Shown in pieces: positions 1-64,000 of a DNA stretch of 64,000 nucleotides. A program made the translations under genes and the position numbers. Within the stretch, counting starts at the first letter, position 1, and each line of letters opens with the position of its first letter. The notes beneath the pieces are model-generated. The model did no database searches, was not told where the DNA came from, and worked only from the letters and a program-made list of their open reading frames with translations. The DNA comes from Tubulanus polymorphus (Eukaryota > Nemertea > Palaeonemertea > Tubulaniformes > Tubulanidae): contig NC_134034.1 in the NCBI RefSeq assembly GCF_964204645.1, positions 4,498,072-4,562,071 of the forward strand, written 5' to 3'.

Positions 1-2825
1 GCTTGTTGCGGACATACAAGCGATGTTTCATCAAGTGAGAACCTCTGAAAGCGAATCTGAATCATTGAGATTCCTTTGGCGGCCAGATGGCTCATATGGT
101 TCTCCGGAGGTTTTTAAGATGTTGGTGCACATTTTCGGTGCTCGAGACTCGCCTTGTTGTGCGAATTACGCTCTAAAAAGATCAGCTCGTGATAACATTG
201 ATTGTTTTAGTAGCATCGCTGTAAATTCTGTCTTGCGAAATTTCTATGTGGATGATTTTCTCAAGTCAGTTCCTGGTGATAGCAAAGCGTTGCAATTAGC
301 TTATGAGGTAAAAGATATTCTTGCTAAAGGAGGTTTCCATCTCACAAAGTGGATGTCATCAAGTAAATGGGTCCTATCCCAAATTCACCCTGAAGAACTT
401 GCTAACCCTTCGTTAGACCTAGACTTAGGTGACTTATCAGTAGAACGGACTTTAGGTGTGAAATGGAACGCTCAGAATGATTCCTTTGTATTTAAACCTG
501 TTATCAAAGATGTTAAACTTACTAAACGAGGTATCATAAGCGCTGTCTCATCCATTTTTGATCCATTAGGTTTCCTATCACCATTCATACTTAGGGCCAA
601 GTGTTTGATTCAAGATATATGGCGGTCTGGGTTCGAATGGGATGAAGATATTTCTGGGGACTTATTGGTAACCTGGGATGAATGGCAAAATGAGTTGAAG
701 TTGTTGCATGAGCTGAAAATTCCTCGTCACCATGAGTTGTTTTCTCCTTCTGTTAGTAATGTACGGTTGCATTTGTTTAGTGACGCGTCCGAGAGGGCAT
801 TTGGTAGTGTAGCATATTTGCGTTATTTGATTGATAGTTCATTTCAAACTACCTTTCTCGCTTCAAAAACTCACTTAGCTCCTACAAAACATCCTTGTGC
901 AAGGTGCAGTTATGTCGGTTCGTTTGGGTGAGGTTTTGAAGCGAGAACTGTCAGAAATTTGTGACATTGAAGTCTCTTATTGGACTGACTCACAAACTGT
1001 TTTACGATATATTCGTAATGAAAAAAAAAGATTCAAGATTTTTGTAGCCAATAGAGTGGGGGAAATTCGTGAAATATCATCAGTTAATCAGTGGATGTAT
1101 ATTGCATCCGAGTCGAATCCTGCTGACGATTGCTCAAGGGGGCTTTTAGCTTCTGATCTGACTTTTTCGCATCGCTGGTTTGCAGGTCCAGAATTTCTCC
1201 GTGTTCCTGAAAAGCAATGGCCGTCTCAGCCTGATCTAGGTATCATTTCAGATATAGATGAAAATCTCAAGAAAACTAAGCTAGTGAATAAAGTCTTAGC
1301 ATTTCCTCAGGCTGAGCCAGTCATTGACTTAACGGGTCTTGTACAGCCGGAGGATTATTCTCGTTGGTACCCTTTGTTACGCAGAACAGCTTGGATTTTA
1401 AGGGCTATCAGGAATTTTGCCTCACACGTTCCACGTTTGGGATATACAGCTGTAAAAGCAAAAACTTTGACAGTGGAAGATTTTGATTTTGCGGAAACAT
1501 GCTTAGTTTCTCAAGCCCAACGTGACTCATTCCCAGAGGAGTTCTCTTTCCTTAAAAAGGGGAAGTTAAAGGATCATAGTTCTTTGCGCTGTCTTGATCC
1601 AGTTTTTGATGGCTCCTGTATCAGAGTAGGTGGAAGGATTCACAATGCTCCAAATGTTTCCGTAGAGGCGCGCCATCAGTTGCTTCTCCCTTTCTCTCAT
1701 CATATCACGGAGCTTCTTGTACGAAAAGAACACCTTATTCATTTCCATGCTGGTCCAGAGCACTTGATTTCATTAGTTCGTCAAAAGTACTGGCCAATTA
1801 AAGCTAGATCTGTCGCAAAGCGTGCGATTTCGCGGTGCTTCGGTTGTCGTCGTCGATTAGCTAAGCCTAGAGCTCCTTTTATGTCGGATTTACCCGCACA
1901 TAGAATTACTAGCCATTGCAGACCCTTTCATTTTAGTGGGGTAGACTATTTTGGCCCTTTATTCATCAAAAGAGGGCGTTCTACAATCAAAGTATGGGTT
2001 TGCTTATTCACGTGTTTAGTAACTCGTGCAGTACATTTGGAAGTAGCTGACTCAATGGAAACTGACACATTTTTACTAATTCTGAGGAATTTCATTGGGC
2101 GACGTGGTCAGCCGAGTCATATTTATAGTGACAATGGTTCCAACTTTGTTGGAGCTGAGCGAGAGTTAAGAGAATGTTTAACACAATTAAATCAATCTCG
2201 TATTTCTAATTTTTGTCATGAAAAGGGTATTAAATGGACCTTTAATAGTCCCTGTGCCCCCCATTTTGGTGGGGTTTGGGAGAGATTGGTTCGAACGGTA
2301 AAGGCGGCTATCAAATCAGTCCTTAAAGGACAATCATTTCCTGAAAACGTGCTGCGAACAACGCTTATAGAAGTGGAAGCATCTGTTAATAGTCGACCTT
2401 TAACTTATAATAGCGTGGATCCTGCAGATTTTACACCCATTACACCAAACCACTTTTTACACGGGGGTGCTAGTTCTGTCGTGGCCCTTGGAGTATTTCA
2501 TGAGCGTGAAATCAACAGTAGGAAAAGATGGCGTCAGTCCCAGGTTCTGGCAGACCACTTTTGGCGTCACTGGCTGAAAGAGTATTTGCCACCCTTAACC
2601 ATGAGAAGCAAGTGGCTAGAAAATACAGAAAATGTCAAATTAGGTGACTTAGTGTTAATCAAAGACAAAGACATTCCTCGTGGTCAATGGCCATTGGGTC
2701 GTATTATTGAAGTTTATCCTAGTCCTAATGATGGACGAATTCGTTCGGTAAAAGTAAAAACCTCTTCGTCAGAATATGTTCGACCAGTAGTTAAGCTTTG
2801 CGTATTGGAAGAGAGTATTGTATAA
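1..2825 (+). pseudogene. BEL/Pao pol polyprotein (RT-RNase H-integrase), frameshifted
   Basis: This is the C-terminal part of a retrotransposon polyprotein that copies element RNA and integrates the DNA. The first reading frame (to 931) has the reverse transcriptase active site FYVDD at about 246 and enters RNase H (LHLFSDASERAFG near 770). A second frame (897-2825) continues RNase H (YWTDSQTVL). It then carries an integrase zinc-binding H/C region (HFHAG ... CFGCRRR), the integrase core (GVDYFGP, YSDNGSNF, then HFGGVWERLVR) and a C-terminal domain (KLGDLVLIKD, RGQWPLGRI). The frame changes near 890-900, exactly where related elements carry the conserved IPRLEL stretch with an RNase H acidic residue. 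A short deletion is therefore likely and the copy is inactive. The 5' end is cut by the window edge. Confidence 0.9.
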
Positions 2826-2974
2826 TTATCTTGATTAAATTTGTATTTGTATGTGCGAGATAATTACTTATATTTGATACGACAATAATATGTATTTGAA
2901 GTAATCATGTAATCTTTGTAATATGATATCGTTATATTTTCAAACACCGTCTGATACGGATGTTTAGGAGGTGC

Positions 2975-3399
2975 TGTGTTGTAAATTGAAGTCCGGTTTG
3001 CTGCTATAGAATTTTATTGTAGTCGAGTTTAGCTTTAGTACTGTAGGATTTGTAACCCTTCATTGAACCTCTCCATGCTTTGTTGTTACTAAGTCTAGTA
3101 CATTATATATACAGTATATATTGAATATCTCACAGTTGAGCATTGGTCATTTTCGTAGAAACTTGCTCGAGGAGCTACAGTAATTGTAAGTAACGAATTT
3201 TTAGATTTGCTGTGGGTTAGTTTTCTTTGCATAAATTGAATTGATTACTTATATATATATTTTCATATTTGTAGCAAACCGGCATTATATGGCATAGTGC
3301 AGCATCGTTAGTTGCTAAAATAAACACGCTGAGTTTGAAATGTAGCTGTGCTTTCGTGTTCAATAGATTTTCGAGGATTCGTTTCGTCGATTTAGAACA
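2975..3399 (+). repeat. Probable 3' LTR of the BEL/Pao element
   Basis: The sequence begins TGTGTTGTAAATTG right after a purine-rich tract and ends GATTTAGAACA. LINE endonuclease coding sequence resumes immediately afterwards. TG...CA ends are usual for LTRs. An AATAAACACG polyadenylation-like word lies at about 3321. The start could be 2975 or 2979, and the 5' LTR is not available for comparison. Confidence 0.6.
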
Positions 3400-6066
3400 A
3401 TGATAATGTAGGCAAAATTAATATACCAGGTTATCATAAACCCATAGAAGAGCACCGAACAACCACCACAGGAGGAGGTGTCGCCATCTATGTACGTGAG
3501 GATTTAAAATTTGTAGAAAGAAAAGACCTCAGAATTTTTAAAACTGGCCAATTCGAATCTTGCTTTGTAGAATTGGATGATAATATAGTGGGAGAAATAT
3601 ACAGAATTCCTGGAACCAGTGAAGACCAGTTTATTAAAGACTATCAAAAGTGCATAGAAAATATCAAAAAAGAAAACAAAAAAATTATAATCGGTACTGA
3701 TCAAAATCTCGATTATCTCAAGATGGATAACCACGCTAACACTGCTAAATTTTTTGATTTAAATTTAACTAATGGTTTATATCCAACCATTTTAAGACCT
3801 ACGCGGATAACCTCGACTACCGCAACCCTTATAGATAATGTCTACGTTGATACAGACATAAAGGGGAAATTTCTTCAGCAATATTATTGGCCCATATGTC
3901 AGACCATCTACCATGCCTTACATCTATCGAAAAAATTTGTTGTACAAAAAACATGAGACTTTTATGAAGAGAAATCTTACTGAAAGAAACTTGAATTTTA
4001 TTAAACGTGCGCTAACAACTGTTGACTGGTCACCATTACACAGTTTAAACAGTAACGATGCATATATGTATTTTAATAAAACATTGATTGGTATAATCGA
4101 CTTCTACGCTCCGAAACAGAGTGTACGAAATCGTAATGTATATGCCCGAGAGGCATGGATGACCCCGAGTCTTATTAATTCGTCACATAAATGTAATGCA
4201 TTATATAAATCTGTAATAGGTCTTGACAAAAGTCACCCCCGTTTTAAATCTTATATTGTATATCGTAATGTTTACAACTCCGCCAAGAGAAAAGCCAAGC
4301 AACAATTTTATAGCTCCAAATTACTGAAATTTAATAGAAATAGCCGTAGATTATGGATAACAATGAAAGAAATTATAGGGAAAACCCCCAATAAGAATTG
4401 TGTACCCGATAACTTTAATATAAATGGTAAACCCTGTAATGACAGACAACGTATAAGCAATGGTTTCTGTAAATACTTTAGTACTATTGGAAGTAAACTT
4501 TCTAAAGATATGTCGAATAATAATGATCAGTTTGATAAATTTATGCCAAAAGACCTGAACAATAATTTCTACATGTTTCCGACGGATGAAATTGAAGTAC
4601 GTAAATTGATCTCGTCGTTAGAACCAAAACAGTCTACTGGACATGACACTATTAATAATTTATTATTGAAGAATATTGGTTCTTACATATCTAAACCACT
4701 AGCAGATATTTTTAACAAGTCTTTAGAATCTGGTATTGTTCCAGAATATTTTAAATTAGCTTGTGTAACTCCATTATTTAAAAAGGACGATAATCGAGAA
4801 TTTTCGAACTATCGACCCATATCGTTATTACCATGTGTATCAAAGCTTTTGGAGAAGGTCGTACACAAAAGACTATATAACTATCTAGTCAAATACTCAA
4901 TTCTGTACAATAGCCCATATGGCTTTAGGCCAGAGCATTCAACTTGCCATGCTACTATGGAGTTAGTTGGCAATATTATTAATGGGTTTGAAACAAATTG
5001 TTATACACTAGCAGCTTTCCTAGATCTTAGTAAAGCATTTGATTGTCTTGATCTTAATATTCTAATGGAAAAACTTTATACCTATGGTATATAGGGACAG
5101 GCACTAGCCTGGTTTGAAAGTTATTTAAATAATAGGGAAATGTATGTAAAATTTGACAATACAGAATCTATTGTCTACCCACTTAATTACGGAATTCCGC
5201 AAGGCTCAGTACTAGGACCTCTTTTGTTTTTAATTTATACCAACGATATGTATCTCTGTTTGAAAAAGTGTAAACCAATTTTATTTGCGGATGACACTGA
5301 TATATTCGTCACTGGTAAATCACTCACTAAATTATTTAAAGACCTTACACATGATTTGAAAACTCTATATAGTTGGTTCTCTGCAAACAATCTTACATTA
5401 AACCTAGGTAAAACTAAACTCGTCCTCTTTAAGCCTAAAAATGCTAAAAAAGCAGCCCATCAAAACTTCATTAAAATAAATGATTACCAGATCAACTTAT
5501 CACACTCAGTTACCTTTCTTGGTCTTGAAATTGATGAGCATTTAAATTTTAACGCGCATGTAAACTCAATTTGCAAAAAAATAGCTAAACAAATTTATTT
5601 GATGAATTCTCTTAAACATTTTGTACCATGCTTTACTCTGAAAATGCTGTATAATAGCTATATATATTGTTACATAAACTATTGTCTGATAACTTGGGGA
5701 TCGTTAATTTCAAAATTTAACCAGAATAGGATTTTTAAACTGCAGAAAAAAGCAATCAGGATTATAGCTAAGGCTAAATACAATAGCCCAACGAATCTAT
5801 TATTTAAAAAATTCAATGTCATAAAATTTGAAGATATGATCCAGCTTGAAGCTGCGAAATTTGGACATCTGCTTTCTAAAAATCTAATTCCTTTACCAAT
5901 TAATGATATTAAAAAAAAAAATTCTTATAACCATAACTACTATACTCGCCAACGCAATTACCCTCGTATACCTCAACATACTAAAAGTATAATTAATAGA
6001 AGCTTCCTTTGTTCAATTCCCGCCACCTGGCAGAATCTTGGTAAACACCTTAAATCATCAAAATGA
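3400..6066 (+). pseudogene. LINE ORF2: AP endonuclease fragment plus reverse transcriptase, broken
   Basis: The endonuclease part shows GGGVAIYVREDL near 3470 and the catalytic-histidine motif SDHLP near 3900. The latter is in a different frame from both its left and right neighbours, so there are two frameshifts around 3890-3950. The reverse transcriptase follows from about 3913: NYRPISLLP, FLDLSKAFDCLD (motif A), GIPQGSVLGPLLF and FADDTDIF (catalytic DD, near 5290). An in-frame TAG at 5092-5094 interrupts it. Motif style fits CR1/L2/Daphne-type elements; the exact clade cannot be fixed by eye. Confidence 0.88.
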
Positions 6067-6159
6067 TTTGCAGTTAAAAAACAAATTCAAAATTGACATA
6101 ATTAACCGTTACTAAATTTTTGTCCTACTGTTTAATGTGACTACATATACAAATACTAT

Positions 6160-6160
6160 A

Positions 6161-6228
<68 letters not shown>

Positions 6229-6229
6229 T
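6160..6229 (+). repeat. (TG)n(AG)n microsatellite in LINE 3' UTR
   Basis: A TG run of about 22 bp is followed by an AG run of about 44 bp. The apparent minus-strand protein of alternating Ser/Leu and Thr/His here is just a translated repeat. Confidence 0.95.
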
Positions 6230-6412
6230 GTCTGCGTGTGTCTGCGTGTGTTAGGTGACCCATAATTACAAGCAACTTTGCTTCTCATGGACACCTTTCA
6301 TTGATATTATGACATTTAATAATTAAAGTTACTTTGTACTTTGTATTAATATACTTATATTATATGTTATAATTTCTTCGAAGAATAAAGATTATTATTA
6401 TTATTATTATTA

Positions 6413-8530
6413 TAATGCTAAGGTATTTTCGGGATAATGCATTAAAAGTGGTGTTTTGGAATGAGCCGTGTCTCAGGAAAATGAGCTTTTCTGAGATTAA
6501 TATACTCATTAATACGTGAATTCATCAATGCAACCATAGCTTTTGTTACTTTTTGGGCACATATTATTTCAATAACTTCCTTGAATAGTATCAAAACATT
6601 CCAAACTGGATCATCTACATCTTTTATGTAATCTGACAGAATTATAGGAAGTAACCTAATTAGTGTCCAGTTTTGAACTGCATTCCCGGGTATTTTGATG
6701 TCATCTTTTTTATTTCCGAGGGAAACAATTGGTTTATCTAAGGCATCATTGCCAGCATACTTGAACTGAACAATCATAGAAATTAGCTCATTCATAGTAA
6801 ACCACTTGTTCTTAATAAAATAAGAAAGATAAAGTTTCAAATCTGTCTTGAGAATACCTTCAAATATATCATGCCCAATACATGGAGGTAAACCGGGATT
6901 ACATACATGAAAATTACACAAATCATTTAGAACAGATCTATGTTTCACTCCCTCATAGAAAAGAATGTCACTGCTTAATTTTGATAAAGCTTGATCATAT
7001 TGTTCGACAGACCGTCTTGTTTTGGGTGCTACATCATCTATGATATGTTCATTAGCCGAGTGTAAGCAAAATCTGCACCAGTGCGCAGCCTTCGAAAAAT
7101 TCTCACTGAAACCTCCTAGAGAATTGGAGCCTAGATTATCACCTAATACGCACAATAACTTGGCTTTAATAACATCTCCATTTTGTTGATTATATACTCC
7201 CATAGTTTCGAGTGACTTCAAGTCATCCACTAGTCTTTTTAAAGACGGTTTGAATACCTATTTTTTAGCTGATACGCTTTTACATAGGAAAGCCAGTTGT
7301 ATCGCATCAATTTTTGACCGTTGCCATGGATATGTATTACCAACGCTATAGTAGCAGGCCAATATCTTGTTTTTTTTTCTAGCGCTTCCTATTGGATTTA
7401 CCACTTCAAATTCATCTTGGTACAGAATTATTTCTAAAACTTTTTCATTTCCCATAGAAAATCTTAAGTTTTTATAAACAGTACCACAATGAATATCTTC
7501 AAGGACACTTTGATCGGATGGCACAGAACTATTAAACTGACTAACAAATGAAGTATCTTTTAGTAGATTGCCTAGTACTTTCCTTATCGGAACATAATAG
7601 ATAAAATGGTCAAGTGAACCATCATTACCCAGGTAGAATTTTTCTGGAGGAACATATCTTAATCTGTCTGTCTGAAATAACTGATTCTGCAAAAGTGGCT
7701 TCTGAAAATACCAGTTTCTTTGTCCAAAAAATTTTCTTTCTCAAGGTTAGTTACAATATCTTCCGCTACTGTCCTTTCAATGCCTTTCACTTTTAGATTC
7801 TCTAATAAACAAGCACTACGTAATCTTTTTTCAACGTCAATTAATGATTCGAGTTCATCTACAGTTACTTGAATTGTACTCGCAGGTACTACAAGTTTAC
7901 TTTGTAATTTCAAAAATAACATTGCTAAATTCATTTCAAGAATTCCTGTTAATTCATTGTTTAAATGGTCATCAGAATTGTCAGATTGTGAGTAACTTTC
8001 GTCATCAACTGAACACTCAGGAAATTCATGAATATCTTGTGTATCAGAGGTACCGGTACCAGCATCCGGGACCACCGCATCAGGGTGAACATCATCTACA
8101 GTCCATGGATACACATGTTTCCTGCTTATGTGACTACGAAAAGATGACTTGTTGCTGTATAACTTTTGACAACCAATGAAAGGGCATTTTATTACAGTTC
8201 CTAAAGTTGCATGCTTTTTCAAATGACTTATGAGATCATTCATACTCGTGAAATTCTCAACACATGACTCCACTGTACATTTCACTGTTCCTAGCAAGCT
8301 TGGAAGCCTCGAAAGTCTTAATGCGTTCCTTTGCATTTGGTGATATCTACTTATATGCATATTGAGGCCTTCATAGCTTGTAGACAAAGCAGCGCAATCC
8401 TCAAAGGGGCAGATAAGATTGTGATTAGGTCGGTTTCTATGTAATGCACAATGATTTACATAAGCTCGCAAAGATGATTGCTGTGCAGAACACAATTTAC
8501 ATTTTGTATCTTCTGCTGATATCCTGTGAA
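6413..8530 (-). pseudogene. Zinc-finger CMC/EnSpm-like transposase, degenerate copy
   Basis: The three minus-strand frame segments (about 8530-7659, 7692-7258 and 7257-6442) align along their length with the intact gene at 16.88-19.57 kb. An upstream splice acceptor (ATTCACAG, near 8530) precedes a C2H2 finger region, matching the intact copy. Shared core motifs are YQDEFEVVNPIG, CVLGDNLGSNSLGGF, WCRFCLH and LPPCIGHDIFEGIL, which hold the candidate D, D and E. A frameshift near 7660-7690 and an in-frame TAG at 7258-7260 break it. The gene stops shortly after PKHHF, where LINE copy A begins, so the C-terminus is missing. Confidence 0.8.
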
Positions 8531-8582
8531 TTAGAAAGAATCCTAATTCAATCTAGACAGTAAATCTACAAGATTCAGAATG

Positions 8583-8776
8583 AATAACGAGACGAGTAGT
8601 ACTATATCGCTGAACTATTTTATTGGACGCACTAGCTTTCGCTACTAATTTGTTGTAGATGAATATTAAGCCTCATTCATCTGATGAAGCTTCTATACAT
8701 TAGTAACGAAAGCTCGTGCTCCAATAAACTAGTTAACCTATATAGGCCTAGCTCTACTCGTCTTGTTATTTAGGCT
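8583..8776. repeat. Small foldback element, about 65-bp arms
   Basis: The left arm (ATAACGAGACGAGTAG... to CTTTCGCTACTAA) is the imperfect inverse complement of the right arm (GTAACGAAAGCTCGTG... to CTACTCGTCTTGTTAT). The spacer contains CTGATGAAG. No coding capacity. It is MITE- or retroelement-terminus-like. Confidence 0.6.
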
Positions 8777-9559
8777 ATTCTATACCTGGTTAACACGGCT
8801 ACTCTACGGAACTTTTCCAGATTTAGGGATTGAGCCTATTCGAATATCTTATAGGTAACAACTTAAGAACCTTACATTTTAATTTCATCAAGATTCTAAC
8901 CGCCATTTTGTATTTTTCACTTTAAAGCCAGGCGTATCGGGCATGCAACTGCCTGTGACTCACTTCTGAACGACCACCAGCGACGATCGCATTGCAACGA
9001 CCCGTTAACCGCGCGCTCTTGCGATTGACCGCGATACAATTGTCTCTCCTAGTGGCAACTATGGGTACCATACGCTGCTCTTGAGACTAATAGAAACTAG
9101 TTGCACATCATCGCTGCCACTCTCATTTGTCGACCTATACGCCAATTTCTGACAAGTTTCTTCGACGATTGCATCGTGTTGCAAGCAGTCGCAAGGCCAA
9201 CCTACACCAGGCTTTAAACTGCATGATGAATCAAAACACAATCGCAAAAGGGGAGTTAGGCCTTAAATCTAATCTACTAGGCTACATGTCCACAGGCTGG
9301 GCCCATAATCATAGGTCCACAGGCCTCATTCTGTCATTTATCAATTATTATATCTTCTCTTCGTGGGATTTCATCGTGAAGATGCCCGACTGGCTGACGT
9401 GACCTATCGGGTCACCTTGTCCGTGCAGTCGTCAGATTTCAAAATGTTATAGGCCTACAACCAACGATAGGCTATATCTAGCTACGTAGCGACTACGTCC
9501 ATACATTCTGTAGTGCATTCGAGACTTTAAGAACCCCATCTTAAAGGTGAATAATATGA
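8777..9559. other. Non-coding stretch
   Basis: No supported gene. Several TAGGCCTA-like words occur. Short open frames here have no recognisable motifs. Confidence 0.5.
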
Positions 9560-9983
9560 AAACTTACTGATAACGTGCTAAAATCCTCGGCTTCGCACAT
9601 CATCACGCTGCCGTCCGTGTCATCCATCATGTTGTTGTGCGGGTTTTTTCCAGCAAGCGTCGGTTCATTTCATGGAACGAGAGGACCTTTCCCGCATACA
9701 TCGGAATTTTATCGGAATTCCATAGTCAACTACAGGATAGGCCTATACCCCTACAGTTGTCGGTTACGGCTCGGGGTAGATGGAGCCTTCCCGCATATCA
9801 TCGGAGTTTGGCCGTTTTTGGTATTTCGGGAAATTACCGAACGTCTCCGGTATTCGAAAATGTTAGTTATCGGGCAAGTCACGATACATGTTGTTTGATT
9901 TCCCTCAACTGTTATGTATTTTAAGACGATCGTCAGAAAAATTCTGACAACTGACTGACTTGGCCGAATTACTTTTTACAGTG
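9560..9983. repeat. CCG/CGG-word-rich element ending TTTTTACAGTG
   Basis: Short CCGT, ACGG and TCGG words recur every 10-20 bases, and the stretch ends in ACTTTTTACAGTG. The same terminal word, in either orientation, borders similar stretches at 11.39 kb and 27.6 kb. This suggests a non-autonomous DNA element family. Confidence 0.4.
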
Positions 9984-11056
9984 CGTGAAAGTGAATCCAG
10001 TGATTCTGAATTAGAGGAAAATGGAGCAAATAATGAGACTAAGAAATCAGATATAGGCCTAAGCGATGAAAGCGATGAAGAAGTGACGTCTCCGCTTCCC
10101 CGTAAAAAAACAGAAGAGGACGCACTGGTCAAATAACGATTTAGATGACCTTGTGGATATAATCGTGAATGATGAGTACCTTAAAAAACGTTTAATATTC
10201 ATGAATGCAAAAAACCAAAAAAAACACAGAATATTATGAAAAAGTTCGGGATGAAATGAAGAAGAGAAATAAGACATTTAAATATTCACCAGTTCAAATT
10301 CGTAATAAATTTAAGAAGATGGTTGCAGAATGTAAAAAAGTGAGTCTAACGTTGAAGACGGCAACTGGGATTGATCGATTTATTGAGGAGCGCAATTATG
10401 GACAATGGTTCAAGCAACTGTTTCCCATTGTTAAGACAAGACATGCATGTCATCCAGAAATGGCTGTTGAACCAAGTACAGCTCCTAAGACAGAGTCCAA
10501 AATGAATACACCTGAAGAAAAAGATTCAACAAATTTAACTGAATCTAATCAAACCAGGGCAACAAGCCCTAAGTGTGAAATAGCATAGTTTGTCCAATCA
10601 GCGGAAATGAGCGCGAAAAAAGGGAAATTCAAAGAGGAAAAAAAGATTAAATGATTGAAATGATGAAAAAAAATAGCAGAACATGACCCAACTGAATCCT
10701 TATTGAAATTCTTTCGAAAGGATCAAGAAAAGGCACGGGAACATGAACTAAAATTATCTGCTATGTTGCTTCAGGGTCCTGGTACAGTTCAAGCTCATGC
10801 TCCAGATTCTAGAATCCCAATCCCTTCTGTAAATGTACCAGGTCCTAGTTCTGCTCCATTCTATCCTGGTCAAGGTAATTTTTCCCTGCCAAATTCAATT
10901 CCTGGGCCAAGTGGGTATCAGCCCGGGGTATACCAACCCCATCTCAATACTTATCGGCATGCCTTTTCCCAAGGCCAACCTGGAGCTAGAAACTTCTTCG
11001 AAGATTTTCATAGGTCTGAATCCCAGGAAATTGAGAAACATTATGAATCTCTGTAA
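9984..11056 (+). pseudogene. Myb/SANT-like DNA-binding protein pseudogene
   Basis: An acidic Ser/Glu-rich N-terminal segment leads into a helical Myb/SANT (trihelix)-like domain. Its helices include THWSNNDLDDLVDIIVN, YSPVQIRNKFKKMVAECKK and YGQWFKQLFPIV. Such domains bind DNA and occur in PIF/Harbinger accessory proteins and in host factors. A Pro/Gly-rich C-terminus (GPSSAPFYPGQG) ends in EIEKHYESL. The frame changes near 10,130, in poly-A around 10,215, and between 10,585 and 10,690, so it is broken. No introns are evident, which would suit a retrocopy or a transposon gene. Confidence 0.6.
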
Positions 11057-11387
11057 TTTGTGAAAATGACATGCATGTACTTTCAAGTTACATGTATTTG
11101 AAAGAAAACCGAAATATGCCTAAGTGGACTGTATGTGGAGTAAAGCCACTCCCGTGTGTAATTATGTTACTTTTTACCTTTAAAGGGGTAATTTACAGTA
11201 CCTGCCTGCCACTCAGTCAGTTGCACTACACTAATTTTATATTTGGTGAATCGATTAATTGTATTAATCTTGATCAAAAAAGTTAGATTTAATTTTAACC
11301 AAAATTCTGATTAATAAAATTCAGCGAGATTATTTATCTGTTTAGTGTATTGTCATTTCACTGAGTGGCAGCACAAGTCGTGTACAT
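11057..11387. other. Non-coding stretch
   Basis: No gene or recognisable motif seen; AT-rich with the word TTGATCAAAAAAG near 11,270. Confidence 0.5.
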
Positions 11388-11720
11388 TCACTGTAAAAAA
11401 CTGTTCGGCCATAACCGATATTTCACGCTGATTTTCCCGTGCATATGCGGTCTATTCCTGAAAAATCGGCCCTTTCACTTGAAATTTGGTCAAAATCCGA
11501 TTTGCTACGGCATAATCCGTCGACAAACGTTTTGCTCCGCAAATTGGCATGTCGTTTTTTCGCGGATCGATTAAATACGGAACAAAACAGTAGAAATAGG
11601 TCTAAAACCGCAAATAAACGGCGTTCCTTGCGAGGAATCGGGAGAAGGCGTTTAGAAACGGTAACACTCCGTCAGATGCGGCCAAGCAACCGTATAATGA
11701 CGGTATTAATCGGAAATTAG
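11388..11720. repeat. CGG-word-rich element beginning CACTGTAAAAAA
   Basis: It starts CACTGTAAAAAACTG and carries regularly scattered CCGAT, CGGTC and ACGGT words. The start is the inverse complement of the ends near 9,983 and 27,605, as expected for a shared terminal inverted repeat. No matching right end is visible nearby, so this copy is incomplete. Confidence 0.4.
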
Positions 11721-12272
11721 CAATCGCGATCCAACATGGCGGCGGATGAAGGTGTAGGGGCCCTAGGAAGCATTCAAAACCAGTGTTGCCAGACTTCCGG
11801 AAATTTCCGGAGTTCCGGAAATCGAAACTTTCAAAAAAAAATCCGGAAATTTTCTTCTCCGTACTGCGCGAAAATGCCGTTAATTTTTATTAGAACGGCC
11901 ACCCATACGCATTCGCTGTGATGATTGCACCACCACCAATCGTCATGACGACGCCGCGCAGCTCTGCGGTCGAGCGGCTTTTGTGTAAGTATACAGAGTA
12001 GTGCTTATAACTTTATTGATTTTATACTCGAATGTGTATTGTAAAATTTTCGAGTTCAATAAACTTCTGTACTGTAACCACGACTTGACTTGCTGATGCG
12101 CCGCGCTTGTATTAGATCATCTTTATCAGAGCATTCATAGGTACGTCCCTTCAAGTTACACATCTATGATCATCTATATAGGCTTAGGCCTAAACTATCT
12201 ATGATCCGTCCTTTTTTAAATGTTCCATTTTTTTTATTTTCAATAGGCCCGTATGCGATAGATCCCCGGAAA

Positions 12273-14931
12273 ATGAGTTTACCAAGAATTGTTGATCGGC
12301 AGAGCTCCGACTTAAAAACTATCGATGTAGCTATAAAAAACAAATTTAGGTGGAATTGGTTAGAGGAAAAGGATTTTCATGGTGATTTCTTGTCCGATTA
12401 CATACGTAAACTCGAGGAAGGTGGCCTCTCGTATTGCTTGATATGCAAAGAAATTATTAAATACGGTGGTGGAGGAAAACGGGACATAGTAAACCACGCT
12501 AAAAACAAAAAGCACACGCAAATTAGAAAGGAACTGAAAAGTAATGAAGAACTACCCGCAAGCTACCAGCCGATCATTTCAACTGAAGGCAATGAACCGT
12601 CCACTAGTAACAGTTGTAGTACTGGTAGCTTACCAATGCCATATGGGGTTGCCCCGAATGTTCCTGGTGTCCAAGGAGAAAATCGCGATATCAGGCCGAA
12701 ATTCGATCATTTCAACTGAAGGCAATGAACCGTCCACTAGTAACAGTTGTAGTACTGGTAGCTTACCAATGCCATATGGGGTTGCCCCGAATGTTCCTGG
12801 TGTCCAAGGAGAAAATCGCGATATCAGGCCGAAATTCGTACCAACTATCGACAGAATATCCCATGCACAGGCCATGACTCTATCGTTCATAGCTGAGAAC
12901 TCTCTCCCAATTTCCATGACCGAGAAGTTGATTAAGTTTGCTAAGGAGCTCAGTCGCGATGAGAAAGCGGTTTCGCAGATTACGATGGGAAGAACGTGTG
13001 CTACGTACAAACTAAAAAATGGCCTGAGTACGCACATCCGCAAAAATGTTGTGGCTGATATGCGGAAATCGTTTTTCTCGATTAATACCGATGAATGCAC
13101 TGCATCAAATTTCGAAAAAGTGTTCAGCATCCTGACTTCATATTATAGTGACGAACTTGAACGGTGCGTAGTAAATCACTACACCTCATCATCGATTTCC
13201 CGAGTCAACGCGGCGTCAGTTACAGAATTAGTTCTTAGTAAACTGAAAGCGGACGAAATACCACTGACAAACATAGTTTCAAGTTTGTCCGACTCAACCA
13301 ACTATATGCGAGGCAAGGTCAGTGTGTTTGAGACAAAACTGCGTGAAGCGGCGCCACTGCTACTTGACATAGACGGTGACGTTTGCCACCGCATTCACAA
13401 TTCCGTTAAAAACTTCTGTTCACACTTCGACACGATCGCCGAGAAACTAGCCGACGATATGCACACCGATTTCAAATATAGTCCAGACCTTCGTGATGCA
13501 CTGGCCGAATTGTGTGAAATACTGGGAATCCCGTATGTCATCCCAGCCCAGCGCATTCCCCACCGCTGGTTGTCGGCATTTGACGTAACTGTTAAAAGCC
13601 TAGAGATCATCGAAGGGCTTTCCCTGTTTTATTTCACTTGGATACCTGAGAAGGCGAATTACCAAGATTTGATTGTTAACATTCTCAGATCCGTTCCGGC
13701 AAATGCTAGAAAAAGGGTCTACGAAATCATCGGCGAGTTAAAAAAGAAAGATTTGACCTCTGATGGACGGAATAGAAAAATGCGCATTGTAGATAAACTG
13801 TTTTTCAAGCGACGCGAAACCCTGATCATCATGTATTTTTACTCGCGAGTTCTTCCGTTATTCAAGTCGTTCGTTTTGACATTCGAGAGTAGTGAGCCAA
13901 AAATGCACAAACTGCACGATGAATTCTGTGATCAAATGAGCCATTTTCTCTGTTGTTTTCTGAAACATGAAACAGTATCTGGATTGTCAGCACGGAAACT
14001 GCTCACGCTAGACTGTACAAAAAACTACCTACCCGTTAATGAGATGTACGTCGGAGAGGAGGCAAAGCGATTGTTGGCAAAGTGTGATGTAACTGATCGC
14101 AACAGAATACTGTTAAAAATTCGAGGTGCAACTGAAGCAGCAACGTATCTACAGAAAAAGTTACCGCTGGAGAACAAAGTTCTACGTTACATGTCTGCAT
14201 TGGACCCTGAGGCCATGGGTCATTCGGAAACGTGCACTGCTCTGAAGAGACTTGTGGCTTTCTTTCCTACCGTAATCATGCCGGATGACCTTGATAGCCA
14301 TGATTCTTACAAGTTAGAGAGCAGCAAGTTACAGTCAGACAAAACACTTCCACCTTGTGATGAAAACACTCGCCTTGACACGTGGTGGACAGACATCTTC
14401 AAAACGAAGAAATATCCTACACTGGCGAAGATTGTCAAAGCAGCAATGAGCGTCTTTACTGCACCTCGCATTGAGCAATCGTTTTCAGCTATGAATGACT
14501 TGATGGATAAGAAGTCAAACCGGATGGCCACTTCAACGTATGCCGCTATACAGAACGTAAAATACAACCTGAAGTCACGCCAGACAACAACTCTTGAACT
14601 CTATCACCGAGAAAACATTCTCCAAAGTCCAGTAAACCGAGACATGGTGTATCACATGCAAACAGCTTATGGCCGTCACAAGCGGCAACGGCAGGAGAAG
14701 CAAGAAGCTCAGCTGGCAAAAAAACGAAAATTAGGACTAGATTCAATGGTAGCAACTGCTCCTGTTCTGTTACGACCAAAGATTGTATCCAGGAATAAGT
14801 CGAAGTCAATTGTTCGAAAACGAGCCACATTGTCAACTGCGGGTAGCCGACGAACCGTACATGAACTTGCCAAAGAGGCAAAACAGCGAATTATGAAAGC
14901 GGTCTTGGCGAAAAATAAGAGAAAAAACTAA
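12273..14931 (+). pseudogene. hAT transposase, frameshifted by a 133-bp duplication
   Basis: A BED/TTF-like zinc finger near the N-terminus (SYCLICKEII ... NHAKNKKH) is followed by a hAT catalytic core (FFSINTDECTAS; SSLSDSTNYMRGK) and a C-terminal hAT dimerisation domain (WWTDIF ... PRIEQSFSAMNDLMDKKSNR), then a basic tail. This start is chosen because it follows a splice-acceptor-like TTTTCAATAG and precedes the zinc finger. The first frame ends at 12719. The rest continues in another frame to 14931. The break is entirely explained by a direct repeat of 133 bp (not a multiple of three) at 12572-12837. Everything downstream is open, so this copy decayed recently. Confidence 0.88.
12572..12837 (+). 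repeat. 133-bp tandem duplication inside hAT transposase
   Basis: Copies at 12572-12704 and 12705-12837 are identical on reading, both starting GATCATTTCAACTGAAGGC. The period of 133 shifts the frame by one. Confidence 0.95.
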
Positions 14932-15507
14932 AATGTTTACCGTGGTTAGTATGTTCCGTTGTTCGTATCGTTTTCACAGTCATTGAAGAAGGCATTTTCC
15001 ATAATGAATAATAAAATGATAAATCATAGTTGACAAAATATGTGAATAAGTGTTTATTTTTTAATTTTCGTAATTTATTTCTGAACGCAAATTCCTTACT
15101 GAACACATTGATGCATAATATTCACGGATAAATTGATTATTAACGAAATTTTAAATATTTCCTTGCCAACTAAGCGCTCAAGCGCTACGATCTTGAATTT
15201 GTGAGCGTTCATCGGCGCATTTGAACTGCAATTATTCAGGACTCGACCCGCAATGCGTGAGAAGATGCTGATCGTCAACGAATGAGGATGTGCCACATTG
15301 GAAATAGCCATTACCTTCCCGAATATAATAAGGTGTTCATGGGTTCACGATCGCTCTAAGTGCTCGGAAAACGCTTCTAATTTCTGAAATTTTCTTGGGG
15401 GAGGACCCCTAAACCCCCCCAAACGGCTTCGCGCCTTCGGCGCTTGCAAGTTTGCGTATGTCAATAAATACTTCCGGGAATTGCAAAGCTAGGTGCTGGC
15501 AACACTG

Positions 15508-15812
15508 CAAGACGCTACAACTAATAATGTACGGGTAAGTTGTGGTAATTTGTGGCTCATTTTCTTATTTGGGCACAGCAGTTATTTTTGGCAAGTACTT
15601 TGCTGTATCATGTGCTCATCGACTGATTTGTAGTCACCCGGCACAAGTAAAGCGCATAACGAATGAAGGACCTTACAAACTCAATTCAATCAAAACTTTA
15701 CAAATCCACTGCCTACTGGGTCGCATTAAGTATCACCGAGGACTGTGCTACGAAATGGAGTAGGGCCAGTGTTGAATTCTCAGTCCAGCCCTGACTGTGT
15801 GACATGTGTGAC
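15508..15812. other. Non-coding stretch between hAT end and tRNA-like repeat
   Basis: No gene seen. Short open frames have no family motifs. Confidence 0.4.
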
Positions 15813-15946
15813 AGGTCTTTCATCCTCCCTCTGCAGGGACTCGAACCTGATTGATGGCATCGCTACACTAAGCCACGGCACGAACCATGGCAATCTGATG
15901 CCATCAGGTTCGAATCCCAGCCGGGGGAGGATGCAGGTCTTTAAGC
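15813..15946. repeat. Inverted repeat of tRNA-like B-box sequence
   Basis: The left arm (AGGTCTTTCATCCTCCC...) is the near inverse complement of the right arm (...GGGGGAGGATGCAGGTCTT). Each arm carries an RNA polymerase III B-box: GGTTCGAATCC on plus near 15907 and GGTTCGAGTCC on minus near 15838-15848. No full tRNA cloverleaf or A-box was found, so this looks like a tRNA-derived foldback/SINE relic. Confidence 0.5.
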
Positions 15947-16400
15947 TTTACATCAAATACTTCAATCATCAACATAAAATTAGAGTTTCTATGGTAACAA
16001 TTTAGCTGTCTCCATGAGGCTTCCAAGGGTTTTCTGTCAATTTCTAATAAGCCTAATGTGCTTATTGTTTTTCAAATTCATACTTGATCTCGCACTAAGG
16101 GTTTATTGTTTATTGGCAATAAATGTAAAAGGGTTGCCACAGATTGCAACATACTTATGAAATTTCCGCAGTTTCCTAAAGGTTGTTGGATTTGTGTGAA
16201 TGATTTTTCTCACTGCTTGAAATGTGGATACAAACACTACACAAAGGGTGTAAAAACATTACATTGGTACGCGTGTTGCTATTAAAAAGATTGAAGGAAA
16301 CCAAAACAAATAGGCATATGCGTCATGTAAACTGTAGCTATTTAAGGTTGGGCTTAGGCTTAGATTTAGACAATATTGTCTGGTGTATTCGCGCCTACTC
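15947..16400. other. Non-coding stretch
   Basis: No gene, RNA or clear repeat recognised. Confidence 0.4.
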
Positions 16401-16846
16401 TCTGTCACACCTGCTCTCCGTGCGACGTTTCGATCCGTGATTCCGTTAAAAATTGGTTTGATTTACCTTTATTATGCATCAATATGTTCAGAAAAGAATT
16501 TGCATTCAGAAATAAACAAAAAATTTCCCTAAAGTTTTGTTTTTGTTTTCATTTATAAACGATAGTTTACTCAGCATACGCTCGCGTAATGCTGAAAAAC
16601 TGCTCCGCGGACGCTCGGAAACGTTACAGTGACGTCATCACCTGCTCAGGTGGCACCACGTTATGGGCCGTGAAAGCCGTTTTTCATCATTACGCGAGCG
16701 TATGCTAGGTAAACAATCGCTGATCGATGAAAACACAAACAACAAACAAATCCTTACTGAACAAATTGATGCATAATTTTCACAAATCCACCGATTATTA
16801 ACGAAATTACGGATCAAAACGTCGCACGAAGAGCATGTGTGACAGA
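16401..16846. repeat. Foldback element with about 190-bp arms
   Basis: The left arm from TCTGTCACAC and the right arm to GTGTGACAGA are imperfect inverse complements over most of their length, including GCATACGCTCGCGTAATG against CATTACGCGAGCGTATGC. A third, single copy of part of the arm (CTTACTGAACACATTGATGC and onward) lies at 15,094-15,150. The element ends 34 bp before the splice acceptor of the transposase gene. Confidence 0.7.
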
Positions 16847-16880
16847 CAGTGGTTACAATTCTTCTTTTTTTTTGTTACAG

Positions 16881-19574
16881 GAGCCCTATACTTGTCAAGT
16901 TTGCCATGAAAAGTTGTTATCTCTGAGGGAATATTGCAGTCATTACAAAACGCATAGAAATGTTCCTAATTATCCCAACATACCATGTCCAAATTGTTCA
17001 CAGCAGTCATGTTCTAATGACGCCCTTCGCATGCACTTTTCTCGCAATCACCTGTTTCATAAGAAAGCAGTTCGTTCTATTAGTAAAAAACCATTAAGCC
17101 ATGGTGAATTCAAATGTTCGGTTGTCCATTGCGAAAAGCTATTTTTGTCGCTAAATGACCTCATAAGTCATCTAAAAGTCCATATCACTAACGGTATAGA
17201 AATAACATGTCCCTTTACTAATTGCACTGCAAGTTACATTGTGAAATCATCATTTTCTAGTCATATATCTCGCCTCCATAAGGGACATTGGTCTGCCAGT
17301 CGTTTAAGACCTGAATTTCTTGTAACAGATTCTGATTCTACCATAGACTCTGACTCAGCTGCATCTGTTGCAGACTGTATCGATTCTGCTTCGGGCTCTG
17401 ACACTGAGGAACAGGAGTTAAATGAAAATAATCTATGTATGCAATTAGAAATAAATCTAGCGCTATTTTATCTAAAATTACAATCAAAATTGCTTGTACC
17501 ATCTAGCACTATCCAAGTAATTGTTAATGAACTTTCAAATATCAGTGATCTCCAAGAAAAATACATTAGTGCAGTAATGTTAGAAAAGATGAAACAACAT
17601 GGCATTGATGAAGCTACAGCTCTGCAAGTAATTACTGTACTTGAGAGTCATACTGAATTTCATCAGATCATTGATAGTGTGAAAGGGCCTTTCAGATCAG
17701 AATATAGTAAAAAGAGATACTATGAAAAACAATTTCATTTTGTATCACCAAGAAAAGTAGTAATTGATGAAACTGATTGTCGGCATCACATGTATTATGT
17801 ACCAATACAAGAATCACTGCGAAGCATGTTTCAAGATGCATCTTTTGTTCATCAGTATAATAATCCAGCCTTACCAAGTAGTCCACCTGGTGAACTTCGT
17901 GATATACATGACGGGTTGGTTTTTCGGAACAACCCATTTTTTGGCACCAACAGTGAAAGGGAGCTTGAAATCGTTTTGTATCAAGATGAGTTGGAATTGG
18001 TTAATCCACTCGGGAGCGCTAAGTCCAAACACAAGGTTCTGGCGTGTTACTTTACTCTCGGAAATATTTTTCCATGGAACAGATCAAAAATTGATCAAAT
18101 TCAATTATGTTTTCTTTGTAAAAGTTCCACTGTTAAGCATGTTGGAATTCAGAAAGTGTTCCATCCATTAGTTACTGATCTTCGAAACATTGAAATGAAC
18201 GGGATAATGGTGCAAAACTTCACCAATCCTATTAAAGGGTCAGTCTTATGTTGTCTTGGGGATAACTTGGGATCAAATGCTATCGGTGGTTTTAGTGAAA
18301 ATTTCTCTGCTTCTGACTATTGGTGCAGGTACTGTCTGCACACAAAAGCAGATCAAAAAATACAAAACATTTGGCCAAAAAGTATTCGTACAGTATCATC
18401 ATACAAAGAATCTCTTGAGAAACTTGATTCTAGTGCATTTTCCAATGGAATCAAGGCAAATTCAGTTTTAAATGAGTTAGAACACTTCCACGTGTGTCAG
18501 CTAGGCCTTCCTCCATGCTTGGCTCATGATATTTTCGAGGGTATATTAAGAAAAGACCTGGACCTCATTCTAAATCATTTCATCTCCCAAAAATGTTTCA
18601 AAGCACAAGACATAATAAGTATGCTATCTAAATTCAAATTCTTTTGTTTGGACTCTCTAGATAAACCATGTCTCAGTCTTCAAACTAAAAAGAAAAACTT
18701 AATTAAGATAAGTGGTAGTGCCATTCAAAACTGGAACCTTTTGCGTTTCCTTCCTTTGATATTATCAAACACAGATGCATTGTATGATAATGTTTGGCAC
18801 ATGCTCATTCTACTGAAAAGGATGGTAGAATACATCTGCGCCCCCTGTTTAAGTATGGAAATGATTTCAATTATGGAAGAACTAATTGAGGAGTACTTAA
18901 CTATGCGGAAAACATATTTCCCAGATGTCAGTTTTATTCCAAAGCATCATTTCATCTCACACTACCCATACTTGAGGCTGTGTTTTGGACCATTAATTCG
19001 ACTTTGGACGATGAGAATGGAGTCTAAGCATACATACTTCAAGCAAGTCACTCGTAGAACGCAAAATTTCAAAAATATATTACTTACTCTTGGTGAAAAA
19101 CATCAATATATGCTTGCCTACTACTCTGCTGGCAACATGTTTCCGCCAATGCTAACATACTCTAGTGGCTTCATATTTATGGATATGGTTTACTCTGATG
19201 AGATAAAACATTGTGTCAGAAAAGTTATCCCCAAGGGTCAAGATTGCATTGTTACCAAGGAGATCAATTTCAAAGGAATTACTTACAAAGTTGATTCTGA
19301 TATGCATATGGTGATTTCTAATGATCAACATGGACTTAAATTTGGAAAAATTCTCCTCCTCCTCGTATCTAATGAGGAGACTTATGTTGTTGTCGAAAAG
19401 GAGGACTCGCTTTGTATGAGAATGCAAGGAGTACATGAAATAATTACAAGTGGAGTCAAGTTGTGTTTGAAATTGTCCTCAGTGTATGATTTCTACCCAC
19501 TACCATCCTATAGACTATTAACAAAGAAAGTTGTAGTATTGAAGCATGCTTTAACTAAAGGTAAGCCCAACTAA
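16881..19574 (+). CDS. Zinc-finger CMC/EnSpm-like transposase-family protein
   Basis: Four C2H2 fingers come first (CQVCHEKLLSL..H..H; CPNCSQQSC..H..H; CSVVHCEKLF..H..H; CPFTNCTASY..H..H). An acidic Ser/Asp linker and a long core follow. Candidate catalytic acids are D in LYQDELELVNPLG (17985), D in CCLGDNLGSNAIGGF (18261, followed by WCRYC) and E in LPPCLAHDIFEGIL (18537). Their contexts match the DDE layout of TNP2/EnSpm transposases; this is inference. The C-terminus holds KHHFISHYPYLR and WTMRMESKHTYFK. A long pyrimidine tract plus TTACAG puts an acceptor at 16880, so the upstream in-frame ATG (16839), inside a foldback, is probably not the start. A GGTAAGC donor at 19561 suggests more exons. 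The frame is fully open. Confidence 0.75.
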   Translation, partial: EPYTCQVCHEKLLSLREYCSHYKTHRNVPNYPNIPCPNCSQQSCSNDALRMHFSRNHLFHKKAVRSISKKPLSHGEFKCSVVHCEKLFLSLNDLISHLKVHITNGIEITCPFTNCTASYIVKSSFSSHISRLHKGHWSASRLRPEFLVTDSDSTIDSDSAASVADCIDSASGSDTEEQELNENNLCMQLEINLALFYLKLQSKLLVPSSTIQVIVNELSNISDLQEKYISAVMLEKMKQHGIDEATALQVITVLESHTEFHQIIDSVKGPFRSEYSKKRYYEKQFHFVSPRKVVIDETDCRHHMYYVPIQESLRSMFQDASFVHQYNNPALPSSPPGELRDIHDGLVFRNNPFFGTNSERELEIVLYQDELELVNPLGSAKSKHKVLACYFTLGNIFPWNRSKIDQIQLCFLCKSSTVKHVGIQKVFHPLVTDLRNIEMNGIMVQNFTNPIKGSVLCCLGDNLGSNAIGGFSENFSASDYWCRYCLHTKADQKIQNIWPKSIRTVSSYKESLEKLDSSAFSNGIKANSVLNELEHFHVCQLGLPPCLAHDIFEGILRKDLDLILNHFISQKCFKAQDIISMLSKFKFFCLDSLDKPCLSLQTKKKNLIKISGSAIQNWNLLRFLPLILSNTDALYDNVWHMLILLKRMVEYICAPCLSMEMISIMEELIEEYLTMRKTYFPDVSFIPKHHFISHYPYLRLCFGPLIRLWTMRMESKHTYFKQVTRRTQNFKNILLTLGEKHQYMLAYYSAGNMFPPMLTYSSGFIFMDMVYSDEIKHCVRKVIPKGQDCIVTKEINFKGITYKVDSDMHMVISNDQHGLKFGKILLLLVSNEETYVVVEKEDSLCMRMQGVHEIITSGVKLCLKLSSVYDFYPLPSYRLLTKKVVVLKHALTKGKPN

Positions 19575-20466
19575 ATTAACTTAAGCTAAGGAACTAGGGC
19601 CCGGTTCCACAGTTGTGAGTTAGAGTAAACTAGAGTTAAAGTTAGTTTATTTTCAGTGTTTTAACTCGAGAGTCAAATTTAACTCAGGGTCCAGGTGCTC
19701 TTGCATCAGTAATCCTATTTTCCTTCATTTCAAAGTTTTCTAAAAGTTATTAAGGGACATTAATGCAATTTATGCCCATAATTTGCCTCAATGATAGTCA
19801 CACTCACCTAGATCTCTAAAGAATCAGTAATTTATGTCTTTTTCAATTTAATTTCCATATTTCGTGACATGCTTTTGATGGTAGGGGTACAGTAAATAAA
19901 ACGTTTTTGAATCAACTCTTTCCAACACCATTTTGAAGGCGAGGTTGTGTTATTTAGCTACGGACATAGTAACCAGTAATGAGGTTTGAGTTGAGGTTTA
20001 TAGGGTTGGCAATTTATCAGAAAATGCATGCTTGAATTGTGAATGAGTCAACAAGTCACATCAAGTCAAAGAATTCAATTCTATCAACAGGGGGTCAAAC
20101 ACTTAACTTTACATAATATATTTGAGTACCTGTGATTTGCTGAAATGATAAACTAGTAACCCCACGCACCCAAAAGCAATCCATGTGCTCTAACAACTGG
20201 AAGGAATTAATTAGCATATGTATAAACAAAAATATATATTTCAAAAATGATATTGTAAGCTGTCAATTCAAAACATTTTTTCCTCCCATTATCGGTTATA
20301 CAAGAAACAAAACATGCGATATGTGCAAAAACTGCTTGCATTTAAAAATGAATAGACACTAGTAGAATAACCGACTATCATTGGCTCCTATTTTAGTTTC
20401 AGACTCGTGTGCATTTTATTCTCAGTGCACAACGTTTCTTATGTTTGTTCATTTACTTTTTTTCAG
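19575..20466. other. Non-coding stretch or intron
   Basis: No gene recognised. If the donor at 19561 is used, this is intron. The phase-1 donor does not join in frame to the phase-0 acceptor at 20466, so either an unseen exon lies here or the two genes are separate. Confidence 0.5.
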
Positions 20467-23347
20467 CTACTTGAAGAATCAAACTCAGTTATAGATCTTT
20501 ACAACTATTCGACGTATTCTTCAATTTCAGAGGTATGCATGGATTCTTAAATTTTGTCTGCTCGGAAAAAATTGCAACTTTAGATGACTGCCTTGTTCAC
20601 ATTATGAGCCTAGAAAATGTCATAAATGTATCTGTGAAAATATGAATTATGTATAAATCTTCCAGATAATAATTGATATTCAGTGCTCAGTGGAGGAATC
20701 TATTTAACCATTACCCATCTGTGGGCCTCAATTTGAGCTAGACTCAGTCACAGCAATTTTTAAGTGTCATATATAACAGTGACTCTCCTTTTGGTACTTT
20801 ACCCCTTTGTCTCTATATTTATGTATTATATTTCAAATTCAGAATGACTCATTATTGTCTAATGCTGACGTGAACAGATCCAGTTATAAAATCGTAAAGT
20901 TTAAAGACCGAAAGATCGGAGTGAAAGACGGATCGTGTTATGATGATTTTGTTAGGAATGGTAAGTAACCGATTTTGCAAAAAGTTAATTTAGTAAATTC
21001 AAGTAAATTTTCCTTTTTGGCATTTATAAGAATTCTTCACTATCATAGATTGATTTGCACATGTTTTTTTCTTGCGTGATCAGAATATAGCTTTTAGTTC
21101 AGGGAATCTTAAAATCCAGAGATTGTGTATAAGAATGTGATTCATGATGCAAAAATTCATAGGCCTAACCACTCAATTCTTAATTTTCAGTATCACTGAA
21201 ACTGATGATAGATGCTGATAAATTTAAGTTAACATATGATGGTATTGATGTTGATGAGGACATTTGGGATGAAATACCTCACAGATCTGAAATCAATGTT
21301 ATTTATGATACGAGTGGTAGGTATTATGCCCATTTTCTTGTTGTGTTGAGGTATACACATTCTGTCTGAGAGTGTAGGGATTCTGTATTTTGATGCTTAT
21401 GTTTGATTTTTTTTCAGAATTCACATTTCTTTCACCAGTGCCAAGACAATCCAGTACACCTTGTTACCCATCTGATTGTGCTCAGCCGTTTTCCAGTGCA
21501 CAAATCCCATCGTTAAATTCTTCATCTTCCGTTTCTACCATTCCAGTTACCGCCAGCTCTTCTCAGAGTTACTTGCCTTCTGTACCTTTATTCGAAAATC
21601 GATTTCAAATTCTTTTACAAAAATTCCCTATCACGTTAATTAAGAAGTTAGAAAGTGGCGCAAGATTAGATAGAGAAAACAAATCGTTAATGCTCAAAAT
21701 AACTTATGAGGAACGTAAGGCAATTAACGATAAACCCGGAACTACTGATTTTCGTAAGGTAGCAGACGTGTTGATCGATAAATACAGTCATGCATTTGAG
21801 TGTCGACTTGGGGATCAACTGATTAACGACGGAAAAGGGGCTATAACTCGATTCGAATCATACAGGGACCAGGAAAGAAAATTTAACAAAAAACGTAAAC
21901 CATGCTCTGTTGAAGATAACAGGAATTCCAAATTGGGTAAAATCGACCTTGAATCACAAGTAAGTGATCACCCAAACCGGGAAATATTAGCTAAGATGTA
22001 CATTGAGGGACACAAACAATCGGATGAGATTCTTCCTTTAGTAGAGGACTGCTTTTCGGTTATCCGAGATGAAGTATTACGTGAGAAAGATGTGAAAAAA
22101 CATCTTGAAAGATGGCCACATGTTTTCAAAGAAATTGTGTATTTCCTTAAGTTCTGCGAATATATCACTCATGTGGACTTTGACACAGTAAAAGTTCATC
22201 TGCAGCAGAGACTCGACCCTTTAGTGAATTATATGGAATCCAAATACAAGAAGAAACTAACATCAAAACCTGCAGATGATTGTTTCAAAGTATTGACAGA
22301 CTATTTCAAAGAAGACGCTGGGAATGTTGAAATAAAACATAACGACGAGCAGGAACCAGATATGGCAGCATACCCACCTGTGCCTCTCATCATCGTTTTT
22401 GGTAAGTGTCAGTGTAAAATTGAATAATTGTATCTGAATAGACCATTCTTCGTTGTCTGTTTACTCTTCTTGTGATAATCTACATTCATTTTTAAGGGTT
22501 TTGTGAGGAGATAGAAATTGAATTCATTAGATTGGTCTGCTCTATATGCTAATAATCAATGTTTTCTCTCCTTAAAACTCTGCTAAGCAAAGCCAAAGAT
22601 AATGCCCTTACTTAAAACGGTTTTTTCTACGGCTACTGTCATTCCTTCTGAAACAAGTTTTTCGTTTTAACATGGTCTTTACCGTTTTAACGCCCCGTTA
22701 AAACCAGTTTTTTCAATTAAAACCTAATTTGAAAACTGGTCTTTACGATGCAGTTAAACGAACTACTGGTTTTAACGTAGTTAAAATGAAAAAAATGTCG
22801 GTGGAAATCGAATGTCATTTTTTCTTAAATTTTTTGAAGTGTCCCGAATCAGCCAGTGTTCTCCACATGCTGGAATTTCAAAGGTGCTGCATTCATTGTT
22901 AAGTGAAGTAGCAAGACTCGATCCCCCAAAAATAAAAACGCTAAAGCTTAATTTTGAATTAATATTGTTCAATCATCACATTAGCACAATGATAGAGGGG
23001 TGGATGTAAAATAAAAAATTGGCCACCCCTCTGAAACCAGTTTTGGAGAACACTGAGCACTTAAATCTGATTTCAGCGAATTCTACTTTTTAATCTTTTG
23101 TTTTTCAGCAAATGTCGATGCAACTCAATATGTTATAACAATGGATGGAGTTGTTCTCTTCAAAGTCAGCGATCGGCTGTTGGCCTTAGAGTTGTTGTTT
23201 GCAACATATTTTGTGTTCTACAAAAGATATCCTAAAACTGCTGAAAATACGAGATTTCTGATCAAGTTTGACCCACCGGGCCGTGCAAAACCCAAAGCTG
23301 TTAAATTAGCCGACAATTTGGGAAAATTTCTTATTCAGCAATATTGA
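20467..23347 (+). CDS. Spliced gene with PB1/CIDE-N-like domain, transposon-associated family
   Basis: Five consecutive exons join in phase with canonical sites: 20467-20532, 20843-20960, 21191-21316, 21418-22401 and 23109-23347 (stop TGA). The first exon needs an unseen upstream exon. The exon 2-3 product (YKIVKFKDRKIGV ... KLTYDGIDVDEDIW) resembles a ubiquitin-fold PB1/CIDE-N interaction domain. The large fourth exon is a helical region with an FP-start block (KFPITLIKKLESG) and a YRDQERKFNKKRK basic patch. The last exon encodes YVITMDGVVLF ... ALELLFATYFVFYKRYPKTAENT. This tail is typical of an uncharacterised, widely repeated metazoan family found beside zinc-finger transposases. No function is assigned. 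It may be the second gene of the same element as the transposase upstream. Confidence 0.7.
22610..22795. repeat. Intron segment with repeated CCGTTTTAA/TTAAAAC words
   Basis: ACGGTTTTTT, ACCGTTTTAACGC, CCCGTTAAAACC, TTAAACGA and GGTTTTAACG recur in both orientations within the last intron of the PB1-like gene. The words resemble those in the 27.2-27.6 kb element. Confidence 0.4.
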
Positions 23348-24116
23348 TAAACAGTATTTGATTGTGTTAAATGATATTATTTACAATCCTGTATACGGTA
23401 TTATGGCCATGTAATCACATGTTATAGTATATATTGCTTTGGTTCGTATACTAGATAGTAAATAATATTTAGTGCTGATTTTGAAGTTCCAAGACTTTCG
23501 AGGCAACCAATTGATGGATTATATGTTCTTAGTGTCATTCTACTGACTACGTTATGTGTTAGGACTACTGGCTAAGAATTAAGCCTAGTTTGCATATCAC
23601 ATCATGACCTGTTAACTTGGCATTTAGGTGTTATGTTTTTAGTTTGGGAAGTGAGCCTAATTTGTATGAAATTTATTTTTTCATTCTGTAATAACTATGT
23701 GTTATGATGTTAAATCAGTGCTCTTTTTTAAAGTTTTACTTAATTATTATTTTCTACAGCATTTTTTATGGTACAAGGCTATTCTTAGAGAGTATTGCTC
23801 TAAGTCCATGTAGTTAAGTTATACATGTACATGTAATTTTGTACCAAGGGTTTTATCATTTAATCGTAAATGAGTTTTATTTTTGTAGAGAATAAAATGT
23901 TTTGTGAGATCACGCGGAGTCACGTGTTACTTATCAGTTGTCAGTTACTCCTTGCCTCAGCCCCTCCTGACAACGTGGCTAAGCATTCCCTCGGAGAAAC
24001 ACGAGTAGGATACTTCGTTATTTTCACTGACTTCAATTCAATATTTTCACTGACTGCGTTTTACTGAATTCATTTCGTTCACTTATATTTCAATCATTCA
24101 AGGTTAGTGCTTAAAT
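23348..24116. other. Non-coding stretch
   Basis: Downstream of the PB1-like gene. An AATAAAATG polyadenylation-like word lies near 23,890. No gene recognised. Confidence 0.5.
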
Positions 24117-24693
24117 TTGAAGTCGATTATGCCGATTGACGTGCTTATTATGGGCCACTCCTTTGTGCATCGTCTCAGGACTTTCGAGCAGGAGCGCTTT
24201 TCCAATCTAGGCCTAGACCCAGACGTGGTAAAATTGCAATTTTTAGGTTTTGGAGGCGCTACAGTTTTACCGGGTGTAAAATCTATCCAACGGTGCCTGC
24301 CGAGTTTTGGTTCAAAATTTGACGTAGTATTCCTCCACTTAGGCGGAAACGACTTAGCCCGTTCAGACCCAAAAAGCTTGGCCTTTTCTTTGGTTGCATT
24401 GAGCGATTTTCTGTGCAGCACGCACAGCACGACACACTTATTAATTGGTCAGTCGCTCATGCGTCTGGCCCCCTCCGACAAATTTCAATACCAAGCTAAT
24501 AGTATTCAACGAAACCGTGAAACGTTTAGTGTGTGAATCCTTAAATATAACTTTTTGGCAACACAGAGGTTTTTGGGCTGATATCCGGCCATTTCTTCTG
24601 AGAGATGGTGTACATTTAAATGCAAAAGGCATGAAAAAATATGCTTTTAGTGTGAAGGCAGCTATTGGCCACGCCACAAAGAAATACTTCTAA
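24117..24693 (+). pseudogene. SGNH/GDSL-type hydrolase-like domain, frameshifted
   Basis: The four SGNH blocks are visible: VLIMGHSFVHRL (Ser), FLGFGGATV (Gly), FLHLGGNDLA (Asn) and, in the second frame, LRDGVHLNAKGMKKY (Asp-x-x-His). The frame changes near 24,465-24,480. SGNH domains of this style are carried by Ngaro/DIRS-like and some Crypton elements in marine invertebrates. The gag-like gene 0.8 kb downstream fits that origin. As a stand-alone host gene it would be very short (about 190 residues). Confidence 0.72.
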
Positions 24694-24816
24694 TAGCTTG
24701 GTTTGAAGCAAGATACATCGTCTATTTGTCATCAATAAGTTATATGTGTTACAATTTGATCATGAATTTTACATATTCTTTTTACATACCTGACATGCAT
24801 TTATGCAATTTTTAGT

Positions 24817-25294
24817 TACATGTGTTTTGGAGTTTTTACTTCAACGTACTCCCTGTTCTCAGGGGGTGGCATGTACTTTACCTATACATGTGTTTTGGGG
24901 TTTTTACTTCAACGTACCCCCTGCTCTCAGGGGGTGGCATGTACTTTACCTATATATGTGTTTTGGGGTTTTTACCTCAACGTACCCCCTGTTTTCAGGG
25001 GGTTGCATGTACTTTACCTATACATGTGTTTTGGGGTTTTTTACCTCAACGTACCCCCCTGTTTTCAGGAGGTGGCATGTAATTTACCTATACATGTGTT
25101 TTGGGGTTTTTACCTCAACGTACCCCCTGTTCTCAGGGGGTGGCATGTAATTTACCTATACATGTGTTTTGGGGTTTTTACCTCAACGTACCCCCTGTTC
25201 TCAGGAGGTGGCATGTAATTTATCTTTACATGTGTTTTGTGGCCCTCGCCGCAACCTACCCGTATTCTTTTCGGGGGTGGCATGTATTCTAAAG
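24817..25294 (+). repeat. Seven tandem 68-bp repeats with an internal hairpin
   Basis: Units begin TACATGTGTTTTGGGG at 24817, 24885, 24953, 25021, 25091, 25159 and 25227; spacing is 68 except one of 70. Each unit contains ACCCCCTG, TTCT, CAGGGGGT, a perfect stem-loop. The last unit diverges. Because 68 is not a multiple of three and the unit lacks stops, all plus frames stay open; these frames are not genes. Confidence 0.95.
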
Positions 25295-25496
25295 ATACAT
25301 ACTTTAAATAAATATATATATTCCATCTTTGTAACGTGTTTTTCTCTCAAAGGACGTTATGTTGCAAAAAACCCTTTGTTTAATAATTCATCGGAATCTT
25401 GCGGTTGTTTTTCATACTATTTCCATGATATACGCATTCTGCCAAGATGCTGTTCAATTTTCTGCTGGTTTTTTTTTCTATTTGCTAAATGTTTAG

Positions 25497-26438
25497 ATGC
25501 CGAGAGCCACGAGAGCTAAGCGTGCAGTCACCAGTAGACAAAAACGCCCTCGTTCGTCTGCGTTTACTGAAGCGGTTGCCACCCCCGTCAACGCCAGGGA
25601 CCAACCAACTAACCAAACCAACAACCAACCAACAACCAAACAACCAAACAACAACCAGAGGCGAATGCCGTCGCGGATATCGTCATTCAAAGACTCATCG
25701 ATAGTCATCTGCTACCAACACGCGACGCCACACAGAACTGCTTCCCGACACCTGTATCCTTCCGATCCTCCCATTCCTGGTGAGCAACTTATCAGCGAGT
25801 TACTTACGTCCTCGCTTCCTTTGGACTTAGCAGTGTCGGAAAAAATAAAGTCCGATATTTGGGCAGATAGATATATTGATTTGTCGGCTCTTTTGATCGG
25901 TACTAAATCTGCCGAAGTTGACACACTTCGTGCTACCCTTTCTGAGAAAGGAGACTTAACATTGTGTAAACCTAGACTCAAACAGTTGTCATCCATTTAC
26001 GAATGGAACAAAACATTCGATATCTTCATGTCTGTCTACGTGCAAAGACATTCCGATGTTCAGATTTTCCGTCAGCTGTTGAAATATGCTAGCACTATCC
26101 GTCAATTTGCTAATGATTTTGGTTTTCCCGCCGCAAAGAGCTACGATGAGCAATTCCGCCGATTCAGAGCGGTTTCTTCATCTCTGGTGTGGTCAAAAGT
26201 TCACGATCAACTCTGGCTACGGTGTAGTACTATAAGATCGGTAGATCAAAAGAAGCCCTTTCTTGCGAAGCCCCACCGACAGACAAAGCGTTTTCCGGTC
26301 GGTTTCTGCTGGAAGTTCTGCCAGACTGGAACCTGCCAGTATAAGCTCTGTAGAAGAAAGCATGAATGCCCCCATTGCGGTAAAAAACATACATTCGTAT
26401 TGAGTGTACTTATTGTTAAATGTTGTCACATCATATGA
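25497..26438 (+). CDS. Gag-like protein with zinc knuckle, tyrosine-recombinase retroelement type
   Basis: The N-terminus is basic, followed by a Gln/Asn/Thr/Pro-rich stretch. A helical core (WNKTFDIFMSVYVQRHSDVQ ... YDEQFRRFRA ... WSKVHDQLWLR) precedes a C-terminal CCCH-like knuckle region (GFCWKFCQTGTCQY then CRRKHECPHCGKKH). This layout is that of gag-like proteins of DIRS/Ngaro-type elements in invertebrates. It would bind element RNA. The open frame of 313 residues is intact, but no reverse transcriptase or tyrosine recombinase follows, so it is an isolated gag or the start of a truncated element. Confidence 0.68.
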   Translation: MPRATRAKRAVTSRQKRPRSSAFTEAVATPVNARDQPTNQTNNQPTTKQPNNNQRRMPSRISSFKDSSIVICYQHATPHRTASRHLYPSDPPIPGEQLISELLTSSLPLDLAVSEKIKSDIWADRYIDLSALLIGTKSAEVDTLRATLSEKGDLTLCKPRLKQLSSIYEWNKTFDIFMSVYVQRHSDVQIFRQLLKYASTIRQFANDFGFPAAKSYDEQFRRFRAVSSSLVWSKVHDQLWLRCSTIRSVDQKKPFLAKPHRQTKRFPVGFCWKFCQTGTCQYKLCRRKHECPHCGKKHTFVLSVLIVKCCHII

Positions 26439-27169
26439 TTAATTATTTGGCGATTTTTTTGCCAAACTTTTCGCAAAATATATACATGTATGTTTCAATT
26501 TGCAACACTTTTGTAATAAACTTAGTCTCACCAGTCATTTATACTAATAAATGACCTTTATCAATCAACTACATGTCTTGTTTATTTTGCTTCAAACAAA
26601 GCTCGTCGTTTTCCATTTCTCACGGAGCGGGGATATCATAAATGTATCTGTAATTAATTTTCTAGTTTCATTCAATTTTCAGAGAATAATCTGTCTCATG
26701 TAGTATAGGTATAATTATTTTTATGGAATGTCATCCCTTACCTTTGTAAAGCCAAGCAAATCAGGGCTAATAATACGTATTACCTCTCTTATGATTGATA
26801 TTCTGAGATATTCTTAGATCTTATCATCAATGAAATTACGCTCATCCAGTTTAAGGTGTGACTAACCTTAACATATAGAATACTACTTTGTGAAACTGTG
26901 TTAGTTGGAATGGAATGGGGTCCCACATTTTGAACGTAAATCGCCATACAGTTGTATTTCTTTATTTTTCCATGACCTGTAGATCTGGTCACTGGACGTA
27001 GCAAATACATCATGATTTGAAAAAAAACGTACTTTTCCTTTATACATTATAGTATATGCGATAATAATATTCTTTTTGTGAATCAGTTTTGTTAATCAGT
27101 TTAGTTTAAAGCGTTAAAAATACATTCCAGTTTGTAATAAAAATTGAAAACTGACTTATTTATGAAGGA
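26439..27169. other. Non-coding stretch
   Basis: AT-rich; no gene or motif recognised. Confidence 0.5.
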
Positions 27170-27605
27170 TTTAGGAGGCAAAATTGAGGACGCGGAAGTG
27201 GGCGTTTTGATACGGATGACCAATATGGTTGCCGTAGAAAAACGGATTCTGCCGTAATTTATCGCCAGGTTTTCTGTTACGACATGGCTGCCCACGCCGT
27301 ATATGAACGGGTCCGATCGTCATTCGACGGAATATTGTCGGAGGAAACAGGAAAAATCGCCGTCATCAAACGGTTGCTACCGTTTTAAAATGGATTTCTG
27401 TCGCTATTTATCGGTTAGTATCCCGTCTTAAGACGGCTGCACGACCTTTTTAAACGGTCAAAGTGCCCGTTATTTGGCCGAAATCTGCCGTCTTAAAACG
27501 GTGAGGGATACCGCATAAAAACGGAACTAAAACGGTAGAATTTCCGTGTTACACTGCTGCATAGATTTTCACCGTTATTATACGGAAATATTTTTTACAG
27601 TGTTG
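27170..27605. repeat. CCGT/ACGG-word-rich element ending TTTTTTACAGTG
   Basis: Dozens of CCGT and ACGG words occur, including CTACCGTTTTAAAATGG and CCGTCTTAAAACGG, some forming local palindromes. The right end TTTTTTACAGTG is the inverse complement of the 11,388 start. No coding frame. Confidence 0.5.
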
Positions 27606-28084
27606 TCCCTTCAATATTTTGTTTCACCATTTCCTACCTGGCAGAGGTGTTAATCACTAGTGAAATTTTATTCACGTGTTGTTTCAAGTTTTTTAGATTT
27701 TTATTAATCAATTACTTTACTTTCTTTTACGACCCTAAACTAATGGGATTTGATAAAACGAATTGTTGAAATGTAATTGAAATTATTTTATTTTCATAAT
27801 AATTTTACAAGAAAACTTTGTACTACAGAAGTAATTCATTTTAAACTCCACAATGAAAAATAAATTCATAAACTTTCATTGTATACAACGAGTTCAGTTA
27901 GTTATTTGTAGAAATACGATTACGCATTCTCGTGTTCATCCCAGAGTTTATCAGTTAACTGTTGACGGATGAGACCTGCATTCCTTGATGAATCCCTGAT
28001 AGATGGGCCATTAATCAAATGGAGGATATTTCTTCAATCTGTTCCCTAGGACACCGCTCATTGGTGTTAACATCAAATGCAAGG
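27606..28084. other. Non-coding stretch 3' of the Harbinger transposase
   Basis: No gene. Terminal repeats of the Harbinger element were looked for and not found. Confidence 0.4.
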
Positions 28085-29254
28085 TCAAGTTTTTTTGGAA
28101 GTTGTGCCCCCACGATCCATACAAATATTGTGTAGAATTATACAAGCAAGGGTTGTTATCCTGACGTTACAGGGTTCAAATTCCGATTTCCTCATTAAAA
28201 CCCTCCATCGTCCTTTAAGTTGGCCATAAGCCCCCTCGATCACCATTCTACCGCGACTCAAACGAAAATTGAAGTTTCTCTGTTCAGTCGACAAAACAGC
28301 GTTAGTAAGTGGTTTCATAAGCCAAGATTTAATAGGGAACGCAGAGTCACCCACAATAAGCGGGGGTATTCGCACACCATTCACATCAAAGTGGATATCG
28401 GGTAGAATGTCCCCATTAACAACATCATGCCAGAATTGAGTGGACTGAAGTATTATCCCATCATGGGAGTTTCCTGGGAACCCACATGAAGCCCACACAA
28501 ACCGATACCTGGCATCTACTAGCGCCATGAGAATAACGGAATAAAAGTTTTTGAAGTTATGATAATCTTTCCTTGCAATGCCACCACCACGTGGGGACCT
28601 GATGGGGATGTGGCATCCATCAACGGCTGCCCAGGTGTAAGGAACCTGCCATAGCTCCTCCATCTGTATTAGTTTTTCTCTGAAGTCTTGCTCACTCTCA
28701 GGCATACGACGGCCAACACATTCTTCCCACGTAGTCTCAACTAATACATTTGTGACATCCCTGGTGATATTTCGGACGGTCGGCACACCCAATCCCGTCA
28801 TCTCGGATATTGTATAGAAATAATCACCGCGTGAGAGTCTATATAAAGCGATAGCTAATCTATGTTCTGGACTTATCGGCATTTCAGTCACAATTTCCCT
28901 TTTAAGACGGTGTTTAATTCGTTCTAATATATATGAGAATGTCCCTTTAGAAATTCTAAATGTTTTCATAAACCGCTTCTCACTGTACTCCTCTGAGGCT
29001 AGACTAAACCAGCCTCTATTTCTGGGCAATCTTCGACAGGAACGTACTCTCGGAATCTGTTGATTTTCTGCATAAATCGCGGCAATTAAATTCAAAATCA
29101 ATGCTCGTCGAATCCGGAACTGGTTTGCTAAAGCTATCATCATGCGTACCGTCAATGAACGTCTTCGACGTGCTTGGTCTAGAATAATCTTGAGCAGTAA
29201 CAGTCGTCTGTTTATAGCCGCCATTTTGCATTGTATGGCGCGTGTGTAACACAT
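28085..29254 (-). CDS. PIF/Harbinger transposase (DDE_Tnp_4 type), intact frame
   Basis: The 389-residue open frame has an N-terminal helix-turn-helix-like region (FRISKGTFSYILERI ... LAIALYRLSRGDYFYTIS) and a complete DDE core. First D: TWAAVDGCHIPI. Second D: LIVGDSAFPIKSWLMKP. E: MVIEGAYGQLKGRW. FYSVILMALVDARYRF and SHDGIILQST are family hallmarks, and length matches HARBI1-like transposases. A second Met (29224, MAAINRR) may be the true start. The companion Myb-like gene usual for this superfamily is not adjacent; the Myb/SANT pseudogene at 10 kb is probably unrelated. No TIRs or 3-bp TSD were seen, so it may be an orphan copy or a domesticated gene. Confidence 0.88.
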   Translation of the reverse strand: MCYTRAIQCKMAAINRRLLLLKIILDQARRRRSLTVRMMIALANQFRIRRALILNLIAAIYAENQQIPRVRSCRRLPRNRGWFSLASEEYSEKRFMKTFRISKGTFSYILERIKHRLKREIVTEMPISPEHRLAIALYRLSRGDYFYTISEMTGLGVPTVRNITRDVTNVLVETTWEECVGRRMPESEQDFREKLIQMEELWQVPYTWAAVDGCHIPIRSPRGGGIARKDYHNFKNFYSVILMALVDARYRFVWASCGFPGNSHDGIILQSTQFWHDVVNGDILPDIHFDVNGVRIPPLIVGDSAFPIKSWLMKPLTNAVLSTEQRNFNFRLSRGRMVIEGAYGQLKGRWRVLMRKSEFEPCNVRITTLACIILHNICMDRGGTTSKKT

Positions 29255-29836
29255 CCGTATAATTTGAATTACTCGGCTCGAGCTATAGTCGCGCTGAACG
29301 TGTCGTCGTCGGCTCGTCTATTGGCGCGACGTATAAACTGGGCATAATTTGATATTTGTGAATACATCACATATGGAAATTATGATATTCTATTCGGATG
29401 GCATTTGCTCTTTCAACACCAGATTTTTATCAACAATAGAGGTAGTTTTACAATTAGTTTACTTACTCCACAATTATACAATTGCACAGAGCACAAAATT
29501 ATTTTACAATATACATTGCAACATTTAACATTAGAATGTATTAAACATTTGCGTATATACAACGCCAAGTTTTTAAGGGTTTGGCAATTTGAGTTCTACA
29601 AATTATACAACTTTACGTTATTGGGGAATCTCCAATAACGCTCCGGTAGGTATCTAGCTTTGGATTCCTGAAAGTACGGGCAGACGAGTAAAAAATGATA
29701 TTCATCCCACCGCCTCTAAATCACACTTTGGCACAGCCTATTGACACGGGCAACTCCGCGCCACCGCCCAACTTCCACCGGTAGCATGTGAGCTGAGCAT
29801 CTAAATCTACATAAAGTTAACCGGTCCCTAAGAGGA
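29255..29836. other. Non-coding stretch
   Basis: GC-richer 29,280-29,340 upstream of the transposase start (CGTCGTCGTCGGCTCG), then AT-rich. No gene. Confidence 0.4.
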
Positions 29837-30148
29837 TAATAATAATAATAATAATAATCTTTATTTTTCAAAGAAATTGAAACAATTTATAACATGATAT
29901 CCATACATAAATATAAATAAGTATAAAATGTGCCAATATCAAATGAAGGAACCCAGTGAAGCAAATGCTAGTAGATCTGGGCACCCACTCTACACACACT
30001 CATTCTTCACAAGCATGCAGACATTCACAGATTCACACACAACATACCAGTACAGTAAACATGGCTCAGATAAATGATTGTTTGAAATTCAGTATTTTAA
30101 GAGTTTATTGCTTTTAAATGATTGTTTGAGGGAATTTAGTGATTTTTT

Positions 30149-32110
30149 TTATCTAAGGTTGTTATTGGAGTTTTGCCACATTATTGGAATTAAATTGAGG
30201 AAACTTTTATTATAAATGCTTTTCTTATGGTGAGCGTTTCGGGGAATATTGTGCTGACGAGTATTGTACTGATGATATACCGAATTCTTTTGAAAAAAGT
30301 CTATGATCGGTGCTGGTAGTTTATTGTTGATAAGCTGATGTGCGTGTCTAAGTATTTCTAACTGGATCATATCTTGGAATTTTAGAATTTTTAATTTGCG
30401 AAAGATTGGATCTGTGGGGCTATTGTATGCTGATTTAGAAATAATTCGAACGGCCTTTTTTCTGTAATTTTTCTAATCTGGACAGGTTTCTTTTTAAGAT
30501 AAGAGGGCCCCAGAGTACGTGAGTACGTAAAATGGCAATGGATATAACTGAAATAAAGTTGTCTTAAACAATATGTAGGTACTAAATGTTTAACAGAGTT
30601 AATTAAATAAATTTGACTAGCTATTTGGTGCAGATTTTACTAATGTGTAAATTGAAATCAAGAAACTCGTCTAAATGTAATCCAAGGAAGCATGTTGATG
30701 ATACTAAATTAAGTTCCTTGTTGTCTACTTTTATCGTATAATCTTGATTCTTAATATTTATAATTCTATTTGGTTTAAAAAGAATTACTTTTGTTTTAGA
30801 AATGTAAACAGTTAAATTATTAGCAGTAAACCAATCTTGTAGTATATTCAAGTCATTTTCAATGGTTTGTATCAGATAATCAATTGAGCTTCCACTGATA
30901 TATACGGTCGTGTCGTCGGCGAATAAGATAGGTTTACATTTTTTCAGACACATGTGCATTTCGTTAATGTATACTAAAAACAGTAATGGTCCTAATACGG
31001 AACCTTGAGGTATACCGTAGTTAATGTGTGATATTTCAGATTGAATACTGGAGTTAATATACATTGAGCGCTTTTCTAGGTAACTTTTAAACCATGACAA
31101 AACATTTCCTCTTATACCATTAACATATAATTTATGAATTAGATATTCAATATTTAGGCAATCGAATGCTTTACTCAAATCAATAAATGCGGCTAGTGTA
31201 AAACAGTTAGATTCAAATGATTTTATTATATTTCCTATTAGTTCCATGCTAGCATGGCTGGTAGCATGGCCAGTTCTAAAACCATATTGACTTTTATATA
31301 AGATAGAGTACTTAACCAAATAGCCATATAATCGCTTGTGTATTATCTTTTCAAGAATTTTAGAGATGGTTGGCAATAGTGATATCGGTCGATAGATTTC
31401 AAAGCTCCTTTTATCGTCTCTTTTATAGATAGGTGTAACACTGGCTATTTTAAATGCATCCGGGAAGATTCCAGTTTCTATTGATTTATTAAAAATTGTA
31501 ACAAGAGGTTTTGCAATTATGTTACCGAGAATACTACTAATATTATCGTGACCCGCGGACGGTTTGAGATCAAAATTAGAAATTATTTTTTCAACTTCAC
31601 TTTCATCCGTCGGAAATAAAAACAAGTTACTGCTATACATATCAGGCATATAATCTTTGAAATCTGTTCTTGGTTTTGGAAGTTTTTTTGATAACTCATG
31701 ACCTACAGAACTGAAGAATTTACAAAAACCATTACTAATGTCTTGCTTGTTATTACTTAATTTACCATTTATATTAAAGATATCAGGAATGCAATCTTTA
31801 TTATTTGTTTTTCCGAGAAGATCTTTCATAGTTATTTGTTTTTCCGAGAAGATCTTTCATAGTGGACCAAAGTTTTCTACCGTTATTCCTAATATTAGTT
31901 AATTTTTCACTGTAGAATCTTTCCTTTGCTGCTCTTTTAGCAGAATTATAGGCGTTACGATATTTTTTATATTCAACGTAGTTCGGGTGGTTTTTATCAA
32001 GTCCGATAATACTTTTACACAACTTATTACATCTGCGGGAGGTAATTGAGTTAAATACTTTTCCATTTCGAAACGGCATTTGATTGTAAAATACGTAACA
32101 GCCATAGTGA
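30149..32110 (-). pseudogene. LINE copy B reverse transcriptase, broken
   Basis: Conserved segments are YRPISLLPTISKILEK, AAFIDLSKAFDCL, NYGIPQGSVLGPLLFLVYIN, PILFADDTTVYIS and TCFLGLHLDEFLDFN. Upstream, KSIIGLDKNHP and YNSAKRAAKERFYS match copy A. A 31-bp tandem duplication at 31801-31862 throws the frame near the N-terminal side, and the frame is lost again around 30,380-30,620. A last segment (ILRHAHQLINNKL ... YNTRQHNIPRN) ends near 30149. The catalytic FADD is intact but the protein cannot be read through. Confidence 0.85.
31801..31862 (+). repeat. 31-bp tandem duplication in LINE copy B
   Basis: Two adjacent identical 31-bp units begin TTATTTGTTTTTCCGAG at 31801 and 31832. The length is not a multiple of three and explains the frameshift. 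Confidence 0.95.
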
Positions 32111-32120
32111 AATCATTAAA

Positions 32121-32710
32121 TCAGTGAGTTAATAAGTAAATCAGTAATCTCAGTTCAAGTATCAGACTCAAGTACGACTCAGACTTGTCGACAATGTCGA
32201 GTGAATATTCGCTAACATTTTTTAAAACAGAGAACATAGCCCGCTGCGCTTGGTTTGCCAACGCTTTTCGCCACTGAACAAAAGACCCGGCATGGGAGAA
32301 TAGTATACCCAAATACCTATAGTTATATGCTAACTCAAACACTCGACCGTTTATATTAAACTCCGGCGGGTTTCGGAGTCTTCGCTTCGAGAATATCACT
32401 ACTTTTGTTTTTTTTCGCAACTTATTAGTAACTTCCATTCTTTACAATAAGTATGGAGGTTGTCAATCAATTTCTGAAGACCCTGTGGACGCTCGCTCAT
32501 AAGTACTGTATCGTCTGCGTACATAAGGATCATCAATTTGACCCATGCATCATTATGCATGCGCGGATTTAGGGAGGGACTATTTTGAACATCTAGATAG
32601 CCTTCCAGATCTTCCAGATAAGAAAAATCGAAAAGAGCACGGGGGACAAATTTTCTCGAAATTATGACCTTGTTTCTCTTAATAGGCCAAGTCACTTTTG
32701 TAAAGGAAAT
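32121..32710 (-). pseudogene. Fragment of a second, unrelated LINE reverse transcriptase
   Basis: Two overlapping minus frames hold LMILMYADDTVLMSERPQG (catalytic DD), then YCKEWKLLIS and TKVVIFSKRR, YNYRYLGILFSHAGSF and QAQRAMFSVLK. This style belongs to I/Nimb-like LINEs and differs from the CR1/L2-like copies nearby. A frameshift near 32,400-32,430 and truncation at both ends make it a dead relic. LINE copy B begins right beside it. Confidence 0.75.
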
Positions 32711-33935
32711 TGCAATGGAATTTAGTCAGTCCATTTCTATAGCTTTGGAGTCTATCATGGTTACCCTGATCGTAGTTTTAAAAAAGGTACCGGCAATGTA
32801 CAGGGTAGATAGGCAGTAGGCTGGGTCAACATCAAAGTTAAGCTCAGCAGAAAGGAGAAACGAGGTACCTATCTGTTAGCCTAATTGAGTTCAAGAAAAT
32901 TTGCTTTTCAATTGTGTAACAGTACAATCTTAATATAGAATCTCAACCATATCATTTCCAAATAAGATGCATTAAGGAGGTATCTACTGATTACGAAAAT
33001 GAAAAAGGTTAATGGGCACTGCACTATCCTAATTCACTGGTCGCCTTAACTACATTCTAATACAATATATTCATCACAAGTTGATGTAATTAAGCTTTTA
33101 AATTGCTTACGTGCTATTGATGCTTAAGGGTGCTCTCACGTTAAAAGTTGCCACCTTTTTTACACATTGCAATTTAGTTGTAATTTAGTTGCTCATTTAA
33201 TACTGGTTACAATTTCTTGGAATTTGACTAGGTTTTAGAGAACACGTCAGTGGACCTACATGCCAGATTTTGTGTAAATATCTTAATCTGGCTTTGAGTA
33301 ATAGCTAAAAATTTGCAATTTCCCCTTTTTGGAATGACATTTCATATTTGTCCATCTCTTCGCAGTGGACTATCGTTAATAGTTTTCAATATCAAGTTGC
33401 TTTATAGTGTGCCTTTAAGCTGCCAATCCTAAATTTTTGAACGCAAAAGAACGGTTTGTAAATTGATTCATTCGTTACAAAGTTACGGTCCAATATCTAA
33501 GTCTAACTCATTTCCGTCAGAATATATTCCAGCGAAGCCCTTATGAAGTTGATCTACTATTTCAGCAGCAGTTGTAACTGTCTAACTGAAAACAGTCTTT
33601 AAGGCATCCATGAATGGAGTTCAGATGGCTTTAAAATATCTTTTTCATGTGCTCAACCGTTTGTATTTGTCAGCAGTTTCAGCCACTAACTCGAATTTCT
33701 GTCAAAAACTGTCCACTCCGACACATACCAATTTTCACTACTTTTGAAATTGTTATTAATACTTCCTGTGCTTATTCCTTTAGTGTGAGGTACCTCAAAA
33801 ATACCCTAGAAGGATGTTTTGATTCATTAATAGTTGTCAATATAATGACCCTCTTAAGTGTCAAATGTGATGTCCTCTCCGGGACACAGTTTGTCATTAT
33901 TATTTTCAGACGGTGGAAATCGAAATTATATGATG

Positions 33936-33938
<3 letters not shown>
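32711..33938. other. Non-coding stretch
   Basis: No gene, RNA or repeat recognised. Confidence 0.5.

Positions 33939-34021
<83 letters not shown>
33939..34021. repeat. (TA)n microsatellite, about 80 bp
   Basis: Uninterrupted alternating T and A. The Ile-Tyr open frames on both strands are artefacts of it. Confidence 0.98.
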
Positions 34022-34024
<3 letters not shown>

Positions 34025-34609
34025 AAAATATATTCTTATACAACGGACAACAGTTATGTTATGATACCTTCCAAGTTGGCTCGATGATAAAACTGGCTTG
34101 AAATGCATTTATTTTATAGGGTTGAATAATCATTCAACTAAACATATTAAATAAATTTTCGGCAACCTTTTTGGATGGATCAAATTGATTTTTTCTGTTT
34201 CGGAGATGACAAAATGTTATGACAAATTTTAACAATGTAATGAAAATCAACACGTGATACAAGCCAACACCTTCGCCATGGATACCATCACATTTTTAAA
34301 CATCAACACTAGTTTTCAAGCAGTTTAGCACTATATATCTGCCAGTTGAATAGAAATATTGAATTTTTTGACTGGAGATATGGGTAGCACTCATGTCCTG
34401 TACTTGCTTCTTCATTTTACTTGCACGTAGTGTAGGATATAGTTTCTTTTACGATAGTGGTGTCTTTCAAAGCTGTGTTACAAACTTCATACTTATGACT
34501 TTGGATATGGATAAACTGGATATGGATATGGATAAACAACTGGTAGTGAAATTTCCCTGGTCGCTAAGACAAAGGAAATAGACCGTTAGTGAGCCTTCAG
34601 GGGGCTCAA
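34022..34609. other. Non-coding stretch
   Basis: No supported gene. A short GATATGGATA tandem lies near 34,503-34,535. Confidence 0.4.
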
Positions 34610-35200
34610 ACTATCGGCAGAGGCTTAAAGAAAAGTCTCCTGAAAGACACGAATCGTATCTCACATCTGATGCTGCACGGTAACGCAGGGAATATGTATC
34701 TATCGCTAATAGAAATGAAGAGGAAAAACAACAGCAGAAACAAAGGTGGGCAAGAATAAAATAGAGACAACGAAGCACAGGTATTGACAAAAATGAGCCA
34801 CCAGCCAAGAAACTTAAAGAAATTTCAAAAGAAGAGAGTACTTCAAAATCAAAAAAGCTTAATCAAGAAAAAATAAATCACACCAAAAAAGAAATGTGAA
34901 AAAGTAAAAGAAACACAAAGAAAAAGATCCGCAATGAAAAGTTTGCCAAATGATGCAGCAACAAAATTCAGCAACAAAAGCAGTTACTCAATCACGCGCA
35001 GTCATTAGAAATCTAAAGGAACTTTATGAGTTCTGCTACCGTGAGCTATCAAAAGTTGGAAACATCGAGTTCAAATCTGCTGCGGAGAAGTATTTACAAC
35101 AAATCTGCTACAGAGAAGTATTTACAGTCGAAGCAAAAGTTTTTTTTACGTTGAAAAGATCCGAAGAAACCTCACGGTCCCATTGCAAACTATAAAATGA
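34610..35200 (+). pseudogene. Degenerate Lys/Arg/Glu-rich coding remnant
   Basis: Conceptual translation across several stops gives a charged stretch (RNEEEKQQQKQRW, KKLKEISKEESTSKSKK) recalling basic, coiled-coil-forming proteins common in marine invertebrate transposons. ACAACAAATCTGC followed by (A/G)GAGAAGTATTTACA recurs as a short local duplication near 35,080-35,125. No family can be named. Confidence 0.25.
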
Positions 35201-35480
35201 ACTTTGGCCATTCACTACGTGCAAGTTGTTGGTAGTGGACACATACGAACGCGTGTTGAGAATGGGCAGACCATCAATAACTCTACTTCCACTGGGTGCA
35301 TTGGAAAAATTAAAGAAGCTTATTTAGATAGGTGCTTTGCAATTTACTCGGTATATTATATATTCCCTTCTTTAGACGAGTAGATACAAAATATACGTGT
35401 ATGATGGTAACGGGAAAAATCCCACAATAATGAAGCCAATATTGAAAAATTCTATATCAAAATGATTATATTTGAGGAGC
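35201..35480. other. Non-coding stretch
   Basis: No gene or repeat recognised. Confidence 0.4.
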
Positions 35481-35514
35481 GACGTTTCGGCTAACAATTG
35501 TTAGCCATCATCAG
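35481..35514 (-). ncRNA. Hammerhead-ribozyme-like motif, Penelope-element type
   Basis: On the minus strand the core CTGATGA is followed by a hairpin whose arms GGCTAAC and GTTAGCC pair perfectly (7 bp, loop AATT), then GAAACGTC. That is the conserved order of a type I hammerhead with the very short ACGT stem III seen in Penelope-like elements, which can act as dimers. Weak points: one extra U before stem II, and only about two base pairs are visible for stem I. It may be a decayed ribozyme from a Penelope terminus. Confidence 0.45.
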
Positions 35515-38503
35515 GCGTACCGAAACACTACGGAAGAAAACAAAGAAGGCAAACGACTGTAACAGTACTATAATCCGGTTCCTGAATTTCGCTGAAAAAG
35601 CTGAGACATTGAAACGCTGAATTTCAGGGAATGCCCGAAAAACGCTGAAATTTCAGGGAATTCCCTAAAAACGCAGAAATCGTGCTAGGAACCGACGATA
35701 CACGTTTTGAAAATTTTTCCGGGCCCGGTGTCTGCTGCCGAGTCTTAAACCGTGGTTGAGTTTTTACCGAATTTTCGGGTTATAGAGATATGCCTACAAG
35801 GTTGTCGTCTACGGCTCCGTTCAAGATTTTCAACTGGCATCAGACCACAATTAATAGCTTAGTAGCTCGAAGATGCGTAGGGCCGGACCGGACCCCAAAA
35901 ATAGTAGCTAGAGTGAAGAAGAGGTCCCCCATAAATGTTGCTACAATATCGGTAAATGGGATAGGTAACGAATTTCGGTTATATGAATGAAATCCAGCCG
36001 ACAATTCGGCTCGGATGTACTGGCAAAAATGTACTGGGATACCCCTCCTTTCTAAAGGTTCGATTATTTCAAAAGTAAGGTTGGGTATGTGGAGCAAAAA
36101 GCACTTCAATGCGTCGCTAAGATGCTGGCCTATGCCACAAGCAGAATTTCCTCTGAATTTACGCGCTTATATATGAACTAAACTCTCGAATTTCTTATTT
36201 TTTACTTTAAAGGATATAGAAGATTTTGGAAAAGTGGTCTGAGCTCAACTTTTGATTGATTGATGGAGGACCTCATTTCCTTGACAAGAGCCGGAATATT
36301 CAGTTGAATCAGGAGGAACAATAATTGTTCAGGACACACTGTATAACATGATTCTTACAAGCCAAAAATTAGTTCATCAATGTACATCAGTTCCAAAAAC
36401 TACCATCATGCTTCCCCCAAATGGAAAATTAAATAAATAATATTTGTCTTTATCTAATTACATTTCATTTGTCTGTGCATCATGATATAAATTGTTGTTG
36501 TTGTTGCATGTACCCGTGTGAGCTAACAATGAAGTTTTCACTTCATTTGAATAAATTCTCAATACAAAACTACAGTAATTCTAATTCTCAATAGTTTTTC
36601 TTATTGTTTGGTAATTCCTCGCAACTTCTCATTTCCATGTTTCATACAAGAATTAGTTGAACGAAAGAACAGTTAGGCTGAACCTGACAACCCATAATAA
36701 GTGCTAGCATCGAAATTTGATTATTTCGATTTCATTTTCGGTGTCATTGAAATTCGTAAATAAGGCCACACCAAAAAAACCTATTTCTCGGGCTCGACCG
36801 ACCCGCTATTTCCCCAATTCAAATAATCATTTTCAGAATAAAATATAATTTCCTATCGACCCTTTTTCAAAATTTTGGGTGAAACGACTTTTTACAATAT
36901 TATACATGCGGCTGACCGACTACCAAACTCTACATTCTTGTTAATATTTATTTCTATTCAATCAAATCATGATGTCGGCACTAAGATCATCATCAAAAAA
37001 TATTTTATTACTTCGGATTTAACAATTTGATTCTGGAAATGGTGCAGCCATACTCAGACAACTTTGCTAATCGGACATGATGGAGACCTTGTATTGTAAA
37101 ATTCTTTTTTTCAATTTTTTTTCTGTATAAAAAAAAACAAATTCCATATCTACATACCCATTTTGGTGATTGCCCCGCCAGGGAAACAGGATTTTTTTTC
37201 GGTTTGGACTAAAGGTTCAACTGTCATTGTACTTAGCATAGCTTAGATTGGATTTCATATTTCTTCATTTTCTACAAGGAGTCTCAAAGGGTCGTCCCCA
37301 GGTAGAGGTCAAAACTTGGTTTACTTTCTCAACTTGCTGGAGACTACCATCTGCATTCATGCCACGATTTGTCTGGCCTATGAGAGTCGAACAACATTTT
37401 CCCATACACAGGCTTGGCTTTAGTGTAGATAAGGCTAGACACTGCACAATGTGGATTAACTGGAACTCGAAACACTCAAAATAAAACGAGCCATAAAGAA
37501 AGATCCAATAATTTAACGTTTATCTAACTATATTAATTTACAGCTTAAAATATACAATATACATTCTGCAAAATTTCACAAAAGATATCAGTTCTACATT
37601 TTATCAGAATCAAGCGTTAAAGCCACATATTCGCTTAGCTTGGGTTTGAATTCTGGTTCCATAGCCTCGTATTCTTTTACAATCCCCTTGGTTACCTCGG
37701 AATATCGCTTAACTTTAAAAGACTAAAAATTGAGTCCCAGGAAAACCAAGTAAAGTGGGGTATACTGTACGTCCGCTGTTGGCTTATTTTTCTCTGGTTG
37801 AATCAGATTATTACTGAAATAGCGTTTGAATAGCCATTTTATTTTTATTTTATCTTTATTGTGTCGTTTAGCTATCCTGCTGCAAATTTCACAGTTGAAG
37901 TTCACTGGTGGCATCTGATTGCATGAAAATATAATCACTGCTACAAGAAGTCTTTTCTCAGTATCTGTATGTCCATCTAAGCAAATCAACTTGGTCTATG
38001 ATTCCTCCTTTTATAGTCTGAAAATAAGAATTGATACATTTTTCTAAGAGATGGTATGTCAAAGAAACTTGATAATTATCTCACCACAGCAACTGAATGA
38101 TTCGCAACTGTTAAATTTATTCCATGCGCACGATAAATCAAAAAGAAATTCAGTGAGATCCCTTTTGTCCAAAAGCCGCATCATCATTATAACTAGCTAT
38201 CAAATATAACTTACCTCCAGTCTCAAACAGAGTATACCACAGTTGCCCATAATCGTACGTGACCTGTTGACAAAAGAAAAGTGGCTATCATAATCATATT
38301 TTATATACATTTGAAATGTCCAAATAAGATTTGTTCGTCTTGAAGAATTAAACCACATTCTTGGAATATTCAACATAGTGTGATGGGTCTGTGAAATGAA
38401 AACAGAACCAAACCCAACATGTGGGATACGTTCCTACACCCTTGCCCCATTTATTACCCAACGTATTAGGTCCGAATCAAATATGAAATAGGTTATCAAG
38501 TTC
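35515..38503. other. Long non-coding stretch left of the Polinton
   Basis: No gene supported. A Penelope-like remnant may extend from the ribozyme motif. Short words CTGAAATTTCAGGGAAT repeat near 35,600-35,670. Poly-A/T tracts lie at 37,100-37,200. Confidence 0.5.
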
Positions 38504-38509
38504 ATTGCT
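38504..38509 (+). other. Left target-site duplication of Polinton (ATTGCT)
   Basis: ATTGCT directly precedes the left terminus and is repeated exactly at 60449-60454. A 6-bp duplication is the Polinton/Maverick norm. Confidence 0.92.
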
Positions 38510-38999
38510 AGTAATAGGGGTAATGGGCTTTCAGGCCAAAGGTCGAAGGGTCGAGCTCATTAAAAAACAAAACATTAAAAGTAATTTAAAACTATAATAT
38601 ATTTTCATAACCGTGTGCATTTTATATTATAACTAAATATTCATTCTAAGATATCAATAATTTAAATTTTAAAAGCATATTGTATTAAATCAATTGGTCG
38701 CTCCACTTCGCTACCGCTCCGCTCCGCGACCAATTGATTTATTTACAATACACAAATTCATATAATCAAATATATTTTAATAATAATTATTATTCTATTA
38801 TTCAACTGAAATGCACACGGTTATGAAAATATATTATAGTTTTAAATTACTTTTAATATTTGTTTTTAATGAACTCGACCATTCAACCTTTAACCTGAAA
38901 GCCTATTACCCCTATTACTCTTAAAATAATCATACATGAATACATGTATTCATTATACATGAATAACATTTAAATTGACAGATTATTCAATATAAAAGT
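38510..38999 (+). repeat. Left terminal inverted repeat of Polinton, internally palindromic
   Basis: It matches the right end (59981-60448) as an inverse complement, apart from an extra 22 bp near 38,935. The outer 410 bp is itself an inverted repeat: arm 38510-38622 pairs with 38809-38919, so the terminal word AGTAATAGGGGTAAT recurs inverted at 38905-38919. In the centre a 15-bp stem (38687-38701 with 38726-38740, AAATCAATTGGTCGC) holds a GC-rich 24-nt loop. Confidence 0.92.
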
Positions 39000-39014
39000 A
39001 TATATTTACAACAT

Positions 39015-39146
39015 TATTTCAATATTTATATTTGTATGAGTTAGATTTTTAAACATTAAAAGTGTTAGTAAAGTGTGATTGAAATAATACATGATATAAA
39101 TCATTGAACTTCTAAAATCAATTTTAATAAAAAATTTAGTATTAAA
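39015..39146 (+). promoter_or_regulatory. Upstream regulatory block and early-type start module of polymerase gene
   Basis: About 75 bp (39015-39089, ATTTCAATATTTATATTTG and onward) is nearly identical to 56228-56300 upstream of the HNH gene. It is followed by a TTTTAATAAAAAATTTAG block and ATTAAAATG. Sharing by two replication/nuclease genes suggests a common promoter or enhancer. Confidence 0.65.
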
Positions 39147-42100
39147 ATGGAAGCAAATAAGTACTACTGCCCAACATGTAATATCAATATAGATAAATCC
39201 CAAAAAGCAAGACACAATAAAACTAAAACACATTTAGAGAATAAATTGAAACTAGAATATAAAGATGATATATTAGAAACTAAATTAGATGAATTAAAGA
39301 ATGAAAAAGAAACATACAAATGTGATACATGTAATCAATCATTCAGTGATAAAAGATATTATAAAGAACATTTAAAATCTAAAAGTCATATTAGAAATAA
39401 GAATAATGATATTTTAGGTGAAGATTATTTTTATAAAGATAATAATAAGAAACAGAAGACAATTAAAAGCATAAAAAATAAATTAAACATGGATGGATGT
39501 AAGAAATTATATTAATTCATTGGATAATAAAAAAAGATATAGAGATAACCGAAGCATTTAAAAGTGATATTGGCCCAGCAGCTATCGAGTTTAAATTTCA
39601 TAAAGGTAAAACATTAGAAGAAAATAAAAAACATTTAGAAAATATGAAAGAAATAATAAAAATAATAACTGATGTTGAATATCCTAAAATTAGTATATCA
39701 GTTAAAGTAAAGTTTATAAAATCTGAAGATAAACCAATATACGATATAAATTCTCATTCACAACATATTATATATAAACAACACATAGATGATAAATTAG
39801 ATAAATGTTATAATGAAGTAAAAACTAAAATAGAAGAGAAATATTTTGAAGGATCTGGTTTAATATTTGATGAAATAATATTTATGACTTTACATGTTTA
39901 TAACACAAAATATAATAAGTTAACTAAATCAAAACCAATCGATGAAAATAATGTATCATATTATAAAGAACCAGATATTGAAGCATCGAGCTATATTAAA
40001 CTACCATTTAAAACTAATGCTGTAATAAATGTACAAAATGAAGATGATAAATGTTTTCTATGGACAATTATAAGTTGTTTACACCCAGTTGAAGATTATA
40101 ATAAACATACTTATAGATTAACAAATTATAAACAATTTGAAAATAATTATAAGATAGATAAGTATCCTGTTCTAATTAAAAACATCCCAAAAATAGAAAG
40201 AGATAATAATATAAAGATAAATGTATTTGATTTAATCAAATTGCCAAATACAAAAGGTAACAACATAAAACATTATACATTAGAACCTTTATATCTATCA
40301 AAAGATTATGATTCAAAAGATGTTATAGATATACTATATTATGAGAATCATTATATGTGGATTAAACAAATCGATTTATTTTTTAAATCAGAAAGTGATC
40401 ACCATAAAATATATCTTTGTAGAAAATGTTTACATAGATTCAGTAATGAAAGTACATTATTAAATCATAAACAATTATGTGAAAATCATGATTATTGTAA
40501 ATTAGTTTTACCAAATGAAAAGGATAACATATTAGAATTCAAAAAATATGATTACAAAAATAAAGTTCCATTTGTTATATGTGGAGATTTTGAATCATTA
40601 AATAAAGAATTAACTGATCAAGATAGAAAAGAAATATATTATAAAAGAAAGAAATTAAATTCTAATGAAAATGATTTTTCAGATGAACCACCAATAACAA
40701 ATACTATTAAAAAGATTCATCAATCAGCTGCAGCTTTCGGGTTATATATAAAATCTGATTATCCAGAACTAATTGAAAGTGAATATTATGATTATAGAAA
40801 TGAAAATGTTATCAATCATTTTTGTGACTTATTAATTGAATATGAAATAAGATTTAGTAAATTATTGAATACAAATATAGAAATTATAATGACAGAAGAA
40901 GATAAAGAAGAATTTGCATTTGCAGATAAATGTTATTATTGTGAAAAGATATTTAATTATAAAGATAAAAAAGTAAGAGACCATGATCATTTGAATGGAA
41001 AGTTTAGAGGCGCTGCGCATGAGAATTGTAATTTACAAGCTAAGAAAATTAATTTTGTACCAGTTATATTTCATAATCTATCAGGATATGATGCACATTT
41101 ATTCATCAAACAGTTATGCCATAAAATAGAAGAAATTAATAATGAAATAGAAAGATTAAATTCAAATAGATCAAAAGATAAAATACCAACTTATAAATTT
41201 AGAATGTTAGCTAAAACATCTGAGAATTATATATCATTCCAATTTGGGTGTTTAAGATTTATAGATTCTTATAGATTTTTAAATAGTTCATTATATAACT
41301 TATCAAAATCATTAGTTGATGAATTAAAATTATTAAAACAACATTACCCAAATAATGATGATTTTCAATTAATGAGATATAAAGGAGCAATTCCATATCC
41401 ATTTTATAAATCACAATGATTTCAATATAACTGAATTATTGAAAGAACAATTCTATGATGAATTAAAAAATGAATATGTTAAAGATGAAGTATATAATAG
41501 AACATTGAATATTTGGAATCATTTCAAAATAGAAAATCATGGACAATTAGTAGATTTATATCTAAAATCAGATGTATTATTATTAACCGATATATTCGAA
41601 AGGTTTAGAGATGTAAACCTAAATATTTTAACATTGATCCTTGTCATTGTTATTCTAGTCCAGGTTTAACATAGGATTGTGGATTAAAATTTACAGATAT
41701 AAAAATGGATTTGTTAACAAATATAGATCAATTATTATTATTTGAAAAATCTATAAGAGGAGGAGTTTCAGGTGTATTAGGGGATAGATATTTCAATGTA
41801 AATGATAACCCTGGATATAAGTTATTATATATAGATGCAAATAATTTGTATGGTTGGGCAATGATGGAACCACTACCTTATGGAGTATTTGAAATAAGTG
41901 AAGTTTTACAGAATGAGAATAATGATAAATTTGATTGGAAGAAAAGAATTCTAGATATTGCAGATGATTCAGATACTGGTTACTTCTTTGTTGTAGATTT
42001 AGAATATCCTGATGATGAAAAATTTAAATCTAGAAATCTAGCTCACTGTCCCGAACATAAAACTCTAACTCATGAAGAATTATCAAATTACCAAAAAAGA

Positions 42101-43170
42101 ATTAAACCTGAAAATCATATCCATACAGAAAAGTTAATGGTAACTCAAGAAGATAAATATAATTATGAAGTAAATTATAGAATGTTAAAGTTTTATCTAA
42201 AACAAGGAATGATCCTAAAAAAAGTACATAGATATATTTCATTTAGTCAATCTAAGTGGTTAGAAAAATATATAGATTTTAACACCAAACAGAGAACTGA
42301 AGCTAAAACTGATTTCGAGAAAGATTTCTTCAAGTTAATGAATAATGCATTCTATGGTAAGACTTGTGAAAATATTACAAATAGAAATGATATTGAGTTA
42401 GTTAGTAATGGTAAAAGAATTAGACATTTGCAAACATATCCTAAGTTCATTGGTAACAGAATATTTGATGAAAATTTAGCTGCAGTTAAAATGAGAAGAA
42501 CATCAATGAAATTTAATAAACCAATCTATGTTGGCGCTTCAGTTTTAGAATTATCAAAATTACTAATGTATGAATTCTATTATAATGTATTACAACCACT
42601 TTTTGGAGAAAAACATATAGAAATATTATATTTTGATACCGATTCTTACATATTTAAGATAAAAACTGATAACATAACAGATGATTTAAAAACATTAAAA
42701 CATCATTTTGATTTCAGTAACTATCCTAAAAATCATTGTTTAGCAATGATAATAAAAAAGTTCCCGGTAAATTCAATGATGAATTGGGTGGTGCAGAAAT
42801 GATAGAGTTCATAGGTATTAGATCTAAAATGTATTCATATAAAACTAAAGAACGTGAAGCTAAAAAGTTAAAAGGAATGACCAAAAGTGTAGTAGAAAAG
42901 AATATTCATTTCAAAGATTACATCAATTGTATATTCAATGAAGAAGTTAGAAAACATAAGATGAGATGTTTAAGATCTGAAGATCATGAAATGTTTATTG
43001 AAGAAAAGATTATTGAAAAGATTAGTCTAAACCCATTTGATGATAAAAGATATATTTTAGATGATGGAATTCATACAGTTGCTTATGGTTGCAATTTAGA
43101 TGAATACTTAAAATTTAAAAGAGAAGAAACAAAAGAGAACGAGATAATGAAAAGAATTCTAACGTGTTAA
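39147..43170 (+). pseudogene. Polinton DNA polymerase B with N-terminal zinc fingers, broken
   Basis: Two C2H2-like fingers (YYCPTCNINIDKSQKARH; YKCDTCNQSFSDKRYYKEH) are followed by the Polinton-specific N-terminal region (FLWTIISCLHPVEDYNKH, YLCRKCLHRFSNESTLLNH), the exonuclease acid motif CGDFESL (40583) and a zinc/HNH-like insert (CYYCEKIF, VRDHDHLNGKFRGAAH, FHNLSGYDAHLF). Polymerase motifs A (YIDANNLYGW, 41827), B (KLMNNAFYGK, 42332) and C (YFDTDSYIF, 42627) are all intact. This family replicates the element by protein priming. Lesions: frame changes at about 39,495-39,550, 41,415, 41,615 and 42,740, and a TAG at 41672-41674 where relatives have Trp. Length (about 1,340 codons) fits the family. 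Confidence 0.93.
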
Positions 43171-43175
43171 TCAAA

Positions 43176-43199
43176 TTTTAATAAAAATATGTATTATAA
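43176..43199 (+). promoter_or_regulatory. Early-type start module
   Basis: TTTTAATAAAAATATG then TATTATAA immediately precedes the ATG at 43200. It is nearly the same as the blocks before 39147, 55049 and 56374. Confidence 0.6.
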
Positions 43200-43553
43200 A
43201 TGGAGAGTAAACAAACACACAGTGAGAACAACAAATCATTTCTAGATAGAATAAAAGATACTACAAATGTAAAATCTGTAGATTATAAATTCAAAAAGTG
43301 AACAGAATTAACAATTCATAAGAAATATCTAATTACAAATATCGATACAGTTACTAATAACTATGGAGATAAATTAGTTATACACTTAGAATATGAAGGA
43401 TTAAAAGGAAATACATATAAATTCAGAACATATTTACCAGATAGATTTCATAGATTATCAAGTGAAGATTTAGAAGAATTATGTTCTGGAGATTTCTATT
43501 TCGTATACAAAGGTAAGAATGAAAAAGGTCACCATGAAATAGATTTCGAATAA
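43200..43553 (+). pseudogene. Small Polinton protein, 117 codons with in-frame TGA
   Basis: One reading frame runs from an ATG to TAA at 43551, interrupted only by TGA at 43299-43301. The product is mixed charged at the start (MESKQTHSENNKSFLDRIKD) and then alternates short beta-like stretches (YLITNIDTV, KLVIHLEYEG, YKFRTYLP, DFYFVYKG). An OB-fold or other small beta-barrel is possible, for example an ssDNA-binding protein beside the polymerase, but that is speculation. Its early-type module and position suggest a replication role. Confidence 0.55.
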
Positions 43554-43567
43554 AATATGTAAAATAA

Positions 43568-44325
43568 ATGGTGGAATTAAAAGAATACAGAATATTTGTT
43601 GATTCAAGAAAACTTACAAATTATAAATCTCATAATTTACTAGTACAATTAGATAGAGAATTCAAGAATTGTGTAGATTTAAAATTAGTTAATATAAGTT
43701 TATGTAATTCTTTTTACAATATATCGAATAAAACTATTGAAGATAATACTTAATTCATATTAGAAATGTAAATAAATGGTTTAATCTAATTTTAAAACCA
43801 GGATTATATAATTTAGAAACATTAGCTCAAGAAATTAATAGAAGAGCACGGTTGAAAATTAGAAGAGAAGATAAATTTTTAATTAGATTTATAAAAAGTT
43901 ATAAAAAGTACAAATAAATTAAAATAAAGTTACATGATGAAAGTCAACATGCATTTATGGTAAAAAAACCTAAAGCTAAACTGTTAGGAATTGTACCAGA
44001 TACTGTTACAGGAAACGTAGATGGTAATTCAAATATAATACCTTACACACACTTTTATATTTATTGCAATTTAATCGAGCCTACAAAAACATTCGAAGCA
44101 ACTAAAGATGCAATTTGTAATTCTAGTATATTAAATATTTTACCATCAAAAAATGTTAAACAATTTGGAACTCAAATAAATTATAATTTAACAGAATGTG
44201 ATTTCAAACCTTGTATTCCACATTTCAATAATTTTAAATTAGAAATAAGAAATCATAATGCTTATTTAATTGATTTGAATAACTTTCCAGTGATATATGA
44301 ATTAGTTATGAGATGTAAAGAGTAA
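43568..44325 (+). pseudogene. Minor capsid (penton)-like protein, broken
   Basis: The N-terminal segment (EYRIFVDSRKLTNYKSHNLL, VDLKLVNISLCNSFYNIS) and the following blocks (LILKPGLYNLETLAQEINR; KAKLLGIVPDTVTG) follow the pattern of Polinton penton-type single-jelly-roll proteins. In those, a valine-rich strand ending NSFYN and an LLG motif are typical. The C-terminus ends VIYELVMRCKE. A TAA at 43751-43753 and frame changes between 43,752 and 43,957 destroy it. Assignment is from remembered family pattern, not alignment. It sits upstream of the small structural genes. Confidence 0.6.
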
Positions 44326-44341
44326 TTTTTTCACTATATAA
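44326..44341 (+). promoter_or_regulatory. Late-type start module (T6, 10 nt, ATG)
   Basis: TTTTTTCACTATATAA runs straight into the ATG at 44342. Same design as six other gene starts in this element. Confidence 0.65.
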
Positions 44342-44698
44342 ATGAATATAACTGTTGGGCCGAGTATATGTTTTGGGTTTGATTTTAAACATGAGATAGA
44401 AATGAAATTTAACATTAATGATGTAATTACACATATCAAAAATATTGCATTTTCTAATGAAACAACATTTGAGTATGAAACAACAATAGATAAAGAAACT
44501 TTAAATGTAGAAAAGATTACTAATTTAATTAGAGAATCTTTAAGATTTTATGAATTAGATGAAGATTTTATCATCGATGATATTAAAAAAATAATCATTG
44601 AAATATATACAAATGAAACTAGTAATGAAATAAATGTTGAATTAATCGTAAATAAGTTAACTAAATATTTTGATGATAGTAATTTTTTTGATAAATAA
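44342..44698 (+). CDS. Uncharacterised Polinton protein, 118 aa, intact
   Basis: The frame is intact and preceded by a late-type start module. The start MNITVGPSICFGFDFKHEIE is followed by an acidic helical region (ITNLIRESLRFYELDEDFII, KIIIEIYTNETSNEINVELI) ending NFFDK. No membrane segment, Cys cluster or known motif is seen. The T-run of the next gene's start module lies inside its last codons. A structural or assembly role is inferred only from the module and position. Confidence 0.6.
   Translation: MNITVGPSICFGFDFKHEIEMKFNINDVITHIKNIAFSNETTFEYETTIDKETLNVEKITNLIRESLRFYELDEDFIIDDIKKIIIEIYTNETSNEINVELIVNKLTKYFDDSNFFDK
44683..44698 (+). promoter_or_regulatory. Late-type start module (T7, 9 nt, ATG)
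   Basis: TTTTTTTGATAAATAA precedes ATG at 44699. It is embedded in the end of the upstream coding region. Confidence 0.65.
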
Positions 44699-44920
44699 AT
44701 GAGTGATAATAAGTGGATAATAACTGGATAATATAATGGCGCATTACTATCAGTTGGAAGTTTTGGTTATTCAATGGTATTAAAAAAAGTATTTAAAATG
44801 GGAAGTGTTAATGTTGATAGATTTGATATAAATGATATTTTAAAATTAACGTTAGCAGTTACTTTATCTAATTAAACTATTGATTACTTAGAAAAACAAA
44901 AATATATTCCTCCTATATAA
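44699..44920 (+). pseudogene. Small hydrophobic Polinton protein, two in-frame TAA
   Basis: A single frame reads MSDNKWIITG, stop, then YNGALLSVGSFGYSMVLKKV (a membrane-like stretch), DRFDINDILKLTLAVTLSN, stop, TIDYLEKQKYIPPI. The continuity of frame and sense across both stops shows a recently decayed gene of about 73 codons. Small membrane-active virion proteins are common in this part of Polintons; the exact family is not named. Confidence 0.6.
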
Positions 44921-44932
44921 ATGCGTAATTAT

Positions 44933-44944
44933 TTTACTAAATAA
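44933..44944 (+). promoter_or_regulatory. Short late-type start module (T4, 8 nt, ATG)
   Basis: TTTTACTAAATAA precedes ATG at 44945. The T-run is shorter than elsewhere; the TAAATAAATG ending is the same. Confidence 0.5.
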
Positions 44945-45320
44945 ATGGCTTCTGCAGTTATAACTATTATAGGATCGGCAATTGTTAACGCTTTAGCATT
45001 TACTGGTGGTGGTTATTTATTTAAGCATATTGATAAAAATGGATCATAAACAGAACAAAAAAGACATAACTTAGCATTAGAGAAATACAATAAAGCAGCG
45101 GAAGAATATAGAGAAAAAAGACAAAACTATATGGATTATATTAACAAGGAATTATATGATCAGAAGATTTCACATAGAGATTTTCAATCAGTTGATGATG
45201 CAATGAGTTTATATAACGCAGTAACCAATAAAGAAAAATTACATCTATAAAAACCTAAATTATCAGATTATTATACCCCAAGTAAAGAACAACAGAAATA
45301 TGAAAATATAGCTGCAAAGC
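44945..45320 (+). pseudogene. Polinton membrane protein, 5' part of a gene split by an insertion
   Basis: A hydrophobic N-terminus (ASAVITIIGSAIVNALAFTG) is followed by a charged coiled-coil-like region (HNLALEKYNKAAEEYREKRQ, NKELYDQKISHRDFQSVDDA) and a LSDYYTPSKEQQKYE block, a layout recurring in Polintons. In-frame TAA codons fall after DKNGS (45047-45049) and after KLHL (45248-45250). The reading frame is then cut by foreign DNA at about 45,321. Its C-terminal membrane segment resumes at 50,893. Confidence 0.72.
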
Positions 45321-46234
45321 AGCGATGACGGGTTTTCTGTAAAGCCATTCAGAATGATGGGAATTATAGTAAATTGAAATATCGATACATAGAATAAAAT
45401 GCATTGACAGATTCGAACCTAATATGCAACCACTGTGTAAACGTCAAATATGATTCAGCTTTGAAACCGAACATACGTGGACGTACAATCACAAATATTA
45501 ATATATTTGACCAGGCACTTATTTTGGCATTCAAACATCATGATACTGTATTATCACCATCCTTAAAAATGGATCTGTCCTATTAAGAACTCATCTTAAG
45601 CACCTGCTGATAGATTGAGTGAATTCACAGATAAGAACGTATTATGATTTAGAATAGATTAGATTTAAGAAGTTAATGTTTTTATTGAAATATTTGAATA
45701 AATACATATATTGTAGTGTAGATTCAATCAATAAATTATGAATTGATTTGGTCTGGGTTTCCGGCTGATGTTGATTTTGGCTTTTATGGATTACAAAATC
45801 TACAGTGATAAACAATTGATACCTGCAACATGTGTGTAAATCAAACCTATTCCACTAGTTGCGTGTGTTTCCTAATAAACGGGAGAGTCACTCTTGATCT
45901 GAGTTATTAGAACTGGGGGTCCAGGGACACCATGCCCACTTGGGAAGTGGTTCCAAATGCTCAACAATCTAACAATTCAGGTATCAAAGGTATAACACAT
46001 CCCTTTTCAAAGAATACCCATCACAAATTGCAATGAGAAATGGCAAACTCAGAATTCGGGCCAAAATTGACATTTTTGGGCACTAAAAAAGGTCATAGGA
46101 CGGCCATCTTGAGTCCGTATCCCAATTTTATGCTGCAAAGTTATGCTGATGGGCCCAGGGGCATTCACATATATCCGAAAGATCAAGGTAATTGATCAAA
46201 GCATCTTCAAAATTTCCCTCAAAAAGTTCAAAAA

Positions 46235-48222
46235 TATGGAAGACCTCAGACGACATACGAGATATGAGATATAACATACGAGATATGAGATGCAACATAC
46301 GAGATACGACATATGACATACGAGATACGACTTATTTACAGTACGGGTGTCCGTCCGCTAGCGCCACCGCAGTGTATATTTTTCAACATCTACTCGGCGT
46401 ATACTACGACACGTGCGCAGGCAGTGGCGTATACATTAACTATGAATATCAATACGCGAAAAACGTTTCATTTGAAACTAAAAATATTTAAAGATATTCG
46501 ATCAACCACTCCCGGGGACCGGCTTCTCGCTGTGACGTCAGTGGGCCACTCTTAGTGTGAGACACCGATGGTCCGGTGATTCGAGTTGGCTCACGGGGCT
46601 ACAGCCCCTAAATCCACCAAAAACGCGTCAAATTCCATTTTTGAGTGTACAAAAATCCCTCAAAAAGAGTTAGCCACGGCCCTTCAAATTGGTGGTCATT
46701 AAGAATTGCGCCTAGTCAAGGGTTTAAACTCCGCGTTCGATCGAGGGTTTTCGATGAAGAATGAAAGATGTATGTATATTACGAATGCCGATGACCAAAG
46801 AGTCTTAAAAAAAGTCCGACACACGCGGAATCTGTTTAGAGTACTATGATTTCAACGAATGAATTGAAACATGGACATGAATTAAAAATACTAAAGATAT
46901 CATAAATTTATTGAATGAATTATTCATTAAATCATTATCAGAATGGAGTTCCATTGTATCACTCTCAGCTCCTGGCCCTAGTCCAGCTGATTCGTTTATC
47001 ACGACCATTTTTGCGACGGGTGCAAACGCACCATACGAGCAACGTTCCGGTGTTCCGCTAATTCCCTGTCTAAAGAAATGTTACTTGATATTTCCATGGA
47101 TCTCTTATCTTTACAAATGTAAGAGCTGTTGTGTTTTGCTGAAGACTTATTTATGTGGTTCCTGTACTTTTGTCAATAAACAGTTTTAAAACTGGCCATG
47201 ACAATTGATAAGAATGATCTTAAATTGGATTCTCCGATTATGAAAGTTATTCAGATTCAGCCATTGGCCCTTTTCATGAAAGATGTCAGAAAAGAAAGAT
47301 AGCCAAAAAGCACTCAGAATACACAAGTACCTAAATTGAACAAATTTTCAGGGGAGGACCCCAGACTATGGCTTCAGAAAGACAGTACCGCATACTGCCC
47401 TGGCGGTTAGCGAAAACTGGCCAGTCTCGACTCTCAATGGCTGGTCTAGTGGACTCACCAGTCTGCCCCAGTAGCTCGATAGGGATGGAATTTAGCTGGG
47501 GATTTCAAACCTTGAGAGAGAGCACGGGAGTTCTTAATCTGGATACCAGGGCGATGTACGGGTTCCCAGGTTGTTTGGGATTCAAGAACTCAGGCAGGGG
47601 TGTCAAACAGCGGAGGAGGGGTACAAGGGGGCCGGGATTTCCGGCTGCGGAATTTTTTTAGAATTTTGATTTCTGATGCAGAAAAGCAGGCGGTTACGGC
47701 GGGCGGTGAACAGTAGTTATTTTTTCTGCAGGCATTGAGTAACCGGAACCCCGGCTCCTGAACACCAGGCCGTTTTAAGACCAAAGGAAGACAAGAAATA
47801 GCATAATATTATGAACTTGAACAGTTTGATATCTTTTTAGTTTTGTGATTTGAAAAACTTTTCGTCGCCCGCGGGAGAAGAACGGCCGGCGGCGCGCCTA
47901 GTCCAGGGTGTTCACAGTATGGCCTAATATCGTTGTGTCCGGTCCAGGTGTCCATTATCCAAAAGAAATCTATTTCTGGTTTGAATAAAATGTTGACTAT
48001 GTTGGTTTTCATATAATTGACGATGACTGTACGCGTCACCATGTTAAACGATTTATATGCAGTAAATATTGAAAAAACATACACTGCGGTGGCGCCAGCG
48101 GACGGACACCCGTACTGTAAATAAGTCGTATCTCGTATGTCATTATGTCGTATCTCGTATGTTGCATCTCATATCTCGTATGTTATATCTCATATCTTGT
48201 ATGTCGTCTGAGGTCTTCCATA
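46235..48222. mobile_element. Foldback element with about 140-bp arms and 6-bp TSD
   Basis: The arms begin TATGGAAGACCTCAGACGAC and carry several TACGAGATA or TATGAGATA subrepeats, then TTATTTACAGTACGGGTGTC. The right arm is the inverse complement. CAAAAA flanks both ends (46229-46234 and 48223-48228). The 1.7-kb interior has no recognisable gene. Superfamily unknown; flanking DNA on both sides resembles an older repeat containing GACGGACGAAAAG. Confidence 0.82.
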
Positions 48223-49737
48223 CAAAAATGTGTAAAAAGTGTTGATTTTGGCGAACAACAATGGCTGCCAGTCGGCCATCTTGATTCTGACAGGGCCAGT
48301 TTTTGAGCTGAAGATGTGTCTAGGGTAGATACACGTGAAACCCAAATATCAAGACATTACATTGAAGCGTCTTCAAAACTTCCTGAAATAACTGATTTCC
48401 GTCTACGGACGGACGACGGACGAAAAGTGAACGCAATAGCTAAAGTCCCAAGTGGGCTAAAAATAATGTTCATTTAGTCATAGAAATTCATTGCCTTTTT
48501 GGAGTTTCTGTAATAATATTTGTTCTGCCCCAATTTTTATTACTGTATGAACCAATGATATGCTTTGTAAATATGATGTAATAAAATAAATTTGAATTAA
48601 ATTTGAACATGAGAATCAAGCATAACTTGTGTTTTTTCAACTTGTCTTACTTGTCTTTTGTTAACAGTTCCAGAGTTTCAATTACAATCAAATCCAAATT
48701 GGCTAAAAAGTGCATAGGACTAATTGAAATGAACGGTTAGTTACTGCAAACCTATTCCAGTGTTATGTCGATCGTGTTGAATCACTTTCCTTGAGTTGAA
48801 AGAATCAGATCTTCTATGGTACAACATCAGTCATCTTGGTGTTGACTGTCCTTGACCATCTAACTTTATGCGTTTGACATTGGAATTTAGCATCATACCC
48901 ATTTGAACTGCAAAATATTCATACAACATGAAACCCAACAGTACATGTATACAGTATTAATCAAACTTTCACCGATGTTGGATATTTGAATGAACATTAG
49001 GTTTATTTCAGTACTCTAAAGCAGGAAATAATAAGCCCAATCAATAGGCCCTATTCCCATTGGATCAATTATATAATGCGTACAGCTGTACCGTACACTT
49101 ATCAGTCAAGAATGGAGAAGTCGGTATACCAAACCTACGAACAGCAAAATGTACAGGCCTACAATGATTTCTGGTAATACAAGCCGTGACCACATGAACG
49201 TTTTGGTTTGACTATTAATGTCAGCAGGTCAGAGAAGGCCTGGCCAAACTTAATCACAAGGCTCAAATCAATTAGCCTTTCTGCGTGTGAATATTTCACT
49301 GTATTGTTTTAAAAATAGGCCTATCGAGTGAATTAGTACATAGACTGAATTAGACTTTAGGCTAGTCCTGACCAAATCCTATCCATATTATAATGGCACC
49401 AGTTATAGTAACATCACTGTAGCGCCGACGAGAGGGAAAAAGTTGTGTTTGTAGTACATAGGCATGGTAGGCTTGTCGTACTCACTTAATACTTAAAACG
49501 CTGTTGTTACCTGTACGTGACTGTACGGTGATTTCTACAGGTTAGCCATATGTGAGTACGTTGACGCTCAGACTTGCAATATTGGGATTCGAAACCAAAC
49601 GAAAAAAAATCCAGTAGTAGTCCAGTGATTTACCCACTGTAACGTAACTGGTGGGTGGATGAAATTTGATTTACAAATAGCCTAGCCTCACCTAACCCAA
49701 ACTCTATTCTTTTACGCATGCGCGTTTGCAGATTATA

Positions 49738-50076
49738 GGAACTCACGTACAGCGTTTTTAGGGAACTCACGTACGGTTAACCTGTGGATATCACCGTACA
49801 GTCACGTACGCGTTACAATTTCGTACTTAAAATGGTATTGGCTACTAGGAACTCACGTACGGCGTAAGTAGGGAACTCACGTATGGTTAACCTGTGGATA
49901 TCACCGTACAGTCACGTACGCGTTACAGTTTCGTACATAAAATGGTATTGGCTACTAGGAACTCACGTATGGCATTATAGACTTAGTAGGGACCTCCGGT
50001 ACGCGGTTAACCTGTGGAGATCACCGTACAGTCACGTGCGGTTAACAACTACGTACTTAAAATGGCATTGGCTTCT
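49738..50076 (+). repeat. Three tandem repeats of about 110 bp
   Basis: Each unit contains GGAACTCACGTA, GGTTAACCTGTGGATATCAC, CGTACAGTCACGTACG and AAAATGGTATTGGCTACTA. Starts are near 49738, 49848 and 49957. A diverged inverse copy (CTGTACGGTGATTTCTACAG) lies near 49,520. The plus-strand open frame here simply translates the repeat. Confidence 0.88.
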
Positions 50077-50892
50077 ATATAATAGGCCTATAGACAAATA
50101 AATACCGGTAGGCTTTCTTATAATCTTAGCTTCCACAATTCACAACCGAACCAACTGACCAACCAGTATATTTAGTCCCAGTACGCACCAACCGGCACAG
50201 GCCTAACACTGTTTGTCAACTGTGTGTACCGTTGTAGGCTATCGATAATCACCTGATACTTTTCTGTCGTTTGTTTTCTCTCTGAGACGAACACGACCGT
50301 AATTCTAGTAGCCTTCCGCGACTCAACGACCTTGATTCAAACTTGATCAATTCAAAGTCTGTTTATTGACGCTTTTGGTTACATGAACTGATCAGCAATA
50401 TACTTAAATAAAACAACCGGAATAACAAGAAATCAAAAACATTAACGAGGTAACAAACAAATGTCCGTAAACCTGTCAGACACGCGAACGCCGGACTCGT
50501 AAACTCTTGGACTCGGACCCGCTGAGCAATAAATTCATAAAATTGACTTTGAAATTGATTGTGGAGAAGAGAGGGAATTATTCGATAGCTCTTCCTCGAA
50601 AAGAAGAGAGAAATATCGGTATGAAAACACAACATGGCTACTAATTGAATGGAGCCAAATTTCCGATGTTTACGGCTCGACAGTGCCTTTATAACGTAGA
50701 TTTATCAAAATTCCCATGCAGTATCTGGAGATTGAAGTGAGCTGAAGGATATCATACGGATTGTATCGGCGACAGCGGTAAGGTAAGGAAGCCTTTACAC
50801 TTTTAACAAAAACTATGTGAAAAAGGGAAAAAAAAAAAAAATAATAATCACGCGAATTTCAATAGGGTTTTCTGTGAAGAAACAGAAAACCC

Positions 50893-50957
50893 TAATAATA
50901 TGGATTTTAGGTGGAACTGTTATTGTTATATTTGTAGAGTATAGGTTTACTAATTAG
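50893..50957 (+). pseudogene. 3' part of the split Polinton membrane protein
   Basis: Immediately after the insertion the plus strand reads WILGGTVIVIFVEYRFTN then TAG. This is a single membrane segment suited to the C-terminus of the gene truncated at 45,320. The next late-type start module begins four bases later. Confidence 0.6.
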
Positions 50958-50960
50958 TAA

Positions 50961-50977
50961 TTTTTTTTGCTAAATAA
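50961..50977 (+). promoter_or_regulatory. Late-type start module (T8, 9 nt, ATG)
   Basis: TTTTTTTTGCTAAATAA precedes ATG at 50978. Confidence 0.68.
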
Positions 50978-51404
50978 ATGGATGATAATATTGATATTAT
51001 TCCTCATGATATAAATAAAACTAAATTAAAAACATATTTAGAAAAACAAATATTAGAATTTGAAAGTGACATAAAGATTAAAAAGAAAAAATATTTAAAA
51101 AGTAAAATTATATATTATTTGATTATAAGTGGTTCGGTTACAATTAGTTCTGTAATAACATTTCTAGCAATATTCAGTCCATTAACACCTTTAGCTATAT
51201 CAATTGGTGTATTAGGATTAAGTTCAAGTGTATTAACTGGTATAAGTTCAAAATTAAATATAAAAAGTAATAAACAAAAAAATTAAAACTAATATAAAAG
51301 AAATTAATAAATTAAAGAATACACTAGATTATATAATAAGTTTAAATGGTCATATAACAGTTAAAGAACAAGATAAATTATTAAAAGAATTAATAAATTA
51401 TTAA
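50978..51404 (+). pseudogene. Polinton two-segment membrane protein, one frameshift
   Basis: An N-terminal charged helix (LKTYLEKQILEFESDIKIKK) is followed by two hydrophobic stretches (YYLIISGSVTISSVITFLAI; LTPLAISIGVLGLSSSVLTG) and a basic tail. The frame ends early at 51286 in an A-run (near 51,275-51,286). The alternative frame continues with INKLKNTLDYIISLNGHITV to TAA at 51402. So a one-base slip in a homopolymer broke a protein of about 140 residues. Probably a virion or host-membrane protein; no named family. Confidence 0.65.
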
Positions 51405-51420
51405 TTTTTTTATTATATAA
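51405..51420 (+). promoter_or_regulatory. Late-type start module (T7, 9 nt, ATG)
   Basis: TTTTTTTATTATATAA precedes ATG at 51421. Confidence 0.68.
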
Positions 51421-52507
51421 ATGGTAGATAGTTTTCCAAAAGCTTTCCAATATAATAAATCAATTAAATATAATATTCCAGCAATAGATTTTAATAAAGA
51501 TATTTCATATAGAAATGAAGTTTTAAATTCATTAATTGATTTATATATTTATGTTACTGAAAGTAATAATTTTCATGTAAAGATGGAAAATATATTTCAT
51601 GTGAATACAATTAATTTCAAAAATTTAAATGAGGCAAAACAATGGTTATTAAAATCTAATATGAAGTATTGGCAGAACCAATTAAATTTTGCTGTTTATT
51701 GCGCAACAACAGGATGTGGAATTAGTTGGAATGATCATTTAAATAAACCAAGTTTACCACTGATGTTATCACTTTTTAGATTTCATACTTATTTTCAAAT
51801 AAAATTAATATTAGATGAATTAGAATGTCCTTTACCAGGTTCTTTACCAGACTTATTTTAAAGAATTGAATAATAATATTAATTTTTCTAAGTTTTATAA
51901 AATATGTAATGAATTAAATATTAATTCAAATAAAGATTTTAGATCAAAAATTGGAACAATGGGTGGATTAGGAATATTGTATACTAAACAATTTGGAAAA
52001 ATAATAACAAATTCAGATATAAGAACACTAAACTGGAATGAATTACCAAAATATTATAATAATATACAACAACGAAACAATAATGGTTGGGTTAATTTCA
52101 TTTTAGAAAATAGTGAAGGTTTTACTAAAGCTGGAATACAAATAATAAATCAATCTATTAGAACTTATTTGATATGGATTTTAGGTGCACAAGTTGAAAC
52201 AAGATCCCCAATAATTGGAAATGATAACACTTCATTCGATGCGCAGAAACAATTCAAAGTATTATTTTTTATTTCAATTCATAATGATAAAAATAGATCG
52301 ATTCCAGAAAACATTGTAAGATATCAAAATTATTTAGATAAATCACATATTAGATTAAATTATTGTATAGGCCCTAATCTATTAATTATTTCTAATGATT
52401 TAGTATTAAAGATGGGAAATATAATTGGTTATAATAATCTAATTAAAACTGCAACAATAAATAATTCATTTGGATTGAATGATATAGATAAAAAGATTAA
52501 AAAATAA
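51421..52507 (+). pseudogene. Conserved Polinton structural-type protein, one frameshift
   Basis: About 360 residues in two frames, joined near 51,855-51,862. The first ends LECPLPGSLPDLF and the second resumes with LNNNINFSKFYKICNELNIN. Marker stretches are FAVYCATTGCGISWNDHL, SLFRFHTYFQIKLILDEL, INQSIRTYLIWILGAQVETR followed by SPIIGNDNTSFDAQKQF, and YCIGPNLLIISNDLVLKMGN. I recognise this as a family repeatedly found in metazoan Polintons, probably a virion component, but cannot assign it to PX, PY or another named protein. The stop TAA overlaps the ATG of the next gene (TAATG). Confidence 0.75.
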
Positions 52508-52743
52508 TGGAAGGTGAAAAAAATAAAAAACACATTCAATCAACTGAAACTAAAACTAATAATATTAAATTAAATAATGATTCTAAAATGAAAGATTACA
52601 ATACATCAGAAAATATAAAAACTGATAATATTCAACATGAAATAATTAAACTAAATGATGATAATAAATCCCATGAAAATACTAAATTAGCTTTAACTTG
52701 TATAGGAATTGTAATCGGAGGAATATTATATTTTAAATTTTAA
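52507..52743 (+). CDS. Small tail-anchored membrane protein, 78 aa, intact
   Basis: A very Lys/Asn/Asp-rich soluble part ends in a single C-terminal membrane segment (ALTCIGIVIGGILYFKF). The start overlaps the stop of the upstream gene by one base, so it is translationally coupled or shares its transcript, and it lacks its own T-run module. Layout resembles the degraded protein at 57.9-58.2 kb. No family named. Confidence 0.6.
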   Translation: MEGEKNKKHIQSTETKTNNIKLNNDSKMKDYNTSENIKTDNIQHEIIKLNDDNKSHENTKLALTCIGIVIGGILYFKF

Positions 52744-52759
52744 TTTTTTTATTATGTAA
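52744..52759 (+). promoter_or_regulatory. Late-type start module (T7, 9 nt, ATG)
   Basis: TTTTTTTATTATGTAA precedes ATG at 52760. Confidence 0.68.
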
Positions 52760-53750
52760 ATGGCAGAAGGTGGAGAAGATATTCCATTGGATCCTTTAGA
52801 TGAACCCGGTATAAGTGATGAACAACAACCTGATTTTGATGAAACAAGTTTTAGTAATGATAATAAATCAGAATATAATACTAATTTAGGTGAAGATGAT
52901 GATTATTACCATTTAAAAATCCATTTAAAAATCCAAATCCTACTGACGTTGATCCAGAAACATCGAGAAGAGATATTCAACAAATTGATAATGATTCAAG
53001 TCAATTACAATTAACATTTGAAAAAAAAATTGATAGATTAAGAGATTCAGAAGAAGAGATGAATAGTACTGGAATAAATCGAATACTATCTTTACTAGAA
53101 AAAGGATTACTTGATTTAACTGATGAAGAATTAAAAGAATTTCCCGAACCAGCATGTAGAGAAATTAAAGGTATTTAAGAATCATCTGATGATATTGCTA
53201 ATATTAAGATGAGATTTTATAAAGAACCATCTTAGAAAAAGAATTAGCTAATGCAGATAAAGAATTAAAACAATTAGAATTAAATAGAGATCATCAAGTA
53301 GTTTATGAAGCTGATTTTGAAAGCAGAAATTTAGCTTTAGTAAAAAAAATAGATGATTTAGAATATAACATAGAATTACAAAAAAAGAAGAAAGAGATAC
53401 ATTATTAAAATCATATGATCTTAATCATATTAAAAAATTAAAAGTTATTTTTAAAGATTTGTTGATAAAACCAAATTTTAAAATATCATTAAAAGATAGA
53501 ATAAAATTATTATTTAAACTAGAAGGTATATAATTCTTTCAATTCTAACAGCTGTAACTATGGTATTTACAACAATAGGTTTAGCAATATCAAATGCTTT
53601 GAAATCTACTCCTACTCCCAATAAACCAGATAAACCCCCGAATGATAATAATTCTATACAAGATAAAGTTAAGGACATATTATTTTATTTTTAATTACAG
53701 TTGTAAGTGCTATTATTTTTGGGCTAGTAAACATGATAAAAAATGAATAA
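52760..53750 (+). pseudogene. Polinton coiled-coil/membrane structural protein, multiply broken
   Basis: An acidic N-terminus (EDIPLDPLDEPGISDEQQPD) is followed, in shifting frames, by coiled-coil segments (LQLTFEKKIDRLRDSEEEMN; LEKELANADKELKQLELNR; ALVKKIDDLEYNIELQKK). A C-terminal hydrophobic/Pro-rich part follows (ILTAVTMVFTTIGLAISNAL, then TPTPNKPDKPPNDNN). This architecture recurs in Polintons beside the capsid gene. Stops occur at 53012, about 53,176 and 53,233, with frameshifts between. The end is uncertain because the last segment is degraded. Confidence 0.65.
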
Positions 53751-53754
53751 TTAA

Positions 53755-53770
53755 TTTTTTTGTTAAATAA
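53755..53770 (+). promoter_or_regulatory. Late-type start module of the major capsid gene (T7, 9 nt, ATG)
   Basis: TTTTTTTGTTAAATAA precedes ATG at 53771. It is the same pattern as six other modules in the element. Confidence 0.7.
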
Positions 53771-55016
53771 ATGAGTGGGAGTTATATCAATCCTTCTAAG
53801 AATAATAGAATATCTAATGCTATTAAAGCAGAAAGATCACATCATATAATTACTCATAACCCTTCTAATATTAATCCCGATGAAACTTTATATGTTAGAA
53901 TTCCTAGATTAACACAAAATACTTTTTATGTTCCAAATAGTATTTATTTATCAGCCGATATAAAAGTAATCGGTAATAATAATAATTATGTTGTTGATAA
54001 TGTTGGAAGATATTCGATTAAAAAGTTAACTATAAAGATTGGTCCAGAAACAGTTTTCTCATTAGATGATTATAATTTATTTATGCATTATAAAGATTTA
54101 TGGTTAACTAAAGAAAATAGAAATAATATGATATTTCAAGGCATCCAATCAGAAAACCAAAATAAATTAAGATGAGAAGCACATAATGCAATATTAACTA
54201 ATTCTATAGATAAATTGATAAAAAGTATATATGGAAGCAAATATAAAATTCCATTAGACTTTGAATTGATAAATAACAATGCACCTTTATATAAATACGC
54301 AATTCAAGAAGACGTTATATTCGAAATAACATTTGCTCCTGTAAATGAAATTGTAATATCTAGCGTTAATAAAGATATGAGTAAAATTATCGAATATATG
54401 TTTAGAATATGACACAGTAACTGATGAAAATATTTCAAGTATAATTCAAACTAAATACAATCAAGGATTTTCATTATAATATGATTATATTGATAAATTT
54501 AAAACCGTAACTATTAATGCAAATGATGAAATTATTAATGAGAATATTAACTTCCCAAGAAGATCTATTAAAGGCATACTAATATTTTTTACCATTGCAA
54601 CATATACTAATGGCGCAATAAATGTTGATAATTATTATAATCCTGAAATAACAAAAGTAGAAATAACTATCGAAGGAATAGCAAATAAAATATTTTGTCA
54701 AGGAATGAAAATGATTGATCAGTGGCCAGAAATTAGAAAACATTTTATGAATGAAAAAGTAAAATCATCTGAAAATTGTAACATTAATCAAATTGATCAT
54801 TATACCGGTAATAAATATGCATTATGGTTAGATTTTAGAACAACAGAGGATAATTCATTACATGGATCTGGAAAAAAATTACAAAACACTAAAGATGGAA
54901 TACAATTATTCATGACAAAGAATAAAGGAATCAAAAATTTTAAAATGCACATTTATGTTATATCTGACGCACAATTAAATATTGTAAATTCGCAATTAGA
55001 TAGTGTTATGTATTAA
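53771..55016 (+). pseudogene. Polinton major capsid protein (double jelly roll), broken
   Basis: This would form the hexon-like capsomers of a Polinton virion. Recognisable blocks are DETLYVRIPRLTQNTFYVPN, VDNVGRYSIKKLTIKIGPET, KYKIPLDFELINNN, INENINFPRRSIKGILIFFT and, near the end, DHYTGNKYALWLDFRT, DNSLHGSGKKLQNTKDGIQ and VISDAQLNIVNSQLDSV. The last three are strong signatures of metazoan Polinton capsids. Length (about 415 codons) is normal. It is disrupted by TGA at 54173-54175, a frame change before 54,412 and TAA at 54477-54479, so no capsid can be made from this copy. Confidence 0.88.
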
Positions 55017-55024
55017 AATTTTAA

Positions 55025-55048
55025 CTTTAATAAAAATATATATAATAA
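55025..55048 (+). promoter_or_regulatory. Early-type start module
   Basis: CTTTAATAAAAATATATA then TAATAA precedes ATG at 55049, near-identical to the module at 56374. Confidence 0.65.
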
Positions 55049-55881
55049 ATGGAAGGTGGTAAAGTATATAAACATATTCCATATATCGATACACATGAAA
55101 ATAATGATGGTTTATATTATGTAATACCTTGTAATATAGCTTCGATATTTGATCCTATTTTCAAAATTTATGAAACTAAACTAATAGAAATCGATAATAA
55201 TAAAAGTGAAGTTGTTGATAATTTGAGTAATGTAATTGATAATAATGTAATACATTCTACATCTAATAATGTAATACCTTCTACATCTAATAATGTAATA
55301 CCTTCTACATCTAATAATGTAATACCTACTACATCTAATAATGTAATACCTTCTACATCTAATAATGAAATAATATTAAATGTTAGTGAAAATAGAAATT
55401 ATTGTGGATATTGTAAAGGTGAATATTCAAACGTTCCATCAAATTGGAATAAACATATGAATACAAATTCACATATTACTAATGTAATATATCGTGTTGG
55501 TATAAGAGAATTTATAGAACACCCATTTAGATATGTTACAAAGTTTGTTTCAAATCAAAAAGTAAATGGTGAAAAAATATATGAAGATTTATTATTAGCA
55601 ACACCTAATAAAGATGAATTAGATATAACCGATGCTAATGAAATATTAGGATCAAACACTGTAAATGAAATATTAGGAGCAAACACTAATAAAGATTCTA
55701 TAAAACATAAAGTAGAAAATAATGATAAATTTGATTGGATGAATAAGCATAACAATGAAACAACTATTGACGATGCGGTAAAAAAGGTGCAAAATAAGTA
55801 TAAAATAATAGAGAATTTGAAGAAGAAAATTCGGTAGAGAATTTGAATAAATTGTTAGGGTCTGATGATGAAAGTGATTAA
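55049..55881 (+). CDS. Single zinc-finger protein with NNVIPSTS repeats, C-terminus possibly shifted
   Basis: The N-terminus contains YYVIPCNIASIFDP, followed by five 8-residue repeats (NNVIPSTS type), then one U1/C2H2-like finger (CGYCKGEYSNVPSNWNKH, H) and a charged C-terminus with two NEILG motifs. The open frame stops at 55837. A one-base shift nearby would add VENLNKLLGSDDESD to TAA at 55879-55881, an acidic tail looking original. The early-type module suggests expression with the polymerase. It may bind nucleic acid; no named family. Confidence 0.6.
55241..55360 (+). repeat. Five tandem 24-bp coding repeats
   Basis: Units AATAATGTAATACC followed by TTCTACATCT (small variants) encode the NNVIPSTS octapeptide. 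The multiple-of-three period keeps the frame. Confidence 0.95.
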
Positions 55882-55912
55882 GATATTAATTATATTTAAC
55901 ACAAATAATAAT

Positions 55913-56211
55913 ATTGGTTGAAAATTGTATAAAATAATAGTAAATAAAAAAGGGGGTTTTAAGTATTTAAGGTATTTAAGGTATCTAATACATATCTAAT
56001 ACAATCTAATACATAAAATATCTTATTTTATAAACTGATATTCATATGGAAATTGAAACCTCATTAATAATAAATAACCTTTATTATTTTCAAACTTATT
56101 CATATATTAGTTGAAAAAATAAAAATAAATTGGTTGAAAATTGTATAAATAATATTTATTTTTAAAAAGGGGGTTTTAAGTATTTAAGGTATCCAATAGG
56201 GTATCTAATAG
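55913..56211 (+). repeat. Two direct copies of an intergenic block
   Basis: ATTGGTTGAAAATTGTATAA through GGGGGTTTTAAGTATTTAAG and TATCTAATA occurs at 55913-55991 and again at 56129-56211. The block is non-coding and contains GTATTTAAGG and GTATCTAATA subrepeats. Its position between the two early-type genes suggests a regulatory or replication role; unproven. Confidence 0.75.
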
Positions 56212-56227
56212 GGTATATTTTAAACAT

Positions 56228-56373
56228 ATTTCAATATTTATATTTGTATGAGTTAGATTTTTAAACATTAAAAGTGTTAGTAAAGTTTTATTGAAATAAT
56301 TCATATATATTCATGAATAACATATAAATGAATAACTTCTAAAATCAATTTAGTAAAAAAATATATATAATAA
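56228..56373 (+). promoter_or_regulatory. Duplicated regulatory block and early-type start module of HNH gene
   Basis: 56228-56300 repeats the block upstream of the polymerase gene (39015-39089). It ends in TTTAGTAAAAAAATATATA then TAATAA before ATG at 56374. Confidence 0.68.
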
Positions 56374-57027
56374 ATGGAACCAGAACAACCACAAATTATC
56401 AATTTTACAAATAACGCTGGTGCTATAAACATATACTACAAAAAGTGTTCTAAGTGTGAATTAGATAAATTAGCTTTAACAGAATTTAGTAAGCGTAAGA
56501 TTAGCAAAGATTGTTTTCAATATTGCTGTAAAACTTGTACTAAACTATATACCAAACAATATCGAGAAGATAATAGAGAAGCTTATAATGATTATATGAC
56601 AGAATATATGAGAGAAAGATATCAAACAGATCTTAATTTTAGATTGAAACAATGCTTAAGATCTAGATTAACACAATTATTCAACAAAGAAACACATTCA
56701 GAAACACTATCTAATTTATTGGGTTGTTCAGATGAATTTTTCATTTCATGGATAATATATCAATTCGATGATAAAATGAATATAGATAATTATGGTGAAT
56801 ACTTTCATATTGATCATGTGTTACCAATATCTAAATTTAACATGAATGATGAATACAATAAAAAACTTATTTGGGGTTGGAAAAATTTAAGGCCTTTAGA
56901 AAAGAAGGAAAACATAATTAAATCTAATAAACTAGATTTACAGTTATATTTAGATCAACTGGATAAAGCAAAGACATTTGTTGAATTATGGAATTCAACA
57001 CATAATGAAAAATACGTTGAATGTTAA
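56374..57027 (+). CDS. HNH endonuclease, 217 aa, intact
   Basis: Four Cys near the N-terminus (CSKCELDK ... CCKTC) form a probable zinc site, followed by YTKQYREDNREAYNDYM and a linker (FRLKQCLRSRLTQLF, LLGCSDEFFISWIIYQFD). The catalytic region is YFHIDHVLPISKF ... WKNLRPLEKKENIIKSNK: the His-Asp-His and Asn positions of an HNH/ββα-metal nuclease are present. Similar proteins occur in giant viruses, polinton-like viruses and Polintons. It is the longest unbroken gene in the element, with its own early-type promoter block. Whether it serves replication, recombination or self-propagation is unknown. Confidence 0.85.
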   Translation: MEPEQPQIINFTNNAGAINIYYKKCSKCELDKLALTEFSKRKISKDCFQYCCKTCTKLYTKQYREDNREAYNDYMTEYMRERYQTDLNFRLKQCLRSRLTQLFNKETHSETLSNLLGCSDEFFISWIIYQFDDKMNIDNYGEYFHIDHVLPISKFNMNDEYNKKLIWGWKNLRPLEKKENIIKSNKLDLQLYLDQLDKAKTFVELWNSTHNEKYVEC

Positions 57028-57912
57028 ACGCTTAGAAAACCGGTTACTCTCGATCTATGTCAAACCGCCTATATGTAATTGTATTAGGTTGTTTAAAAAA
57101 GCATCTGTCGCACGTTATATTCAGTTGAATAGGGTGTACCTCATTTGAATATTGATCGAATGTTCTATTTCAGTTGAAAAGGATTAATCAATAACATTAC
57201 AAAGGAACATCTGTTGCACCAGACAGTGTTTAGCTAGTGAATAACTGGCAGTTATAAACGCGCAGCGCATAAGCATAGGAACGTATAGGATATTCTCTCT
57301 ATAAACACAATTTTAGGAGTTTACAGTTATAAATTTAAGTACTGTTTTTGTTGTTATAAAGGCGTTGGGAAACGTTAACTCTTTCGCTTAAACATGTAAA
57401 ACTTATCCTGGTAAGATGCGCCACAAATGGTCATGTTTAAGTGTTGTAATTAATATTTTACAACTACAACTTCAAGTTAGTTTTATTCTACGTTAGATAT
57501 TTATCTTTTAGATAACAAAATGAAGGCCATTGAATCAAGAAAGTGAAGATAGATGGATGTGGAATCAGAAATAATGGATATTTCAACTCATGAGACTGTA
57601 GCAGTTTAGCCATATGTATAGGCTTTCAATGCATTACGTTTGCCGGAATTTCAATTGCGTCATTAATCTGTTGTTAATGACACACAGTGACAGATGTTGT
57701 ATTATACTTTATTGATTCCTGCATTCCACGCATAACTTACCGCTCGGCTGCCGAGCGGCTTGGAATGTGGAAATCGATAATGATTATAGAATAAAATATA
57801 TGTGTTTATGAAATAGAATTTCCACCAGTCGTTTCTTTGAATTTATTTTCAGTTTTAGGATTTATTATCGAGAATCCGAAATGACTTATCTGGACAGTTA
57901 ACAGATTAAATA
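57028..57912. other. Non-coding stretch, possibly a small insertion
   Basis: Base composition is less AT-rich than Polinton DNA. It contains a hairpin (CCGCTCGGCTGCCGAGCGG, 57741-57759). No gene is seen. It sits where a protease or another Polinton gene might have been. Confidence 0.45.
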
Positions 57913-58231
57913 GGCAAGAGAATTAGGTAAAAGATCTTCAGAATTAAAAAAAGCTAAGAAAAAGAAATTAACTGATATAAATGAATCACAGACTTTATCT
58001 GATATTGATTCAAGTAATAATCCATCTGATTCTTCTAATGCTGGAAGTAATTATAAATTATATATTACAATAGGATTAGTAACAGTTATTATATTATCCG
58101 GTGTAATATATAAATCAAAATTCAAATCTGATGATAAATATGATTCCAATGATAATAAACCTATCATACCAGAAAATAAGTCAAATCATAAAAGCATTGA
58201 AACTAAATCTAAATTATTATTAATGGATTAA
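57913..58231 (+). pseudogene. Polinton single-membrane-segment protein, start lost
   Basis: An open stretch without a start reads ARELGKRSSELKKAKKKK, then a Ser/Asp/Asn-rich linker, a membrane segment (LYITIGLVTVIILSGVIY) and a charged tail ending KLLLMD. A TAG lies immediately before the first codon in frame. The basic start followed by one membrane segment resembles the intact protein at 52,507. The gene lies directly upstream of the integrase. Confidence 0.5.
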
Positions 58232-58237
58232 AATAAG

Positions 58238-59346
58238 ATGAAAAAAGAACAATATTTAATAGTTATATAATAACCCAGAAAGTGAAGTATCATATTCTAA
58301 CGTTACAGAATTATGGGGTAAAATTAAATCTGATAAGGAAAATGGCGCCATACGGCACCCACATGGTGGTATAAAATATAGTGAATTGAAATCATGGTTA
58401 CAAAATCAACCAACATATCAAATCCACAAGAAAATGGATAAAACTTATTTAACAAGAAAAGTTATGGTTTCATATATCGATCAACAATGTCAAGCAGATT
58501 TAAATGACATGAAGAACTTAGAAGAATACAACAAAGGATATTTCTGGATACTGAATGTTATAGATATATTCAGTAGATACGCATGGTCAATTCCAATCAA
58601 AAATAAAACTGGAATAGAAGTAACAAATGCTTTTAAATCTATATTTAAAGAAGCTATTCCAGATAAGATACAATTTGATGAAGGTAAGGAATTCTATAAC
58701 AAACATTTTAAAAAACTATTATCTGATAACGATGTAGATTATTTTTCAACACACTCAGATAAAAAAGCATATATTATAGAAAGATTTAATAAAACATTGA
58801 AAACTAGAATGTGGAAATATTTTACTGCTAATGAAACATAAATATATCGATGTATTAGATGATTTAGTGAAAGGTTTTAATAATTCTAAACATAGTTCTA
58901 TAAATATGAAACCTATACAAGCTAGAAAAGAAGATAATTCGGAAATAGTTTGGAATAATTTATATGGCGCATTTGTTACACATGATTTTGGAGAACCTAA
59001 ATTTAAAATAGGACAACACGTAAGAATATCTAAATATAGAAAAACATTTTATAAAGGTTATACCCCTAATTTTACAAAAGAAATATTCAAGATTAAAAAG
59101 ATAATATTAACTAAACCTTTTGTTTATAAACTAGAAGATCTAAAAGATGAAGAAATATTAGGTTATTTCTATGAACAAGAATTATCACTTGTACCAAATC
59201 CAGACGAAATAGAATACAAAATAGAAAAAGTATTGAAAACAAAAACTCTTAAAGGAAAAAAGTATTCTTTGGTGAAATATAAAGGATATCATGATAAATT
59301 TAATGAATGGATTTTATCTAGTAAAATTAAAAGAATAAATGAATAA
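58238..59346 (+). pseudogene. Polinton integrase with chromodomain, broken
   Basis: A retroviral-type integrase that would insert the element. The N-terminal block (LYNNPESEVS ... KSWLQNQPTYQIHKK) leads to the catalytic core with QADLNDMKNL (first D, 58495), IQFDEGKEFYNKHF (second D, 58676) and AYIIERFNKTLKTRMW (E, 58777), near the D-35-E spacing. FKIGQHVRISKYRKTFYKGY is an SH3-like fold. A chromodomain ends it (YKIEKVLKTK, YSLVKYKGYHDKFNEWI). A frame change after the putative ATG (58238-58265) and another near 58,840 break it. The stop overlaps the ATPase start. Confidence 0.9.
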
Positions 59347-59949
59347 AGATTTATTTATATTTGAACCGGATAATATGTTAGTTACTAGAGTAACCAATTG
59401 TGGTAAAACACATTTCATATTAGATTTGTTAGAAACTATTTATAAGAATCATTTTGATAATATAATATTATTCTGTCCTACTTATGAAATGAATAAAACA
59501 TATAATAGAGATTTAGTTAAGATAAAAAAGTTTATTATATTCAATCCTAAAACAGTAAAAGAAAATTTAGATAATTGTATAAAATAGCAATTGATACTTA
59601 TAAAGGATCAAATACATTATTCATTATAGATGATTGCGCAAATTTACATGATTCAAAAGTTAGAGAAAGTGAGTTATGTTATCTAGCTTTCTCTGGGAGA
59701 CATTTTGGGATAACAACATGGGTTTTAAATCAAAAATATAATTCAATTGTTAAAGACTTTAGGGAGAATATAAGATTTCTAGTTTTATTTTATAACAAAG
59801 ATAAAAAATCTATGCAACAATGATTGGAAGAAAATCAAATTATACCCACTGAATTACATGATGAATATATGAATAAATTAAAGAATAATAAAGGTTCAAA
59901 ATTATTACTGAGATTACAATTTCCATATGAATATAAATTTATTAAATAA
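59339..59949 (+). pseudogene. FtsK/A32-type packaging ATPase, broken and Walker-A altered
   Basis: The Polinton genome-packaging ATPase would pump DNA into capsids. The Walker A region reads RVTNCGKTHFILDLL, where the family's first glycine is Arg. Walker B is intact (TLFIIDDCANLHD), followed by the family motif LAFSGRHFGITTWVLNQKY. The frame changes near 59,580, and TGA at 59821-59823 cuts off the last 40 codons (LPTE-like segment, LRLQFPYEYKF). The ATG overlaps the integrase stop by eight bases within AATAAATGAATAA. Confidence 0.85.
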
Positions 59950-59980
59950 AATTTATATATCTATTCTATAAGAGCTTACA

Positions 59981-60448
59981 CTTTTATATTGAATAATGTG
60001 TCAATTTAAATGTTATTCATGTATATGATTATTTTAAGAGTAATAGGGGTAATAGGCTTTCAGGTTAAAGGTTGAATGGTCGAGTTCATAAAAAACAAAT
60101 ATTAGAAGTAATTTAAAACTATAATATATTTTCATAACCGAGTGCATTTCAGTTGAATAATAGAATAATTATTATAATTAAAATATATTTGATTATATGA
60201 ATTTGTGTATTGTAAATAAATCAATTGGTCGCGGAGCGGAGCGGTAGCGAAGTGAAGCGACCAATTGATTTAATACAATATGCTTTTAAAATTTAAATTA
60301 TTGATATCTTAGAATAAATATTTAGTTATAATATAAAATGCACACGGTTATGAAAATATATTATAGTTTTAAATTACTTTTAATGTTTTGTTTTTTAATG
60401 AGCTCGACCCTTCGACCTTTGGCCTGAAAGCCCATTACCCCTATTACT
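59981..60448 (-). repeat. Right terminal inverted repeat of Polinton
   Basis: Inverse complement of the left repeat. The outer 410 bp (60039-60448) is again palindromic, with the terminal word at both edges and the same 15-bp stem around a GC-rich loop. The loop differs from the left one by about one base. Confidence 0.92.
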
Positions 60449-60454
60449 ATTGCT
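60449..60454 (+). other. Right target-site duplication of Polinton (ATTGCT)
   Basis: Exact repeat of 38504-38509. Confidence 0.92.
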
Positions 60455-62093
60455 TTTATTAAATGGCGTGTTTTATTCAGATGAGATGTTATATTCTATC
60501 TTGCATGATCAAGCTTTTATTTATTTTCTTTCTTCTGCTTACACCATCTGTTCAGATTTATCTCCCCAACTCCTTTCGTACTCTCTCTCTCTCATGTACT
60601 CTCTTTTGTGGGTTTCTAAACTTCGCGGAATGTCTGGATTCTACGGAATTCTCCGATTTTTGTCGGAATCCCCGGAATTTTTCCATAATTCCCGGATTCT
60701 TAGTAAAACCCGGAAAAGGTCTCGGATGGCGAGCGGGAAATTCAATTCAATATTATTTTGACGCAAATTTGGCGTAAAATGTATACAGCTGCGCTAAACA
60801 ATTTTGCCTTTCTCACGCATCTCGTTTTTTACCGTCGATCGATTTCCTTCAGTCATTTTAAATTCAACTTTATTGAGGTATGTATAGAATTGGACATCTA
60901 AATTTACAGAAAATCTTCATTACCGGCGTTGGCGCTTAAATGTCAATTATTATTAATGCTTCACGTCGATATGTCATGTAACTGTAAGCACTGTACGCCG
61001 GTCGTACGACGTAGAAGCTATACTAGTAGGGCAGGCCTAAGCTTACTTACAAGTTATATCAGGCATTCGTCCAGGGCCAGCTTCCTGAACTTTTTCACTA
61101 GCCGTAAATTTACAATATAAGTGCCGGGGTACATTTTATTATTTTTTACTCATTTGAACTAGACCTTCATTCATTTCGCAGGATGCAGGAGAGGCTATGC
61201 CTATAGATTAAGTCAGTAACCTGACTGTGGTTTAGTTTCACGATCGGATATTTTCACACACAACAGTCAAGAATGGGAAGGTCATTTTTGTATGCAATCT
61301 TCGTCAGCCAATTTGACTGACGAGTAATTTGCCTGTCATTTCATTGTCTCTTAAGATATCCGTCTAATTTTGTTGCAATCGACGCACTACAGATTCGTAG
61401 TTTGTCTGATACCTATAACACCTCACCTGACGATCTTAATCCGTGTGCAAATAGTGGCGCGCTTCCATCTAGGGACCGGTGTAGGGTAGTGGTAGCTGAG
61501 ACGAAACGCCGATAATAATGATGCCATAATTATTCAATTCAATCAGACTTTATTGCTTCGCATATTTTGGTTGTCTGAAGCTCCGACGCTTTCAGGCACA
61601 ACAATTCTGACAGAGACTGGAGTAGTCAACATATTCAATATCCAGAAAACATTTTAATACATTTGCAACAAAAATGAACGTAAATATAAATGACATTTAA
61701 TATCAATATGATTGTTATTATCAAACCACATACATTTTATTCAACTGGAATGCAAAAACGGTTATCAATTGTTTTCGATGCCAAAATTAATTGAGTGTGA
61801 AATCATTGCGCATTTCGAGTAACTAATTATGGTATAAACAGTAATGAGTCATTAATATGCATGCGATTCTTATCGAAATCGTCTTTTATTTACATGGAAT
61901 CTTGGAGGGTAATCAGACTGTTCCACTCAAGATGAAATAAACGCTTATTTAATCAGTCATCGCTTGTATTAAACTTCTACGAATATCTTATTTATTGTTG
62001 TAACGCTTTAAACGTTTGTGTACAGTTGAGCCATTTGGTAACACCTTGTATCGAAATTCCGGGAATGACCGATGGCAGCGAACTGGTATATTT
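60455..62093. other. Non-coding stretch right of the Polinton
   Basis: No gene supported. A TCGGAATCCCCGGAATTTTT-rich stretch lies at 60,640-60,720. Near 61,545-61,680 the minus strand reads like a LINE 3' end (ATAAAGTCTGATTGAATTG). Confidence 0.5.
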
Positions 62094-62993
62094 CTACATA
62101 AAGATAACAACGAATTTTCGGAAATCCACTTCGAAATTATCTTTTTGACCTGACCACTTCTGAAATTCTTCTTTCTCCGATACGGTTGATAAATACTTAT
62201 TATCGAGTGCGCGGCCAAACTCTCCAACCATACAGCTGTACCGTTCTACGGTCTTTTCCGTTAACATGCCATTTGCATCTTTCAGCGAGTCTAAAGATAG
62301 TATGTACATAAAAAAATGAACAAAGAAAAGAATGTTATTCCGATTTTAAATCGTAAAATAGGAAACTTACCTTTGAATTCGCGATTTAAGAATTCGTTAA
62401 CCAAATCCATCTCTAAGTTGTGTCCGTTTCCGCCTCGATAGTTTACTGTTCCGTTCCATATTACGTACATTTGCAAACGTTCAGTTAGACAACCATTTAG
62501 TCCTAGAATGATTAAGCAGTGAGAATATCGCGAGAATGACTGATAATAAAGATGTTATCAATCGAATTCGAGGTCCTCATTAAAATATGCCTGCCGTTAG
62601 ACGATGTCCTTATATCGCATATTTACTGTGATTTCTTATAAAAAAATCGCAGCATATCTGTCCTCCAAAATTGGCAGATGACAGGGCCATCATTCTCACG
62701 AATAGCGTCTCGCCTGGCATGTTCTTGCAGGCCCGTGAATATTACTCCGATCGAATTATTCAATTTAAAATCTTCAGCTTTCTTCTTTTTTAAGCTTTCG
62801 GCAGCTTTCTGAACAAAACCACGATCCATCTACAAATATCTAAATGCATTATTTTTTTCAATTTTTTACTTCAGAAACTTGCAATAGAAAAAAACTTTTA
62901 GAATACAAAAAGTGACATATAATACCTGGGATATCATCAGCTGATATGCCAACGCAACTAAAATGGAACCAGCTAGCTCTCGTGCAGTTTTCA
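62094..62993 (-). CDS. DUF6589-like spliced gene, C-terminal exons or remnant
   Basis: Minus-strand exons with canonical sites: 62993-62926 (KTARELAGSILVALAYQLM, donor GTATTA), about 62829-62643 (VQKAAESLKKKK, NNSIGVIFTGLQEHARRDAI, VICQFWRTDML), an exon ending 62371 (RLQMYVIWNGTVNYRGGNGH, NLEMDLVNEFLNREFK, donor GTAAGT) and 62290-62094 (KDANGMLTEKTVERYSCMVG). The WN-TVN-GG-GHN-LDL-E-LNR pattern is that of DUF6589, an uncharacterised family frequent in invertebrates and fungi and probably transposon-linked. Exons 1-2 and 3-4 join in phase. The exon 2-3 junction does not, and a T7 run near 62,640 could be a one-base slip, so the gene may be broken. Confidence 0.5.
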
Positions 62994-64000
62994 TTGTCGC
63001 ACCCGATCATCCTATTGGGGTGATAAATTTGTAGTTTGCATAGAGGGAGGGAAGCCAGAGTTCAGGGCAGTGGCTGAAGTTAGTAAACAACCTACGTTGA
63101 TGCTTACGTCGCACACAAGACACTGAATAGAAGATAGGTGAAAGTGACGTGAGTATCTGCGTAGGGTTGCTGGTTATAGCGGCAGCCTTGAGCTCTGGTA
63201 TGGCTAGGAAGTAAACAAGTAATAAACTCGTGACGTATAACATATGTAGAAGTATACGTCACGAGTAACATGAAATAAGATAAAAAGGGAGGGTCAGCAC
63301 AGTAAGGGGGAGAGAGATGCTAGAGTGGCGGAGAAGCCTAAAAATACGAGCTGTAGGAAGGAATAAGAATTGTGCGGGAAAATAAAGAAAGAACGTAGAC
63401 CCACGAGAAGAGTTGTTATTATTCCGGAGTCAGAGGGATATCACTTATCGGATTAATCGGAACCAACAACGACAACACGAGGGGAGAACGCAACGTGGCC
63501 CCCACAACAATTGGTTGAGAAACTCAACTCCACAACATTGTTGGAGAACCGAAGGCAACTCCACAACATTGGTGGAGAACAGTGGTGTATCCTGCACCTC
63601 TCGCTGCCAAGCGATCGTGTATATTTGGTGAGTGAACAGGGGTGAAGTAAAAGTGTAAGATGAACGTTACATTCCGTAACCGTTATAATTACATGAAATA
63701 CGGGCCGCTACCGCGGGTTAAGTTGAAATATTGCGGATAACTCGATCTGTGTATAAAAATCATTCCCGTCTGGATTTAATAGCTGTTTGTTTGTCTTATT
63801 CGAGAAATATGTAATCTTCATATCGTCAGATTCAGTTGAAATGAATTATAGAGCTTCCAGTGCGGAAAGAAGTTGTTTCTTTCCATATTTAGATTAATTG
63901 AATTATCCGATTTGGTGTGGCGTTTTCGTAAGATCGTGTTTTGGACACTACGTTTTATATGGCAGAAAATTGGATTCACTACTCCGAATTTAGATTCGTC
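62994..64000. other. Non-coding stretch with hairpin and short repeats
   Basis: A 13-bp inverted repeat (CTCGTGACGTATA at 63227-63239, TATACGTCACGAG at 63253-63265) lies here. The unit CAACTCCACAACATTG (T/G) TGGAGAAC repeats at about 63,520-63,585. A polyadenylation-like AATAAAG lies at 63,381. LTR-like features are possible but no boundaries could be fixed. No gene. Confidence 0.4.

Follow-up and report, generated by a model that had tools for sequence, protein, structure and literature searches.

A T-run module with a poxvirus-late-like layout at gene starts of a Polinton in the nemertean Tubulanus polymorphus

Vaccinia late promoters, as described in PMC5294985, consist of a T-containing core, a gap of 5–7 bp and TAAAT(G/A) overlapping the ATG; according to the same source, poxvirus late promoters have no 5´ untranslated region. 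ASFV late promoters are bipartite and A/T-rich, with TATTT followed by a second element, TATATA, at the start (PMC5294985). The virophages mavirus and EMALE, small Polinton relatives, repeat a promoter-like TCTA motif upstream of their genes, and these promoters match the late promoters of giant viruses, with a link to a known giant virus (PMC8547959). Yeast cytoplasmic linear plasmids (VLEs) encode an RNA polymerase and use poxvirus-like promoters with a short start-proximal element of early type (ATNTGA) and a TAAAA-type initiator (PMC6211774). In the account of PMC11253617, VLTF3 is not detectable outside Nucleocytoviricota and is reported only there. Published descriptions name mriyaviruses, CpV-BQ1 and medusavirus as carrying VLTF3 without an RNA polymerase of their own, and the use of host Pol II has been proposed for such viruses. 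The order in which Polinton-like and virophage-like ancestors arose is a matter of debate (PMC10328495). In the accessible text of open-licence PMC papers we found no account of Polinton transcription and, as the original prediction had it, no promoter of the kind considered here.

The window, a 64,000-nt stretch of the Tubulanus polymorphus genome, contains an element with the Polinton/Maverick hallmarks of terminal inverted repeats, PolB, a retroviral-type integrase, a packaging ATPase and a capsid protein (Table 1). PolB and the ATPase were identified through other copies of the element in the genome; the intact ATPase of copy L044 matches Pox_A32 with E=1e-11. The integrase matches rve (E=1.2e-8) and, slightly under the cut-off, Chromo (E=4.9e-5). 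Two genes that are disrupted in the window are open elsewhere, MVELK over 252 aa in copy L049 and MVDSF over 462 aa in copy L035. The reading that the MVGEK gene is damaged in the window was rejected, as tblastn found no trace of it there. The two halves of PolB differ between subfamilies, and MDVEG, which is flanked by two modules, varies in content as well as in length. Through a direct repeat, MEPEQ and PolB have part of their upstream regions in common.

Table 1. Positions of element features in the window and T5+ runs at the corresponding gene starts across copies
Feature	Position	Strand	Remarks
Left terminal inverted repeat	38509..38934	+	426 nt, 98%
PolB A-module	39129..39149	+	A6, 12 nt, ATG
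MESKQ gene A-module	43183..43202	+	A5, 12 nt, ATG
MVELK gene	43568..44325	+	broken in window; without T-run here, T-module in sister subfamily
MNITV gene T-module and ATG	44323..44344	+	TAATTTTTT, 10 nt, ATG; T5+ run at 16/16 starts seen
MSDNK gene T-module and ATG	44680..44701	+	within 3´ coding end of preceding ORF (44342-44698); T5+ run at 11/11 starts
MASAI gene T-module and ATG	44926..44947	+	interrupted run (TTATTTT); T5+ run at 10/15 starts
MEDKV gene T-module and ATG	50958..50980	+	T8; T5+ run at 15/15 starts
MVDSF gene T-module and ATG	51402..51423	+	T5+ run at 15/15 starts
MDVEG gene T-module and ATG	52741..52762	+	gene length differs among copies; T5+ run at 11/11 starts
Capsid gene T-module and ATG	53752..53773	+	T5+ run at 42/42 starts in start table, 69/70 in copy alignment
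MEGGK gene A-module	55032..55051	+	A5, 12 nt, ATG
MEPEQ gene A-module	56355..56376	+	A7, 12 nt, ATG
Integrase with chromo domain	58386..59346	+	spans two ORFs; start provisional
A32-type packaging ATPase	59339..59943	+	split into separate ORFs in window; end approximate
Right terminal inverted repeat	60024..60449	-

All seven predicted T-run/ATG modules were found at their positions and read as described. Each has TAATT at the front and TAAATG at the end. The T-runs measure, in order, 6, 7, an interrupted 7 (TTATTTT), 8, 7, 7 and 7 nt; the run ends 10 nt before the ATG at the first site and 9 nt before it at the other six, in line with the predicted 8–10 nt, 9 in most. The distance from the run to the last TAAATG is 7 nt at the first site and 6 nt at the rest, which places 7/7 sites within the 5–7 bp of poxvirus late promoters. 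The proposed poxvirus-late-like layout is borne out, as T-run, 6–7 nt and TAAATG is the published vaccinia arrangement (PMC5294985). In many T-modules one TAAAT lies 2 nt past the run and a second, overlapping one 6 nt past it, and some starts of MEDKV and MNITV have a T-run-to-TAAAT spacing that extends to 5–8 nt. Unlike the poxvirus core of ~20 bp, the Polinton core is one T-run after TAA; its carrier is a Polinton, and the module also stands at a DNA polymerase gene of a sister subfamily. Poxvirus late promoters depend on a multisubunit RNA polymerase encoded by the virus; for the element, the predicted lack of an RNA polymerase gene agrees with 0 matches among the ORFs scanned with Pfam, a part of all ORFs. 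The module is bipartite and A/T-rich like the ASFV promoters but joins T7 to TAAAT; it is start-proximal like the VLE element and has TAAAT where they have a TAAAA-type initiator, but uses a T-run; and it recurs upstream of genes as in mavirus and EMALE but with a different motif.

The T-module is non-random and specific to gene starts. In the window, a T5+ run ends 9–10 nt before the ATG at 6/13 gene starts, the module at 44945 failing the T5 rule, versus 0/366 other ATGs. In 14,658 nt of element sequence, all five + strand T-runs of at least 7 nt and all six + strand TAATTTTTT words lie inside modules; the - strand has three such words, and six, the observed number, was also the maximum over 500 shuffles. 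The pattern TTTTT, 4–9 nt, TAAATG has 18 overlapping matches on the + strand and 3 on the - strand (shuffle mean 0.42, maximum 8). A scan of the window allowing up to three mismatches, with a pattern derived from the very sites scored, returned the seven modules and one more, and these 8 matches were attained in 0/100 shuffles (mean 2.18, maximum 6). The strict 22-base form, an exact fit to 3/7 window sites, has 2,320 matches in the host genome versus 0 for the reversed control. A pattern that lacks one base gave 0 matches. By contrast, the signal does not reside in the loose form, because T6, 8–11 nt, ATG is no commoner on the + strand (12) than on the - strand (14; shuffle mean 1.98), and T6, 9 nt, ATG has 20,050 genome-wide matches versus 11,147 for the reversed form.

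Copies of the capsid gene preserve the module. Of 70 copies, 64 agree in all of the last 15 nt, whereas the 38 nt upstream form 54 haplotypes across the 70, and the T-run lies 6 nt from the last TAAAT in 66/70 and 6–7 nt in 67/70; the copies are close relatives, so these counts are not independent. Shared variants occur at 0/19 core sites versus 13/38 sites at -60..-23 (p=0.0026); against the whole -110..-23 stretch the difference has p=0.068, and the -110..-61 part is conserved as well (2/50 sites). The spacing of the T-run is tied to TAAAT and not to the ATG, as is seen in sister-subfamily MVELK, in which the first TAAAT stands 6 nt past the run at 6/6 T-run starts (L034, L052, L082, L083, L085 and L086) and the ATG is shifted to 12–13 nt; at one of the six, L085, there is an additional TAAAT directly adjoining the ATG. 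That the 6 nt are kept despite a moved ATG points to a role in transcription initiation.

Polymerase and accessory genes in the window lack the T-run and carry a different locked module, in which an A-run ends 12 nt before the ATG (Table 1). For MEGGK the A-run is present in 31/31 starts, 12 nt before the ATG in 24 and 11 nt in 7. The suggestion that the T-module marks late, virion-type genes is upheld in part. In the window, it lies at the capsid gene and its neighbours; of the seven genes, the capsid gene alone could be given an identity, and that weakly (a Capsid_N match below the Pfam cut-off). In the sister subfamily, PolB (2/2 starts) and a VLTF3-like gene carry the T-module, so that a strict late class is unsupported and the module is not limited to post-replicative genes as poxvirus late promoters are.

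This VLTF3-like gene encodes a 433-aa zinc protein that, by a partial match, may belong near the VLTF3 family. Its C-terminal part exceeds the curated Pfam cut-off for Pox_VLTF3 (PF04947), with 27.5–28.3 bits for C-terminal fragments against a cut-off of 25, and zinc-ribbon-like CxxC pairs, judged by eye, precede the match. It differs from the family in that about half of the model is matched (positions 83–164 of 168), in extra N-terminal zinc fingers and in its Polinton carrier; two whole 433-aa proteins, unlike the fragments, gave no VLTF3 row in the Pfam scan. The genome holds 63 VLTF3 matches above the cut-off; 0/14 control genomes and 0/10 shuffled or reversed controls have one. Three viral records also gave none, in a scan whose own control genomes showed a single sub-cut-off match, in Bacillus subtilis. 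A divergent T-module lies ~1.27 kb away in 25 of the 34 matches examined, and 9 of the 34 were not placed. No homolog was found among 5.8 billion proteins, and tblastn found no match to the protein in the window. Structure prediction yielded poor models both for the protein and for its C-terminal part (pLDDT 44.6 and 51.4); they gave no significant fold match and nothing in PDB, and in BFVD VLTF3s ranked 6 and 8 without significance (E 0.26 and 0.34).

Given the observed repetition, spacing and conservation of the module and the VLTF3-like gene next to T-modules, we hold with moderate confidence that the T-module is a poxvirus-type late core promoter of a Polinton clade, served by a VLTF3-like factor and probably by host Pol II. 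The core promoter would comprise the T-run, usually 6–7 nt, and a TAAAT initiator, and would work like a nucleocytovirus late promoter. Transcription would start at TAAAT, at the ATG or a few nucleotides ahead of it, to give almost leaderless mRNAs; at poxvirus late promoters it starts within TAAAT and the transcripts have a 5´ poly(A) leader. The VLTF3-like protein may help to bring RNA polymerase to the module, in cis in the sister subfamily and in trans for window-type elements. Host Pol II is the likeliest polymerase, as no RNA polymerase gene was seen in the element.

Alternatively, the Polinton could depend on a co-infecting cytoplasmic giant virus or poxvirus: its modules would imitate that virus's late promoters and be read by that virus's RNA polymerase, as mavirus relies on CroV. 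The poxvirus-like layout, the precedent of giant-virus late promoters in mavirus and EMALE (PMC8547959) and the 0 RNA polymerase matches among scanned ORFs fit this dependence, which we nevertheless consider unlikely: a search with VLTF3 as sole target found no helper, and the placed VLTF3 matches, 25 of the 34 examined, adjoin a Polinton gene start instead. The strict pattern occurs in 19 IMG/VR viral contigs, one match each, and these were judged chance; two of the contigs, L068 and L072, have a common start before an 845-aa ORF. Capsid and ATPase alignments confirmed no relatives in IMG/VR, and no divergent Polinton DNA with this capsid was found; capsid relatives have 43–77% identity (P0001–P0053). 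Against genome contigs, the capsid alignment gave 0 matches and the ATPase alignment two, the Polinton-like remnant L080 and the adintovirus-like L081; by eye, the module is absent from L081's four ATG ORF starts.

It is also improbable that the modules are plain host Pol II signals of an AT-rich compact element, with TATA- or AATAAA-like words, an A-rich start context and the T-run as spacer or terminator. TAAATG stands at 12/13 window gene starts of every class and alone may be translational context, stop codons of preceding frames overlap modules, and AATAAA or TATAAA lies inside some modules. These words are missing from others, however, the A-class genes have no T-run, one module lies within coding sequence (44680-44698), and this reading leaves unexplained why numerous unrelated genes have the run locked mostly 6–7 nt ahead of TAAAT. 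The scarcity of T-runs elsewhere was dropped as terminator evidence because A6 is also depleted in the element (56 versus a shuffle mean of 95).

Much less probable is a signal in translation or RNA processing, such as a poly-U tract before the start codon, a trans-splice acceptor or a reinitiation element. The module is close to the ATG, and U-tracts are active in some leaders. AG, however, is absent between run and ATG in 7/7 window modules and in all tabulated T5+ starts, which excludes a splice or trans-splice acceptor, and the MVELK run keeps its distance to TAAAT rather than to the ATG. Least probable are recombination linkers, short identical boundaries retained for gene swapping between copies: the variable MDVEG and the differing PolB halves fit them, but they predict neither fixed internal spacing nor strand, the A-modules differ, and such an effect might simply follow from promoter sharing.

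This Polinton lineage might possess, outside Nucleocytoviricota, a working late transcription system of nucleocytovirus type, made up of a VLTF3 homolog and poxvirus-layout promoters. The system would be captured or would date, as a relic, to about the time when Polintons and giant viruses split, and window-type elements would borrow the factor in trans from the sister subfamily; we put this forward tentatively. The poxvirus-late-type layout and the VLTF3-like gene of the sister subfamily imply that these elements may use giant-virus-like gene switching. The many copies in one genome, where 150 capsid places were scored, are natural variants, and a Polinton in which a gene resembling VLTF3 accompanies promoters of matching layout makes the link to giant viruses testable.

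All seven start modules of the window Polinton were found as the original prediction described them: a T-run, about 9 nt and ATG, usually ending TAAATG (T-module). Our own list of 13 gene starts omits the integrase, whose start in the window is unclear. A run of five or more Ts ends 9–10 nt before the ATG at six of these 13 starts versus none of 366 other plus-strand ATGs (p=4e-10); at the seventh start, 44945, the run is TTATTTT. On the plus strand of the element, all five T-runs of at least 7 nt lie in modules, as do all six TAATTTTTT words (three on the minus strand; best of 500 shuffles, six). Across the 267.8 Mb genome, the strict 22-mer, which fits three of the seven window sites exactly, occurs 1245 + 1075 times and its reversed form never. 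The loose form (T6, ~9 nt, ATG) shows no strand specificity in the element (12 on plus, 14 on minus) and is non-specific genome-wide (20,050 versus 11,147 reversed). Within the window, the T class consists of the capsid gene plus six neighbouring genes of unknown function.

Features of the Polinton in the window
Feature	Position	Remark
Polinton inverted repeats	38509-38934 and 60024-60449	426 nt
Insert 1 interrupting Polinton	~45336-50880	by eye and base composition
Insert 2 interrupting Polinton	~57028-57900	by eye and base composition
T-module ATGs	44342, 44699, 44945, 50978, 51421, 52760, 53771	53771, capsid
A-module start, PolB	39147	
A-module start, MESKQ	43200	
A-module start, MEGGK	55049	
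A-module start, MEPEQ	56374	
Direct repeat upstream of PolB	39015-39092	78 nt
Direct repeat upstream of MEPEQ	56227-56304	78 nt
Tandem repeat in MEGGK coding region	55216-55396	24-nt unit
MDVEG	52760-53750	between two modules

The Polinton encodes a chromo-domain integrase, an A32-type packaging ATPase, PolB and a capsid protein. PolB and the ATPase were identified via matches on copies elsewhere in the genome, not the window copy, and the capsid gene's Pfam match is weak, below the Pfam cut-off. Several genes of the window copy are broken. MDVEG (named, like other genes here, after the first residues of its product) varies between copies (L027, L032, L043, L047) in its N-terminal part and in the length of its open frame, and some short versions may be broken. 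Polintons on the 32 Mb contig C1 seem to cluster in one middle stretch; the module matches listed there all fall within 12.5–20.3 Mb, the strict 22-mers listed reaching up to 16.7 Mb.

The capsid N-terminus gave 1,257 candidate places in the genome, of which 150 were scored; those listed are 96–100% identical. The first 70 by protein score, the window's included, were compared upstream, a sequence that played no part in their choice. The last 15 nt before the ATG are identical in 64 copies, the last TAAAT lies 6 nt after the T-run in 66, and one copy lacks a T5 run. The 38 nt at -60 to -23 form 54 haplotypes, a count inflated by indels in the ungapped comparison. Shared variants occupy 0/19 core sites versus 13/38 at -60 to -23 (p=0.0026) and 2/50 at -110 to -61; when all of the upstream sequence is taken together, the comparison with the core gives p=0.068. 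Because the copies are close kin, this is modest evidence that the core is under constraint.

In the sister subfamily, related Polintons elsewhere in the genome, MVELK starts with TAATTTTTTT, 6 nt and TAAAT, the ATG lying 12–13 nt from the run. Six such starts in six loci (L034, L052, L082, L083, L085, L086) are among the 12 MVELK starts tabulated, in which loci overlap partly, some copies are counted twice and L031–L060 were chosen by the pattern. The form occurs 219 times in the genome with up to one mismatch (control, 0). MVELK in the window's subfamily has no T-run. In L085, a second TAAAT abuts the ATG. The run spacing is thus linked to TAAAT rather than to the ATG, which argues for a signal in transcription, not translation. 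Against rigid spacing stand two overlapping TAAATs within many modules and gaps of 5 or 8 nt at some MEDKV and MNITV starts.

An A-run of 5–7 ending exactly 12 nt before the ATG (A-module) marks 4/13 genes versus 2/366 other ATGs (p=1.2e-5). The repeats upstream of PolB and MEPEQ are 96% identical, as if a promoter region had been copied, so the independent cases number three at most. At 31 MEGGK starts, the distance is 12 nt in 24 and 11 nt in seven. TAAATG occurs at 12 of the 13 window starts, in every class, and therefore does not by itself mark the T class. The window ATPase and MVELK carry neither module. By eye, the starts of the sister-subfamily integrase (L036 tail) and ATPase (L044:510) have a common third form, approximately AAAATTAA, two purines and ATATATAAATG, with no T-run.

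The sister subfamily also carries a VLTF3-like gene, named after the poxvirus late transcription factor family. PF04947 (Pox_VLTF3) gave at least 63 matches from the 150 candidates scored out of 228, every one above the curated cut-off; 14 control genomes gave none. Of the VLTF3 matches, 34 lie on contigs that the listed MVELK-form matches also reach; 25 of these sit within 5 kb of a divergent MVELK T-module (median distance 1270 bp) and nine do not. The intact gene (L085, L086) encodes 433 aa, with zinc-finger-like pairs at the N-terminus, a zinc-ribbon-like stretch (judged by eye; Pfam gives zf-U1) and, in the C-terminal direction, the VLTF3 match. Its fragments reach 27.5–28.3 bits (E 1.7e-6 to 3e-6; cut-off 25), whereas one reversed and nine shuffled versions give no VLTF3 match. 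Against the assignment, only model positions 83–164 of 168 are matched, and the Pfam scan of the two whole proteins gave no VLTF3 row, which we think is due to HMMER's filters. No homolog was found among 5.8 billion proteins, nor a tblastn match in the window. The two AlphaFold models made are poor (pLDDT 44.6, 51.4). A PDB search yielded no significant match, and neither did a BFVD search with the second model, in which ranks 6 and 8 (E 0.26 and 0.34) went to VLTF3s of Pandoravirus macleodensis and to a late factor of an entomopoxvirus.

Vaccinia late promoters have a T-containing core, 5–7 bp and then TAAAT(G/A) at the start, with no 5´ untranslated region (PMC5294985). The T-modules share this layout; we infer expression timing, start site and polymerase. 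Mriyaviruses (PMC11253617), CpV-BQ1 (PMC12085832) and medusavirus (PMC8400408) have VLTF3 and lack an RNA polymerase, so host Pol II would be the likeliest enzyme at T-modules. Second comes a helper-virus enzyme, for which mavirus and CroV may offer a precedent (PMC8547959). Our search of the open-licence literature found neither promoters of this kind nor a VLTF3 described for any Polinton, and PMC11253617 describes VLTF2 and VLTF3 homologs as not detectable outside Nucleocytoviricota.

The predicted late class holds in part: the window capsid gene carries the T-module and PolB and accessory genes the A-module, but sister-subfamily PolB, whose pieces are 59–70% identical to window PolB, also has a T-module. 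Its start reads TAATTTTTTT, CCCTAA, TAAATG, with a box CATCACCACAAG ahead (613 occurrences with up to two mismatches; control, 0). A further ORF, inverted and ~17 kb away (L084:1-240; L088, minus strand), has this box and begins with the same 40 residues, so the sister-subfamily terminal repeat seems to contain the PolB promoter. Part of this PolB (L084:1621-4326), adjoining the catalytic YFDS motif by eye, resembles an intein (Intein_splicing E=0.0024, under the cut-off). In L086, the VLTF3-like gene too is preceded by the box; the remaining four VLTF3-like starts observed have T5 and no box. At MGDRK in L044 the form is imperfect (TTTCTTTT). MVGEK, not found in the window by tblastn, has the T-module at two of two starts. 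The T-run and TAAAT thus resemble a core promoter, with further elements added according to gene class.
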